Shown here: positions 1-45,936 of the stretch, in pieces
Layout of the letters: every line of letters starts with the position of its first letter
Numbering within the stretch: the first letter of the stretch is position 1
Source: a virus
IMG/VR virus record: IMGVR_UViG_3300042945_001491
Span: 1 to 45,936 of that record
Reading direction: 5' to 3' (one strand)
DNA length: 45,936 bases
Notes under the pieces: model-generated
Databases searched by the model: none
Seen by the model: the letters and a program-made list of their open reading frames with translations, nothing else
Told to the model about the DNA's origin: nothing
Position numbers and translations under genes: made by a program

Positions 1-1638
1 AATAGATCGCTTGTTCTATACAACAACAGCGTTGCGGCGCTTGCACTGCAAAACTCTACGACTGGTACCGCTGGAGGTGATGGATTCCAAATCCAGCTTG
101 TGTCGGCAGACGGTTATGTTTTTAATTACGAAAATGCCCCGATAATTTTCGGTACAAATAGCACCGAACGCCTCCGCATCACATCGGATGGGAAATTAGG
201 TCTGGGGTCTTCTTCCCCTGATGGGAACTTCACCATCGGTGGTCTTACTAACACTGGTGGTCAGTCGGTTGATGCAATCAATGTCAACAGAACAGATGGC
301 TTGCGCCTGTTTGGCGTGAAGTGGGATGTTTCTTCTAACGAAGTCCGCTTCTCTGGTAATACCAAAAACTATGTATTCCGAAACGGTTCAGGCGAAGCAG
401 AGACTGTTCGCATCACCTCGGGAGGGCTGGTAGGGATTGGCAATACTGGGCCTGGCAGTTATAACGCTGGGTTTAACCAGCTTGTTGTCGGCTCAAGCGG
501 TGATCAAGGTGTAACCATTGTCTCTGGTACCTCAAACTCTGGAACCATTGCATTTGCAGATGGAACCAGTGGAGCAGACGCATACCGTGGTTATGTTCAG
601 TATCAACACGGAAGCACAAACGCGTTGGTGTTTGCCACTGATGGCAGCGAAAGATTCAGGTGCGACTCAAGTGGGCGAGTTTTAGTTGGCACGTCTAGTG
701 TTATTACCAATTCTTATGGCAGCAACGCAGGTAGATTTCAAGTTGCAAAGGACGATTATCTACCAATAGGGTTTTTTACTTTTAGTAATTCAGGTGGCGA
801 AAATGGTTACTGCCCTTATGTAGAACTTCATCGGGCGCGAGGCACGCAAGCAAGCCCATCTGCAGTGGCTAGTAATGATGACTTGGGCCTGATTCATTTT
901 TACGGCCACGATGGTTCAACATTCCTTCGCGCCGCATCTATTAAAGCCGTAGTCGATGGCACCTCCGGCACCAACGACATGCCGGGCAGACTAGTGTTCT
1001 CCACTACGAGCGACTCGGCAAGTTCGCCAACTGAACGCGTAAGAATAAACGCAGCAGGCGCCTTCAAAGCATCACTTGCTGGAACCTATGAAAGCTCTGC
1101 GTCTGCTTACCATGAACTTCGCACAAATGCGAGCGGGGACTGGATTGCTTATTTTACGCAAACAACCGCCAGCAATCCAAACGGTGTTCTTATTAAATAC
1201 ACTGGAGCGGCGCCTAACTCTACAGGAAACACTTTTCTTTACTGCGAAGACAATGCAGCCGTCAGAGCCACGATTAGATCCAATGGAGGCATTGCAAACT
1301 ACAGTGCCAATGATGTCAACCTTTCCGACATAAACGCCAAGAAGGACATTGCCCTTGCCACTGGTACTTGGGATTGCCTAAAGGAATGGGAGATCGTCAA
1401 CTTCCGCTATAAAGAGCAGCCCGACGACGCGGATCTGAACTTGGGCGTCATTGCCCAACAGGTTGCGGAGAGCTGCCCTGAAGTCATCACTATCTTCCAA
1501 GAAGCCACCGATGATCACCCCGAAAAGCTTGGCGTTAAAGAGCAGCAGATGATGTGGATGGCAATCAAGGCTCTTCAAGAAGCACAGCTCCGCATCGAAA
1601 CCTTAGAAGCTGAAGTAGCAGCTCTCAAAGCCTCGTAG
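1..1638 (+). CDS. Tail fibre/spike, C-terminal part with S74-type intramolecular chaperone (5' truncated by window edge)
   Basis: The frame is open from base 1, so the gene starts outside the window; the GTG at 100 is not its start. The visible shaft consists of repeated modules ending in SSGR/SDGK followed by L/V-G-I/L/V-G-T/S, as in trimeric phage fibres. The last ~105 residues form a Peptidase_S74 (endosialidase-type) chaperone: Ser at window codon 442 in a SD-x3-K arrangement with Lys 447, matching the Ser/Lys spacing of the known self-cleavage dyad. It ends in a short coiled coil (LRIETLEAEVAALKAS). In this family the chaperone trimerises the fibre and is then cut off. Bases 992-1118 are identical to the window's last 127 bases, so the same C-terminus is shared with the fibre starting at 43949; joined that way the fibre would be 835 aa. 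Receptor recognition is inferred. Confidence 0.9.
   Translation, partial: NRSLVLYNNSVAALALQNSTTGTAGGDGFQIQLVSADGYVFNYENAPIIFGTNSTERLRITSDGKLGLGSSSPDGNFTIGGLTNTGGQSVDAINVNRTDGLRLFGVKWDVSSNEVRFSGNTKNYVFRNGSGEAETVRITSGGLVGIGNTGPGSYNAGFNQLVVGSSGDQGVTIVSGTSNSGTIAFADGTSGADAYRGYVQYQHGSTNALVFATDGSERFRCDSSGRVLVGTSSVITNSYGSNAGRFQVAKDDYLPIGFFTFSNSGGENGYCPYVELHRARGTQASPSAVASNDDLGLIHFYGHDGSTFLRAASIKAVVDGTSGTNDMPGRLVFSTTSDSASSPTERVRINAAGAFKASLAGTYESSASAYHELRTNASGDWIAYFTQTTASNPNGVLIKYTGAAPNSTGNTFLYCEDNAAVRATIRSNGGIANYSANDVNLSDINAKKDIALATGTWDCLKEWEIVNFRYKEQPDDADLNLGVIAQQVAESCPEVITIFQEATDDHPEKLGVKEQQMMWMAIKALQEAQLRIETLEAEVAALKAS
992..1118 (+). repeat. 127-bp exact repeat, copy 1 (matches window end)
   Basis: Bases 992-1118 equal 45810-45936 exactly, and the base before (991 C versus 45809 T) differs. 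Both copies lie in the same reading frame of fibre genes. A length of exactly 127 at a contig end is typical of a de Bruijn k-mer overlap, so this probably marks circular closure plus an alternative incoming branch. Confidence 0.95.
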
Positions 1639-1717
1639 GCCTACTCCCTAGTGCGGACAGCCGGCACTTCCCAACTGGCTGCAACCCAACTACTCTGTAC
1701 CAGTCTGGTTCTTCATC

Positions 1718-2029
1718 ATGGCCACCACCTTTACGTGGGGTATCAACACCCTTGAACGCGAAACCGACGACGGCTTCGTATTTACCGCTCACTACACGGT
1801 CAATGCCTCAGATGAGGCATATTCCTCTGGTGCGTATGGCAGCGTTGGTTTCCAGCGCCCCGACAACCTAATCCCGTACAACCAACTCGACGAGGCAACC
1901 GTAATCGGCTGGGTCCAAGAAGCCCTTGGCGGTGAGGAAAAGGTTGCTGAAATTGAAGCTGCCCTGCAAGCTCAGATTGACGAACAGCGTCATCCGTCAA
2001 AAGCGGCTGGTGTGCCTTGGAGTAACTAA
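1718..2029 (+). CDS. Small conserved-type protein after the fibre, 103 aa
   Basis: The ATG lies 79 bases after the fibre stop, with no clear Shine-Dalgarno site. The protein starts MATTFTWGINTLERETDDGF, then a segment rich in aromatic and small residues that suggests a short beta domain (residues ~1-45), then a helix with EEKVAEIEAALQAQIDEQ (~70-90). I recall similar small proteins after fibre genes in cyanophage-like genomes (DUF7936-like), but that is memory, not a search. Its place next to the fibre suggests a virion or fibre-assembly role. Function unknown. Confidence 0.75.
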   Translation: MATTFTWGINTLERETDDGFVFTAHYTVNASDEAYSSGAYGSVGFQRPDNLIPYNQLDEATVIGWVQEALGGEEKVAEIEAALQAQIDEQRHPSKAAGVPWSN

Positions 2030-2034
2030 AAGCA

Positions 2035-2127
2035 GTGCTGACCGCAGTTGTTTTGGCCGGTGCCTGGTGCGCCGGCATTTTTCTTGTCTACTGCTTGGTG
2101 GCCATCAACCTTCGCGACGACCACTAG
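2035..2127 (+). CDS. Possible 30-aa single-pass membrane protein
   Basis: The GTG start lies 5 bases after the preceding stop. The product is nearly all one hydrophobic helix (LTAVVLAGAWCAGIFLVYCL) followed by a short polar tail VAINLRDDH. Tiny membrane proteins of this kind are common near phage fibre and lysis genes. There is no strong ribosome site, and a chance ORF of this size cannot be excluded. Confidence 0.4.
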   Translation: MLTAVVLAGAWCAGIFLVYCLVAINLRDDH

Positions 2128-2196
2128 TGTGCTAGGAAGGGTGCGGCCAGCGCAGCGCCAACTGCCTGACCCCGATCGACCCACCGACTTGGACCG

Positions 2197-3090
2197 ATGC
2201 CCGAATTGTATCGCGCAGAATCTGCTGCGCCGTCTTGCGATTACACGTTGTCGCAGGCTTGGGAGCTGTTTAAGGAAGAGCGCAGTGTTTCGCTCTGTCC
2301 TACCAGTCTTACCAGTGATTACAAGCAAGTAAGCAAGTGGCTGGAGCGCTGCCCTGTTCAGACGTTTGTTGATGGCCGCCGCGTCTTGACTTGGTTACTT
2401 CAGCAAAAACCGGAAAAATCTGCGCGGCGTGTGTGCATGTATGTACGCAGTTTGTACCGCTGGGCAGCGGCGGAAGATATTGCACTTTTACCACGCAATC
2501 CAGTGGCTAATTTTCGGATGCCTAAGGCGCCGCAGGGTAATCACGAAATTGTTGTCATCCCACGTGACGAGGTTTCCCTTGTACTTGTCGCACTGGAGGC
2601 CAAGCGTACGTACAAGAACGTGAACTGGGCGTGGTTTGCTGAATTTATGTTGCAGACAGCTTTGCGGACAGGTGAAGTACGCGCACTGAAATGGTCTGAT
2701 ATTGATGGTAATCGCGTGCTAGTGCACAGCAATTACACGCTTACGCACGGCCACAAAAGCAGCACTAAAACAAACAAAAAACGCTGGGTGCCGCTTAACG
2801 CCCGCGCTAAAGAAATACTTGCATGTTTGAAACGCGAAAACGATTACATATTCCCCTGGAACAGACTGGCGTTTCAGAGCTACTTCATTAAGCGTATGCA
2901 GGAATTACATAAAGCGGGACTGATCAAAGCGCGGTATCGCCCTTACGACCTTCGCCATGTTGCGATTAGCCGCTGGCTTGAGGCGGGTATCCCGGTCACA
3001 CAGGCCGCAAATTGGGCAGGTAACACCGCTGACGTTATCTGGAAACACTACGCGGCCACAACTGCCGAGTATGAAATTCCCGTGCTTTGA
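2197..3090 (+). CDS. int: Tyrosine recombinase / phage integrase, 297 aa
   Basis: Site-specific recombinase that would integrate the phage DNA at an att site. Residues ~15-105 fit a SAM-like core-binding domain. The catalytic domain shows ArgI in ALRTGEVRALKWSD (R157), a Lys-bearing beta hairpin near 185-197 (STKTNKKRWVPL), the box-II motif YDLRH (R253, H254) and the nucleophile Tyr285 in WKHY. Two variations: the first His of H-x-x-R is Tyr250, a common substitution, and the usual LGH motif reads AGN (N276). The length is normal for phage integrases without a long arm-binding domain. The preceding 69 bases and the following 212 bases hold no convincing gene and could contain attP. Confidence 0.9.
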   Translation: MPELYRAESAAPSCDYTLSQAWELFKEERSVSLCPTSLTSDYKQVSKWLERCPVQTFVDGRRVLTWLLQQKPEKSARRVCMYVRSLYRWAAAEDIALLPRNPVANFRMPKAPQGNHEIVVIPRDEVSLVLVALEAKRTYKNVNWAWFAEFMLQTALRTGEVRALKWSDIDGNRVLVHSNYTLTHGHKSSTKTNKKRWVPLNARAKEILACLKRENDYIFPWNRLAFQSYFIKRMQELHKAGLIKARYRPYDLRHVAISRWLEAGIPVTQAANWAGNTADVIWKHYAATTAEYEIPVL

Positions 3091-3302
3091 CGACGATAGG
3101 TCGGTAATATCGCCTTAGATTCCTACATTTCCGTTGGCCGTAAAGTCAAAAACCGCACTGGGGCGCGTCGAGCACAAAGCCGGCCGCCCCAAAACCACAA
3201 GACAGGGTTACGGCCAACACAGCCGTCCCCGCCGCCGAGGTAAAAAACCTTACGTCGGCCAAGGGCGATAACATTAGGAAAAGGTCGGTTGTATGCCTCG
3301 CA
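3091..3302. other. Non-coding stretch after integrase; attP candidate region
   Basis: About 210 bases with no convincing gene on either strand. The location between integrase and lysis genes is a usual place for attP or for the promoter of the next gene. I found no clear inverted core or tRNA-like sequence, so no att core is claimed. Confidence 0.3.
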
Positions 3303-3554
3303 ATGGAGCACCACGAAGAGGCGCTAATTACAGCTAAACCGCCCGAAAGTCCGTTCAACCAAATGATCCCGGCTCTACTAACCGCTGCGGTGGTTGGTTT
3401 AGCCGGTCTTTTTATGCAGGTCGCCAAGCTGGATCAATCCGTCAGCACTGTTGCCGCCGACATCCAAGAACTCAAAAACGACTCAAAAGAAAGGCTTAGT
3501 GATCTCGAAACCAGAGTGCGCCAGATTGAGATGCGCGTCGGCTACACCAAATGA
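3303..3554 (+). CDS. Membrane protein with coiled coil, holin-like, 83 aa
   Basis: One transmembrane segment at residues ~20-40 (MIPALLTAAVVGLAGLFMQV) is followed by a charged heptad region (~43-80, ending ERLSDLETRVRQIEMRVG) that should form a coiled coil. One TM plus a coiled coil, upstream of an endolysin, fits a holin or holin-accessory protein (compare XhlA-type proteins, where the order is reversed). It overlaps the next gene by four bases (ATGA), so the two are probably translationally coupled. The holin role is an inference from context. Confidence 0.7.
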   Translation: MEHHEEALITAKPPESPFNQMIPALLTAAVVGLAGLFMQVAKLDQSVSTVAADIQELKNDSKERLSDLETRVRQIEMRVGYTK

Positions 3555-3736
3555 GCGTCATCCAAACCACGGACTACGGCAACGGTTTCAGCCTGGACCA
3601 GCTAGAAAACGAACGCGGCGAACTGTATTACCGCGCCTGTAAAAACAGCATCTGCCGCTACGCCGAAGACCACTACATCGCAATGATGTACCTCGAAGGC
3701 ATGGGCTGGGACCCTAAGCAACAAGCCCCTCAGTAA
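3551..3736 (+). CDS. Hypothetical protein, 61 aa, coupled to the holin-like gene
   Basis: Starts at the ATG overlapping the upstream stop. Soluble, with two Cys (RACKNSICRY) and an aromatic C-terminal half ending in MGWDPKQQAPQ. No known domain seen. Its last 23 bases overlap the end of the convergent HNH gene. Confidence 0.7.
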   Translation: MSVIQTTDYGNGFSLDQLENERGELYYRACKNSICRYAEDHYIAMMYLEGMGWDPKQQAPQ

Positions 3737-4034
3737 TCCAGCGGATGATCGCATCTTCCCGATGCGGCTCCCAAAACGACTGGTCCCTGTACCACTCCAG
3801 CCAATCTTCCGCCGACTTAGAGATATTGCACGCAAAGCAGCAGGCCACCAAATTCTGCTGGTGCGTATGCCCTCCTCTGAACTTGGGATGCACGTGATCC
3901 AAGGTTGCAGATCGTCCCAGATCTACCCCGCAATAGGCGCACGAGTTATTCCAGTGGTTAAGGATTGATTGCCTAAATCTTGCTTTTGCTTCCTTCTTGT
4001 TTAAGTATTCGCCATCCTCAATCCGATGGTCCAT
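3714..4034 (-). CDS. HNH endonuclease, 106 aa
   Basis: Shows the HNH/ββα-metal core with a zinc knuckle: CAYC (C32, C35), the catalytic-region motif LDHVHP (D46, H47), GG at 54-55, NLVACC (N61) and the closing FACN (C69, N70). Free-standing HNH genes in phages are either homing-type endonucleases or helpers of terminase packaging. This one is a lone minus-strand gene between plus-strand lysis genes, far from terL, and its 3' end overlaps the neighbouring gene, so a homing/selfish insertion is the more likely reading. Confidence 0.88.
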   Translation of the reverse strand: MDHRIEDGEYLNKKEAKARFRQSILNHWNNSCAYCGVDLGRSATLDHVHPKFRGGHTHQQNLVACCFACNISKSAEDWLEWYRDQSFWEPHREDAIIRWITEGLVA

Positions 4035-4133
4035 ACCAAGCAGTAGCTACCCGGAATGTAGCGGTAGAAACTATTACGTGCGCAGGAACTCTTCTCTAGT
4101 ACAGCTAAACTTCCTGCAGGGTTCCTATTTCCC

Positions 4134-4274
4134 ATGGACTTCATCCAACATCCAGCTTTCTGGATTTGCGTAGCAGCAGCCTCCGAGCTGATCGCGCTGT
4201 CCCCCCTCAAGGACAACAGCATCATCCAGCTGGTGTTCCATGCCCTTCGCGCCATCAAAGGAAAAAAGCTCTAG
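4134..4274 (+). CDS. Small membrane protein upstream of endolysin, 46 aa (zero-frame product)
   Basis: MDFIQHPAFWICVAAASELI begins a hydrophobic helix (residues ~7-22), then a polar turn (SPLKDNS), a second amphipathic helix (IIQLVFHALRAI) and a Lys-rich end KGKKL. Small cyanophage proteins of this form sit before endolysins, so a lysis-accessory or holin-like role is plausible. The gene ends one codon after a perfect A AAA AAG slippery heptamer (4262-4268). The -1 frame then continues for 79 codons without a good start of its own; see the separate entry for the fused product. Confidence 0.72.
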   Translation: MDFIQHPAFWICVAAASELIALSPLKDNSIIQLVFHALRAIKGKKL

Positions 4275-4507
4275 GCAAAACTTGGGAGCAGGCCATTCGG
4301 GAGTGGTGGTTTGAGCTACTACTCCCAGGCAAGCTCGACAAAGCTGAAGCGGACTGGCACGCAACACAACCGACCGATCCACTTCCTGTGATCGTTCACC
4401 ACGAAATTGATGAACAGCTTCAAACCGGCGATAGCCGCCTACTGGGCGGCGCCATGAGCATCCACGCCCCTTGGTCCGATGGCAACAAACAAGATCCGCC
4501 TCATTGA
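4134..4507 (+). CDS. Probable -1 frameshift fusion product of the small lysis-region protein, 124 aa
   Basis: If ribosomes slip back one base at A AAA AAG (4262-4268), the first 45 residues are joined to a 79-residue tail in the -1 frame (ALGKTWEQAIREWWFELLLP ... NKQDPPH), ending at 4507 and overlapping the endolysin start by 29 bases. The tail has protein-like composition (helical, Trp-rich) and no ATG, GTG or TTG near its beginning except a TTG at 4166 inside the upstream gene. A 9-bp hairpin with one GU pair (GGGAGTGGT 4299-4307 / ACTACTCCC 4318-4326) lies downstream, though farther from the slip site than usual. The alternative is a frame-disrupted single gene or a rare-start gene. Confidence 0.5.
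4262..4326 (+). promoter_or_regulatory. Candidate -1 frameshift signal (A AAA AAG plus hairpin)
   Basis: The heptamer is in the correct phase (zero-frame codons gga-aaa-aag), and a stop codon follows one codon later (4272-4274). A AAA AAG is the most efficient -1 slippery type in bacteria (dnaX, IS elements). The hairpin at 4299-4326 starts 31 bases after the heptamer; a bacterial stimulator normally lies about 5-10 bases away. Confidence 0.5.
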
Positions 4508-5606
4508 CCTTTTCAGGTACTACAAAGGTCTTCCGCACCAGATGGCTGCAATTACGGAGCTGGAGTCCGTAATTTCAAAGGCGAATCCCCACATCCTGGG
4601 CCGCGACCAAGGCTGGTTCAAAACTTGGAGCGTTGCCGGCAAACAAAGCCAGTTCCCCAACAGCTGGGAAGGCATCCTCGAAGCCGCCCGAGTAGCTGGT
4701 GCCAAATTTCCCGAACTGGTAGCTGCCCAATGGGCACTCGAATCAAATTACGGCAAATTAGTATCTGGCAGAAACAATTTTTTCGGCCTTAAAGGTGAAG
4801 GAAGCGATAAAAAAACACAGGAGTTTATTAACGGGCAATGGGTAACAATCACCGATAGCTTCATCGACTTTCCGGATCTACTCTCGTGCGTGATCTACCT
4901 CGTAGATCACTGGTACAAAGACTACAAAAACTACAAAGGTTGTAATAACGCTGCCACCCGTGAAGAGGCCGCTAAGTGGCTTCACAAGGAAGGTTACGCA
5001 ACAGACCCCAACTATCCAGGCAAGTTGATCCAGCTGATGGAACAACATGCGGGAGCTAAACCTGTCGTTCCCCCAAACCAGAAGCTACTAAAAGTTCCTT
5101 ACGAATACCAGCTGGGATCGGACGATGGCCCCAAGGGCTGGCGTCAGTGCTTTAGCTCCAGCTGCGCAATGGTGGCCCGCTACTACGGCAAAGTAAACGG
5201 AGACTACGAGTACAACGCTCTACGCGCTCGTTTCGGCGATACCACCGATCCAAAAGCACAAATCGCCGCACTCAAAGCACTGGGACTGACCGCCACATTC
5301 GAAATGGATGGCACAGTCGAAGACCTAGAGGCCGAAATAGCCAATGGCTATCCAGTTCCTGTCGGTTGGTTACATCGAGGACCTGTATCGAACCCGAGTG
5401 GGACAGGCCACTGGACAGTTGTGGTGGGATATACGCCAACACACTTCATCCACAATGACCCGTTCGGTGAGGCAGACCTAGTAAACGGGGGTTACGTCAG
5501 CAACAAGGGTGGAGCCGGCATCGCCTACTCCAGAAAGAACTGGCTGCCTCGCTGGCTCATCGAAGGCAACGACACAGGCTGGTTCATGAGAATCCGCAAA
5601 GGTTAG
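4479..5606 (+). CDS. Endolysin: glucosaminidase-type domain plus C39-like peptidase domain, 375 aa
   Basis: Peptidoglycan hydrolase for lysis. Residues ~1-55 form an N-terminal segment I cannot name. Residues ~60-195 match GH73/FlgJ-type glucosaminidases: AAQWALESNYGK with the likely catalytic Glu88, then NNFFGLKG, an FPDL/YLVDHWY region and GYATDPNYPGKL. Residues ~200-375 look like a C39-like cysteine peptidase: Cys224 in WRQCFSSSCAMVARYY, His311 in GHWTVVVGY and Asp327 in HNDPFG. It may therefore cut both glycan and peptide. No signal peptide is visible, which fits holin-dependent release. The ATG overlaps the -1 frame tail of the preceding gene. Exact bonds cleaved are unknown. Confidence 0.85.
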   Translation: MATNKIRLIDLFRYYKGLPHQMAAITELESVISKANPHILGRDQGWFKTWSVAGKQSQFPNSWEGILEAARVAGAKFPELVAAQWALESNYGKLVSGRNNFFGLKGEGSDKKTQEFINGQWVTITDSFIDFPDLLSCVIYLVDHWYKDYKNYKGCNNAATREEAAKWLHKEGYATDPNYPGKLIQLMEQHAGAKPVVPPNQKLLKVPYEYQLGSDDGPKGWRQCFSSSCAMVARYYGKVNGDYEYNALRARFGDTTDPKAQIAALKALGLTATFEMDGTVEDLEAEIANGYPVPVGWLHRGPVSNPSGTGHWTVVVGYTPTHFIHNDPFGEADLVNGGYVSNKGGAGIAYSRKNWLPRWLIEGNDTGWFMRIRKG

Positions 5607-5608
5607 CC

Positions 5609-5830
5609 ATGCGCCCCATCGAACACACCCCAGAGTCCAGCTTCCACAAGGCCGCCCAAGACCGCTGGCTCGTTGACTTGTTCAACAAACAGGATTATCG
5701 CGGCCTCCTCGAAGCCGCACTGGTACTGAACACGCTCCATCAGCTGGAACGCACAAAAGCGGCCTGGGCTATCCGCGAGGCAGCGGATAACTTGGCCGCT
5801 CAGTTTGGCTTAGACCGCGACTCCGCCTAG
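5609..5830 (+). CDS. Hypothetical protein, 73 aa
   Basis: Starts 2 bases after the endolysin stop, so it belongs to the lysis operon. Mostly helical and soluble (DLFNKQDYRGLLEAALVLNT and a second helix rich in Ala and charged residues). No domain recognised. Converges with the minus-strand gene ending at 5827, sharing 4 bases. Confidence 0.72.
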   Translation: MRPIEHTPESSFHKAAQDRWLVDLFNKQDYRGLLEAALVLNTLHQLERTKAAWAIREAADNLAAQFGLDRDSA

Positions 5831-5997
5831 TTGGCGGTGTATTTCCGATACAGCCCGGCATAGGTGCTGTGCAACGGATGGTCTTTTTTGTCTCGCCCAT
5901 CCCAGAGATAGAGCTTGTCCAAAAGGTCAGCGCGGTTTTGATCCACGATGACCTCACCCCACGACTGGCGCGCCCAGTCAGCGATCTGCTGGCTCAC
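5827..5997 (-). CDS. Small conserved-type protein, 56 aa
   Basis: GTG start, overlapping the upstream gene. The product starts MSQQIADWARQSWGEV and contains LLDKLYLWDGRDKKDHPLHS, ending YAGLYRKYTAN. The dense aromatic and charged pattern and tight packing support a real gene, last of the minus-strand operon. No domain known to me. Confidence 0.68.
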   Translation of the reverse strand: MSQQIADWARQSWGEVIVDQNRADLLDKLYLWDGRDKKDHPLHSTYAGLYRKYTAN

Positions 5998-6301
5998 TCT
6001 TTTTCTCCACTAGTTTGAGACGCCTACGGGCCGTTTCACGCGGCCCATTTTTGGCACGAGCCAGCTTAGGTTTTTTCGCCGCCGCTGCAGGCACCTCGAC
6101 CTTGCAATTTGGGTAGCGATTCTGCGCAAACTGAATCGCCTGCTGGAGCGACTCAGCCCGCACCAAATCCCGCATTGCACCTTGACCGGGCAACCAGATC
6201 CTCAACTCAAACAACTGAGTTTTTTCCGCACTGGTACGCGAGCGACCTTCACCGAGCCTCAGTTCGGGGTCCTGCTGTTCCTGGAATGGCACTACTTCCA
6301 T
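5978..6301 (-). CDS. Hypothetical basic protein, 107 aa
   Basis: The N-terminal half includes a compact beta-helix-like segment (LFELRIWLPGQGAMRDLVRA, then ESLQQAIQFAQNRYPNCKVEV) resembling small phage regulatory or processing folds. The C-terminal ~35 residues are very basic (AAAKKPKLARAKNGPRETAR), suggesting nucleic-acid binding. Overlaps both neighbours by short start/stop overlaps. Function unknown. Confidence 0.7.
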   Translation of the reverse strand: MEVVPFQEQQDPELRLGEGRSRTSAEKTQLFELRIWLPGQGAMRDLVRAESLQQAIQFAQNRYPNCKVEVPAAAAKKPKLARAKNGPRETARRRLKLVEKKSEPADR

Positions 6302-6507
6302 GATTCGGGATAGGCGGGTTCATCAACGCAATGCACAGCAGCATCGCAGTTACAAGACTGAGCAACAGTTCTCGCCGCAGCGACAGCTCGCTCATATGTG
6401 AGCCACGAGGATGCGTCCTCCTTGGATCGGGTGAAACCAATTCCTTTACCAGAGTCGTAAACCGCCGTAACCCAGCGATCCTCGACCATGACGACATAGC
6501 GCGTCAT
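6292..6507 (-). CDS. Hypothetical protein, 71 aa
   Basis: MTRYVVMVEDRWVTAVYDSG begins a beta hairpin, followed by a helix (SWLTYERAVAAARTVAQSC) and a Cys-containing end. No family recognised. It overlaps the next gene by 10 bases. Upstream 77 bases (6508-6584) carry a CTACTGTGTA element and a small palindrome. Confidence 0.68.
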   Translation of the reverse strand: MTRYVVMVEDRWVTAVYDSGKGIGFTRSKEDASSWLTYERAVAAARTVAQSCNCDAAVHCVDEPAYPESWK

Positions 6508-6520
6508 TGCTCTTAAGTGA

Positions 6521-6544
6521 CTACTGTGTAAGCCTAAAGGCTTT
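6521..6544. promoter_or_regulatory. CTACTGTGTA element with adjoining palindrome
   Basis: CTACTGTGTA (6521-6530) is one of the recurring intergenic words of this genome. It is directly followed by the perfect palindrome AAGCCTAAAGGCTT-type stem (6531-6543). It lies between two minus-strand genes, so an internal promoter/operator or weak attenuator is plausible. Confidence 0.4.
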
Positions 6545-6584
6545 CTACAGCAGCTGCCGGTATGTCACGAAACACAACTGAGTC

Positions 6585-6860
6585 TCATGCGTCAGTTTCT
6601 GACACTTTCCCATCCTGCTTGGAACGCATCCGCCCTTCCACGCGCCGCTTAACAGACTCGCGCCAGGCAGCCTCATCAGCCGCCTGAGCCGCTTTGTAGT
6701 CAGAAGCCGGCAAGGACTTTTCAAGTGCCGCGTAAACCATCTCCCGCAGCAACGCCGTAACTTTCTTGCCTTCCGCCACAGCAAGCTTTTCCGCCAACTT
6801 GTAGCGATGCGGATCCAAAAGCAGCTGGCAGTAATACTTGTTCCCGTGGTTCAGCGGCAT
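6585..6860 (-). CDS. Ribbon-helix-helix-like regulator candidate, 91 aa
   Basis: Residues ~8-48 read as one beta strand (KYYCQLLLDP) then two helices (HRYKLAEKLAVAEG and KVTALLREMVYAALEK), the layout of Arc/CopG RHH DNA-binding proteins, which bind operators as dimers. The C-terminal part is charged and helical. Its own upstream gap (6861-6909) carries two direct copies of CTACTGTGT, 18 bases apart, so autoregulation is a reasonable hypothesis. RHH domains are short and variable; confidence in the fold is moderate. Confidence 0.65.
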   Translation of the reverse strand: MPLNHGNKYYCQLLLDPHRYKLAEKLAVAEGKKVTALLREMVYAALEKSLPASDYKAAQAADEAAWRESVKRRVEGRMRSKQDGKVSETDA

Positions 6861-6880
6861 GTGCGGCGGTGTACTCTGCT

Positions 6881-6907
6881 ACACAGTAGCACAATGCGAC
6901 ACAGTAG
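6881..6907 (-). promoter_or_regulatory. Two direct CTACTGTGT repeats upstream of the RHH-like gene
   Basis: On the minus strand CTACTGTGT occurs at 6881-6889 and 6899-6907 (18-base period, so one and a half to two helical turns apart). The downstream copy is placed so that TACTGT could act as a -10 box for the gene starting at 6860. Confidence 0.5.
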
Positions 6908-6909
6908 TC

Positions 6910-7119
6910 CTACCACCGCACATCGTCATCAACGCGCTTGCGCCACGCATTGGCTTGGGCCACCCGCGCCCCACCCCTTTGCTTGGCACACCCTTTTCGT
7001 ACATCCCGCGCCCACTCCAAAAAAGCGGCAGCCCGCTGCAAATCAGCCGTTTTCGCCGCACGAATTTCCCGATTTAGCCATTCGAGCACCAGCTCTCTTC
7101 CCGTGCGGGCTGGACTCAT
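6910..7119 (-). CDS. Hypothetical protein, 69 aa
   Basis: Starts MSPARTGRELVLEWLNREIR and continues as a helical, strongly basic protein (FLEWARDVRKGCAKQRGG). The ATG overlaps the stop of the upstream gene (ATGA). No domain recognised; basic helices suggest possible DNA or protein binding. Confidence 0.65.
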   Translation of the reverse strand: MSPARTGRELVLEWLNREIRAAKTADLQRAAAFLEWARDVRKGCAKQRGGARVAQANAWRKRVDDDVRW

Positions 7120-7286
7120 GAGACTACTTCTGAAACTCGCATCACCGACTGGGGCCGATGGTCAGGACAAAGCTCCAGTGCCTTCATCCGTGCGGTGAAA
7201 GCATCTGGAGCAACGATGAAGAGATCATGAGTACCACCGTGACGCGTGTGCATCCGAACGCGATACTCAAAATCTTCCTGGATCAC
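7116..7286 (-). CDS. Small protein coupled to DNA polymerase, 56 aa
   Basis: GTG start overlapping the polA stop (GTGA). MIQEDFEYRVRMHTRHGGTH is followed by DLFIVAPDAFTARMKALELC and ends MRVSEVVS: a beta-beta-alpha-beta pattern of a small single-domain protein. Translational coupling to the polymerase suggests a replication-related role, but nothing identifies it. Confidence 0.65.
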   Translation of the reverse strand: MIQEDFEYRVRMHTRHGGTHDLFIVAPDAFTARMKALELCPDHRPQSVMRVSEVVS

Positions 7287-9109
7287 TTGGCCTCTTGCCA
7301 GCTATCCCCGACCTTAGCTTCAGCAAGCGGCGGAATCTCGCCCAACCAACGAGCTTCAGCTTCCTCCATCACGGTTTGCAGCTGGAGCGCCCAGGTGTCT
7401 GCGTGTTCTTCGCGGACGAGCAAGATGATTTCGTCATGCACCACGCCGGCCAAACGCACCACGTCCTCCCCGTCGGCGTGGAGTAGAGGCCACAGTTTGC
7501 CGAGAGTAAGTTTGAGGACTGCAGCACCTGCCCCTTGGATTGGAGTGTTGCAGCGCGTGGTGAGTTTATTGTGCTCACCCGGTAGAAACCGCCGCAAGCC
7601 CGAGATGCGTATGCGGATAGATGGATTGTCCTTAGCCGCATCAGCAGCGCGAGCATTTTGCTGCTGCCATTGGGAGATGCCTTTATATGCAGCGTGGAAC
7701 TTTTGCCGCACCTCCGCCGCCTCATCAAGATCCATCTGGATTCCGGTTGCGGCTGCGTAATTTCTGAGTCCTTTTGCGCCACTTCCGTATAACAATCCGA
7801 AGTTTGCCGATTTTGCGATCTGTCGTTGCTCTTTCGTAACCTCACCCGGCTCCACCCCATAAATCTGCACAGCAGTCATCGTATGCAGGTCTTCCCCCTG
7901 CTGGAACACCTGAGTCATTAAGTCATCCTGTGCTTCTGCCGCCGCAAGCCGCAACTCCATCTGCCCATAGTCAGCAACAACTAGTTTCCAACCAGTTGGA
8001 GCCTGTACTGCCAGACGAAAACGCGGATCACGCGGAATCTGCTGAAGATTTGGGGAAATACAACTCATCCTCCCAGTGTCAGCCCCAAGCTGCAAATAAC
8101 TGGCACGAATAAATCCATCAGCCGAGTAATTCTTCAACAAAGTTTCCGCCATCTGCCGCCGCTTCTCTACTTTTTTCCATCGCAAATAATCAGCCACAAC
8201 CTTGTGATCACCCACATATTCCTGGAGCGCCGAACGACTAGCACTGGGCTTCCCGTTCTTCATATCCATCGGTGGCTCACCAAGCAACGCGGTGAACTTC
8301 TTAAGTAACTGCGCAGGACTGTTTAAGTTAAAAACATTGGGGTCCGGCTTCTTACCTTTAGGCCCTGGCTTTGTTTGGTACAGCAACTTACCATCTAACC
8401 CCCTATAGAGCTTGTGTTCTAGCGGAAGTGCAGCATCAAAATCCTCAATAAACTTCTCACCAACCTCGACATTTTCAATATCCAAGTCTTCAATTAGCTG
8501 CTCCAGCATTTTCTTATCGAACGGCAATCCTGTGCGCCAAAGCTGCGCCATTGCGGGAAGCGCCTTGCACTCAAGCTCCCACGCTGGCATCAACGCACCA
8601 GTCGCCATCCGCTTAGTGATTTGTTCCCACAGCTGGGTCAACACCACCACATCTTTAGCCGCATATTCGATCTGCTCCACGCGCAGATCAGCCGACCAAT
8701 CGCTCTTCTGCTCTTCCTTGGAGATGTCTTGGCCAAGGTAGCGATGCACAACGTGCTGGAGCCCGTGCTTCAAGTTCGGCAGGCCATTCGTCAGGATCCG
8801 GCTAGCCAACATCGAGCAATAAATCTTGCCCTCGGGATAGATCTCGTGCTCCTGCAACCAACCGAGGTCAAACACCGCATTGTGCGCCAGCCACTGCCTT
8901 GGAACGCTGCAGAACTCTTCGAGCGTGATCCAGTCCTCATCGCTGAAGCTCCAGCAGTCAAGAACCACGGGATCCTTCCCAAAGGTGGCCAACTGCAAAA
9001 GCCGAAGGCCACCGAACTTCGGCTGAAGCCCGGTGGTCTCAACGTCAAACGCGACGAAACTTGCGTCATCGAGCGTGGAGAGGTGCTCGATGCCTTGAAG
9101 GATTTTCAT
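7283..9109 (-). CDS. polA: DNA polymerase, family A with 3'-5' exonuclease, 608 aa
   Basis: Phage replicative polymerase of the Pol I family. The DEDDy exonuclease is complete: ExoI DVETTGL (D22, E24), ExoII HNAVFD (N77, D81) and ExoIII YAAKD (Y149, D153). Polymerase motif A is VVADYGQMELR (D380, E385), motif B is RQIAKSANFGLLYG (R429, K433, F437, Y441) and motif C is VHDE (557-560). The residue equivalent to E. coli Pol I position 762 is Phe (F437). There is no 5'-3' nuclease domain. It sits in the minus-strand operon with the PrimPol-helicase, and ends overlapping a small gene. Confidence 0.97.
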   Translation of the reverse strand: MKILQGIEHLSTLDDASFVAFDVETTGLQPKFGGLRLLQLATFGKDPVVLDCWSFSDEDWITLEEFCSVPRQWLAHNAVFDLGWLQEHEIYPEGKIYCSMLASRILTNGLPNLKHGLQHVVHRYLGQDISKEEQKSDWSADLRVEQIEYAAKDVVVLTQLWEQITKRMATGALMPAWELECKALPAMAQLWRTGLPFDKKMLEQLIEDLDIENVEVGEKFIEDFDAALPLEHKLYRGLDGKLLYQTKPGPKGKKPDPNVFNLNSPAQLLKKFTALLGEPPMDMKNGKPSASRSALQEYVGDHKVVADYLRWKKVEKRRQMAETLLKNYSADGFIRASYLQLGADTGRMSCISPNLQQIPRDPRFRLAVQAPTGWKLVVADYGQMELRLAAAEAQDDLMTQVFQQGEDLHTMTAVQIYGVEPGEVTKEQRQIAKSANFGLLYGSGAKGLRNYAAATGIQMDLDEAAEVRQKFHAAYKGISQWQQQNARAADAAKDNPSIRIRISGLRRFLPGEHNKLTTRCNTPIQGAGAAVLKLTLGKLWPLLHADGEDVVRLAGVVHDEIILLVREEHADTWALQLQTVMEEAEARWLGEIPPLAEAKVGDSWQEAK

Positions 9110-9131
9110 GCCTGGTAGGGCGTGTACCCTA

Positions 9132-9407
9132 CTACTCTAGCAGGCTGTCAACCTCCCTGGCGGAACAGAGCACAGCCGCCGCGAGTGTCCCACCCTCGGG
9201 AAACCCAAGCAAACATCGCGCCTTCCAATGAATGCAGTTCTTGCATGGACCCCCATCCGGCTGGGGCTTGTACCCCTTACGCAGCCGCTCCATCCGCTCC
9301 TCTTCCCGCCCAGCGGGACTGGTCCGATAACACTTCATGCACAGCACTGGGTTAGTCGTTTGCGTCCCACAGCCTTGGCACGCCCTGCTGTTAATCGTGA
9401 TGGCCAT
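9132..9407 (-). CDS. Zinc-finger-type Cys-rich protein, 91 aa
   Basis: N-terminal CQGCGT...VLCMKC is a likely zinc knuckle (two CxxC pairs, residues ~10-26). The C-terminal block CKNCIHWKARCLLGFPEGGT ... C (residues ~56-87) has the same Cys/His/Trp spacing as the end of the next gene upstream (9407-9910), so the two share a small module. The TAATG overlap couples it to that gene. A nucleic-acid or protein binding role is inferred only from the zinc-binding pattern. Confidence 0.7.
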   Translation of the reverse strand: MAITINSRACQGCGTQTTNPVLCMKCYRTSPAGREEERMERLRKGYKPQPDGGPCKNCIHWKARCLLGFPEGGTLAAAVLCSAREVDSLLE

Positions 9408-9910
9408 TACTCATCAACTTGATAAAAGGAACATTCGATGGCAAAAGTCCCACCAGCTTCCGGAACATCCAAGCTGCACTTCTTTTGCCACCAGTGCGCA
9501 CAATCCCGACAAGTAATTTTCGTGCTGCGGATAATTGGCACCGCCACTGAAGCTTTTACTTGTGCAGCTCGCCGTGGAAGTTCCGGCCACAGATCCTTGT
9601 ACGCCCTTCCTGTCCTGATTTGACTGACTGACTGTGGCACTACACCAAGCAAGCGAGCCAGCTTCACGTTGTCCCGCTGATCCGTAAGGATCAACTTGAC
9701 CTCTTCCGGCGTCAGCTTCCTTGTCTCCAGTGGTTTGTTGTCCGACTTATGCGTTGGAACAACTTCCCGCTTGAGTTTCTTGTCGTAGTAAACATTCCAT
9801 CTGTACCCACAACATTTACACCGGAAGCGATACGAGCGAATTGTCGACCCATTCCTCCAGTTGTACGTGTTGATGATTCTGCGAAAACTGTGAGTGCAAT
9901 AGTTAGCCAT
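9407..9910 (-). CDS. Zinc-ribbon / HTH / Cys-module protein, 167 aa
   Basis: Three parts: an N-terminal domain with a CKCCGYRW knuckle (residues ~32-38) preceded by a Cys/His pair near the start (C5, H7); a central HTH-like segment (LTPEEVKLILTDQRDNVKLA, then RLLGVVPQSVSQIRTG; ~66-102) similar to HTH segments used by HNH-linked phage proteins; and a C-terminal CRDCAHWWQKKC ... PEAGGT ... C module also found in the next gene. Probably a DNA-binding regulator; the target is unknown. Confidence 0.7.
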   Translation of the reverse strand: MANYCTHSFRRIINTYNWRNGSTIRSYRFRCKCCGYRWNVYYDKKLKREVVPTHKSDNKPLETRKLTPEEVKLILTDQRDNVKLARLLGVVPQSVSQIRTGRAYKDLWPELPRRAAQVKASVAVPIIRSTKITCRDCAHWWQKKCSLDVPEAGGTFAIECSFYQVDE

Positions 9911-10067
9911 TCCAGTGCCGAATAACTCCTGCGCAAATGAAAATGTTTGTGGTCATGTAGGCAAGCAGGATACAAAAACGCACCAGTGCAACCTGATCAG
10001 CGATCCGATTGTGCTGGTGCGCCTTCTCGCCCAACGCCTTGGCGACAATCCGCCACCAGTACCTCAT
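9903..10067 (-). CDS. Small single-pass membrane protein, 54 aa
   Basis: Starts MRYWWRIVAKALGEKAHQHN with a basic aromatic N-terminus, then one TM helix (VRFCILLAYMTTNIFICAGVI). ATGA overlap with the DUF3310 gene upstream and an 8-base overlap with the zinc-ribbon gene downstream strongly support it. Role unknown; it might act on the host membrane or as a superinfection factor. Confidence 0.68.
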   Translation of the reverse strand: MRYWWRIVAKALGEKAHQHNRIADQVALVRFCILLAYMTTNIFICAGVIRHWNG

Positions 10068-10306
10068 CGGTTCTGGTAGGGCTCCGTTGCCAAAGTGTTA
10101 ATCAAGCGGTTCAGATACCAGCGGGCTTTGCAGAAATCTTCGTAAGGATCTTTTTTCAGCCACGCCCGACTGACGTATTTAATGACCTGCCACTGCAAGC
10201 CACCAACTACAGCATCTGGAGCGTGCCTTACCCAATCCTCGATCACGTCGATTACCTCGACGCTTCCAGCCGTGTAATGACTGGGCTGATTTACTGGATC
10301 GCTCAT
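10064..10306 (-). CDS. DUF3310 (SaV-like) protein, 80 aa
   Basis: The motif VNQPSHYTAGSVEVIDVIED near the start and the helix KYVSRAWLKKDPYEDFCKA mark the small DUF3310 phage family, seen next to nucleotide-metabolism genes. It overlaps the dCTP deaminase-like gene by 4 bases (10303-10306), so the two are likely co-translated. Biochemical role of the family is not established. Confidence 0.88.
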   Translation of the reverse strand: MSDPVNQPSHYTAGSVEVIDVIEDWVRHAPDAVVGGLQWQVIKYVSRAWLKKDPYEDFCKARWYLNRLINTLATEPYQNR

Positions 10307-10815
10307 CCTTTAGAAGCTTGAACAGCAGTGTCGCCGTGATAGCGACCAGTAACCGAGTAGCTTTTGCCGGGCAGCATCGACATTTTGTGGAACACAATCT
10401 GTGCGATACGCATACCGGGCCAAAGCGGAACAGCGTGCAAGGATCTAGCGTTTTGAAGTTCTAGCGTTAGCCGCCCTTTGTACCCGGGGTCGATGTACCC
10501 GGCAAGAAGATGCTCAATCCCCTCCCTGGCACGACTCGACTTAAGCGCCAGCTGCCCAGCGACACAATCCGGGAGGTCGAACTCCTCCAACGTCTCCGCG
10601 AGCACGAATTCATGCGGCTGGAGCATGAACGGATCTTCCTTCGTATGCCCAGCAATGCTGAAAGGAAGTAAAGCAGGAACCTTCGGCTCTTCTACCAGCA
10701 GATTCTCACCGAGTCTCACATCGAGACTGGCGGGATTCACCAACTCCTGGAGAAACGGCGAGACCAAGCCCCGCCGCGCCAGGTTGTGGATCTCATGATC
10801 ACACAAGATCGCCAT
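10303..10815 (-). CDS. dcd: dCTP deaminase / dUTPase superfamily protein, 170 aa
   Basis: Nucleotide pool enzyme that would make dUMP/dUTP precursors for dTTP and keep uracil low. Visible signatures: NPASLDVRLG (residues ~27-36), LALKSSRAREGIEH (~88-101), AGYIDPGYKGRLTLELQN (~105-122; the LEL Glu corresponds to the deaminase catalytic Glu) and WPGMRIAQIVF (~132-142). The length fits trimeric Dcd better than plain dUTPase. Deaminase versus dUTPase activity cannot be settled by reading alone. Confidence 0.85.
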   Translation of the reverse strand: MAILCDHEIHNLARRGLVSPFLQELVNPASLDVRLGENLLVEEPKVPALLPFSIAGHTKEDPFMLQPHEFVLAETLEEFDLPDCVAGQLALKSSRAREGIEHLLAGYIDPGYKGRLTLELQNARSLHAVPLWPGMRIAQIVFHKMSMLPGKSYSVTGRYHGDTAVQASKG

Positions 10816-11225
10816 CAGTCAGCCACCACAACGGCAGCAGGCTGCTGGAGCTGAACGTTTTTCCACGTCTTGCCCCACTTGATGCAGTTAATTGTGGTGA
10901 CGTGAACGCCAAATTCGCGGGCAATCTTGGCCACAGACTTCCCACCATCAGCCAACTGGCGCTTGATTTCCAGCACCTTGGCCTCCGTCAGCACCGCCAC
11001 CCCACGCTTGCCCTTGCGGCTGGACTTACGAGTCTTACTTTGAGACTTGACCTTTTGTACGTCTGATGTACGTACAAGCTTCTCGCCAACGGGCAGGGGG
11101 ATGGTCTGCTTGGGCTTGGTCAGATCCAGCTGAACGTGCTGGGACGTTTCCAAAGCAAAGCGTGCTGCTTCGAGTGCTTTGGAGATTTGATCGAACTGGG
11201 ATTCAGAGAGGACGTACATGCTCAT
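10815..11225 (-). CDS. HTH DNA-binding protein, 136 aa
   Basis: A helical N-terminus (~5-30), a basic linker (SQSKTRKSSRKGKRG, ~62-75), then a C-terminal HTH (LTEAKVLEIKRQLADG, SVAKIAREFGVHVTTINCIK; ~79-118) ending GKTWKNV, the form often linked to HNH enzymes or phage regulators. Stop and start with the dcd gene overlap. It has a 33-base gap upstream. Likely a regulator; operator unknown. Confidence 0.75.
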   Translation of the reverse strand: MSMYVLSESQFDQISKALEAARFALETSQHVQLDLTKPKQTIPLPVGEKLVRTSDVQKVKSQSKTRKSSRKGKRGVAVLTEAKVLEIKRQLADGGKSVAKIAREFGVHVTTINCIKWGKTWKNVQLQQPAAVVVAD

Positions 11226-11258
11226 GAGTAAGAACGGGTGCAGTGTAGTAGGGGATGG

Positions 11259-11516
11259 TCAGTTTTGAAGCTCCAGCTTGATGGCTGCCTGGAAATAGCC
11301 GGCCACCTTGAGGCGGCGGTAAACAGAACCGCCCTCCTCGCTTTGCTTGTTTTCGATGGCGTCGTAATCACGACGGGCTTCCTCCAGGGAAGCCATGGTC
11401 TCGATATTGAGCATGTTCAGCTCGCTATCGGACAGCTCGGACAACTTATCGAGGTACACCAGCTTCCCGCCCAGCAGATAGGAGCGGTAGAAGGGCACCA
11501 TTGAAGTTTCAGTCAT
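11259..11516 (-). CDS. Hypothetical protein, 85 aa
   Basis: I chose the ATG at 11516 (MTETSMVPFYRSYLLGGKLV) because it follows the upstream stop at 11533 by 16 bases; a longer frame exists but would overlap that gene. Acidic helical middle (KLSELSDSELNMLN, then a long helix EEARRDYDAIENKQSEEG) and a hydrophobic/basic end. No family recognised. Confidence 0.65.
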   Translation of the reverse strand: MTETSMVPFYRSYLLGGKLVYLDKLSELSDSELNMLNIETMASLEEARRDYDAIENKQSEEGGSVYRRLKVAGYFQAAIKLELQN

Positions 11517-11532
11517 TCGTGTTGGATCAAGT

Positions 11533-11718
11533 TCAGCCGAAGTAGAGGCGGCGCTTCTCTTCGACCCAGGCATCGTACTCAGCAGGATCAGCAAACCTGT
11601 GCTTAAACACGTCCGGCACTTGCGTTGAGGGCTTGCGTGGGACGTTGCGAAGCTCCCGCAAGTCGTTGTTGTTGTACCCCCTGGATTGGCGGTAGTAGTC
11701 GGCGTACCAGTCAGTCAT
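11533..11718 (-). CDS. Hypothetical protein, 61 aa
   Basis: Starts MTDWYADYYRQSRGYNNNDL, rich in Tyr and Asn, and ends AWVEEKRRLYFG. ATGA overlap with the gene upstream. No domain recognised; tight spacing in the operon is the main support. Confidence 0.65.
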   Translation of the reverse strand: MTDWYADYYRQSRGYNNNDLRELRNVPRKPSTQVPDVFKHRFADPAEYDAWVEEKRRLYFG

Positions 11719-12041
11719 GCGAAGTAGTTGGGATCTTGCTGGCGTATCCGGGTGAGATCCGTGAGTCTCAACTTGAGAATCTCGTGGATCGCCAACTGTG
11801 CAAGTCGGGTGGAGCTGATGGTGTCGCTGGTGGCGAACACGTAGATGAGGTGACGGTAAAGCTGGGTCAAGGTGCGAACCCGGACCCAGTGCGTATCCCC
11901 CGGTATGGGCTCTAGACCTACTTCCCAGTCGTCGTAGTCGTCCTGGTTACGTAGGTCACGAGCTTCAGACGTCCCAATCAGACGTGTCGAGTGGAGTCCA
12001 GTCGTCGACCCGATCTGTGAGCATGGCCCGGAGTTCGGCAT
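11715..12041 (-). CDS. Hypothetical protein, up to 108 aa (start uncertain)
   Basis: The reading frame opens at an ATG 77 bases inside the upstream gene. The first ~25 residues look like read-through of that overlap, and the convincing part begins around ARDLRNQDDYDDWEVGLEPI (residue ~27). The rest holds a helical region (TLTQLYRHLIYVFATSD) and a basic helix (HEILKLRLTDLTRIRQQ). No ATG or GTG sits at a better place; a rare start near 11980 is possible. No domain recognised. Confidence 0.6.
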   Translation of the reverse strand: MPNSGPCSQIGSTTGLHSTRLIGTSEARDLRNQDDYDDWEVGLEPIPGDTHWVRVRTLTQLYRHLIYVFATSDTISSTRLAQLAIHEILKLRLTDLTRIRQQDPNYFA

Positions 12042-12222
12042 CTGTAGCTGGAATCAAGTCTTCATCTGAAAAGTAGAGGGTGCCTCGGCACAGGGCAGGC
12101 CCCCACTCGGCTGGCTCGAAGGCGGTCTGCGCATAGCGCACCACCATGTCGTCAACAACGGCATCGACCACAAGATGGTCGCCTTCAAAGCGCAACTCTT
12201 CAATGCTTTGTACCTGGCTCAC
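11965..12222 (-). CDS. Hypothetical acidic protein, 85 aa
   Basis: The GTG at 12222 has an excellent Shine-Dalgarno (AGGAGGTC) just upstream and overlaps the preceding stop (GTGA), so I prefer it over the longer frame to 12276. The product begins MSQVQSIEELRFEGDHLVVD and contains beta strands and TDRVDDWTPLDTSDWDV at the end. Acidic, soluble, function unknown. Confidence 0.68.
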   Translation of the reverse strand: MSQVQSIEELRFEGDHLVVDAVVDDMVVRYAQTAFEPAEWGPALCRGTLYFSDEDLIPATDAELRAMLTDRVDDWTPLDTSDWDV

Positions 12223-12461
12223 TTGACCTCCTGTGCAGTTTCGCTGGGAAGCAGGGACTCCATCCACTGATCCCACGACATTTTCAAGAATTGCTCCAGC
12301 TCAACCAAGCGCTCCAGCTGCTTCTCTTCGTAGTTGGTGTTGAGACCAAGCCCTTGGTAGCGGATGATCTGCACCTGGAGCGAGTGCCTGGCATGGCCGA
12401 CGGCGTAGTACCAAGGGCTTAGGTCGGTGTTGGAGACCTTGGCTTGGAATGGTTCGTACAT
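12219..12461 (-). CDS. Hypothetical protein, 80 aa
   Basis: Starts MYEPFQAKVSNTDLSPWYYA, with two predicted helices (HARHSLQVQIIRYQGLG and YEEKQLERLVELEQFLKMS). Coupled to the next gene by GTGA. No family known to me. The 220 bases upstream carry no gene on this strand. Confidence 0.65.
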   Translation of the reverse strand: MYEPFQAKVSNTDLSPWYYAVGHARHSLQVQIIRYQGLGLNTNYEEKQLERLVELEQFLKMSWDQWMESLLPSETAQEVK

Positions 12462-12681
12462 TGTTAATCAGTAATGGAGGGCTCGCCTTGGCGGGCTTGC
12501 CCTTAGTGTTGCACAGAAACAGCCCGACCGCAAGGCCGAGCTGTTGCTTTTCTTCACAACCGCAGCGGCTTGGAGCTGGCTACGCTTTCGCCCTAGACCT
12601 TTTTTCGAGGGCTAGGCGGTCCAGTAGCAGCCGGCTGCGGGAAAAAAGGTGGGCACCGCGTGAGGACCCACCACCGGCTAC
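12462..12681. other. Intergenic stretch with hairpins and a TTAGTGTTGCACAG element
   Basis: About 220 bases without a convincing gene. It contains a TTAGTGTTGCACAG word (12503-12516) like the leaders at 19192 and 19828, a minus-strand RNA hairpin (12519-12545) and a weaker hairpin near 12592-12611 (GCCCTAGA/TCGAGGGC). It probably holds the terminator of the small gene at 12682 and a promoter for 12461 and beyond. Confidence 0.4.
12519..12545 (-). terminator. Possible terminator hairpin after the 55-aa gene
   Basis: In minus-strand RNA ACAGCTCGGCC pairs with GGTCGGGCTGT (11 pairs, two GU, loop TTGC). The following T-rich tract is weak, so termination efficiency is uncertain. Confidence 0.4.
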
Positions 12682-12849
12682 CTATTCAGGCAGCGGGATC
12701 AGCTGCCACTGCACCACGTCGCCGTCGAAGTCTTCCCATGTGTCGCAGTTAGTCCAGCCACCTGCACACATCGGGTGGTGCATGGCCGGATACCAGTCGG
12801 AATCCACTTCCTTGACCCAGTACCAGCGTTCTGGAATTCGATCAGTCAT
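12682..12849 (-). CDS. Trp-rich hypothetical protein, 55 aa
   Basis: MTDRIPERWYWVKEVDSDWY, then HHPMCAGGWTNCDTWEDF and an end VVQWQLIPLPE: six Trp and two Cys in 55 residues. This pattern is clearly protein-like. It stands alone, with its own upstream region full of inverted repeats (12850-12952) and a hairpin after it, so it seems to be regulated separately. No domain recognised. Confidence 0.68.
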   Translation of the reverse strand: MTDRIPERWYWVKEVDSDWYPAMHHPMCAGGWTNCDTWEDFDGDVVQWQLIPLPE

Positions 12850-12850
12850 T

Positions 12851-12952
12851 ACATAAAAATTTTTATGTTAGGTACGAAAGCTAGTCGTACCAGGGGATTT
12901 GGGGTGGATGGCCCAAGCGTAAGACGCCTCAAGGACGTACAGAGGCTTGGGC
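12851..12952 (-). promoter_or_regulatory. Cluster of three inverted repeats upstream of the 55-aa gene
   Basis: Perfect 18-base palindrome ACATAAAAATTTTTATGT (12851-12868) two bases from the start codon; a 7-bp stem GGTACGA/TCGTACC (12871-12891); and a stem GCCCAAGC/GCTTGGGC (12911-12918 / 12945-12952) with an inner GCCTC/GAGGC. This could be operators, or a structured 5' leader that hides the start codon. Confidence 0.6.
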
Positions 12953-12968
12953 TCTATCGCATCAGATT

Positions 12969-13310
12969 CTACTCTTGCACACCTAAGGCTTCTGGCTCGT
13001 ATTGCGTGAGGACGCAAACGTCAGCGCCTTGGCGGAGAGCCGTGCCAACGATGTAGGCGAACTGCTTCGGGGCGTCGTCGGACTCCTCGATCTGGTACTC
13101 CTCCACCTCGTAGGCCATGCCCTTGCGGTACCAGGAGACCCGGACCACGGCGAGCAGCTCGTAGGGGATGTCACCGACGTTGTACCCCAAGGTGGGCTTC
13201 CTAGGGCGTTTCGGCTGGGGCGGTTCCGGCTTCACTGGATCTCTCCAAAACACCCACGCAGCAACCCGCATGAGCCCTAGGAAAAAGTTAGGCGGGGTGA
13301 ACTGGCCCAT
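12969..13310 (-). CDS. Hypothetical protein, 113 aa
   Basis: The ATG at 13310 overlaps the primase-helicase stop (TGATG), which is why I prefer it over a GTG three codons earlier. The N-terminus has a hydrophobic stretch (FFLGLMRVAAWVFW) that may be a membrane anchor, then a Pro/Arg-rich linker (KPEPPQPKRPRKP), then a beta-rich domain (IPYELLAVVRVSWYRKGMAY and QFAYIVGTAL). Function unknown. Confidence 0.68.
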   Translation of the reverse strand: MGQFTPPNFFLGLMRVAAWVFWRDPVKPEPPQPKRPRKPTLGYNVGDIPYELLAVVRVSWYRKGMAYEVEEYQIEESDDAPKQFAYIVGTALRQGADVCVLTQYEPEALGVQE

Positions 13311-15706
13311 CAGTCCCACATCCGTGCGGCTTCCTGCATCAGCTGATCCAGCTCGTCAGGAGTGCGTTCTTCCCTTGGGGAGGGTTCAAAAACCTGTCCT
13401 TTTATGTCAGATCCATTGGTATGACTGGGAAGTAAATCGGGACACGGGGTAGGGGTGTCCTCTTTTGCTCCAGTCTCTCCATCAAAAGAGGACACGCTTA
13501 GGGGCTGTCCTTTTTTACTTTCCAGTCCCTGACTGGGTTTTCCCAATTCAGGACACTTATTCACACACATATCACGCGAGAGAACAGCTTGGTACAAATT
13601 GGAAGGTCTGGCACCAGAGGAGGTCTGACCGACCACCTCAACCAACCCCCTCGAAACAAGCCTCTGGAGCGCCTTGCCGATAGCGGCCACACTTCCACCG
13701 CACAACGCATCCGCAGCGAGGTCAGAGCGGCTTAGAGAGCGCGGGTACGCAGCCCTAAGGCGCTGGAGCACCCGATCAACGATGGAAGCGGGACTGGCGC
13801 TGTCGGTATCGAGCTCCACGTAGTCCGCGAGCGAGAAGGTCAGGTCGCTTTCGAGCTTCATCAGGAGCTTGGAGCCATCACGACCAGCTCTGGACTTCTC
13901 CACGGTGATGAGGCGAGCGTTGTAGCCCGTCTGCTCAACCTGTTTTTTGTCAGGCCGGCGGAGCCCCCACACCTCATCCACAGCGTCCCGAATGGCAGTG
14001 GAACCCCGAAACCCGCCGGTCTTGTTGGCGTGGTGGATCAGCAGGATGGTGCAAGCCGGGAACATGCGGCCGTTGTTGTTGGCTAGCCAGTAGATCGGGC
14101 TTGCAAACTCCTTCTTGTTTTCGTCGAACGCCGAACCCCTGCTACAGCCAGTGATCGAGTCAATGATCACAAGCTTCGGCTGGTGCTTCTCGATCAGCTT
14201 GACGAAGCGGTAGTACCAGTTCAGGTCCCACCCCATCACCACCGTCACGGGATCCGACGGCTGGAACTCAAGATCACGAAGCTGTTGTTGAACCTGCACT
14301 TCGGATTGGTCGCCGTTGAGGATCAGAACGGGACCGGCTTCCACTGGAACGAGATCACCCCGCACGGAGAACGGAATCCCACGGGCAACATGCTTGGCAA
14401 TGGTCCACGCCGACATGGATTTGCCATCACCACCAGCGCCGTGAATCATCACGGTGCCAGGGCAAGGCAGCAGATCCGGGATGAGGTACTCGAACTTCAG
14501 GTCCTTATTCAGCAAGCTGTCCATCGCCATCTCGTCATCTTGCTGCTCGAACTGCATCTGAGCGATCAGCAACCGCTCCAGCGCACCAGCGTCCCGATAA
14601 CCAGCTTCCAAGGCGAGCACGTTCATGGCGTGCGCGGCTTCCGCCGGGTTTTGAATCTGCTGGATCTCTTTCGCCCGCTTAATAACTTCGGCGTAGGTGA
14701 TGACAACCTGCCGAATCCGGGTGACGTTATCCGCCTCAACACTTTCAACAACCTTCCGCAGATCTTCCGAAAGCCACATGCGACCCGGAAGCTGCTGGTC
14801 CGCCATCCAAAAAAGCGTTCCGAGGCTGACCGGTCCTTTGCGAAAGGACTTCCAGACCTCATCGCAGGGATTGCCGTCTGCCCAATCCTGAAAAAATTCG
14901 GGGTCTTCCGCAGACCAAGCCGACCAAAGCGTCAAACCAAGGTCAGTCGGCAGTTCCGAGTGGATCGCCATTCCCACCTTGACCCAGTGATCGCGGCTGC
15001 CACTGCCCTGACCTGGAATGACCTTCAGCGCCGACTGAATGATTTCGGCAACTTCAGCTGGATCACGATCCGAGAAATCCAGCGCCTTGCGGTTCTTGAT
15101 GAAACCGCCGTCCTGGATCTCCTTACCGGCGTGATCACGCATTTCGGCAAGCAACCACTCGGGGGCGTCAGGAATCGCCTCCAGGTCCCCTTCAAAGCCG
15201 TACTGCCCTTCTGGTGCCTTCCCATCACTGGAGCCCGGATAAGCCCCGTAGATGACGCCCTGACGGCCCCAGAGCACCTCGTAACCAGCGCCGGTATCCG
15301 ACAGCCCAAAACCCTTCACCGAGCCCCACAGGGCCTCAGGGACGCGGAAGAGGTACTTAGCGGCGTTCGCCTTGGTCGACGTAACGACTGGAGCACCCTC
15401 CAGCGACTCGCCCCACTTTTTCTTGAGACGGCTGAGATTCCGATCCACGTCGAGAATCACGAGTCCCATGCTGCGACCGCCCGTAAAGACGCCCACCGCC
15501 TGGAACACATCAGGCTTGCGCTCGATCTGGAGCGCCACATCCGACGGCGCCATCACCTGATGGTGGCTGCGCTCTAGCGGCGTCTTGCCTTTCGAGATTT
15601 TCCCGGACTGGATCGCCTGATCTTTGGCGTAGATCGGTGCATACGCCATCCCCACAGGCAGCTGGCGCACAAAAGCCAGCAAGTCCTGCGTCTTACCTTG
15701 CGACAT
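13310..15706 (-). CDS. PrimPol-helicase fusion (replication initiator), 798 aa
   Basis: Start chosen at the ATG of MSQGKTQDLLAF; the frame extends 10 codons upstream to a GTG (15736) with no better ribosome site. Positions here use the longer frame. Residues ~20-205 are a prim-pol/AEP domain (VILDVD, D96/D98; TSTKANAAKYLFRVP). ~225-320 is a PriCT-like helical domain (SGSRDHWVKVGMAIHSEL). ~415-600 is a RepA/RecA-like helicase: Walker A GAGGDGKS (433-440), Walker B LVIIDS (522-527), then IHHANKTGGFRGS. ~650-720 is winged-helix-like, and the tail is disordered. It would prime and unwind for the PolA in the same operon. The first gene of the operon; upstream is a divergent promoter region. Confidence 0.9.
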   Translation of the reverse strand: MSQGKTQDLLAFVRQLPVGMAYAPIYAKDQAIQSGKISKGKTPLERSHHQVMAPSDVALQIERKPDVFQAVGVFTGGRSMGLVILDVDRNLSRLKKKWGESLEGAPVVTSTKANAAKYLFRVPEALWGSVKGFGLSDTGAGYEVLWGRQGVIYGAYPGSSDGKAPEGQYGFEGDLEAIPDAPEWLLAEMRDHAGKEIQDGGFIKNRKALDFSDRDPAEVAEIIQSALKVIPGQGSGSRDHWVKVGMAIHSELPTDLGLTLWSAWSAEDPEFFQDWADGNPCDEVWKSFRKGPVSLGTLFWMADQQLPGRMWLSEDLRKVVESVEADNVTRIRQVVITYAEVIKRAKEIQQIQNPAEAAHAMNVLALEAGYRDAGALERLLIAQMQFEQQDDEMAMDSLLNKDLKFEYLIPDLLPCPGTVMIHGAGGDGKSMSAWTIAKHVARGIPFSVRGDLVPVEAGPVLILNGDQSEVQVQQQLRDLEFQPSDPVTVVMGWDLNWYYRFVKLIEKHQPKLVIIDSITGCSRGSAFDENKKEFASPIYWLANNNGRMFPACTILLIHHANKTGGFRGSTAIRDAVDEVWGLRRPDKKQVEQTGYNARLITVEKSRAGRDGSKLLMKLESDLTFSLADYVELDTDSASPASIVDRVLQRLRAAYPRSLSRSDLAADALCGGSVAAIGKALQRLVSRGLVEVVGQTSSGARPSNLYQAVLSRDMCVNKCPELGKPSQGLESKKGQPLSVSSFDGETGAKEDTPTPCPDLLPSHTNGSDIKGQVFEPSPREERTPDELDQLMQEAARMWD

Positions 15707-15847
15707 GTTAGACTCACACATGAGAATGTTCACCACGCCCCGCAGCTTGCGCTGTAGGGGCGTTTTCTCATGGTAGCCATCAGGTCAAGGCCGTGTTACT
15801 GTGTCACTCGTTGGCACTCCAGCCGACCACACCAAACACCTACAAAG
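15707..15847. promoter_or_regulatory. Divergent promoter region between replication operon and SSB-like gene
   Basis: 141 bases separate the two divergent starts. A TTACTGTGTCAC element (15796-15807) points toward the + gene and could supply a TACTGT -10 box. A GC-rich inverted sequence (CCCCGCAGC...GCTGTAGGGG, ~15737-15759) lies on the primase side and may be an operator or leader hairpin. Confidence 0.5.
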
Positions 15848-16429
15848 ATGGCTTTCCTTTCAAAATCCGCATCTGCAAACGTCAACGGCGGCAACAGCGG
15901 CGGCGGTTACCTCAGCCTCAGCAAGCTTCCCGATGGTGGATCCGTCCGCTTCGCCCTACTCACTGACGAACCTCTGGAGTTCTACGAAGCCTGGGGCGCA
16001 GCCAACGGCGCTAACAAGCCCTTCCGCTTCGACTTCGAGCCCACCTACGAGGACGTGGTTGCCGAAATGGGCGAGTTTGAGCCCCGCGAAGGACGCGGCG
16101 GCCCTGGAACAGCAGACGTGAAGTTCGCCATCGCCTGCCCGGTTTACAACTACGAGTCCGGCAAAGTCCAAGTTCTGCAGATCACGCAAAAGTCGATCCT
16201 CAAGGAAATCGACCAGATCTCCCAAATGGAGGACTACTCCAATCTGCTGGAGTGGGACTTCACGATCAGCAAGAAAGGCAGCGGCCTCACCACCGAGTAC
16301 ACCGTGCGCCCAGTCCCCCGCAAAAAAGGCAGCCAAGAACATATCGACGCCGCTTGGATCGAGGCCAAGGCCGAGGGCTTTGACATTTCACGCCTCCTTT
16401 CAGGAGGGAATCCCTTTAAGGCAGCCTGA
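15848..16429 (+). CDS. ssb: Candidate single-stranded DNA-binding protein, 193 aa
   Basis: Starts at ATG 15848 (MAFLSKSASANVNGGNSGGG); the frame is open further upstream but runs into the promoter region. It has a flexible N-terminus, then a beta-rich core (VYNYESGKVQVLQITQKSIL, LLEWDFTISKKGSGLTTEYT, VRPVPRKKG), the layout of gp32-like SSB OB folds in phages, and a short C-terminal GGNPFKAA. It lies divergent from the PrimPol-helicase and beside an exonuclease. The assignment rests on pattern and context; no T4 gp32 zinc site is visible. Confidence 0.7.
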   Translation: MAFLSKSASANVNGGNSGGGYLSLSKLPDGGSVRFALLTDEPLEFYEAWGAANGANKPFRFDFEPTYEDVVAEMGEFEPREGRGGPGTADVKFAIACPVYNYESGKVQVLQITQKSILKEIDQISQMEDYSNLLEWDFTISKKGSGLTTEYTVRPVPRKKGSQEHIDAAWIEAKAEGFDISRLLSGGNPFKAA

Positions 16430-16725
16430 TGGAAACAGCTGATTTTCTAGAGCGAATCGCTGTAGAGCTTCATGAAATCCACACGACAATTAACTGCCGT
16501 ATGGATGTACTTGATGACGTTTTTGTACCGGATGGCGATTCAGTTCAGTGCTGTGTATGCCGTTTCGGTTACTTTGAGCGTCCGACTCCTACCTCGATAG
16601 CCAAGTTTGGATTGTGTCGTAGGTATGCGCCACGTCCGACAGACGAACCGCACAGTATGCAGTGGCCTTCTGTGCGTCCGACTGATTCTTGCGGGGATGG
16701 TCAATTACGCCCAGGCGCTTATTGA
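16429..16725 (+). CDS. Cys-rich small protein, 98 aa
   Basis: Coupled to the SSB-like gene by TGATG. A helical N-terminus (FLERIAVELHEIHTTINC) is followed by CCVCRFGYFERP, a later Cys in GLCRRYAPRPT, and WPSVRPTDSCGDG near the end: a repeated Cys/Pro/Arg pattern known from small phage proteins and possibly metal-binding. Followed by a strong terminator. Confidence 0.72.
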   Translation: METADFLERIAVELHEIHTTINCRMDVLDDVFVPDGDSVQCCVCRFGYFERPTPTSIAKFGLCRRYAPRPTDEPHSMQWPSVRPTDSCGDGQLRPGAY

Positions 16726-16731
16726 TACGTG

Positions 16732-16756
16732 AGCCCCCAACAACTGGGGGCTTTTT
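16732..16756 (+). terminator. Rho-independent terminator after SSB-like operon
   Basis: AGCCCCC / GGGGGCT stem with a seven-base loop and a TTTTT run directly after. Confidence 0.88.
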
Positions 16757-16808
16757 CCTAGCCAGAACAGCTTTTACTGGTACTATGAGAGTGGGAAAAA
16801 CTATTCAA

Positions 16809-17660
16809 ATGGCCTCCAATACGCAAGACACACTGGCATCACTGCGTAAATGGAGGCTGGAACAAGACAACTCTGGCCCCTTCCGGGTCTACCGAGACAT
16901 CAACGGCAATATCTACCATAGTGTTACACACATCCTAAAGGAAACAAGCGACAAAACCGGGCTGGAGCGCTGGGTTGCTCGCCTCGGCGAGGCCGAGGCT
17001 TCACAACAAAGAAATGTTGCAGCCACCAGAGGCAACATGGCCCATTCACAGGCCGAATACCTCCTCAAGACAGCCCAACAACTGGCACGTTCCACCGCCA
17101 ACAAGCGCAACAGTATTCGCTGGGACGACAACGGCCTAGCCCGCCTCCCCACGCCCATCACCCAATGGGCACTCAAACGAGTCCGCCCCAACGTCCCCCG
17201 AGTTGGCTGGAGCGCTTCCGGCTACGCCCGCAGCCTCTCCGACTGGATCGCCGAAAACGTCACCGAGATTTTCGCGTCCGAATTCTCCATTCATCACCCC
17301 GCCGGTTTTGCTGGAACCTGCGACGCCCTGATCGGCCTCAAAAACAACGAACTGGTACTAGCGGACTGGAAAACCAGCGTCGCCCGCAAAACCAAGACCG
17401 CCGAAGACGGACTGGAGCGCCTCCCGCCCGGCCATTCATACATCGACCAATGCGGCGCCTATTCACTGGGCCTCACCCACCTCACCGGCCTCAAACCAAC
17501 TGGAGCAGCCATCGTCCTGGCACGCCGCTGCGGCGCCCCCAACATTCACACCATGACGCGGGCAGAACTAGACGAGGCTGAGTGCTCGTTCCTCGCACGA
17601 GTGGAACAGTATTTCTCGGGCCTAAAGGCCCTCGAAAACGCCATTCAAGAGCCTGCCTGA
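16809..17660 (+). CDS. PD-(D/E)XK exonuclease, MGME1/Cas4-like, 283 aa
   Basis: Start at ATG 16809 (MASNTQDTLASLRKW); an ATG at 16785 overlaps a good -10-like TACTAT and is less likely. The nuclease core shows RGNMAHSQAEYLL (His79, the H/RG motif of Cas4/RecB-type nucleases), SEFSIHHPAGFAGTCDALIG with Asp172, and LADWKTS with D186-x-K188; then a helix QCGAYSLGL and a beta strand GAAIVLARR. This family degrades ssDNA or dsDNA ends and in phages serves recombination or host DNA breakdown. The gene stands alone after a terminator. Confidence 0.85.
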   Translation: MASNTQDTLASLRKWRLEQDNSGPFRVYRDINGNIYHSVTHILKETSDKTGLERWVARLGEAEASQQRNVAATRGNMAHSQAEYLLKTAQQLARSTANKRNSIRWDDNGLARLPTPITQWALKRVRPNVPRVGWSASGYARSLSDWIAENVTEIFASEFSIHHPAGFAGTCDALIGLKNNELVLADWKTSVARKTKTAEDGLERLPPGHSYIDQCGAYSLGLTHLTGLKPTGAAIVLARRCGAPNIHTMTRAELDEAECSFLARVEQYFSGLKALENAIQEPA

Positions 17661-17845
17661 AAATCCATTCATGACTGGAACGCCATTCATGTATTGTTTC
17701 GGCTATTCATAATCTCAATACTTGGCATGTATTGGGAATCCTGCTAATACTTCCTCCCATAACGGGAGATCCGCTGGGGCGCGGTTGGTGCTCAGCCTTG
17801 CGGGTGTCTTGTGGTGCGCCTCGTGAGTCTCACTGAGAAGGGGAA

Positions 17846-17860
17846 TGAGAATCGTTCTCA
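17846..17860. promoter_or_regulatory. Inverted repeat resembling a Fur box
   Basis: TGAGAATCGTTCTCA is a TGAGAA/TTCTCA inverted repeat like bacterial Fur operators. It lies between two convergent genes, so the resemblance may be fortuitous. Confidence 0.3.
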
Positions 17861-17870
17861 AGCCAAGGCA

Positions 17871-17897
17871 CAAAAAAGGGCTCCCGTAGTGGGAGCC
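17871..17897 (-). terminator. Terminator of the RlpA-like operon
   Basis: Minus-strand RNA: GGCTCCC-actac-GGGAGCC followed by CTTTTTTG. It lies 12 bases after the stop of the minus-strand gene. Confidence 0.88.
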
Positions 17898-17908
17898 TGC
17901 CTGGAGCA

Positions 17909-18226
17909 CTAACGGATCGTGACGGTAGCGGTCCCGTCGATTGGAACCCCCAACCGGTAGGCAGCCCCCGCAGAAAGGTCAATTGATCCGCAGTCACAAC
18001 GGTCTGTGACTGGAACCGTTAGCACTCTGCCGCGGTGCTCAACCCTCAAGCGGGTCCCGCACGGTAACCAAGGGTGAGCCGCGCTGATCCCCCAGTGCTG
18101 GTACGTTTGCCCACAAGCGGTCGTGCGGCCGTGGTAGTAGGGGTGATAAACCGTCGCGGTAACTTGCCTGGCTTCCACTGGAGCGTGGGTCGCTGCGATC
18201 AACCACAAAAGTAGGACGCGCTTCAT
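17909..18226 (-). CDS. RlpA-like secreted double-psi beta-barrel protein, 105 aa
   Basis: A signal peptide (MKRVLLLWLIAATHAPVEA) precedes a compact DPBB domain: VTATVYHPYYHGRTTACGQT, ISAAHPWLPCGTRLRV, and VTDRCDCGSIDLSAGAAYRLG, matching RlpA/expansin-type domains, whose catalytic Asp lies in the V-x-D-R motif. RlpA proteins bind or cleave peptidoglycan lacking stem peptides. Four Cys suggest disulfides. In a phage this could help lysis or wall remodelling, but it is separate from the lysis genes, with its own terminator, so another role is possible. Overlaps the upstream gene (ATGA). Confidence 0.8.
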   Translation of the reverse strand: MKRVLLLWLIAATHAPVEARQVTATVYHPYYHGRTTACGQTYQHWGISAAHPWLPCGTRLRVEHRGRVLTVPVTDRCDCGSIDLSAGAAYRLGVPIDGTATVTIR

Positions 18227-18621
18227 GCTGCCTCCTTGCGTGAAGGCTGGCGCTTACCGGCATCGCTCCGCCGCTTGCGTGGCGCTCCTGGTGTGGGTTT
18301 CGTCCGATTAGCTGGCGCCTTAACGGGTTCGGGTGTGCGCGAAAAAACTCCCGTAGCTTGTGGAAAAAGTTCCGCAGGGATGTCAGCTCCGCCGTTCAAC
18401 TGCTGGCACGCCCGCCAGTAGGGCACAAGCTCGCGCCATACCTGGAGCGGGCCTTCCTTGCCGTGGGCTGCCTGCAGGGCCAGCAAATCGGCCCAATCCG
18501 AAGCCTCAATGCTGGAGCGTTCAACCGCCCAGCGCAGGTCTCTTAGGTGGCGCTTCTCAAGGCGCAGCGCTTCGCGCTCAGCCTCCCTGGCGTCTTTACG
18601 GTCTCGCTGACTGGTGAACAT
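18223..18621 (-). CDS. Charged hypothetical protein, 132 aa
   Basis: Starts MFTSQRDRKDAREAEREALR with a long charged helix, a middle helical part (WADLLALQAAHG, VWRELVPYWRACQQL) and a basic, Pro/Lys/Arg-rich tail (PGAPRKRRSDAGKRQPSRKE) that is probably disordered. The upstream 140 bases contain three CTACTGTT-like elements. No family recognised. Confidence 0.7.
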   Translation of the reverse strand: MFTSQRDRKDAREAEREALRLEKRHLRDLRWAVERSSIEASDWADLLALQAAHGKEGPLQVWRELVPYWRACQQLNGGADIPAELFPQATGVFSRTPEPVKAPANRTKPTPGAPRKRRSDAGKRQPSRKEAA

Positions 18622-18761
18622 AGGCTAGGTGTGCCGTACCCTGCAACAGTAGCGCAACAGTCAACCGGCGCCGACCGTTTGAAGAAGTGTAACAGTAGGA
18701 AGGGTTACGGCTGGTGCTGCTGCCATGCTTGGGGCTGATCACCTAGGGAGACGATCCCACC
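18622..18761. promoter_or_regulatory. Divergent promoter region with three TGCAACAGTAG-type elements and a shared leader
   Basis: TGCAACAGTAG (18642-18652), GCAACAGTC (18654-18662) and GTGTAACAGTAG (18687-18698) are read as CTACTGTTGCA on the minus strand. The minus copy GGTTGACTGTTGCGCTACTG resembles GGTTGACTGATTTGCTACTG at 19178. The + gene is preceded by CACCTAGGGAGACGATCCCA (18740-18759), also seen at 21425. Confidence 0.55.
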
Positions 18762-19187
18762 ATGGCCAACGACTTCACCACCACCCGCAAGTTGAGCCAG
18801 GCAGACCCTGCCTACCAACAGCTGGAGCAAACCCACACCGACGCGTGCAAGGCTGTTCACGATGCAGCGGCCAAACCTCGCAACCTGACATACAAGCTGC
18901 AGCGGTTGCTCCTGGCGCGTGATGCCGTCTCGCACTATGCCACCGAGACGGAATGCACCGATCCCGATCAGGACAATTTCCTGGAGCAAACCACGGCAAA
19001 CCATGGGGAGACGTGGTGCGGGATGTTCAACGCTGCAGCCGACGACATTAACGAGATGATCTACGCGCTGTGCGCCACGATCACGCAGCAACGGCTGGAA
19101 CACGAACAGCTGATCGCCGCCCGTGATGCTGCCCGCGAGGCCAAGCAAGCCCGTTGGGAAGAACTGGAACGCCAGCCGGTTGACTGA
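18762..19187 (+). CDS. Helical hypothetical protein, 141 aa
   Basis: ATG 18762 follows a repeated leader sequence. Mostly alpha-helical (AYQQLEQTHTDACKAVHDAA ... LTYKLQRLLLARDAVSHYAT ... AARDAAREAKQARWEELERQ), with three Cys and a likely C-terminal coiled coil. No known domain. First gene of a group of small + genes with shared upstream elements. Confidence 0.7.
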   Translation: MANDFTTTRKLSQADPAYQQLEQTHTDACKAVHDAAAKPRNLTYKLQRLLLARDAVSHYATETECTDPDQDNFLEQTTANHGETWCGMFNAAADDINEMIYALCATITQQRLEHEQLIAARDAAREAKQARWEELERQPVD

Positions 19188-19191
19188 TTTG

Positions 19192-19222
19192 CTACTGTTG
19201 CACACAAGCCACACCGAGGCAC
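19192..19222 (+). promoter_or_regulatory. Leader/promoter repeat, copy 1
   Basis: CTACTGTTGCACACAAGCCA closely matches CTAGTGTTGCACACGAAAGC at 19828, and both lie just before an ATG. TACTGT may be the -10 box. Confidence 0.5.
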
Positions 19223-19224
19223 TC

Positions 19225-19785
19225 ATGGCAACTATCAGCATCAACACCAACAGCGGCCCGTTAGAGGTTCCCGCTAAGTGGCTGGGGCAACACCTAGCCG
19301 TAACGCCGCCGGTGAAGGCTGGGGCGCCCATTCAATCGCGCGGCCAATGGGTGATCACGCATGCGGCCACGGGTTTCAGCTGCGGCACCGTGCTTTGCAG
19401 CCAAAAAGCCGCCATTCAACTGGCACGCGATTGGGATGCCCGCTTCGGACTGATCAGCACACCCGCAGACGTCAAGGGCTGGCCGCATTCAAAGGACTGG
19501 GGCCGGGCCATTCAAGCGATCAACTGCCCGTGGCAGGTTGACCATTCATCAGACGATGATGCGGGCAGCACTGAAACGGCGCTAGTCCTAGCGGCCCGCG
19601 CTGGAATCCCCATCGATCAGGCGGGTGCGGCGCCCCGCGTGTTCTGGCGCGGCCAGTGGTGGCTCCCGCCTACAGACGGGATGCTCGAGAGCTGGACTTT
19701 CGATTCTGTGTGCGAAACACCGGACGGCCGCACAGTGGAACCGGATCATCCTGAGGCCTGGCTAAGCATCCTGCGGCTAGTGTGA
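19225..19785 (+). CDS. Hypothetical protein, 186 aa
   Basis: Start taken at ATG 19225 (MATISINTNSGPLEVPAKWL) because the promoter-like repeat lies immediately upstream; the frame is open further back. Contains beta-rich parts (WVITHAATGFSCGTVLCSQK), Trp-rich segments (GWPHSKDWGRAIQAINC, VFWRGQWWLPP) and ends in a compact helix WLSILRLV. It is preceded by one leader repeat and followed by a hairpin and the other. Function unknown. Confidence 0.7.
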   Translation: MATISINTNSGPLEVPAKWLGQHLAVTPPVKAGAPIQSRGQWVITHAATGFSCGTVLCSQKAAIQLARDWDARFGLISTPADVKGWPHSKDWGRAIQAINCPWQVDHSSDDDAGSTETALVLAARAGIPIDQAGAAPRVFWRGQWWLPPTDGMLESWTFDSVCETPDGRTVEPDHPEAWLSILRLV

Positions 19786-19798
19786 CACTGTGTAACGC

Positions 19799-19819
19799 GG
19801 GCACCCTAACTTGGTGCCC
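19799..19819 (+). terminator. Hairpin after the 186-aa gene
   Basis: Perfect 7-bp stem GGGCACC/GGTGCCC with a 7-base loop. The following TTCCGG is not a good U-tract, so it may be an attenuator. Confidence 0.55.
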
Positions 19820-19827
19820 TTCCGGTG

Positions 19828-19858
19828 CTAGTGTTGCACACGAAAGCCAAACCACGGC
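19828..19858 (+). promoter_or_regulatory. Leader/promoter repeat, copy 2
   Basis: CTAGTGTTGCACACGAAAGC followed by CAAACCACGGC, matching copy 1 at 19192-19222 with a two-base size difference. Confidence 0.5.
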
Positions 19859-19863
19859 AAACC

Positions 19864-20559
19864 ATGATCACTCAAGTGAAGCTCACGGCCCGCTCGAGCA
19901 ACCGCAAGACGGGACCGATCGCCACCACGATGAGCTCGAGCGATACGTGCCCGAGCACCTGCCCCTTCAATAATGGGAACGGTTGCTATGCGGCCGGCGG
20001 CCCAACTGCCATCCATTGGCGCAAGCTTGACCGCCGCGAGACCGGCACACCCATAGGAGATTTTGGCCACCAGTTAGCTGATGCCAAACTGGCTCCCGGC
20101 TCACTGCTGCGCTGGAATGTAGCGGGCGATCTGCCGCACCACGATGGCACGATCAACCTACCGGTGTTGCAGCAGCTGGTAGGCACCATGGTATGGGGCG
20201 CCAAACTGCGGCCTTTTACCTACACGCACCACGTGCAAACTGTCGACAATTTGGACGCGGTCAAGTGGTGCAACGGTTCCGGGTTTACGGTCAACCTCAG
20301 CTGCGATTCTGAAGCGCAAGCCAGCCGGCGGCACCGTGAGGGTTTCGCTGCTGTGTGCGTGGTGCCATCGGATGATGACCGCAAGTCTTGGCAAGACGAG
20401 CACGGCGTGCGCTTTCAAACCTGCCCGGCACAGCTGAAAGACGGGATTACCTGCCAAACCTGCCAGCTGTGCACAAAAGCCGACCGGGCTTGTGTGGTGG
20501 CCTTTCGCTCCCATGGCGCAAGCCGTAAGCGGGTTGATCAACGACTGGCGCAAGTGTGA
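19864..20559 (+). CDS. DUF7227-like Cys-rich conserved phage protein, 231 aa
   Basis: ATG 19864 (MITQVKLTARSSNRKTGPIA) follows the leader repeat. It has a strongly conserved-type pattern: SSSDTCPSTCPF...GCYA (three Cys, ~30-47), LLRWNVAGDLPHHDG (~87-101), LRPFTYTHH (~126-134), GFTVNLSCDSE (~152), then ...FQTCPAQL...ITCQTCQLC (~190-210) and VVAFRSHG near the end. I recall this as a phage/mobile-element family of unknown function (DUF7227). The Cys clusters suggest a metal or Fe-S site; that is inference. Confidence 0.8.
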   Translation: MITQVKLTARSSNRKTGPIATTMSSSDTCPSTCPFNNGNGCYAAGGPTAIHWRKLDRRETGTPIGDFGHQLADAKLAPGSLLRWNVAGDLPHHDGTINLPVLQQLVGTMVWGAKLRPFTYTHHVQTVDNLDAVKWCNGSGFTVNLSCDSEAQASRRHREGFAAVCVVPSDDDRKSWQDEHGVRFQTCPAQLKDGITCQTCQLCTKADRACVVAFRSHGASRKRVDQRLAQV

Positions 20560-20580
20560 CCGCTACGCGATCGATCAACG

Positions 20581-20605
20581 GCCCGGCCTTAGCGCCGGGC
20601 TTTTT
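20581..20605 (+). terminator. Rho-independent terminator after the DUF7227-like gene
   Basis: GCCCGGC-cttagc-GCCGGGC followed by TTTTT. It lies within the open frame upstream of the next gene and argues for that gene starting later. Confidence 0.88.
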
Positions 20606-20675
20606 GCTGCGCGGCCTGCGGCCGCTTGCAAACGTGAGAGCGTATCATACGGCTAGCGAGTTTGTGACTCTAACC

Positions 20676-21128
20676 GTGCCGGAATCCGAAGGCCAGGAAG
20701 TACAGAAGCCTACAACTGTGGCCAACGATGAATCAAAGCGTTGGCGTGGTGGTAAAGGTTCTGAGCTTCGGATGGAGGAGCGGATGAACTATGCCTACAG
20801 CTTGCTGCTGGAGGGAAATACGCGCCGCGCCAATGCCCAATTAATCGCCGATCGCTTCGGTGTGTCAATTCGCACTGCGGATGCAGACATCACCCGCGCG
20901 ATGGAGATTCTCCGGACAGAGAATTCTGAAGGCCGTGATTCAATCCTGAACCAAGTGCTTGCAATGCGTCTGGCTACCGCGAAACGTGCGATGAAGCGCG
21001 GTAACTTCCAAGTGGTGGCGCATCTACTTGACTCGATCGGCCGGGCCGCTGGTGAGAATTCGCAGGAGCAAGCCGCATCCGCTGCCCCCACGCTGAATAT
21101 CACCGTGGAAGACAAGCGCCAGGGCTAG
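20676..21128 (+). CDS. terS: Probable terminase small subunit, 150 aa
   Basis: Start taken at GTG 20676 (MPESEGQEVQKPTTVANDES); GTG 20664 is also possible, and the open frame back to 20556 runs through a terminator. An HTH-like region (MNYAYSLLLEGNTRRANAQL, IADRFGVSIRTADADITRAM) is followed by a helical part with QVLAMRLATAKRAMKRGNFQ and a C-terminal strand LNITVEDK. HTH plus helical oligomerisation plus C-terminal strand and position before terL fit TerS, which recognises pac/cos DNA. Sequence evidence is suggestive, not decisive; a generic HTH regulator is the alternative. Confidence 0.6.
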   Translation: MPESEGQEVQKPTTVANDESKRWRGGKGSELRMEERMNYAYSLLLEGNTRRANAQLIADRFGVSIRTADADITRAMEILRTENSEGRDSILNQVLAMRLATAKRAMKRGNFQVVAHLLDSIGRAAGENSQEQAASAAPTLNITVEDKRQG

Positions 21129-21181
21129 CCATACGGCCGATAGTGTGCAACAATGGGAGAGTAAGCCAACCCCGCTACCCT

Positions 21182-21328
21182 ATGTCTTCTCGCATCCTCA
21201 CCCTGGCCGCAGTGCTCACCGCTTGCGCGGTGCTCGCTATGGGCGCCGACAATTCAAAACGACTGGCACAGTGCGAGTCTGGCGGCCGCTCCGCTGTTGA
21301 GTGCCGTCTGCTGGTGCTCGGACGATAG
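21182..21328 (+). CDS. Small secreted or lipoprotein-like protein, 48 aa
   Basis: MSSRILTLAAVLTACAVLAM is a clear export signal; LTAC could be a lipobox and AMGA a signal-peptidase site. The mature part is short with two Cys (LAQCESGGRSAVECRLLV), possibly a disulfide. The frame is open upstream to 21143, but the signal peptide argues for ATG 21182. Such phage products may alter the host envelope; function unknown. Confidence 0.62.
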   Translation: MSSRILTLAAVLTACAVLAMGADNSKRLAQCESGGRSAVECRLLVLGR

Positions 21329-21424
21329 CGTCACAGCCGACTAGTACATCTGCTCAAATACGTCCGAATTGGGGTACTTTTGTACTACCCTAACGGGCAC
21401 AATTTCGCCTAGATTGGCGGAGCA

Positions 21425-21443
21425 CACCTAGGGAAACCATCCC
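21425..21443 (+). promoter_or_regulatory. Leader repeat before the TM-HTH gene
   Basis: CACCTAGGGAAACCATCCC ends directly at the ATG and differs by two bases from 18740-18758 (CACCTAGGGAGACGATCCC). AGGGA may serve as ribosome site, 10 bases from the start. Confidence 0.5.
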
Positions 21444-21794
21444 ATGCGAGTTCCAACCACCGCTCAGGTCGCCACCAGGCTTGAACAGTACGCCCGCACT
21501 ATCGCGCCAGCCGTAGCCCTAGTGCTGGCCGCTGTAGTACACACCTACTGGCTGGGCTACCGCCTAGGCCGCTGGCTGCACAGTACAAATGACCTACTGG
21601 CGCAGCACTGGCCGACGCGCCCGGCCAACAGTACACCCGAACCACTGGAGGAGATTATCGTCGAGACTAAAACTGTTGTACTAGTCGAGGACGTGCATAG
21701 CCTGCGCGCGCAGGGCCTGACGCAGCGAGCCATAGCGGAGCGCCTAGGTGTATCCCGGACGACCGTGAGACGCCGCCTAGCCGCTGCTATGTGA
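21444..21794 (+). CDS. Membrane-anchored HTH protein, 116 aa
   Basis: Short N-terminal amphipathic part, then a TM segment at ~20-40 (IAPAVALVLAAVVHTYWLGY), a positive flank (RLGRW), a linker, and a C-terminal resolvase/Hin-type HTH (~88-115: LRAQGLTQRAIAERLGVSRT then TVRRRLAAAM). A TM joined to a lone HTH is unusual in a phage; it could tether DNA to the membrane or work as a membrane-bound regulator. It precedes terL. Confidence 0.7.
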   Translation: MRVPTTAQVATRLEQYARTIAPAVALVLAAVVHTYWLGYRLGRWLHSTNDLLAQHWPTRPANSTPEPLEEIIVETKTVVLVEDVHSLRAQGLTQRAIAERLGVSRTTVRRRLAAAM

Positions 21795-21803
21795 CACAGT
21801 AGC

Positions 21804-21843
21804 GACCCCTAGCAGACCGGCCTTCCCAGGCCCGTTAGGGGTC
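21804..21843 (+). other. Two-tier stem-loop upstream of terL
   Basis: Outer stem GACCCCTA (21804-21811) / TAGGGGTC (21836-21843) encloses an inner stem GGCCT/AGGCC (21819-21823 / 21828-21832). Followed by TCTCTC, not a clear U-tract. It could be a terminator, a structured leader, or part of a packaging site. Confidence 0.55.
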
Positions 21844-21873
21844 TCTCACAGCTGTAGTACACGTGAACCAGAT

Positions 21874-21971
21874 GGGGGCAGGGTTCAGCGCTGCTCAGCG
21901 TGGGACATTGCCTAGGGAACCTACTGACACATTCTCAATTCCCTCTTCTGTACTACACCGGGGGCAGGGTT
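21874..21971 (+). repeat. Direct repeats GGGGGCAGGGTT before terL
   Basis: The 12-base word GGGGGCAGGGTT occurs at 21874-21885 and 21960-21971, 86 bases apart, in the gene-free stretch ahead of terL. TGTAGTAC-type words (21852, 21950) lie beside them. Possible TerS binding or pac/cos elements. Confidence 0.5.
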
Positions 21972-22013
21972 GCGATTCCTGTAATACCCTAGAAGGTACC
22001 CATACCCCAAAAA

Positions 22014-23264
22014 ATGCCCGATTCTGCTGGAGCACTCACCCTTCGCTACGCCCAAGGCGAAGTGTTCTCCAGCCAAAAACGCTTCAGAGTATTGGTAGCT
22101 GGCCGGCGATTCGGCAAAAGTTACCTGTCATGTATCGAGTTATTGCGTGGGGCGATCGAAAGGCCGGGCGAAACCTTTTTCTATGCCGCCCCTACATACC
22201 GAATGGCGAAAGACATTGCTTGGAAAGTCCTGAAACGCCTGGTCCCGAAAGCCTGGATCAAATCAAAGAACGAAACGGACCTCAAGATCGAGCTGGTGAA
22301 CGGCTCAACCATCGAACTGAAGGGCACTGAAAATGCCATGGCCCTGCGAGGCAGAAGCCTCGCTGGCGTGGTGCTCGACGAAGCCGCCTTTATGGACGCA
22401 GAAGTCTGGTTCGAGGTAATCCGCCCCGCCCTCGCGGACAAACAAGGCTGGGCATTGTTCATCTCCACCCCGGACGGCACGGCTAGCTGGTTTTACGAAC
22501 TCTGGCAATACGCGGATAGCGGCGACAAGGACTGGAGCCGCTGGCAATTCACGACGATTGACGGCGATAACGTCCCACCGGAAGAAATCGAGGCCGCTCG
22601 CGCCCAACTCGACCCCCGCACCTTCCGCCAAGAATTCGAGGCCAGCTTCGAGAATCTCAGCGGTCTCGTCGCAGTCTCATTCGGCGACGACAACATCGAC
22701 AAACAAGTCCAAGACCTCCCCGTCCTACCCCTCCTGCTTGGAGTGGACTTCAACGTGGACCCAATGAGCGCAGTCTGCGCAGTCAAAAAGGGCGACGTTC
22801 TCTGGGTCTTCGACGAGATCATCATGACCGGTGGCGCCACCACTTGGGATCTCTGCGAAGAAATCCAAACCCGCTACGGCGTGGAGCGCCGAATTATCGC
22901 CTGCCCCGACCCCACAGGCGGCGCCCGCAAAACCAGCGGCGTTGGCGCCACGGACCACAACATCCTCCGCAAATCCGGCTTCACAGTTTCCAGCCCCCGC
23001 AACCCCTGGAAAATCCGCGACAAGATCACCTGCGTCAACACCGCGCTGCTTGATGCGACTGGAACCCGCCGCCTCTTCATCCACCCGCGCTGCAAGGAGC
23101 TAATCAAATCCCTCCGCACCCTCACCTACTCCCCTGGAACGGGCCTCCCCAACAAAAACCTTGGCGTAGACCACGCATTTGACGCCCTTGGTTATCTATG
23201 CCTACAAACCTTCAACTTGGCCAAACCAGAGAGTCTGGGCAAAACGTCTTATCGTGTGTGGTAA
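22014..23264 (+). CDS. terL: Terminase large subunit, 416 aa
   Basis: DNA-packaging motor. ATPase: Walker A GRRFGKS (30-36), Walker B VVLDEA (119-124), coupling motif near ISTPDG (150-155). RuvC-like nuclease with acidic residues D245 (GVDFN), D299 (CPDP) and D386 (GVDHAFD). The length is typical of compact TerL proteins. A large frame upstream (from 21863) is a different frame without motifs. Portal and head genes follow on the same strand. Confidence 0.95.
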   Translation: MPDSAGALTLRYAQGEVFSSQKRFRVLVAGRRFGKSYLSCIELLRGAIERPGETFFYAAPTYRMAKDIAWKVLKRLVPKAWIKSKNETDLKIELVNGSTIELKGTENAMALRGRSLAGVVLDEAAFMDAEVWFEVIRPALADKQGWALFISTPDGTASWFYELWQYADSGDKDWSRWQFTTIDGDNVPPEEIEAARAQLDPRTFRQEFEASFENLSGLVAVSFGDDNIDKQVQDLPVLPLLLGVDFNVDPMSAVCAVKKGDVLWVFDEIIMTGGATTWDLCEEIQTRYGVERRIIACPDPTGGARKTSGVGATDHNILRKSGFTVSSPRNPWKIRDKITCVNTALLDATGTRRLFIHPRCKELIKSLRTLTYSPGTGLPNKNLGVDHAFDALGYLCLQTFNLAKPESLGKTSYRVW

Positions 23265-23277
23265 CAGCTGAAATACC

Positions 23278-23460
23278 GTGGCCAAAAAGCCGACTAAAGC
23301 CCAAAAAAAGGTCGCCAAGGTCATGCGTGAGTACGGCAAAGGCGAACTCCACTCGGGCAGCAAAAAAGGCCCTGTGGTGAAGTCCCGCAAACAGGCAATC
23401 GCCATCGCCATGAGCGAAGCCGGCATGGCAAAACCCAAAAAAAACCACCAAAAAAGGTAA
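23278..23460 (+). CDS. DUF6496-like small basic protein, 60 aa
   Basis: GTG start 13 bases after terL. KVAKVMREYGKGELHSGSKK and VVKSRKQAIAIAMSEAG match the small Lys-rich family found near head genes and in bacterial genomes. Very basic, likely DNA-associated. Family function unknown. Confidence 0.75.
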   Translation: MAKKPTKAQKKVAKVMREYGKGELHSGSKKGPVVKSRKQAIAIAMSEAGMAKPKKNHQKR

Positions 23461-23466
23461 GAAATA

Positions 23467-23616
23467 ATGGCAAAACGCGGCCTTTACGCCAATATCGCTG
23501 CAAAACGCAAGCGCATCGCAGCTGGCAGCGGCGAAAAAATGCGCAAACCTGGCACAAAAGGTGCTCCCACCGCTGCTGCTTTCAAAGCAGCCGCCAAAAC
23601 CGCCAAGCGACCTAAA
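23467..23616 (+). CDS. Small basic phage protein, 49 aa as read, with a probable one-base frame change near its end
   Basis: MAKRGLYANIAAKRKRIAAG followed by SGEKMRKPGTKGAPTAAAF is the well-formed start of a small basic conserved-type protein near terL and portal. After Phe39 the reading frame goes to FQSSRQNRQAT and stops at 23616. In the +1 frame the same DNA reads KAAAKTAKRPKGRK and stops at 23629, which fits the basic composition much better. The switch lies in a TTTT run (GCTTTTCAAAG, 23578-23588). Sequencing error, a real indel, or programmed slippage are all possible. Confidence 0.65.
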
Positions 23617-23642
23617 GGTCGCAAATAACCCGGAGATAAATC

Positions 23643-23993
23643 ATGGCTGCCAAAGCAATTACCGCCAAGGACTACTTCACCAACATCGTCGAATACACCG
23701 GCGCGAATCTCACCGCGCTAGATGACTGGATGGAGGTTCCTGCCCAATCCTCTAGCTACACATTTGCGGCCACAGTTACCGGCGGCGCCAACTTCAAGCT
23801 GGAGTTGGAGTGCAGCTTCAACGGCAACGGCAACTGGTTCACGCTTGATACCAGCAAAACTATTAACTCCAGCGGTCAATACGTCTACTTCTACGACGGC
23901 AAACCTGCCGCCAAGATCCGTATGCGTATTTCTGAAGTCAGCTCTGGAACGCCCACTGTTGTCCCTCACATTGCAGTCGCGTATCACGGCTAA
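23643..23993 (+). CDS. Hypothetical head protein, 116 aa
   Basis: A GGAG ribosome site precedes the ATG. Beta-rich (SSYTFAATVTGGANFKLELE, NWFTLDTSKTINSSGQYVYF, KIRMRISEVSSG), typical of small capsid decoration or head-fibre proteins, and located between terL and portal. No family recognised, so the decoration role is inference. Confidence 0.7.
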   Translation: MAAKAITAKDYFTNIVEYTGANLTALDDWMEVPAQSSSYTFAATVTGGANFKLELECSFNGNGNWFTLDTSKTINSSGQYVYFYDGKPAAKIRMRISEVSSGTPTVVPHIAVAYHG

Positions 23994-24190
23994 TGGCAAT
24001 CCAAACAGTAAATGGGGGCTGTGTTCACATCGAAATTGATGCTGAAGACGGCCTCACCCATGCCACATTCGTCTTCAAATCTCCCCAAAACCCCGAAATC
24101 CTCGGCGGCTTTGTATCAATGCTTGCCCAAGGCATTGAAGTGCTAGTTCCTATTTCAGATCCCGACGACGAGGAAGACGACGATGATTAA
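23993..24190 (+). CDS. Acidic hypothetical protein, 65 aa
   Basis: The ATG overlaps the preceding TAA by one base. Contains beta strands (CVHIEIDAEDGLTHATFVFK), a helix (LGGFVSMLAQGIEVL) and a very acidic tail DPDDEEDDDD. Function unknown; an acidic tail may mimic DNA or contact basic partners. Confidence 0.7.
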   Translation: MAIQTVNGGCVHIEIDAEDGLTHATFVFKSPQNPEILGGFVSMLAQGIEVLVPISDPDDEEDDDD

Positions 24191-24223
24191 GTGCCAAAAT
24201 AGGTACAAAGTAGGAGCCTAGCC

Positions 24224-25696
24224 GTGGTCTACAGCGCCAATATCCCGCCAACTGGAGCTGTAGTCAGCGAATCTCCCTTCGTCCGCAGCCTCGAAGTAAT
24301 CGGCATGATGCCGGACTGGGGCGTAATGGCAGCTGTCACACGCGGCACGAACTACATCCGCGACATGAGCGAGACCTATCTCCCTCAGGAACCGCGTGAA
24401 GACGACGACGCATACCAAACCCGTGTAGACCGCAGCGTCCTCAGCCCCTACACCAGCCGCCTGATCGAAACCGCCGCTGGTGCCATCCTCCGCAAACCAA
24501 TCCACATCGAGGGCGACCCTTACTGGCTGGAAATTGCGCAAAACATCGACGGCCTCGGCTCTAACATCAACGAATACGCCCGCCGCGCCCTAGTAAGCAG
24601 CCTCACCTACGGCCACAGCGCCATTTTGGTGGATTATCCGGCAGCAACTGAAGCCCGCAATCTGGCCGAAGAGCGCGCCATGGGCCGCCGCCCCTACTTC
24701 GTCCACGTCGATGCCCCCCAGATCTGGGGCTGGCGCAAGGAATCCGGCACCAACCGCCTGCTACAAGTCCGCATCCACGACTACGACGTTCGCCCGCTGA
24801 ACGAATTCGGCGAAGAACAGGTTGAGGAAATGCGCGTCATCTACCCCGGCCGCTACGACCTCTACACACTGGGCCAAGAACTGGTCGAGTTCACCGCCAC
24901 CGGCGGCTACAGCCTCGACGAAATCCCCCTAGTCCCGATCTACAGCAACCGCCGTGGCCTGCTGGTGTCCCAGCCCCCACTGCTGGACATCGCCAACCTG
25001 AATATCACGCACTACCAACGCCAGGCCGACCTTATCCATGCCCTCCACATCGCGGCCATGCCCACCCTCGTCCTAGAGGGCTGGGACGACACGACGGGTT
25101 CAGCAACGATGGGCGTCAACTACGCCATCGCCATGCAACCGGGCAACAAGGCGTACTACGTACAGGCCGACGCCACCAGCTTCGACGCCCAGATGCAAGA
25201 ACTCCAAGCACTGGAGGGCCAAATGTCGACGCTTGGCGTCACCAAACTCTTCGGTCAAAAGTTTGTCGCCGAGTCCGCCGAGGCCAAGCGCATCGACCAA
25301 GCCCAGAGCAACAGCGTGCTCTCGATCATCAGCCAAGAACTGGAAAGCGCCCTCCAACAAGCCTTCGGCTTTGCCGCCCAATACGTCGGCATGGAACCGC
25401 CTGAAATCACAATCGACCGCGATTTTGACTACTACCGCTTGATCGGCCAAGACGTATCTGTACTGGCACAGCTGAACCAGATGGGCAAGATCAGCGACGC
25501 GATGCTGCTGGAGATCCTGCGTCGCGGCGAAGTGTTGCCTGACAACATCAATGTCGAGGACGAAATGGAAGCGGCTGGGCTACCAGCAACCGCAATCACC
25601 GAAGAGGCAGAAACAACCGAGGAGGAAGGACCAGACCTGTCTTCTGAAATGACGCCTGATCGCGTGGATCGCCTGATCGAACTGCTGTCCCGCTGA
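24224..25696 (+). CDS. Portal protein (DUF4055-type), 490 aa
   Basis: GTG start with TAGGAGCC upstream. The dodecameric portal forms the DNA entry channel. The pattern of the DUF4055 family is present: an early [20 protein letters not shown], then [86 protein letters not shown], and a helical C-terminal region ([20 protein letters not shown]). It lies between terL and the scaffold as expected. The stop overlaps the next start by one base. Confidence 0.9.
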
Positions 25697-26493
25697 TGGC
25701 TACCCCAACCGAGCAGCTAACGCTCGCCCAAGTCACCGCACTGGTACGCCTGACGCAGCGTGTCGATGCAATTAACACGATCCACGCAGGCGACGGCCCC
25801 CCACACGCCACACTCGGCACCGACGGCGACTGGTACATCAATCTCGACCCGCTCACGATTTACGGCCCCAAAACTGACGACGACTGGGGCGAAGGTTTTG
25901 AGCTTGTCACGCGCACACAGGTAAGCGGACTAACCGTTGGCGGGGCACTCCCCGGTGGCGCCGGCACGGCAGCAACGATTGCCATCGGCACCACAACGAC
26001 AGGCGACGCCGGCACCGAAGCCGCCGTCACAAACGTTGGTACAGAATCCGCCGCCGTTTTCGACTTTGTTATCCCGCGCGGTGCAACAGGCGCGACAGGC
26101 TCCACAGGAGCTACCGGACCCGAAGGCCCCCAAGGTCCGCAGGGCGAACAAGGTATCCAGGGATTAACGGGTCCACAGGGCGAAACAGGTGCGCAAGGAC
26201 CCCAGGGCATCCAAGGTATTCAGGGCGAGCCGGGTCCCCAAGGTGAGCAGGGCCTACAGGGCGAGACAGGCCCCCAAGGCCCACAAGGCGATACAGGTGC
26301 CACTGGCGCCCAAGGCCCCCAAGGCGAGCCTGGCACCGCCGCGACCATAACAATCGGCGCCGTCACAACCGGCTCGGCAGGCAGCAATGTCGTGGTCACT
26401 AACAGCGGCAGCAGCACAGCAGCGGTCCTCAACTTCACGATCCCCAAAGGCGACCAAGGAGATCCAGCTTCAACTAATGATGGAACGTATTAA
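25696..26493 (+). CDS. Collagen-like virion protein, 265 aa
   Basis: A ~90-residue N-terminal domain is followed by a short beta block ([19 protein letters not shown]), then 28 or so Gly-X-Y triplets (~residues 132-215; [19 protein letters not shown]...), then a second copy of the same beta block ([20 protein letters not shown]) with PKGDQG. The collagen run would make a triple helix; the matching blocks on both sides may cap it. Collagen-like proteins occur on phage heads and fibres. Position between portal and scaffold suggests a head or neck fibre. Ends in NDGTY, also the end of the 41778 fibre. Confidence 0.85.
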
Positions 26494-26535
26494 CTCTTCT
26501 CTTGTAAACTAAAAGCGTCCATGTAACACACAACT

Positions 26536-27243
26536 GTGCCTGAAGAACAGCAAGCACCAGTGACTCCTGTGGAGCCTGTTGCCCCTCAGCCTGTGGCTGA
26601 AAGCTCCGATCTGGCCGCCCAACTCGAAGCGCTTCGTGCGAAAAACCAAGAGTTGATCGCCGAACGCCGAAAAGACCGCGAGAACCGCGAAAATCTACAG
26701 AAACAAATCGAAGACCTGCGCATCGCACAGGAATCCGCCCAAACAGCAAAGCTAGCCGAGTCAGGCGAGTTCAAAACTCTCTGGGAACAAGCCCAAGAAA
26801 CAGTCGCCGACCTCAAGCAAAGACTGGCAGCAAAAGAATCCGAAGTGGAACAAATCCGCCAAGGATTTACACAAGAACAAGTGAAATCTGCCGCGATAGC
26901 ACAACTATCGCAAGCTGGTGCACTGGCACCCGATCAGCTGTATCGTTTACTTCAGGAGAACCTACGCGCTAAAGAAGGACAGCCTGTGGCTGTTGTCGGC
27001 GGCGTGGAAGTTCCAGTTGGTGAATACATCGCCAACTTGAAAAACCCCGGCAGCGGTTACGAGCATCATTTTGCAGCTACAAACCGCGCTGGCATGGGTG
27101 TTACGGGTAGTGCCCGCAATACCTCCCTCCCCGGCCAAGCCAACCCCTGGTCTAAGGACAGCTGGAACGTCACTCAGCAAATGCTGATGCTGAACAGCGA
27201 TCCCGACAAAGCCCGGTTGTTGAAAGCTGAAGCCGGCCTCTAG
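26536..27243 (+). CDS. Capsid scaffolding protein, 235 aa
   Basis: GTG start, then a Pro/Val-rich disordered N-terminus, a long coiled coil (~25-115: LEALRAKNQELIAERRKDRE ... VADLKQRLAAKESEVEQIRQ), and a C-terminal part with GYEHHFAATNRAGMGVTGSA. The coiled-coil build and its place right before the capsid gene are typical for scaffolds that guide procapsid assembly and then leave. No protease is evident nearby. Confidence 0.85.
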   Translation: MPEEQQAPVTPVEPVAPQPVAESSDLAAQLEALRAKNQELIAERRKDRENRENLQKQIEDLRIAQESAQTAKLAESGEFKTLWEQAQETVADLKQRLAAKESEVEQIRQGFTQEQVKSAAIAQLSQAGALAPDQLYRLLQENLRAKEGQPVAVVGGVEVPVGEYIANLKNPGSGYEHHFAATNRAGMGVTGSARNTSLPGQANPWSKDSWNVTQQMLMLNSDPDKARLLKAEAGL

Positions 27244-27290
27244 CCCCTGTGGGGCAACCTCCCCAACCTTGACTCCACTGGAGCTACCCA

Positions 27291-28397
27291 ATGTCTGCTT
27301 CTAACAGCAACTTCGGGGGAACTTTTCTCTCGAACCTTGTAACTCGTCCCGAGTTTCTTCAGTACACCGCTGAGGGAATTTTCGAGCAATCGAAGTGGGT
27401 CCAAAGCGGCATCATCCAGCGCAACGCTGCCCTTGATGCTCGTGCTGGCGGCACCCGCGTGCGCGTGCCCTTCTTCGACCCCATCGCGCCTTCCGAGACC
27501 CAGATCCTGTCCACCTCCACTTGGAACGGTGGCCTGGGTTATCTGACCGCCCAGAACGTCACTGCCGACGAGCAGATTATGACGATTCTGCATCGCGGCT
27601 TCGCCTACGCCGCAGACGACCTCAGCAAGCTCGGCTCTGGCGCTGACCCCCTCAGCCACGTCCGCAATCAGCTGACTGCCGCCATCAACAAGCTGAAGAC
27701 CGCCACCCTGGCTGCTCAGCTGCTGGGTCTGTTTGGTGGCATCTCCGGCGCCGGCGTGCTCGGTCCCAACCAGACCGACAAGTCGTTTGCTGGTGTCCCC
27801 GGTTCGATGACCGAGGCCAACTTCCTGAACGTCGCCAACGTGGTGGCCGCCAAGGCCAAGCTGGGTGAGCGAGGTGACAACTTCGACTCCATCGCAATGC
27901 ACTCCAACGTTGCGTACTACCTGCAGCAAGTGGGGATGCTGACCTTCAGCACCTCTGCACTGTCTGCCGGCGGCGCCGTTGTGTGGGGCGGCGGCGGTGT
28001 GGGCGTGACCCAAACCGAAGTGGCGACCTTCGCTGGTCTCCGCGTGGTGATCGACGACCAGCTGGTTGCACTGACCGGCGGCACCTCGACCCACGCCAAG
28101 AAGTACCCCGTGTACCTCTTCCAGAGTGGCGTCGTATCCGAGGGCATCCAACAGGATCTGCGTCTGGCTGCAGACCGCAACATCCTGTCGATGCAGGACA
28201 TCCTGGCCGTGGACTACCACTACGGTTACCACGTGACCGGCACCAAGTGGAACGTGGCTGGCGACAACCCGACCAACGCTGCCACCACCGGCAACCTGGC
28301 CGACACCGCCTCCTGGGCTCTGGTGTACAGCACCACCAAGCAAGTGCCCTTGGCTCGCCTGCTCTGCAATACACCCTTCGACACCTCTGCCTACTGA
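27291..28397 (+). CDS. Major capsid protein, HK97-type candidate, 368 aa
   Basis: The main shell protein. It begins MSASNSNFGGTFLSNLVTRP and contains features of HK97-like subunits: an E-loop/spine region (EFLQYTAEGIFEQSKWVQSG, VRVPFFDPIAPSETQ), a GADPLSHVRNQLTAAINKLK helix, and an A-domain (ANFLNVANVVAAKAKLGERG, FDSIAMHSNVAYYLQQ). The coding strand has the strong codon pattern of a highly expressed gene. Followed by a bidirectional terminator. The large opposite-strand frame (27240-28343) is a shadow of this gene. Confidence 0.9.
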   Translation: MSASNSNFGGTFLSNLVTRPEFLQYTAEGIFEQSKWVQSGIIQRNAALDARAGGTRVRVPFFDPIAPSETQILSTSTWNGGLGYLTAQNVTADEQIMTILHRGFAYAADDLSKLGSGADPLSHVRNQLTAAINKLKTATLAAQLLGLFGGISGAGVLGPNQTDKSFAGVPGSMTEANFLNVANVVAAKAKLGERGDNFDSIAMHSNVAYYLQQVGMLTFSTSALSAGGAVVWGGGGVGVTQTEVATFAGLRVVIDDQLVALTGGTSTHAKKYPVYLFQSGVVSEGIQQDLRLAADRNILSMQDILAVDYHYGYHVTGTKWNVAGDNPTNAATTGNLADTASWALVYSTTKQVPLARLLCNTPFDTSAY

Positions 28398-28415
28398 TCT
28401 TTCAGCAGGCCATTA

Positions 28416-28443
28416 AAAAGGCCCCCACAACCGGGGGCCTTTT
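28416..28443. terminator. Strong bidirectional terminator after the capsid gene
   Basis: AAAAGGCCCCC-acaac-CGGGGGCCTTTT, symmetric, serving both the + capsid gene and the convergent minus-strand gene ending at 28455. Confidence 0.92.
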
Positions 28444-28454
28444 CTTTTGTCTAC

Positions 28455-28730
28455 TCAACCCTCAATCTCACCAATCCGAATCCGCTCCTGATACTCAAAA
28501 ATCTTTGGAGCACGACCCACCATCTTGTAGGAATGGCTCAGCAGTTCACGAAACACATGCGGACTAACGGCCAGCTCCTGCTGGATCGTCTCAGCATCTT
28601 TACCGGCAGCAAACATTTCGCGGATTGCCTCAGCAACAGGCTCCAGTGAGCGAACGGTGTCACCGGGCAGCGCGGACGGTGCGGATTTCTCCTTTACTTC
28701 TAGGCTGTCAGCAGCTTTGCGAGCAGGCAT
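28455..28730 (-). CDS. Lone minus-strand HTH-like protein in the head operon, 91 aa
   Basis: Disordered N-terminus (MPARKAADSLEVKEKSA), then helices EPVAEAIREMFAAGKDAETI and a likely recognition region QQELAVSPHVFRELLSHSYK. The pattern suggests a small HTH regulator. Its ATG (28728-28730) overlaps the ATG of the divergent + gene (28729-28731) in a shared CATG, so any promoter for either lies in the other's coding sequence. A shared terminator follows. Regulation of head genes is inference. Confidence 0.68.
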   Translation of the reverse strand: MPARKAADSLEVKEKSAPSALPGDTVRSLEPVAEAIREMFAAGKDAETIQQELAVSPHVFRELLSHSYKMVGRAPKIFEYQERIRIGEIEG

Positions 28731-28923
28731 GAGTACAGTGCGTCTCTTCGTACTACAGGATAACTGTCGCAGCTTTGTCGACGTTCAATACGGTCAACAC
28801 CTAGAAGCCCAAGCCGAACTCGAAATGTTTGGCGCCAAGGTCTATCACTCAATGGTGCTACGCGACCCACCCAAACAGAGGAAATCACGCACTGGCGCTA
28901 GACTCAAACAAAGGATGTACTGA
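28729..28923 (+). CDS. Hypothetical basic protein, 64 aa
   Basis: I chose ATG 28729 (MSTVRLFVLQDNCRSFVDVQ); the frame extends upstream but only as the shadow of the minus gene. A beta-rich N-terminus is followed by a Lys/Arg-rich tail (RDPPKQRKSRTGARLKQRMY). It ends 3 bases before the next start. Unknown function; position suggests head completion. Confidence 0.65.
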   Translation: MSTVRLFVLQDNCRSFVDVQYGQHLEAQAELEMFGAKVYHSMVLRDPPKQRKSRTGARLKQRMY

Positions 28924-28925
28924 TT

Positions 28926-29456
28926 GTGGCTGCCGTCATTGATGCCACTGTTGCCGGCGCGTCAGCCAATAGCTACGTGACGCTTGCCGCTGCAAACACA
29001 TATTTCGAGACAGTCCCCAATTCTTCCACTTGGACCGATAAAACCGACGACCAAAAAAACCGCGCTTTGATCAGCGCCACCCGCTGGATCGACGCGCTCA
29101 GCTTCTACGGCGACCGCTGCACCACCACGCAAGCCCTGAAGTGGCCCCGCGAAGACTTCGAGGTTGACGGCATCAAACTGGTCTGCACCGTCATTCCAAC
29201 AGAAATCAAAGTCGCCACCTACGAACTGGCACGCGCCCTCGCCAACGATACCGACGCCATCACCGGCAGCACTGGCACCACCGGCCTTTACGACCAAGTG
29301 GAACTGGGCGAACTGAAAGTCAAATACAAGTCAAGCTCCATGACACCGGGCATGGTGAACAACGTCTTCGACCTATACCCCTGGCTACAGACTTACCTCG
29401 GCGCTTACTGCATGGGTGGCGCTACCAACTACGCCGTCCGTCTACGTCGAGGCTGA
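28926..29456 (+). CDS. Head-tail connector / DnaT-like head completion protein, 176 aa
   Basis: GTG start (MAAVIDATVAGASANSYVTL). AAANTYFETVPNSSTW ... ALISATRWIDALSFYGDRCT ... ALKWPREDFEVDG and IKVATYELARALAND match the small helical head-completion proteins annotated as DnaT-like or gp6-like in many phages. It would form a ring on the portal. The next start lies 1 base after the stop. Confidence 0.78.
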   Translation: MAAVIDATVAGASANSYVTLAAANTYFETVPNSSTWTDKTDDQKNRALISATRWIDALSFYGDRCTTTQALKWPREDFEVDGIKLVCTVIPTEIKVATYELARALANDTDAITGSTGTTGLYDQVELGELKVKYKSSSMTPGMVNNVFDLYPWLQTYLGAYCMGGATNYAVRLRRG

Positions 29457-29457
29457 C

Positions 29458-29835
29458 ATGGGCCTGATCGACACCACTTTTGCCCCAATACCTACCTCAG
29501 TCCTTGCCGACTGGGGCCAAAACATCACGTACATCAAAACCGCAACACCTCGCACCTACAACCCAACCACCGGAGCAGTCACTGGTTCCGACACCACCGT
29601 CACGATCAAAGCCGTTATTACGCGCGTAAGTCCTCGTGAGGCGGAGGGTCTTTACCAAACAACCGATCTCAAAGTCATCATCGGAGCGGGAGAGCTTGGC
29701 ACTTACTACCCAACCGAAGCCGACCGCATCCAGTACCAACAAGCTGGAGCAACCCGCGAAGCAAAGATCATCGCCATCACCACTTATCGCGGCGACAACC
29801 CGGTTTACCACTCCCTAATCGTGAGGCCCCAGTAA
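29458..29835 (+). CDS. Head closure / neck protein, 125 aa
   Basis: Start at ATG 29458 (MGLIDTTFAPIPTSVLADWG). Beta-rich (GQNITYIKTATPRTYNPTTG ... TVTIKAVITRVSPREA ... LKVIIGAGELGTYYPTEADR), similar in size and position to stopper proteins that close the portal after packaging. Stop and start with the next gene overlap by one base (TAATG). Confidence 0.72.
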   Translation: MGLIDTTFAPIPTSVLADWGQNITYIKTATPRTYNPTTGAVTGSDTTVTIKAVITRVSPREAEGLYQTTDLKVIIGAGELGTYYPTEADRIQYQQAGATREAKIIAITTYRGDNPVYHSLIVRPQ

Positions 29836-30383
29836 TGGCACGTAAAGGAGGCTTTCTAAATGAACTGGATCGCTTAGGACAAAATCTGGATCGTCTTGCT
29901 GTTGCAGCTTTTAGTCGAGGACCAGCTCGCGCCGCAGAAGAAATTGTCGTAGATCTACAAGAAGCAGGCCCTGTGTGGTCAGGTAAATTTTCAAATTCTT
30001 GGCAAATTGAAACCACTGACGGACGCCGCACTGCAGGCGATGGCGGTCCTGGTGTTCCACGGCGTGTACCTGCACCACTGCTTAGCGGGCGTGGTTTTGC
30101 CTTTGATGATGTTAAGTACACCATCTCAAATTTCGCATCTTACGCAGACGAAGCACGCGACTTAGCAGAAGGTATTTTCATCGACCCTGGTACAACTCCG
30201 CTAAAGGAATATGATCGCGGCACTCGTGTAAGCGGCTATCGCGGCGACTTGATAGGGGATGATGAAGGCCCTAACCGCAGCACAGCCCCGCTTGACTGGT
30301 ACACAACCTATGCCCGTGGCGGTGCTATAGATAGGCGGATACGGATTGAAATGGACGAAGAACTGGGACGCATCCGTTTATGA
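29835..30383 (+). CDS. Neck / minor tail (HK97 gp10-like) protein, 182 aa
   Basis: MARKGGFLNELDRLGQNLDR starts a long helix; VDLQEAGPVWSGKFSNSWQI is typical of gp10-like tail-completion proteins, and SNFASYADEARDLAEGIF follows. It lies between head closure and tail terminator genes, as in lambdoid siphoviruses. Its codon use looks more AT-rich than that of its neighbours. Confidence 0.7.
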   Translation: MARKGGFLNELDRLGQNLDRLAVAAFSRGPARAAEEIVVDLQEAGPVWSGKFSNSWQIETTDGRRTAGDGGPGVPRRVPAPLLSGRGFAFDDVKYTISNFASYADEARDLAEGIFIDPGTTPLKEYDRGTRVSGYRGDLIGDDEGPNRSTAPLDWYTTYARGGAIDRRIRIEMDEELGRIRL

Positions 30384-30811
30384 ACTACCAAGCAATCCGC
30401 GCCGCTGTTGAAAACCCGCTGCTTACAGCGTTTGGCGCACTGGTGCCACCAGTACCAGTGTATTTCGACAACATCACAGCAGTCCCGCCTAACACCACCA
30501 CTGAGTACGTTCGCGTCAATGTTACTTTCGGTATTACCAACGAACCCACGCTTACCAGCAGCGTTGACAACGCCCGTGGCGCTGTTGTTATCCGCATTTT
30601 CACCGAAAAAGGTAAAGGTCCAGCCCGCAACCAAACCTTGATCGCTACAGCAGTCAACGCACTGGAGACACTAAACAACACTGCCAAAACAACGAGCGGC
30701 GTATTTTTCCGCGTCGGCGAAATCAACGGGCCGACATTTTCAGCGACAGAGGAAGCCCCACACTTTGTAGGAAGGATTGATACCTCTTACGTCGCAACTG
30801 TTTTGTCGTAG
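30380..30811 (+). CDS. Tail terminator protein candidate, 143 aa
   Basis: ATGA overlap with the upstream gene. MNYQAIRAAVENPLLTAFGA, then strands VRVNVTFGITNEPTL, GAVVIRIFTEKGKG and a helix NQTLIATAVNALETLN: size and alpha/beta order fit ring-forming tail terminators that stop tube growth. The following gene is the tail tube, consistent with this order. Confidence 0.75.
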   Translation: MNYQAIRAAVENPLLTAFGALVPPVPVYFDNITAVPPNTTTEYVRVNVTFGITNEPTLTSSVDNARGAVVIRIFTEKGKGPARNQTLIATAVNALETLNNTAKTTSGVFFRVGEINGPTFSATEEAPHFVGRIDTSYVATVLS

Positions 30812-30886
30812 GTGATGCTTAACAACAGGCGCTAACCTGTATTAAGCCGGGCAGTGCCCGCCCACAACGTTCACTTGGTACGCCCT

Positions 30887-31660
30887 ATGGCCACCACCGT
30901 TCTGTCCGGCACGTCCGGCGCTCTTTACTACAAACCCGCCGGCACCACCGGCACCTTCGGCGAAGCCGGCGTCAACACCGGCACCGATGTAATCACCGTC
31001 GCCCCCTACCTGAACTTCAAGGCAGGCGACCCGGTGAAATTCCGTGTGGTGAACAGCCAAACCGGCGGCTCCGGCACCGGCACCCTGCCTGCGCCCATCT
31101 CTGACGCCACCACCTATTACGTTCTGAGCTACACCGCTGCAACTGGTGCGCTCACCGTATCGACCTCTGCCGGCGGCACCATCCTGGCCATCACCGACGA
31201 TGGCACCGTGGCTGCTCCAAACGAGTTCGAGGTGTATTACGCCGACTACGCCGTTGTCGGCCAGTGCCGCGACTGGAGCTTTGAAATCAGTCGCGCTGAA
31301 ATTGACGTCTCAGTCATCGGTCAAACCCCCGGCCAGTATGTGCCCTTCCGTAGCTACATCAGTGGCTTCGGCGATGGCACCGGCACCGCAACGGTCTACA
31401 TGACCAACGAGGACGCCGCCCTGTCCAACCGCATGATCGAGGACGTGCTCCAGCGCCAGCAAAGCGGCGCTGCCTTCAAGCTCTACACCGACCGCGTGTT
31501 CAGCGGCGGCACCCTGAGCGAGAGCCTGAGCCGCTCCATCTCGTTTGATGCAGTGCTGACCTCAGCCAGCCTGAACATCAACCCCGACGACGCCCAATCG
31601 GTGACCGTCAACTTCCGCCCCGCTGGCACTCCGACCTTCGACTTCAGCACCTCTGCCTGA
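30887..31660 (+). CDS. Major tail tube protein, 257 aa
   Basis: Start at ATG 30887 (MATTVLSGTSGALYYKPAGT). A GC-rich, highly expressed-type gene. The tube-fold part is QCRDWSFEISRAEIDVSVIG ... QYVPFRSYISGFGDGTGTAT ... MIEDVLQRQQSGAAFKLYTD; before it lies a beta-rich insertion (~30-115) that may be a surface Ig-like or carbohydrate-binding domain. A terminator follows. Two later genes (40432, 40866) carry related tube-like patterns. Confidence 0.82.
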   Translation: MATTVLSGTSGALYYKPAGTTGTFGEAGVNTGTDVITVAPYLNFKAGDPVKFRVVNSQTGGSGTGTLPAPISDATTYYVLSYTAATGALTVSTSAGGTILAITDDGTVAAPNEFEVYYADYAVVGQCRDWSFEISRAEIDVSVIGQTPGQYVPFRSYISGFGDGTGTATVYMTNEDAALSNRMIEDVLQRQQSGAAFKLYTDRVFSGGTLSESLSRSISFDAVLTSASLNINPDDAQSVTVNFRPAGTPTFDFSTSA

Positions 31661-31687
31661 TAGTCTGCTGTAGCAGTCAGTTCAGCA

Positions 31688-31713
31688 AGCCCCGGCCCCC
31701 AGCCGGGGTTTTT
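31688..31713 (+). terminator. Terminator after tail tube gene
   Basis: CCCCGGC (31690-31696) / GCCGGGG (31702-31708), five-base loop, followed by TTTTT. Confidence 0.92.
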
Positions 31714-31756
31714 CATTTCTACTCCGCTACACTAATCCCATACCCCAAGCACTGGT

Positions 31757-32098
31757 ATGCCCGTTCCTGTACGCGCAATTGATCGTCTCCGTAAGGCCGC
31801 CAACCTGGAGCCGGTCAAAAAAGTAGTAGAGCTGTCCGATGGCAGCAAGTTTGAAATGTGGGTGGCACCGCTAACGATGGCCGAGCGCGAACGCGCCCAA
31901 AAACAAGCCAAGTCCGACGACGCCAACGCCTTCGCACTTCAGCTACTAATTGCCAAGGCTCTCGACGAATCCGGTTCCAAACTTTTCAGCGTCGGCGAGG
32001 TGGATGTGCTGAAAAACGAAGTCAAGGACAAGGACCTACAGGCTTTGATGCTGGCGATCCTGACCGACGACGCCGAGCCCATCGACCCAAAATCCTGA
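31757..32098 (+). CDS. Tail assembly chaperone G-type, 113 aa
   Basis: MPVPVRAIDRLRKAANLEPV starts a small alpha/beta protein: DGSKFEMWVAPLTMAERERA, ANAFALQLLIAKALDESGSK, then KDLQALMLAILTDDAEP. Size and place before the tape measure are those of gpG-type chaperones, which coat the tape measure during tail building. The gene ends with CCCAAAA and a stop 3 bases later, the standard site for the longer GT product. Confidence 0.85.
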   Translation: MPVPVRAIDRLRKAANLEPVKKVVELSDGSKFEMWVAPLTMAERERAQKQAKSDDANAFALQLLIAKALDESGSKLFSVGEVDVLKNEVKDKDLQALMLAILTDDAEPIDPKS

Positions 32099-32283
32099 GC
32101 GCCGAACTCCGCAAAGACAACTGGCTCATGCTCCAGTTTGGCGTCGCCAAAGAACTGGGCCTGACTCTCACCGAAGTTCGGACGACCATGACCGCCGAGG
32201 AATTACTCGGCTGGAGCGCCTACTTCCAGATCCTGAACGAGGACCAGCAAAAGGAGATGGACAAGGCCCGACGCCGCCGCTAA
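31757..32283 (+). CDS. Tail assembly chaperone GT-type fusion via -1 frameshift, 175 aa
   Basis: Slipping at C CCA AAA (32086-32092) moves translation into the -1 frame, which reads ILSAELRKDNWLMLQFGVAK, ELGLTLTEVRTTMTAEELLG and ends at 32283 in basic residues. No start codon of its own is needed. This G/GT arrangement is conserved in lambda-like tails; the T part binds the tail tube protein. The stop lies inside the stem of a terminator. Confidence 0.82.
32086..32092 (+). promoter_or_regulatory. Slippery heptamer C CCA AAA for G/GT frameshift
   Basis: In phase with zero-frame codons gac-cca-aaa-tcc-tga; the -1 frame continues for 63 codons. Confidence 0.82.
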
Positions 32284-32298
32284 CCCGGCGGCTTTTTT
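32273..32298 (+). terminator. Terminator after chaperone genes
   Basis: GCCGCC (32273-32278) / GGCGGC (32287-32292) with TTTTTT after it; overlaps the last codons of the GT frame. Reading through is needed for the tape measure unless it has its own promoter. Confidence 0.75.
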
Positions 32299-32336
32299 AC
32301 ACCGTAAACTGAAGTACCAGAGTGTGACGTGGAGCC

Positions 32337-35300
32337 GTGGCCTACAGAGCCGATATTGAAATTGCGGTACGCGGCGCCCAAGAACTTAAACGCCTTCAGA
32401 ACGAAGTATCTGCAACATCAAAACTTGTAAACCAGCTCAACAACTATCTAGAAAATATCGGCAGCGGAGGCATTGTCCGCAGCATCAACAATTTACGTGA
32501 CGTTGTAGGTCGTGCGGCTGCTGCATTTAATGAAGCCGCTTTGGGCACAGATGAAGCGACTATTGCAGCCAAGAAATACATAGCAGCAACAAATGAGCTC
32601 AATACCGGGCTACGTGAAAGAGTCGAGTTGTTAAAACAGATCACTGAGCAAGAACGGAAAGCAAAACTTGCCGCCGCTGGCGTAAGAGAAACTACGCAAT
32701 ATGGCGGTCCCATCGGTCCCGGCCAAGCTTCGCCAGTCGCATTATCCTCACAACTGCGTGGACGAACGGAACAAATACTCGCCGAAAGAAAAGGCGCTAA
32801 AGAATTAGAACAAGTATTGGGAGCGCTAGAAGAAAGAAGGCGTTTGGAAGCGAACGCCATGCTGGATCAAAAAGCGGCGTCTGTAGCGCTGCAGGCTGAG
32901 CGCAAAAAGGAAAAATTTCTTGCGGGCTCTACTCAATTTGTTGAGCCCATAGGTCCGGGCCAAGCATCTCCGGTGGCACTAGCGTCACAACTGCGTGGAA
33001 GAACCGAGCAAATCCTTGCCGAACGCAAGGGCAGAACAGAACTCAATGCTGTTTTGCAAGCTCAATTTGAAGCCGAACAGCGCTTGGTTAATTCAAAATT
33101 AGACGCTAAAGCAGCCAAGGTACAGCAAGTTCTCGACCAACAAGCTGCGGCAGCAGCTGAAAGCGCTGCTCAAACTAAAAAGCTAGCTGACAGGCAACTG
33201 GAATTTACTGAGCGCACTGAAGCAGCAGCTCGTGCAGCTAAAGCGCAAACAGCTGAGTTCGTTCGCCAACAACGAATAACTAAACAAATGCGCGGCGTAA
33301 GCGCTCAGGCACCTGCCGGTGGTTTTCCTGTTGAAGGTCCCATGTCTAGCCCCGGTTTTAGGGGTATGCAAAAAAGCGTAGGTCGTTTCGGAGAAAATTT
33401 AGCTCTTGGCGCAGGTTTTCCCCTTCTTTTTGGGGGCGGTGCCGGTAGTGTCCTTGGTTCTGTACTTGGTTCTTTTGTAGGTACAGGTTTTGGCGGTCAA
33501 ATTCTTGGTGGCGCTTTAGGACAAGCCTTGGACCAAGCACTAGTTAAAATTAAAGATATAGGAAACGCAATAAAAACACTCGATTTTAAAACTTTAACGG
33601 AGTCTGGTATTCGTCTTTCAGCTGAAATTCAAGGGCAACTTGAACTTCTAACACAGGTAGGAGATAAATTAACTGCCCAAAAAATTCTAAGTCAGGAAAT
33701 AGCTAATGAGACAGGAACTTTACCTGGAGTTACAGAAGATGTAGCTAATAGTGTTAACATACTTAGCGATTCTTGGCGTAAAGTTGTAAACGCTGTAAGC
33801 ACTACTGTCGGCATTATTGGCGCACCCTTTGCCGTAGCTTTAGCCGCAATTTTGGAAGCAATTAATGCGATATTTAGAGTAGTAAACGGAGTATTTAGCC
33901 TTTTAGGTAAAGGTATTAAAGTTATAGGGAAATTTGTTGTAGAGTTAGTTGCTGGTAAAGAGGCATTAGATGCAATAAATAGTGGTTTGGATAGTATGAA
34001 TTCTGGACTAGCCGAGGCAAACGCGCAGGCAGCTCAATTTCGTTCGATACTTAATCAATCTGTTGTGCAGTCTGCTATTGAACTTCAGGTAACTAGACAG
34101 CTTACCCCAGGGGTTACTCCAGAAGATAAAATAACTAATCAACGACTGCAGGCACAAAAAGAATTGGATATTTTATTCCAAGAAGAGATAGAAGCTAGGG
34201 TTAAAATTAGGCAAGAAAACGCCAAAGCATCTGCTGAAATTGTAGAAGGGCTGATAAAACAAAATGACCTTTTATATAAGAACAAAGCAGAGACTATAAA
34301 AATTAACAGTAACAGACAAATTACCGCAGAAATTCAACGTAATCAAGCAGAGCAAGAAAGAAAGGCCGCCCAAGAACTTGAAAAACAGCGGAGAGAGCTG
34401 GAGCGTATTGCAAAGTTGCGCTTAGAACAATTAGATAATGCACAACGTGCATTTGTTTTAGCTGAAGCTGAACTTGACGTACTTTCGTATGAAGATCCTA
34501 TTCGTAAGGTACAAGCCGAATACGATAAAATTCGTGCCGAAAGAATGTTTAAGTATTCGGATTTGCTCAAAAAAGCCTTGAGTGATGAGGAAAGAGCTTT
34601 TATAGTTAAAACTCAATATACAGAAATTTTAAGGGACCAACTGCGCGAAGAAGAAGCTGTACTTGAGGCACAGAAAAAACAAACAGCAGAGCTATATGCG
34701 CAGTTAAAAGCTTCCGGCATCTTAAACGAACAAGCTCAAAGAGATATTACAAAAGGCGCTACAGCTGGAGGCATAGGTACTCAAAACGGTAAGTTACCTG
34801 CTGGAGGTTTTACACCCGGTTTACCACAGTTAGCCGGTGAAAGAGGCGATCGTGGAAAGATTGAGGATCGCATTGCGCAAATAAAAGAAGAAGTAAAAGA
34901 ACTTACAAACATAGGTAATATCGCCATAAAAGTTGCAGATGGCATTGGGGAAGCATTTAGCACCGCTTTCCAAGGATTAGTTTCTGGCGCTATGACTGCT
35001 AAGGAAGCTTTAGCAAGTTTCTTCCAATCTGTTGGCGATATGTTCATTAAAATGGCTGCTGAAATAATTGCAAAGCAAACAGTAATGATAACTTTGCAGC
35101 TAATTCTTAAAGCACTTGGCGCTATTGCAGCATCAGCAGGTCCAGCCACAGGTGCTGCTGCAAGCAAGGGGTACACACTTCCTAAGGGAGGGGGTTATGC
35201 AGGCGGCTTTAGTATGCCGCCGATTATGGGCAGAGCTGCAGGAGGTTCAGCAACAGGCGGCACACCTTATTTGGTGGGCGAACGAGGTCCTGAACTGTTT

Positions 35301-35573
35301 GTTCCCGGCACCAGCGGCAATGTCATGTCAAACAACGACCTGCGTTCTGCCATGGGTTCCAGTTCCGCTGCAGCAGGCGCACCAGTGCTCAACATGAGCT
35401 TCCAAACCACCAACATTGGCGGAGTTGAGTACGTCAGCCGTGATCAGCTGGAACAGGCCATGGCAGCCACCCGCCGTCAGGCCGCCAGCGACGGTGCAAA
35501 ACGAGGGATGACAATGACCTTAGATAAACTGCAACAAAGCCCTGGCACCCGTAGCCGCGTGGGTCTCCGCTGA
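32337..35573 (+). CDS. Tape measure protein, 1078 aa
   Basis: GTG start. The largest helical tail protein; its length sets tail length. N-terminal coiled coils (~10-320) include an imperfect tandem repeat of ~79 residues (GPGQASPVALSSQLRGRTEQ and GPGQASPVALASQLRGRTEQ). A Gly-rich hydrophobic zone (~360-405) and hydrophobic helices (~490-530) follow, for membrane passage. The C-terminus has the typical GGTPYLVGERGPELFVPG motif. Codon use changes: 33,500-34,800 is clearly AT-rich compared with both ends of the gene, suggesting a recombined middle. Confidence 0.92.
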   Translation: MAYRADIEIAVRGAQELKRLQNEVSATSKLVNQLNNYLENIGSGGIVRSINNLRDVVGRAAAAFNEAALGTDEATIAAKKYIAATNELNTGLRERVELLKQITEQERKAKLAAAGVRETTQYGGPIGPGQASPVALSSQLRGRTEQILAERKGAKELEQVLGALEERRRLEANAMLDQKAASVALQAERKKEKFLAGSTQFVEPIGPGQASPVALASQLRGRTEQILAERKGRTELNAVLQAQFEAEQRLVNSKLDAKAAKVQQVLDQQAAAAAESAAQTKKLADRQLEFTERTEAAARAAKAQTAEFVRQQRITKQMRGVSAQAPAGGFPVEGPMSSPGFRGMQKSVGRFGENLALGAGFPLLFGGGAGSVLGSVLGSFVGTGFGGQILGGALGQALDQALVKIKDIGNAIKTLDFKTLTESGIRLSAEIQGQLELLTQVGDKLTAQKILSQEIANETGTLPGVTEDVANSVNILSDSWRKVVNAVSTTVGIIGAPFAVALAAILEAINAIFRVVNGVFSLLGKGIKVIGKFVVELVAGKEALDAINSGLDSMNSGLAEANAQAAQFRSILNQSVVQSAIELQVTRQLTPGVTPEDKITNQRLQAQKELDILFQEEIEARVKIRQENAKASAEIVEGLIKQNDLLYKNKAETIKINSNRQITAEIQRNQAEQERKAAQELEKQRRELERIAKLRLEQLDNAQRAFVLAEAELDVLSYEDPIRKVQAEYDKIRAERMFKYSDLLKKALSDEERAFIVKTQYTEILRDQLREEEAVLEAQKKQTAELYAQLKASGILNEQAQRDITKGATAGGIGTQNGKLPAGGFTPGLPQLAGERGDRGKIEDRIAQIKEEVKELTNIGNIAIKVADGIGEAFSTAFQGLVSGAMTAKEALASFFQSVGDMFIKMAAEIIAKQTVMITLQLILKALGAIAASAGPATGAAASKGYTLPKGGGYAGGFSMPPIMGRAAGGSATGGTPYLVGERGPELFVPGTSGNVMSNNDLRSAMGSSSAAAGAPVLNMSFQTTNIGGVEYVSRDQLEQAMAATRRQAASDGAKRGMTMTLDKLQQSPGTRSRVGLR
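32706..33180 (+). repeat. Intragenic tandem repeat in the tape measure gene (two ~237-bp units)
   Basis: Units begin near 32706 and 32943. The first ~30 residues of each are almost the same; the second halves have diverged in sequence but stay helical. Duplication of this kind changes tail length by steps. Confidence 0.7.
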
Positions 35574-35962
35574 TGACTGCTCAATTCCCCGGCATCAAAC
35601 CATCGGAGCGGAGTTTCCGTCTCGGCCAATTCCCTACAAAGGTGTATCGCGCCTTGTCTGGCGCCACGGTCAAACGAGCCTTTGGCAACCGCGCCTACGG
35701 CTACGAACTACAGCTGACCTTTACCAACATCACCGACACCGCAGCATCCCAGCTGATCGACCATTACAACGGCACCTCAGGCGGTTTCAGTCGGTTCACC
35801 CTGCCCGCCGAAACATTTGCCGGGATGGATTCAACGCTAACCAGCAAAATCCAATCGCCCACGCAGATCAAGTGGGAATACACCAGTCCACCTGAAGTGC
35901 GCTCGGTTTACGTGGGGCGTAACACGGTGACGATCAGTCTCGCCGGGGAGCTTGATTACTGA
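35573..35962 (+). CDS. Minor tail protein, 129 aa
   Basis: ATG overlaps the tape measure stop (TGATG). MTAQFPGIKPSERSFRLGQF, then YGYELQLTFTNITDTAASQL and GFSRFTLPAETFAG. Beta-rich, in the place of lambda gpM-like distal tail proteins. Small tail-tip proteins with such a start (FP.IKPS.R) are found in cyanophage-type siphoviruses. Confidence 0.75.
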   Translation: MTAQFPGIKPSERSFRLGQFPTKVYRALSGATVKRAFGNRAYGYELQLTFTNITDTAASQLIDHYNGTSGGFSRFTLPAETFAGMDSTLTSKIQSPTQIKWEYTSPPEVRSVYVGRNTVTISLAGELDY

Positions 35963-36426
35963 TGAGCGAAATCCGCATCGCGCAGTATTTCAAACTGACA
36001 ACTGCTAGTGGCGTCGTTCATCGCTACCAGAATTATTTTGTCGGCACCAACAGTTCGTATTTAAGCGAGTCCTACGGCTTTGCTCCGTTTCAGGCATCTG
36101 GTGCGCTCGCCACATTGAACGGCGACAACGAAACGCTACAGGTGCTGTTTCCGAACTTAGAGGTTGTACTGCGGCTGGTGGAGCAAGCCAACGGAAACCG
36201 GTTGAGCACCTTGGCGTTCACAACAGCGTGGCTTAATGCCAGCGATCAAATCCTGACGCCGCTGACGGATTATTACGTTGGCATTGGTGCCAGCTTCAGC
36301 GAAACCACTGTTGAACTGCGTTTCCGCTCTGCAATCGACAGCGTGGGTAGCGCCTTTCCAGCTCGAACCCTGACCCGCGAAAACGTTGGCCCGCTGCCTC
36401 TTAACAGCGAGCTGTATTTGCGGTGA
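35962..36426 (+). CDS. Minor tail protein, 154 aa
   Basis: One-base overlap with the upstream stop. MSEIRIAQYFKLTTASGVVH, ending ENVGPLPLNSELYLR. Beta-rich; resembles gpL-type distal tail proteins in place and in size, though it lacks the four-Cys iron-sulfur site known for lambda gpL. Coupled to the next gene by GTGA. Confidence 0.72.
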   Translation: MSEIRIAQYFKLTTASGVVHRYQNYFVGTNSSYLSESYGFAPFQASGALATLNGDNETLQVLFPNLEVVLRLVEQANGNRLSTLAFTTAWLNASDQILTPLTDYYVGIGASFSETTVELRFRSAIDSVGSAFPARTLTRENVGPLPLNSELYLR

Positions 36427-36803
36427 ATGACCTGATCGGCTTGAAGCGTGCGTGGGGCGCCTACCCCGGCGATGGTTCAGGCACGGTCGATTGCTGCCTG
36501 CTGTTTGCCGAAGTTCGCCGCCGGCTCGGCTACTACGATCACACGCCGGATTTTGCCTGGTACTTCGAGCGTTATACCGACGACACCTTTCCGCGCCGAA
36601 TCATGGCGAAGTGGCTTCTGCAAAATGGCATCCGGCTAGATGGTCCTGAGCGTCACGCGGTTGTGTTGCTGCCTGGTACAAAGGGCGGCGCCATGGGTAC
36701 AGTGTTAGACGACGGCAACGTTTTGTTTATCAGCGAGAGATTCGGCGTGGTGCTGGCTCCGCTTCCGCCTACTCACGGCCATTACTTCAGGCTTCACAAA
36801 TGA
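36423..36803 (+). CDS. NlpC/P60-like tail tip protein, 126 aa
   Basis: GTG start. GLKRAWGAYPGDGSGTVDCC places a Cys in the position of NlpC/P60 catalytic Cys; later KGGAMGTVLDDGNVLFISER gives the beta core. A clear catalytic His is not certain (RHAVVLLPG near 78 or GHYFRL near the end), so activity may be lost. Fits lambda gpK-like position between gpL-type and hub genes. Confidence 0.68.
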   Translation: MNDLIGLKRAWGAYPGDGSGTVDCCLLFAEVRRRLGYYDHTPDFAWYFERYTDDTFPRRIMAKWLLQNGIRLDGPERHAVVLLPGTKGGAMGTVLDDGNVLFISERFGVVLAPLPPTHGHYFRLHK

Positions 36804-39800
36804 CCCGCCGCCTACTGCCCTACGAACACCAGCTGATTGCTGAGCTGGGCATTAGCGAGCAGGAATACCTGAACTTTGTGCAGGCGCAATTTGATCACAC
36901 ACGCCTGCCTGCGGACAAACTAAAAGAACCGCAAAACTGGGAAACAGTTGCAATCGTTCTGACGATTGTTGGCATCTTGTTTCAGGTTGGTGCTGCATTA
37001 TTGGCACCTAAACCGGAGCTTCCATCTCAACAAAATCAACGCCGCAGACGCGATCAAACTTTTTCCCCGCGTTTTGGTTTTAACAGCGCACAGGAGCTAG
37101 CCAAATACGGCGATCCAGTCAATCTGGTTTATTGCAACACCGATCAAAACACAACAGGTGGAGTCCGTGTAAACACCTCAATGGTGTGGTCGGCGGTTAA
37201 AAGTTTTGGTTCCAGTCAGTTTATGCAGATGGCTGCAGTGCTTGGAGCATCAAACATTGATCCGGCTGGTATTGATGTAGCTCGCACAGCATTTGGCCAA
37301 GCAACACTGCGTCAGTTAGCAGCGCAAAAGTATTGGCTATATCTGCGTCAAAACGGAATACTGCGTTTCAGCGATTTGAAGTTTGGTAGCGGTACCGATC
37401 CAACTGCAGGTGCTGAGCCTGCATCCGCGTTTGTTTACAAGGCATCGCTTTCTGGTGCAACACGTACAGAAGGATTTAGCCAAGCATTTTCCCCTTCCAC
37501 GGCAACCCGTTGCGGCATTACAGCTCCAATACCTATTAATGTTCTGTATCTAGACCGCGACGAAAAAGGTAGTTCTAACCAACGGGCTGAGTTGGGCATT
37601 GAACTGAACGGACGAGGCGTGTATTGGCCTGATGCGCTGCTTGATAACTCTCGTCCTGCAATACCGTTGGGCACTGTCTTTACGCTGCGTTTTAAGGCAC
37701 TTGCCAGTAGTGGAGCCGGCGACGTAAGGCAAGCTGCATCAGAACTGCGGCGCAGTTTGCTCAGCTCTATTGATGCCGCTAGCACGTACAAACTGGGTAG
37801 CGCCAAGTTTCGCGTTAAAGGACAAATATCAGACCTGGAGTTAGATAACGATGCCAGCACTATTGACCTGGAGTGCGTGGAATCCGGCGTATGCCCAGAG
37901 GAAGATTACAGAACGCAAAACTTTAAGGCCAACGAGAAAGAAGCTACCGATGAAATCACACGGCTTAACGCTGAAATCTTGGAACTACAGCGACTGATAA
38001 GTCAAACCCCTCCGATCCTTACGCCATCAGCAGCCGCTAGAGCCGGTGAAATCAATGCGCGAATAAATCAAATAAACGAAAGAATTGAATTGATTGAGGA
38101 GTTGCGAGACAAAAAGTGGGAGACATACGAAATTGAGGCAATCGCAGGTGACGACGGCAGCCTTTATGATAATAATACACAACATTTTGCTAGAAAAATT
38201 GATGAATTAAGGGAAAACAGGCGGTTGGCACAAGATGCTATTGACGATGAGCTTGATAAACCGGGGGCGCAACGAAACCGAGTACGCATTACAAATAGGA
38301 GAAACGAAATTAGAAATATTAATTTAAGACTTAAAGTTTTTCAAGGAAAATTAGATGAGGCGATTCGCCAGTATGGTTTTGCTGACGGACAAGGACGCAA
38401 TTTACGTGCCCAACGCAAAAATTGGCTCCGGGAGCAAGCAAACTTAAACAACGAGTTGGCCGCAATTTATGGCGGCGCGGGCAGTGTAGATACCGCCGCC
38501 ACAAATGCCCGTGCTACTGGCTGGCAAAACCAGATCACACAAAAACAATCCGAAAAGGCTTACTACGAATCCGTTATTAAGAATCCAGAACTGCTCAACG
38601 ATTTCTTTAACACAAAGTGCCTCGTAAAAATCGAAGAGGCATCATACGAAACAATTACACCCTGCCGAATTGTTGACTTTGCATTGAAGGCTCGCGTTTT
38701 TAAGCGTATCCAAGGCCGCGCCAAAACATACGGCGAAGTGAGCATGGATAACTACAAAGACAGCGATAATGGTTACAAGTTGCGCTCGATGTTCTTCTGG
38801 GTTTGGTATCGCCGCACAGGCAATGCATGGTCGCGCATCCCTCGCATTTTCGTAGTCCGCCGTGGCGCCGATCAGGACAACTATATGTTCCTGAAATTTA
38901 TCGCCGATGACAATATCGGTAACTGGCAATTTAAGTTCGAGCCGATTGCTGAAACAGCAGCGGAAATGCGCTATTACGGCGTAGCAGATTTTGCCTACAT
39001 CGAAAACGCAGGCACGATACAAAACATCGCAGGCCCCGCTGGTGGCACGTTCAGCTTTACCGGTAAGTTACGTGCGCGTGACGGATACGTAGCTCCGATT
39101 AATCGCAACCCTTCTGAAGTTGACGAATGGGGCTTGTTCTCCATGCGCTCAGATACACAAATCAGCTTTAGTTTTGATAATGGTCCCGAGCTAGAAATCA
39201 AAGCCGTTACTGAGCAGTCAACTGAAGCCTTTAGCAATTACCCGCAGCTATACAGCAATCTGACGATGCTGGGCTTCAACGTCTACAGCGGTCAAGGCGT
39301 ACAGGATCTGCGTTCAATGAGCGTATTCGTAAACAAGGGTCGGCTTGTACGCCGCTTGAATGACGACGGCACTTACAGCGCAAATCCGGACACCGCCTCC
39401 AGCTTTGCACCCGAAATCTTCCTAGACACCATTCTTGACACGGTGGACGGCATTGGACAGTTTGCCAAGATCGAAGGAATTGATCTACCCGCATTGGCAC
39501 TGGCTAAGCGTTTCTGCCAGCGCAACAACCTGTTTTTTGACGGTGTGATTGCCGAGCCAACATCGTGGCGTCAGTTCTGGGCAGAAGTCGGTCCATACAG
39601 CCTGCTGGAACTGGGACGTATTGGCGGCAAGGAAACCTTGATTCCTGCAGTGCCTTGTGACAACAGCGGCAACATCACCCGCACAGTGCCAATCCGCGCC
39701 ATGTTTACCGCCGGCAACATCCTTGAGGATTCCTACAAGGAGGAATTTATTGATTACGGCAGCAGCGTTCAGGATTTGATCGCCACAGTTATATACCGCA

Positions 39801-40405
39801 ACACCGAACGTGACGGTGTATTTCCACGTAATGCCAGCGTTGATGTAAGCCTTGTTGGCGTAACAGAAGCAACGGCGATCCGTCAGACGTTCGATCTATC
39901 GCAATACGTCACCAACAGAAGTCAAGCAATCATGTATGCCAAGCTGTTGTGCCAGCAACGCCGCAACATCCGCCGCAATATCGAGTTCAAGACCTTCCCG
40001 ACAGACAGCCCGCTGTCCCCTGGCGCCTACATCTACGTTGATGCCGGCTTGCAGGAATGGCAGGGCATTTACAGCGGACAAGTTGAATCGGGTGGTGCGT
40101 TAAACATCCCGCTGGCAGACGCCATTCCCAACGGCAGCTACAGCGTGCTGCTTTACAAGAACGGGCAAAGCGTCATTACCACAACCGCCAGCATCAGCTC
40201 CAACGTGGCTAGTTCCCTTGCCGCTTACGAAGGCTGGCTATTTGTGCTTGGGACACCCGCCAAGGCAAAGCGCACCTTCCGTGTGGTTGAAGTACAGATG
40301 GATGAGGAAGGCGAAGTCAGTGTCCGAGCCGTGGAGCATCCCTGCGATAACTCCGGTCAGAGCCTGATCGCTGACTTTAGCGACGGTCTATTTACCATCC
40401 GCTAG
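36800..40405 (+). CDS. Tail tip hub / J-like host specificity protein, 1201 aa
   Basis: ATGA overlap. Early hydrophobic helix (~50-70: VAIVLTIVGILFQVGAALLA) as in gpI/J-like hub proteins, then hub domains (TTGGVRVNTSMVWSAVKSFG; FSPSTATRCGITAPIPINVL). A long helical/coiled-coil insertion lies at ~375-600 (LNAEILELQRLISQ ... INERIELIEELRDKKWETYE ... NLRAQRKNWLREQANLNNEL) in AT-richer DNA. Later parts include PRIFVVRRGADQDNYMFLKF and the C-terminal fibronectin/hub-like region (TFRVVEVQMDEEGEVSVRAV). It forms the central tip spike. Confidence 0.88.
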   Translation: MTRRLLPYEHQLIAELGISEQEYLNFVQAQFDHTRLPADKLKEPQNWETVAIVLTIVGILFQVGAALLAPKPELPSQQNQRRRRDQTFSPRFGFNSAQELAKYGDPVNLVYCNTDQNTTGGVRVNTSMVWSAVKSFGSSQFMQMAAVLGASNIDPAGIDVARTAFGQATLRQLAAQKYWLYLRQNGILRFSDLKFGSGTDPTAGAEPASAFVYKASLSGATRTEGFSQAFSPSTATRCGITAPIPINVLYLDRDEKGSSNQRAELGIELNGRGVYWPDALLDNSRPAIPLGTVFTLRFKALASSGAGDVRQAASELRRSLLSSIDAASTYKLGSAKFRVKGQISDLELDNDASTIDLECVESGVCPEEDYRTQNFKANEKEATDEITRLNAEILELQRLISQTPPILTPSAAARAGEINARINQINERIELIEELRDKKWETYEIEAIAGDDGSLYDNNTQHFARKIDELRENRRLAQDAIDDELDKPGAQRNRVRITNRRNEIRNINLRLKVFQGKLDEAIRQYGFADGQGRNLRAQRKNWLREQANLNNELAAIYGGAGSVDTAATNARATGWQNQITQKQSEKAYYESVIKNPELLNDFFNTKCLVKIEEASYETITPCRIVDFALKARVFKRIQGRAKTYGEVSMDNYKDSDNGYKLRSMFFWVWYRRTGNAWSRIPRIFVVRRGADQDNYMFLKFIADDNIGNWQFKFEPIAETAAEMRYYGVADFAYIENAGTIQNIAGPAGGTFSFTGKLRARDGYVAPINRNPSEVDEWGLFSMRSDTQISFSFDNGPELEIKAVTEQSTEAFSNYPQLYSNLTMLGFNVYSGQGVQDLRSMSVFVNKGRLVRRLNDDGTYSANPDTASSFAPEIFLDTILDTVDGIGQFAKIEGIDLPALALAKRFCQRNNLFFDGVIAEPTSWRQFWAEVGPYSLLELGRIGGKETLIPAVPCDNSGNITRTVPIRAMFTAGNILEDSYKEEFIDYGSSVQDLIATVIYRNTERDGVFPRNASVDVSLVGVTEATAIRQTFDLSQYVTNRSQAIMYAKLLCQQRRNIRRNIEFKTFPTDSPLSPGAYIYVDAGLQEWQGIYSGQVESGGALNIPLADAIPNGSYSVLLYKNGQSVITTTASISSNVASSLAAYEGWLFVLGTPAKAKRTFRVVEVQMDEEGEVSVRAVEHPCDNSGQSLIADFSDGLFTIR

Positions 40406-40431
40406 TCTGAAACTACGCATAACACGGTCTG

Positions 40432-40869
40432 ATGGGCTTCTACACAGGTCGCTCCGGTTCCTTGGTGGTGGACGGAAAGCCTGTCGCCAAGATCCGTGAT
40501 TGGTCGCTTGATACCACGGTTGAATTGATCAACACCAACACCGTCGATAGCACCAGCAACACTTTTGTCCCTGGCATTAAGAGCGCCACCGGCAGCGCCA
40601 CGCTGGTGTACTACAGGCTTGAAGCCGGCGAATCCGTTACCTACAGCCAGTTCACCGCACTACTGGGCAAGATCCAAAAGGTTGGCGCTGTTGCCGAATC
40701 TGATCGTGTGCTGATGGAACTACGTGTCGGCAGCAACTCCAACGACAACATCCAGTTTTACGCCTACATCACATCAGCACAAGTTGCGGTATCGACTGGC
40801 GAGCTTACTTCCGTGCCAATTCAATTTACGGTTGACGGCGACTTCATTGCCGGAGGCGTGATCGCATGA
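40432..40869 (+). CDS. Tail-tube-like protein, 145 aa
   Basis: MGFYTGRSGSLVVDGKPVAK then IRDWSLDTTVELINTNTVDS, SATGSATLVYY and a final strand TGELTSVPIQFTVDGDF. This is the strand-helix-strand arrangement of tail tube proteins, and IRDWSLDTTVE resembles CRDWSFEISRAE in the main tube protein. Lies after the hub rather than before the tape measure, so it may be a tip-ring or adaptor. Confidence 0.72.
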   Translation: MGFYTGRSGSLVVDGKPVAKIRDWSLDTTVELINTNTVDSTSNTFVPGIKSATGSATLVYYRLEAGESVTYSQFTALLGKIQKVGAVAESDRVLMELRVGSNSNDNIQFYAYITSAQVAVSTGELTSVPIQFTVDGDFIAGGVIA

Positions 40870-41741
40870 CGGTTTTTCTTGGTGTTCACGGCACCGTAAA
40901 ACTGCGCCGTAATGCAGGTGCTACGTCTGCACAGCTATCGGACAGTATTGATCCCGCTGATATTTCAACAACGCTAAATCGCATCGGTCTTGACACATCA
41001 CTTGACAATATCCTTACCGGGGACCGGCTTGATATTTCAACTACAGACCCGCGTGGGCTAATTTGTTTTGATTCTTCCGCATGGGATTCCGGCGTTGTTG
41101 AAAGTTCAATATCCGTATTTGTAAACGTAAACGGCGCTGGCGGTCTTAGATTCTTCCATTTATTTTCCGACGCCGTAAATAACAATAGATCCGCCGAGCT
41201 TACCGTCTACGCCTTTGCTGGCGCACCTATCCCAATCGGCTATACCATCCGTGACGTTGTATACAACACACTCGGAAATGTAGTCAATTATCAGCTAAAT
41301 ACAGACCGCGAAGCGCTAGATGTAACGAGCCTAAGCGATAAATTCCGTAATCAGTATGCCGCAGGGCTTATCAGCGGCTCTGGCACGATTGACTGCCTTT
41401 TTGATTACACAAGTGACGGCTCAAAAGAATCGCCCCTTTTAATGCTCCAGTTGATTCAACGCCTCGATATTGGTAGTGCGTTTGATTGCGCCTTTTACCT
41501 GACAGACGCGGAAATTACGCCTGAGACGCAGACGATTTTTTACCAGACGACTGCGATGGTGACTCGGGCCGGGGTCACGGTCAACACAACCGACACAATC
41601 CAGTGCGCGATTGATTTTGTGACCACCGGCGAAATCCGGCTGCTTGTCGGAAGACCGGCTGATTACATCCTGAAGGAGGACGACGACCGCATCCAACTGG
41701 AGCAGTCACTCGCCTTTCTTCTTCAGGAAGCTACTGACTAA
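40866..41741 (+). CDS. Tail protein with a tube-like domain, 291 aa
   Basis: ATGA overlap with the preceding gene. N-terminal half: MTVFLGVHGTVKLRRNAGAT, strands through GLRFFHLFSDAVNNNRSAEL. C-terminal half: VNYQLNTDREALDVTSLSDK then SGTIDCLFDYTSDG and LLMLQLIQRLDIGSAFDCAF, again like a tail tube repeat. Probably a structural tip or fibre-attachment protein. Function inferred from context. Confidence 0.7.
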   Translation: MTVFLGVHGTVKLRRNAGATSAQLSDSIDPADISTTLNRIGLDTSLDNILTGDRLDISTTDPRGLICFDSSAWDSGVVESSISVFVNVNGAGGLRFFHLFSDAVNNNRSAELTVYAFAGAPIPIGYTIRDVVYNTLGNVVNYQLNTDREALDVTSLSDKFRNQYAAGLISGSGTIDCLFDYTSDGSKESPLLMLQLIQRLDIGSAFDCAFYLTDAEITPETQTIFYQTTAMVTRAGVTVNTTDTIQCAIDFVTTGEIRLLVGRPADYILKEDDDRIQLEQSLAFLLQEATD

Positions 41742-41777
41742 ACTGACTTTACGGCAGCAGGCACTGGAGGCTTTACC

Positions 41778-43898
41778 TTGTCCGACCAACGCATTACGCA
41801 GTTACCTGCCCTTCCGGCTGCGTCTGCGGCGGCCACCGACGTACTGCCTGTTGCTGACGTATCAGCCAGCCAGACCAAAAAGATCACAGTCAAAGATCTG
41901 GTCGATGCCGGTCTTGATCTTGTAGATGCCAGCAGCATTGATCTGTCGAAGCTGGACCAATCCAGCACTACCAAGATCGGCGCTACCGCACTGGCCACCA
42001 GCGCTGTTACTGCTGCCAAACTCGCGGCTGATTCCAGCATTGCCGTTGATACTACCGCTCCAGTCAGCGACAACTTTGAAGGTCGCGGCTATTACAACAG
42101 CAGCACCGGAGCGCTCCAAGTTTTTAGCGCTGGTGTCTTCGCAAACGTCAACGCGACCATCGCCAATGACGCTGTAACGACCGCCAAAATTCTCGATGGC
42201 GCAGTTACAACCGCAAAGTGCAACAGCCTCGGCACGGCAGCACTGGCAAATGGCGCAGTCACCTACGCCAAGATCCAAGACGTGTCCGCCACGGACAAAC
42301 TACTGGGACGCAGCAGCGCAGGATCCGGCGATGTAGAGGAAATCACTTGTACCGCAGCGGGTCGGGCACTACTTGACGATGCTGATGCTGCAGCACAACG
42401 CGCCACGCTAGGTCTTGGCACACTCGCCACACAATCCGGCACCTTCAGCGGCACCTTCAGCGGCACCAGCTCTGGCACCAACACCGGCGACCAGACAATC
42501 ACGCTGACCGGCGACGTTACCGGATCGGGCACTGGCTCATTTGCGGCAACAATCGCTAGTGCCGCCGTAACTGAGGCAAAGCTAGCCAGCAACGCGGTAT
42601 CAACCGCCAAGATCGTCGATAATGCTGTTACTGCCGGCAAACTTGCGGATGACAGCGCCGCCATTGTCAGCAATGTCACGCCAAGTGGCTCGGGTGCTTT
42701 TAGGGGTCAGCAGTGGTTTAACACAGCTACAGGCTTTGAATACACCTGGGACGGAACAGCGTGGCAACGACAATCTGCGCTCAGTGAAATCACGATCACG
42801 GAATCAACTCCACTTGCATTTGCTGTTACTTACCCAGACAATTTCAGTGCTGCTGTTGACGTAAACCTTAACACTCAATCCGCTAATACGGTTTGGGCTG
42901 GTCCTACAAGCGGCGCAGCAACAACACCTGCTTTCCGCGCACTGGTTCCCGGAGATTTGCCGGACGCCACCGGCAGCACCAAAGGCATCATCCAACCTGG
43001 CACAGGTCTTGCCGTTAGCAGTGGCACACTGAATCACAGCAATACCGCAACTGCCGGCACCTATTCCAAGGTAACGATTGACGCTCAGGGTCACGTCACA
43101 ACTGGTGCAGCAATCGACTCCACCGATATCCCAAACCTTGACGCCAGCAAGATTACTAGCGGCGAGTTTGCCACAGCCCGTATCGCCAACAACGCAGTTA
43201 CTGGCGCAAAAGTTGCCGACTACGCCGTTTCATTGTTCGGTGAATCACAGCCAACAGCTGAACACATTGGCCAGTTCTTTTTTAACCCACTAACCCGAGA
43301 CCTCTATCTCTGGGATGGAAACGTTTATCAGCCTGTTGGTATTAGTGCCGGTGAAATTATTCTCGCTGGTACTTATGACGCCAATACCAATCTGCTGGAT
43401 TCCGTAACGGCTGAAGGCACAGCTGCTGGTTTTGCATCAGGTTCAGCCCTTCCGGCGGCAGCCACAAACAACAACCGTTATTACGTTGTCGTTAGCCAAA
43501 GCGGAACGGGTACTGCGCCTGCACCTGTGGTTGCACTGGAGCCGCCCGACATTCTGCTGTCAAACGGCACTAGCTATGTCCTGATCGAAACGTCAGAAAC
43601 GATCACGGCACAAATTGCCTCAAACGTTGGATTTACGCCTACTGGCAACATTGCCAGTACAAACGTTCAGGGCGCTATTGCCGAACTAGATAACGAGAAA
43701 GTCGCTAAAGCCGGCGACACCATGACCGGCAACCTAGCGATGGGCACCGGCACCACCATCATTTTTGAAGGTTCCACTGCCAACGATTACGAAACCACGC
43801 TGACCGTTACCGATCCCACGGCTGACCGGACAATCACACTGCCGAATAGCACTGGCACGGTGGCGTTGACCAGCGATCTCAACGACGGGACTTATTAA
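41778..43898 (+). CDS. Tail fibre protein, 706 aa
   Basis: TTG start with GGAGG 7 bases upstream; no ATG nearby. N-terminal virion-binding part MSDQRITQLPALPAASAAAT...VLPVADVSASQTKKITVKDL, then many repeats of the type AVTTAKILDGAVTTAK, NAVSTAKIVDNAVTAGKLAD, typical of trimeric shaft repeats; then Trp-rich patches (WFNTATGFEYTWDGTAWQRQ, FNPLTRDLYLWDGNVYQ), and ends DRTITLPNSTGTVALTSDL followed by NDGTY. The N-terminus docks the fibre to the tail tip. Second fibre gene follows. Confidence 0.9.
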   Translation: MSDQRITQLPALPAASAAATDVLPVADVSASQTKKITVKDLVDAGLDLVDASSIDLSKLDQSSTTKIGATALATSAVTAAKLAADSSIAVDTTAPVSDNFEGRGYYNSSTGALQVFSAGVFANVNATIANDAVTTAKILDGAVTTAKCNSLGTAALANGAVTYAKIQDVSATDKLLGRSSAGSGDVEEITCTAAGRALLDDADAAAQRATLGLGTLATQSGTFSGTFSGTSSGTNTGDQTITLTGDVTGSGTGSFAATIASAAVTEAKLASNAVSTAKIVDNAVTAGKLADDSAAIVSNVTPSGSGAFRGQQWFNTATGFEYTWDGTAWQRQSALSEITITESTPLAFAVTYPDNFSAAVDVNLNTQSANTVWAGPTSGAATTPAFRALVPGDLPDATGSTKGIIQPGTGLAVSSGTLNHSNTATAGTYSKVTIDAQGHVTTGAAIDSTDIPNLDASKITSGEFATARIANNAVTGAKVADYAVSLFGESQPTAEHIGQFFFNPLTRDLYLWDGNVYQPVGISAGEIILAGTYDANTNLLDSVTAEGTAAGFASGSALPAAATNNNRYYVVVSQSGTGTAPAPVVALEPPDILLSNGTSYVLIETSETITAQIASNVGFTPTGNIASTNVQGAIAELDNEKVAKAGDTMTGNLAMGTGTTIIFEGSTANDYETTLTVTDPTADRTITLPNSTGTVALTSDLNDGTY

Positions 43899-43948
43899 AG
43901 AGAGTCGTTACAGTTAGAAGGTAATTTCCGGCCTACGGGCGTTAAGGA

Positions 43949-45936
43949 ATGGCTCTTCAGCACCTTCGTAGCGGCACTGCCGATAAGCGCCCGACTCCTG
44001 GCGCAATGTCTGACGGGCAACTGGCGATTAATACGAACGCCACAAGCACCGGGTTATTTTTCAAAGACAGTGCTGGCGCCCTTGTAAAGGTCGGCCCCGT
44101 CCACGTTGGCACGACTGCACCAAACGCTACACCTGCAACTGGCGGTGAAGCCGGCAACAGCGTAGGTGAACAGTGGCTGGACACTTCCGGCGGAGGTTAC
44201 TCGCTGAAGATTTGGGACGGCTCGGCATGGCGCAGTGAAGCCGGCGAGTTCGTCAACGCCAGCGGTGACACGATGACTGGCGCGCTGGTAATGGACAACC
44301 AGCAACAAGTCCGTTTCCGCGAAACTACTGCCAACGGCACTAATTACATCGCTCTGCAGGCGCCAGCATCGGTTGCTTCGGATAAGACAATCACGCTGCC
44401 TGACGTAACTGGCACTGTCGTCACCACGGGTGACACCGGCAGCATTACCAGCACAATGATTGCCGATTCCACGATTGTGGATGGCGATATTTCGGCAAGT
44501 GCTGAAATTGCTGTTTCTAAGTTGGCCGATGGCGCAGCTCGTCAACTGCTTCAGACCGATGCTGCCGGCACTGGCGTTGAATGGACTAGCAACGTTGATG
44601 TACCTGGAACGCTTGACGTAACCAGCACCGCGACATTTGACAGCATTGCTAGCCATCCACTTGGTACTGCTGGCGCGCCAACAATTACATTTACTGGCGA
44701 CACAAATACGGGTATTTATTCCCCCGGCGCAGACCAAGTAGCCATCTCGACTAATGGCACTGGGCGGTTGTTTGTTGATGCGAGTGGAAATGTAAAGGTT
44801 GGCAGTACAGACAACAGTAATGCTGGCACTCAATACATCACGGTTGGAAACGTCAGCTCCACACAAGGTGGTTTACAGCTTTGGAGTACGCCAGGAGGAA
44901 GTTCTTATGTCCAATTCGGTGATACAACCACGGCAGCAGATCATTATCGTGGATACCTAGGGTATTTACATTCTTCAGACTCATTACTTTTTGGCACAGC
45001 CTCAACGGAGCGCATGCGCCTGGACTCCAGTGGCCGCTTGGGGCTGGGTACCAGTAGTCCTGTTTCTGGTGCTCAGCTAACAGTTGCCGGAGCCTCGTTG
45101 GCCGTAACGGGACAAAACTTAGACCATTCAGCCAACTCTATCCGTATTGGCGAAGAAGGTTCTGGCGCCGCAGAGATTCGCTGCTACGGTCCAAATACCA
45201 GCACGAACGGTTCTCTTACTTTCAAGATGAGCCGAAGTGATGGCAGCAATAGCCAAGATGTTGTTATCGACTCCTCAGGCCGCGTAGGGATTGGCACTAC
45301 TCCTGCCTTTGGTGCAATCGATCATGGTCTGCACATCAAAGGATCAGGAGCACAGGAAGGTATCCGCCTTGAAACTACAGATGGCAGTGGCGGAATTCTT
45401 GAAATTTACAGTGAAAATGGTGGCAACACGTTAGATACAAGAGGTAGCGGATACATCCGCTTCAACAACACAACTACTGAATGGGGTCGCTGGGATTCAA
45501 GTGGTCGATTTTTAGTTGGCACGTCTACTGCTCTTAGCAGTCCTTACTGGTCTAATCTGGCAAAGTTACAAGTAACAGGTGAATATGGCGCCGGACATTT
45601 TGCTAGTTTCCAAGCTGGCGCTTCAGGCGCGGGATTGGTTTTTCAAAAAAGCAGAAGTGCGACTGTAGGCGGAAATACTGTTGTCAACAGTGGTGATAAT
45701 TTAATGGATATTGCCATCGAAGGGAACGATGGCACGGGGTTTATTCGGGCAGCCGCAATCCAGTGTTATGTAGACGGCACACCCGGCACTAACGACATGC
45801 CAGGACGTTTAGTGTTCTCCACTACGAGCGACTCGGCAAGTTCGCCAACTGAACGCGTAAGAATAAACGCAGCAGGCGCCTTCAAAGCATCACTTGCTGG
45901 AACCTATGAAAGCTCTGCGTCTGCTTACCATGAACT
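43949..45936 (+). CDS. Second tail fibre, 3' end cut by window edge (662 codons visible)
   Basis: MALQHLRSGTADKRPTPGAM then LAINTNATSTGLFFKDSAGA is the usual N-terminus of fibre proteins that follow a first fibre. Contains WLDTSGGGYSLKIWDGSAWR, then repeats ending RLDSSGRLGLGTSSP, VIDSSGRVGIGTTP, RWDSSGRFLVGTST, the shaft module seen at 1-990. No stop before the end. In-frame joining at the 127-bp repeat adds 173 residues with the S74 chaperone, giving 835 aa. The opposite-strand open frame 44054-44866 is a shadow. Confidence 0.88.
   Translation, partial: MALQHLRSGTADKRPTPGAMSDGQLAINTNATSTGLFFKDSAGALVKVGPVHVGTTAPNATPATGGEAGNSVGEQWLDTSGGGYSLKIWDGSAWRSEAGEFVNASGDTMTGALVMDNQQQVRFRETTANGTNYIALQAPASVASDKTITLPDVTGTVVTTGDTGSITSTMIADSTIVDGDISASAEIAVSKLADGAARQLLQTDAAGTGVEWTSNVDVPGTLDVTSTATFDSIASHPLGTAGAPTITFTGDTNTGIYSPGADQVAISTNGTGRLFVDASGNVKVGSTDNSNAGTQYITVGNVSSTQGGLQLWSTPGGSSYVQFGDTTTAADHYRGYLGYLHSSDSLLFGTASTERMRLDSSGRLGLGTSSPVSGAQLTVAGASLAVTGQNLDHSANSIRIGEEGSGAAEIRCYGPNTSTNGSLTFKMSRSDGSNSQDVVIDSSGRVGIGTTPAFGAIDHGLHIKGSGAQEGIRLETTDGSGGILEIYSENGGNTLDTRGSGYIRFNNTTTEWGRWDSSGRFLVGTSTALSSPYWSNLAKLQVTGEYGAGHFASFQAGASGAGLVFQKSRSATVGGNTVVNSGDNLMDIAIEGNDGTGFIRAAAIQCYVDGTPGTNDMPGRLVFSTTSDSASSPTERVRINAAGAFKASLAGTYESSASAYHE
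45810..45936 (+). repeat. 127-bp exact repeat, copy 2
   Basis: Same as 992-1118, in the same reading frame of the fibre gene, ending exactly at the last base of the window. Confidence 0.95.

Follow-up and report, generated by a model that had tools for sequence, protein, structure and literature searches.

It is already known that the tail fibers of near-identical phages vary and that adhesin genes recombine between conserved motifs. The latter is said to have been described for the T-even phages by Tetart et al. in 1998, whose adhesins are reportedly exchanged in this way. In marine phages, tail-fiber genes vary among coexisting, near-identical genomes in what have been termed metaviromic islands, with a conserved N-terminal and a variable C-terminal part of the fiber (Mizuno et al., 2014, PMC3909814), and a change of receptor is the usual reason given for selection on fibers (PMC3909814, PMC4646655). 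Phylogenetic incongruence of the tail fiber gene has been published for the group of the Synechococcus phages S-CBP3 and S-CBP4 (PMC4646655), and distantly related Alteromonas phages share tail fibers (PMC10579305). The locus described here adds a detail not found described in a limited literature search, namely a motif-bounded cassette pattern in cyanophage fibers of the S74 type; that search likewise found nothing direct on S74 in connection with cyanophages or on the shuffling of shaft domains.

The DNA analyzed (the window) is a stretch of 45,936 nucleotides, the IMG/VR virus record IMGVR_UViG_3300042945_001491. Searches against PHROGs and Pfam found a terminase, portal, major head protein, tape measure, central tail protein, integrase, endolysin, DNA polymerase A, and primase in the window, while a search for tRNAs in it found none. 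Among named phages, cyanophages are the best portal relatives (e.g., KBS-S-2A, S-2L, and S-H1) at 35-36%, and the named phages with DNA matches to the fiber are also cyanophages, nearly all of Synechococcus, the exception being one uncultured record. The window phage is therefore likely a cyanobacterial siphovirus, its host being suggested by sequence relationships.

Comparison of the window with itself shows that its last 127 bases (45,810-45,936, plus strand) repeat bases 992-1,118 of the same strand exactly, with the match ending at the left edge. Both copies are in frame with fiber ORFs, one running from 43,949 to the end of the window and the other occupying 1-1,638 in frame 1. This in-frame identity had been claimed in an earlier note on the DNA and is confirmed by direct comparison. 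The repeat is as exact as the note had it, but its length of "exactly 127" is that of an assembler overlap, and the true shared stretch is at least 127 bases. The number appears to be no property of the gene because it recurs in contigs from many metagenomes. Among 12 near-complete relatives found via their portal protein, four have ends identical over exactly 127 bases, i.e., are circular, and three more take the form of a lasso, in which one contig end is found again, over exactly 127 bases, within the other (G002 at 56, G007 at 1028, and G011 at 45429). Judging from these overlaps, the 127 bases reflect assembly and not biology, and the identity of the two fibers to the right of 992 would extend for at least that length. 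The lasso branches of G007 and G011 are near-identical copies of the loop (96.6-97.9%) and that of G002 is 55 bases long with few positions different from the loop, so that all three can be read as ordinary microdiversity. Unlike these, the branch in the window is a different shaft. It comprises 991 bases (1-991) with no left-hand connection in the contig, and the circle that it joins measures 44,818 bp (45,936 - 1,118). An exact 44-mer from the shared end was absent from all other IMG/VR contigs in an exact search; the stretch of 127 identical bases is thus not widespread and points to recent common descent of the two ends. Another IMG/VR record, L150, carries near-identical DNA (99.76% identity over 5,350 bp).

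The fiber gene, like all features given here on the plus strand, opens with a conserved N-terminal part of ~280 residues (43,949-44,792), which matches phrog_356 (minor tail protein), has 86-91% nucleotide identity in records L067-L071, and likely serves in attachment to the virion. At its border with the shaft lies conserved segment 1 (GIYSPGADQVAISTNGTGRLFVDASGN; 44,696-44,793), ~100 nt that recur at roughly 78-99% in many otherwise different fibers. Shaft A follows at 44,793-45,809 and is unlike both the alternative shaft, B, and the shafts of L067-L071; a single cassette between two of its DSSGR motifs (45,044-45,301) has a 92% match in L099. The two alleles converge at the conserved segment VDGTPGTNDMPGRLVFSTT (45,770-45,825), of which ~56 nt recur at 83-91% in other fibers and whose counterpart in shaft B is 952-1,007. 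Shaft B itself (1-991, within the open frame 1-1,638) is the 3' part of an alternative shaft, incomplete at its left end, and a phmmer search of its reading against the PDB gave no match. The common 3' end of the fiber (1,119-1,638) carries a C-terminal S74 chaperone domain (PF13884; Pfam match at ~1,324-1,485, E 3.9e-9, 37.1 bits vs. a cut-off of 22). It contains the motif S-D-x-x-x-K (NLSDINAKKDI), which is present in most of the S74 ends listed and whose serine and lysine we take to be the cleavage-site residues of S74; the end is a predicted self-cleaving chaperone.

To the left of the 127-mer the two shafts do differ, as the earlier note held, and little DNA similarity links them beyond short motif matches. 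Directly beside the 127-mer, 952-991 and 45,770-45,809 agree at ~75% over 40 nt (94% over 167 nt with the 127-mer included), and it is in this stretch that the VDGT(S/P) segment mentioned in the note was found, as VDGT(S/P)GTNDMPGR. Left of 952 and 45,770, ungapped identity between A and B drops toward chance level, and the similarity that remains consists only of a 56-nt repeat (82%) and an 18-nt match, both at DSSGR-type motifs. The limit of 44,819 that had been given for the differing shaft is merely the mirror coordinate of base 1; judged from relatives, the shafts diverge at ~44,750-44,816. In one such relative, L059, positions 5001-5182 are 96% identical to bases 1-182 of shaft B and sit 12 nt after DNA matching 44,729-44,804 of fiber A. 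The genome of L059 is otherwise well diverged from the window, and its similarity to B is limited to these 182 bases. Of both shafts, pieces occur in related genomes, that of A in L099 and that of B in L059, both within otherwise different fibers.

The relatives also show how far fibers of this type differ behind a common start. L067-L071 match the window at 86-91% along ~6 kb and the opening 800-857 nt of the fiber gene, and the similarity stops abruptly at conserved segment 1 (ISTNGTGRLFVDASGN), except that L069 simply ends there. Between L077 and L082, which come from two IMG/VR metagenomes, identity is 98.1% across the 5,966 bp leading to a point within the fiber gene and 97.9% across 1,427 bp starting at about the fiber stop codon, and yet their shafts and tips differ despite this flank identity of ~98%. 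They are, in other words, near-identical genomes that differ in the fiber, as in a metaviromic island. The tip of L082 is an S74 domain (E 4e-12). In its place, L077 has a non-S74 tip that also occurs in L067 (L077:7200-7718 and L067:7211-7729, ~81% DNA identity in two phage lineages), ends in ...SKTIAKVTSTxVxCTYDDGSYCVPCVLMAC, and is unclassified, matching neither a PHROG family nor, above cut-off, a Pfam family. The idea that the chaperone and cleavage end stays fixed while shafts change thus holds for at least 127 bases in the two alleles of this sample, but not for the group, whose tips vary. Taken together, these comparisons indicate that shafts are genuinely exchanged in this group of phages and that this is common.

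The lasso is very probably a circle of 44,818 bp into whose single S74 fiber gene shaft B of a coexisting variant enters, the locus being a replacement island. The 991-base branch would join the circle at the shared 127-mer within the S74 tail-fiber gene, and shaft B would come from a variant, presumably of the same population, whose fiber converges on the same 3' end. This convergence most likely arose by homologous recombination at the conserved VDGTxGTNDMPGRLVFS segment. Within such an island the N-terminal ~280 residues would be retained, and behind them cassettes ~80 residues long, with DSSGR(V/L)GIGT-type motifs at their borders, would be swapped between phages, as would the tips, which may be one of several S74 subtypes or a non-S74 tip. 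Co-infecting phages would recombine in or near the short conserved segments, and those recombinants that keep the frame and the domain borders would survive, so that one end, S74 or other, could serve many shafts. The S74 end probably helps the trimeric shaft to fold and is then cut off, which would allow different shafts to use one tip. The fiber would be the part that binds the receptor, and the exchange of shafts may thereby affect host range.

An alternative possibility is that shaft B is part of another phage, which has the fiber end in common with the window phage owing to a recent transfer, and that the contig joins two species at the shared k-mer. The start of B does occur in L059, which is well diverged from the window, and B lacks a link to the left; however, L059 matches B over 182 bases only and is not the source, and replacements of this kind are also seen among the window's near relatives, which makes this origin improbable. 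It is less likely still that one genome carries tandem fiber genes with a common S74 end, the contig starting in one and ending in the other. The window contig does hold two partial fibers with one end, and in S-CBP4 two neighboring genes are annotated as tail fibers. In relatives, however, the gene order is a P0002-like gene, the fiber N-terminus, the tip, ORF1718 and/or the integrase, and the endolysin, with a single fiber of this type at the locus. Upstream in the window lies P0002 itself (41,778-43,898, plus strand), a separate fiber-like gene with weak PHROG tail-fiber matches that also precedes the fiber in relatives, so that the locus already has a second fiber-like gene; downstream lie ORF1718 (phrog_7802) and the integrase (2,197-3,090), together 1,718-3,090 on the plus strand, in the same neighborhood as in relatives. 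L067 is unbroken from DNA matching 38,695-44,792 through one 826-residue fiber to DNA matching 1,628-1,879, L077 and L082 likewise show one fiber gene followed by the downstream flank, and in L059 the start of shaft B stands behind the N-terminal part as a replacement. Given L059 and the single locus of the relatives, the most fitting view of B is that it replaces the shaft at this one locus instead of belonging to a second gene, and a tandem second fiber was rejected on synteny and the unbroken L067. Of the earlier note's reading, the circular genome of ~44.8 kb with an alternative fiber is borne out by the 44,818-bp circle and the one fiber in relatives, but the duplicated second fiber offered beside it is unsupported. 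A programmed switch of the shufflon or invertase type, in which the nearby integrase turns cassettes within one genome, is scarcely credible: the integrase gene does start ~560 bp behind the fiber and conserved segments do flank the exchangeable parts, but the window holds no second cassette copy elsewhere, direct or inverted, and hence no silent store, and the integrase is presumably the expected lysogeny gene.

Within the replacement island, the exchanged pieces appear to follow the repeat structure of the shaft. DSSGR-type motifs are spaced at a median of 82 residues in 59 nonredundant fiber ORFs, and the shafts can be described from these sequences as strings of ~82-residue cassettes bounded by such motifs. 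Homology between fibers tends to end at the same places. Across 76 nonredundant fiber ORFs, interior ends of homologous blocks were counted when they lay within 45 nt of a motif. For blocks of 200 nt or longer at 90% identity, a motif was near 88% of the 25 interior ends; random positions would give 34%, and none of 300 random draws exceeded 68%, although this set of 20 blocks contains few independent ones. At 95% identity the value was 93% of 15 ends (35% expected), and at 85% identity the effect was weaker (57% vs. 32% expected). Single cassettes are shared by L019 and L116 (300 nt, 96.7%), L081 and L113 (257 nt, 98.8%), G004 and L113 (227 nt, 98.2%), and L082 and L115 (200 nt, 92.5%), and the matches of the window's own shafts in L099 and L059 are further cases. 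Exchange thus seems to proceed in blocks of ~80 amino acids. At 60-80% amino acid identity, fourfold-site identity was 0.51, 0.45, and 0.44 for three motif segments, 0.34 for the N-terminal part, and 0.41 for S74, a modest excess of the segments over the N-terminal part in pairs that are not independent of one another. The conservation of the motifs could also stem from structural constraint, with only recombinants at domain borders surviving. At the DNA level, the DSSGR and VDGT segments of siphoviruses resemble those of podoviruses, and one large-genome phage has a weaker match. It is conceivable, and we put it forward tentatively, that Synechococcus phages of different families draw on a common pool of ~80-residue shaft cassettes and trade single cassettes, in addition to whole fibers, at DSSGR and VDGT segments that would serve as standing recombination sites.

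As in the T-even adhesins, short conserved motifs inside a host-recognition gene would serve here as exchange points; unlike them, the motif in the window is a repeat of the fiber shaft, each cassette measures ~80 residues, and several types of cyanophage are involved. The window group resembles the metaviromic islands in its near-identical phages, conserved N-terminal part, and variable remainder of the fiber, but the evidence for those islands is low read recruitment (PMC3909814), whereas the window brings two alleles together in a single contig and the pieces exchanged within its group can be traced to single cassettes. A comparable case is offered by S-CBP3 (NC_025461) and S-CBP4 (NC_025464), which belong to two genera, have 95% identity along a stretch of 1,354 bp that runs into the fiber gene, and differ beyond it. 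Both have conserved segments in common with the window, and S-CBP4 has an S74-like end, although they are podoviruses while the window phage is likely a siphovirus. Both were isolated on Synechococcus CB0101 (PMC4646655), and a different shaft therefore need not mean a different isolation host. In the Alteromonas phages, too, host-recognition modules move between unrelated phages (PMC10579305), but what is transferred in their case is an entire module whose chaperone gene is separate, whereas in the window it is parts of a single gene that includes its own S74 end. When a contig has a peculiar internal repeat of 127 bases, it can be read as one complete circle together with a second allele, a reading that recovers fiber variants otherwise lost in assemblies. 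If cassette exchange is true, the unit of fiber change in these cyanophages would be the single shaft repeat.

Several further features of the genome were observed. The closest complete circular relative of the window is the record G003 (L261-L263), in which the integrase, compared with its neighbors, points the opposite way from the integrase in the window and the fiber has no match to the N-terminus or the S74 end of the window fiber. At 13,423-13,527 an inverted repeat (45-nt arms, 76%, 15-nt loop) lies at the 3' end of a minus-strand primase-like gene, and a second inverted repeat with 28-nt arms (89%) ~500 bp apart (18,642-18,669 and 19,175-19,202) surrounds an ORF region without a PHROG match (18,705-19,331, minus strand). 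An ORF with collagen-like and tail-fiber PHROG matches (25,696-26,493) stands between the portal and major head genes, directly behind the former. Lastly, the tape-measure gene contains two direct 113-nt copies (76%) within 32,692-33,041, and its middle part is the most A+T-rich stretch of the window.
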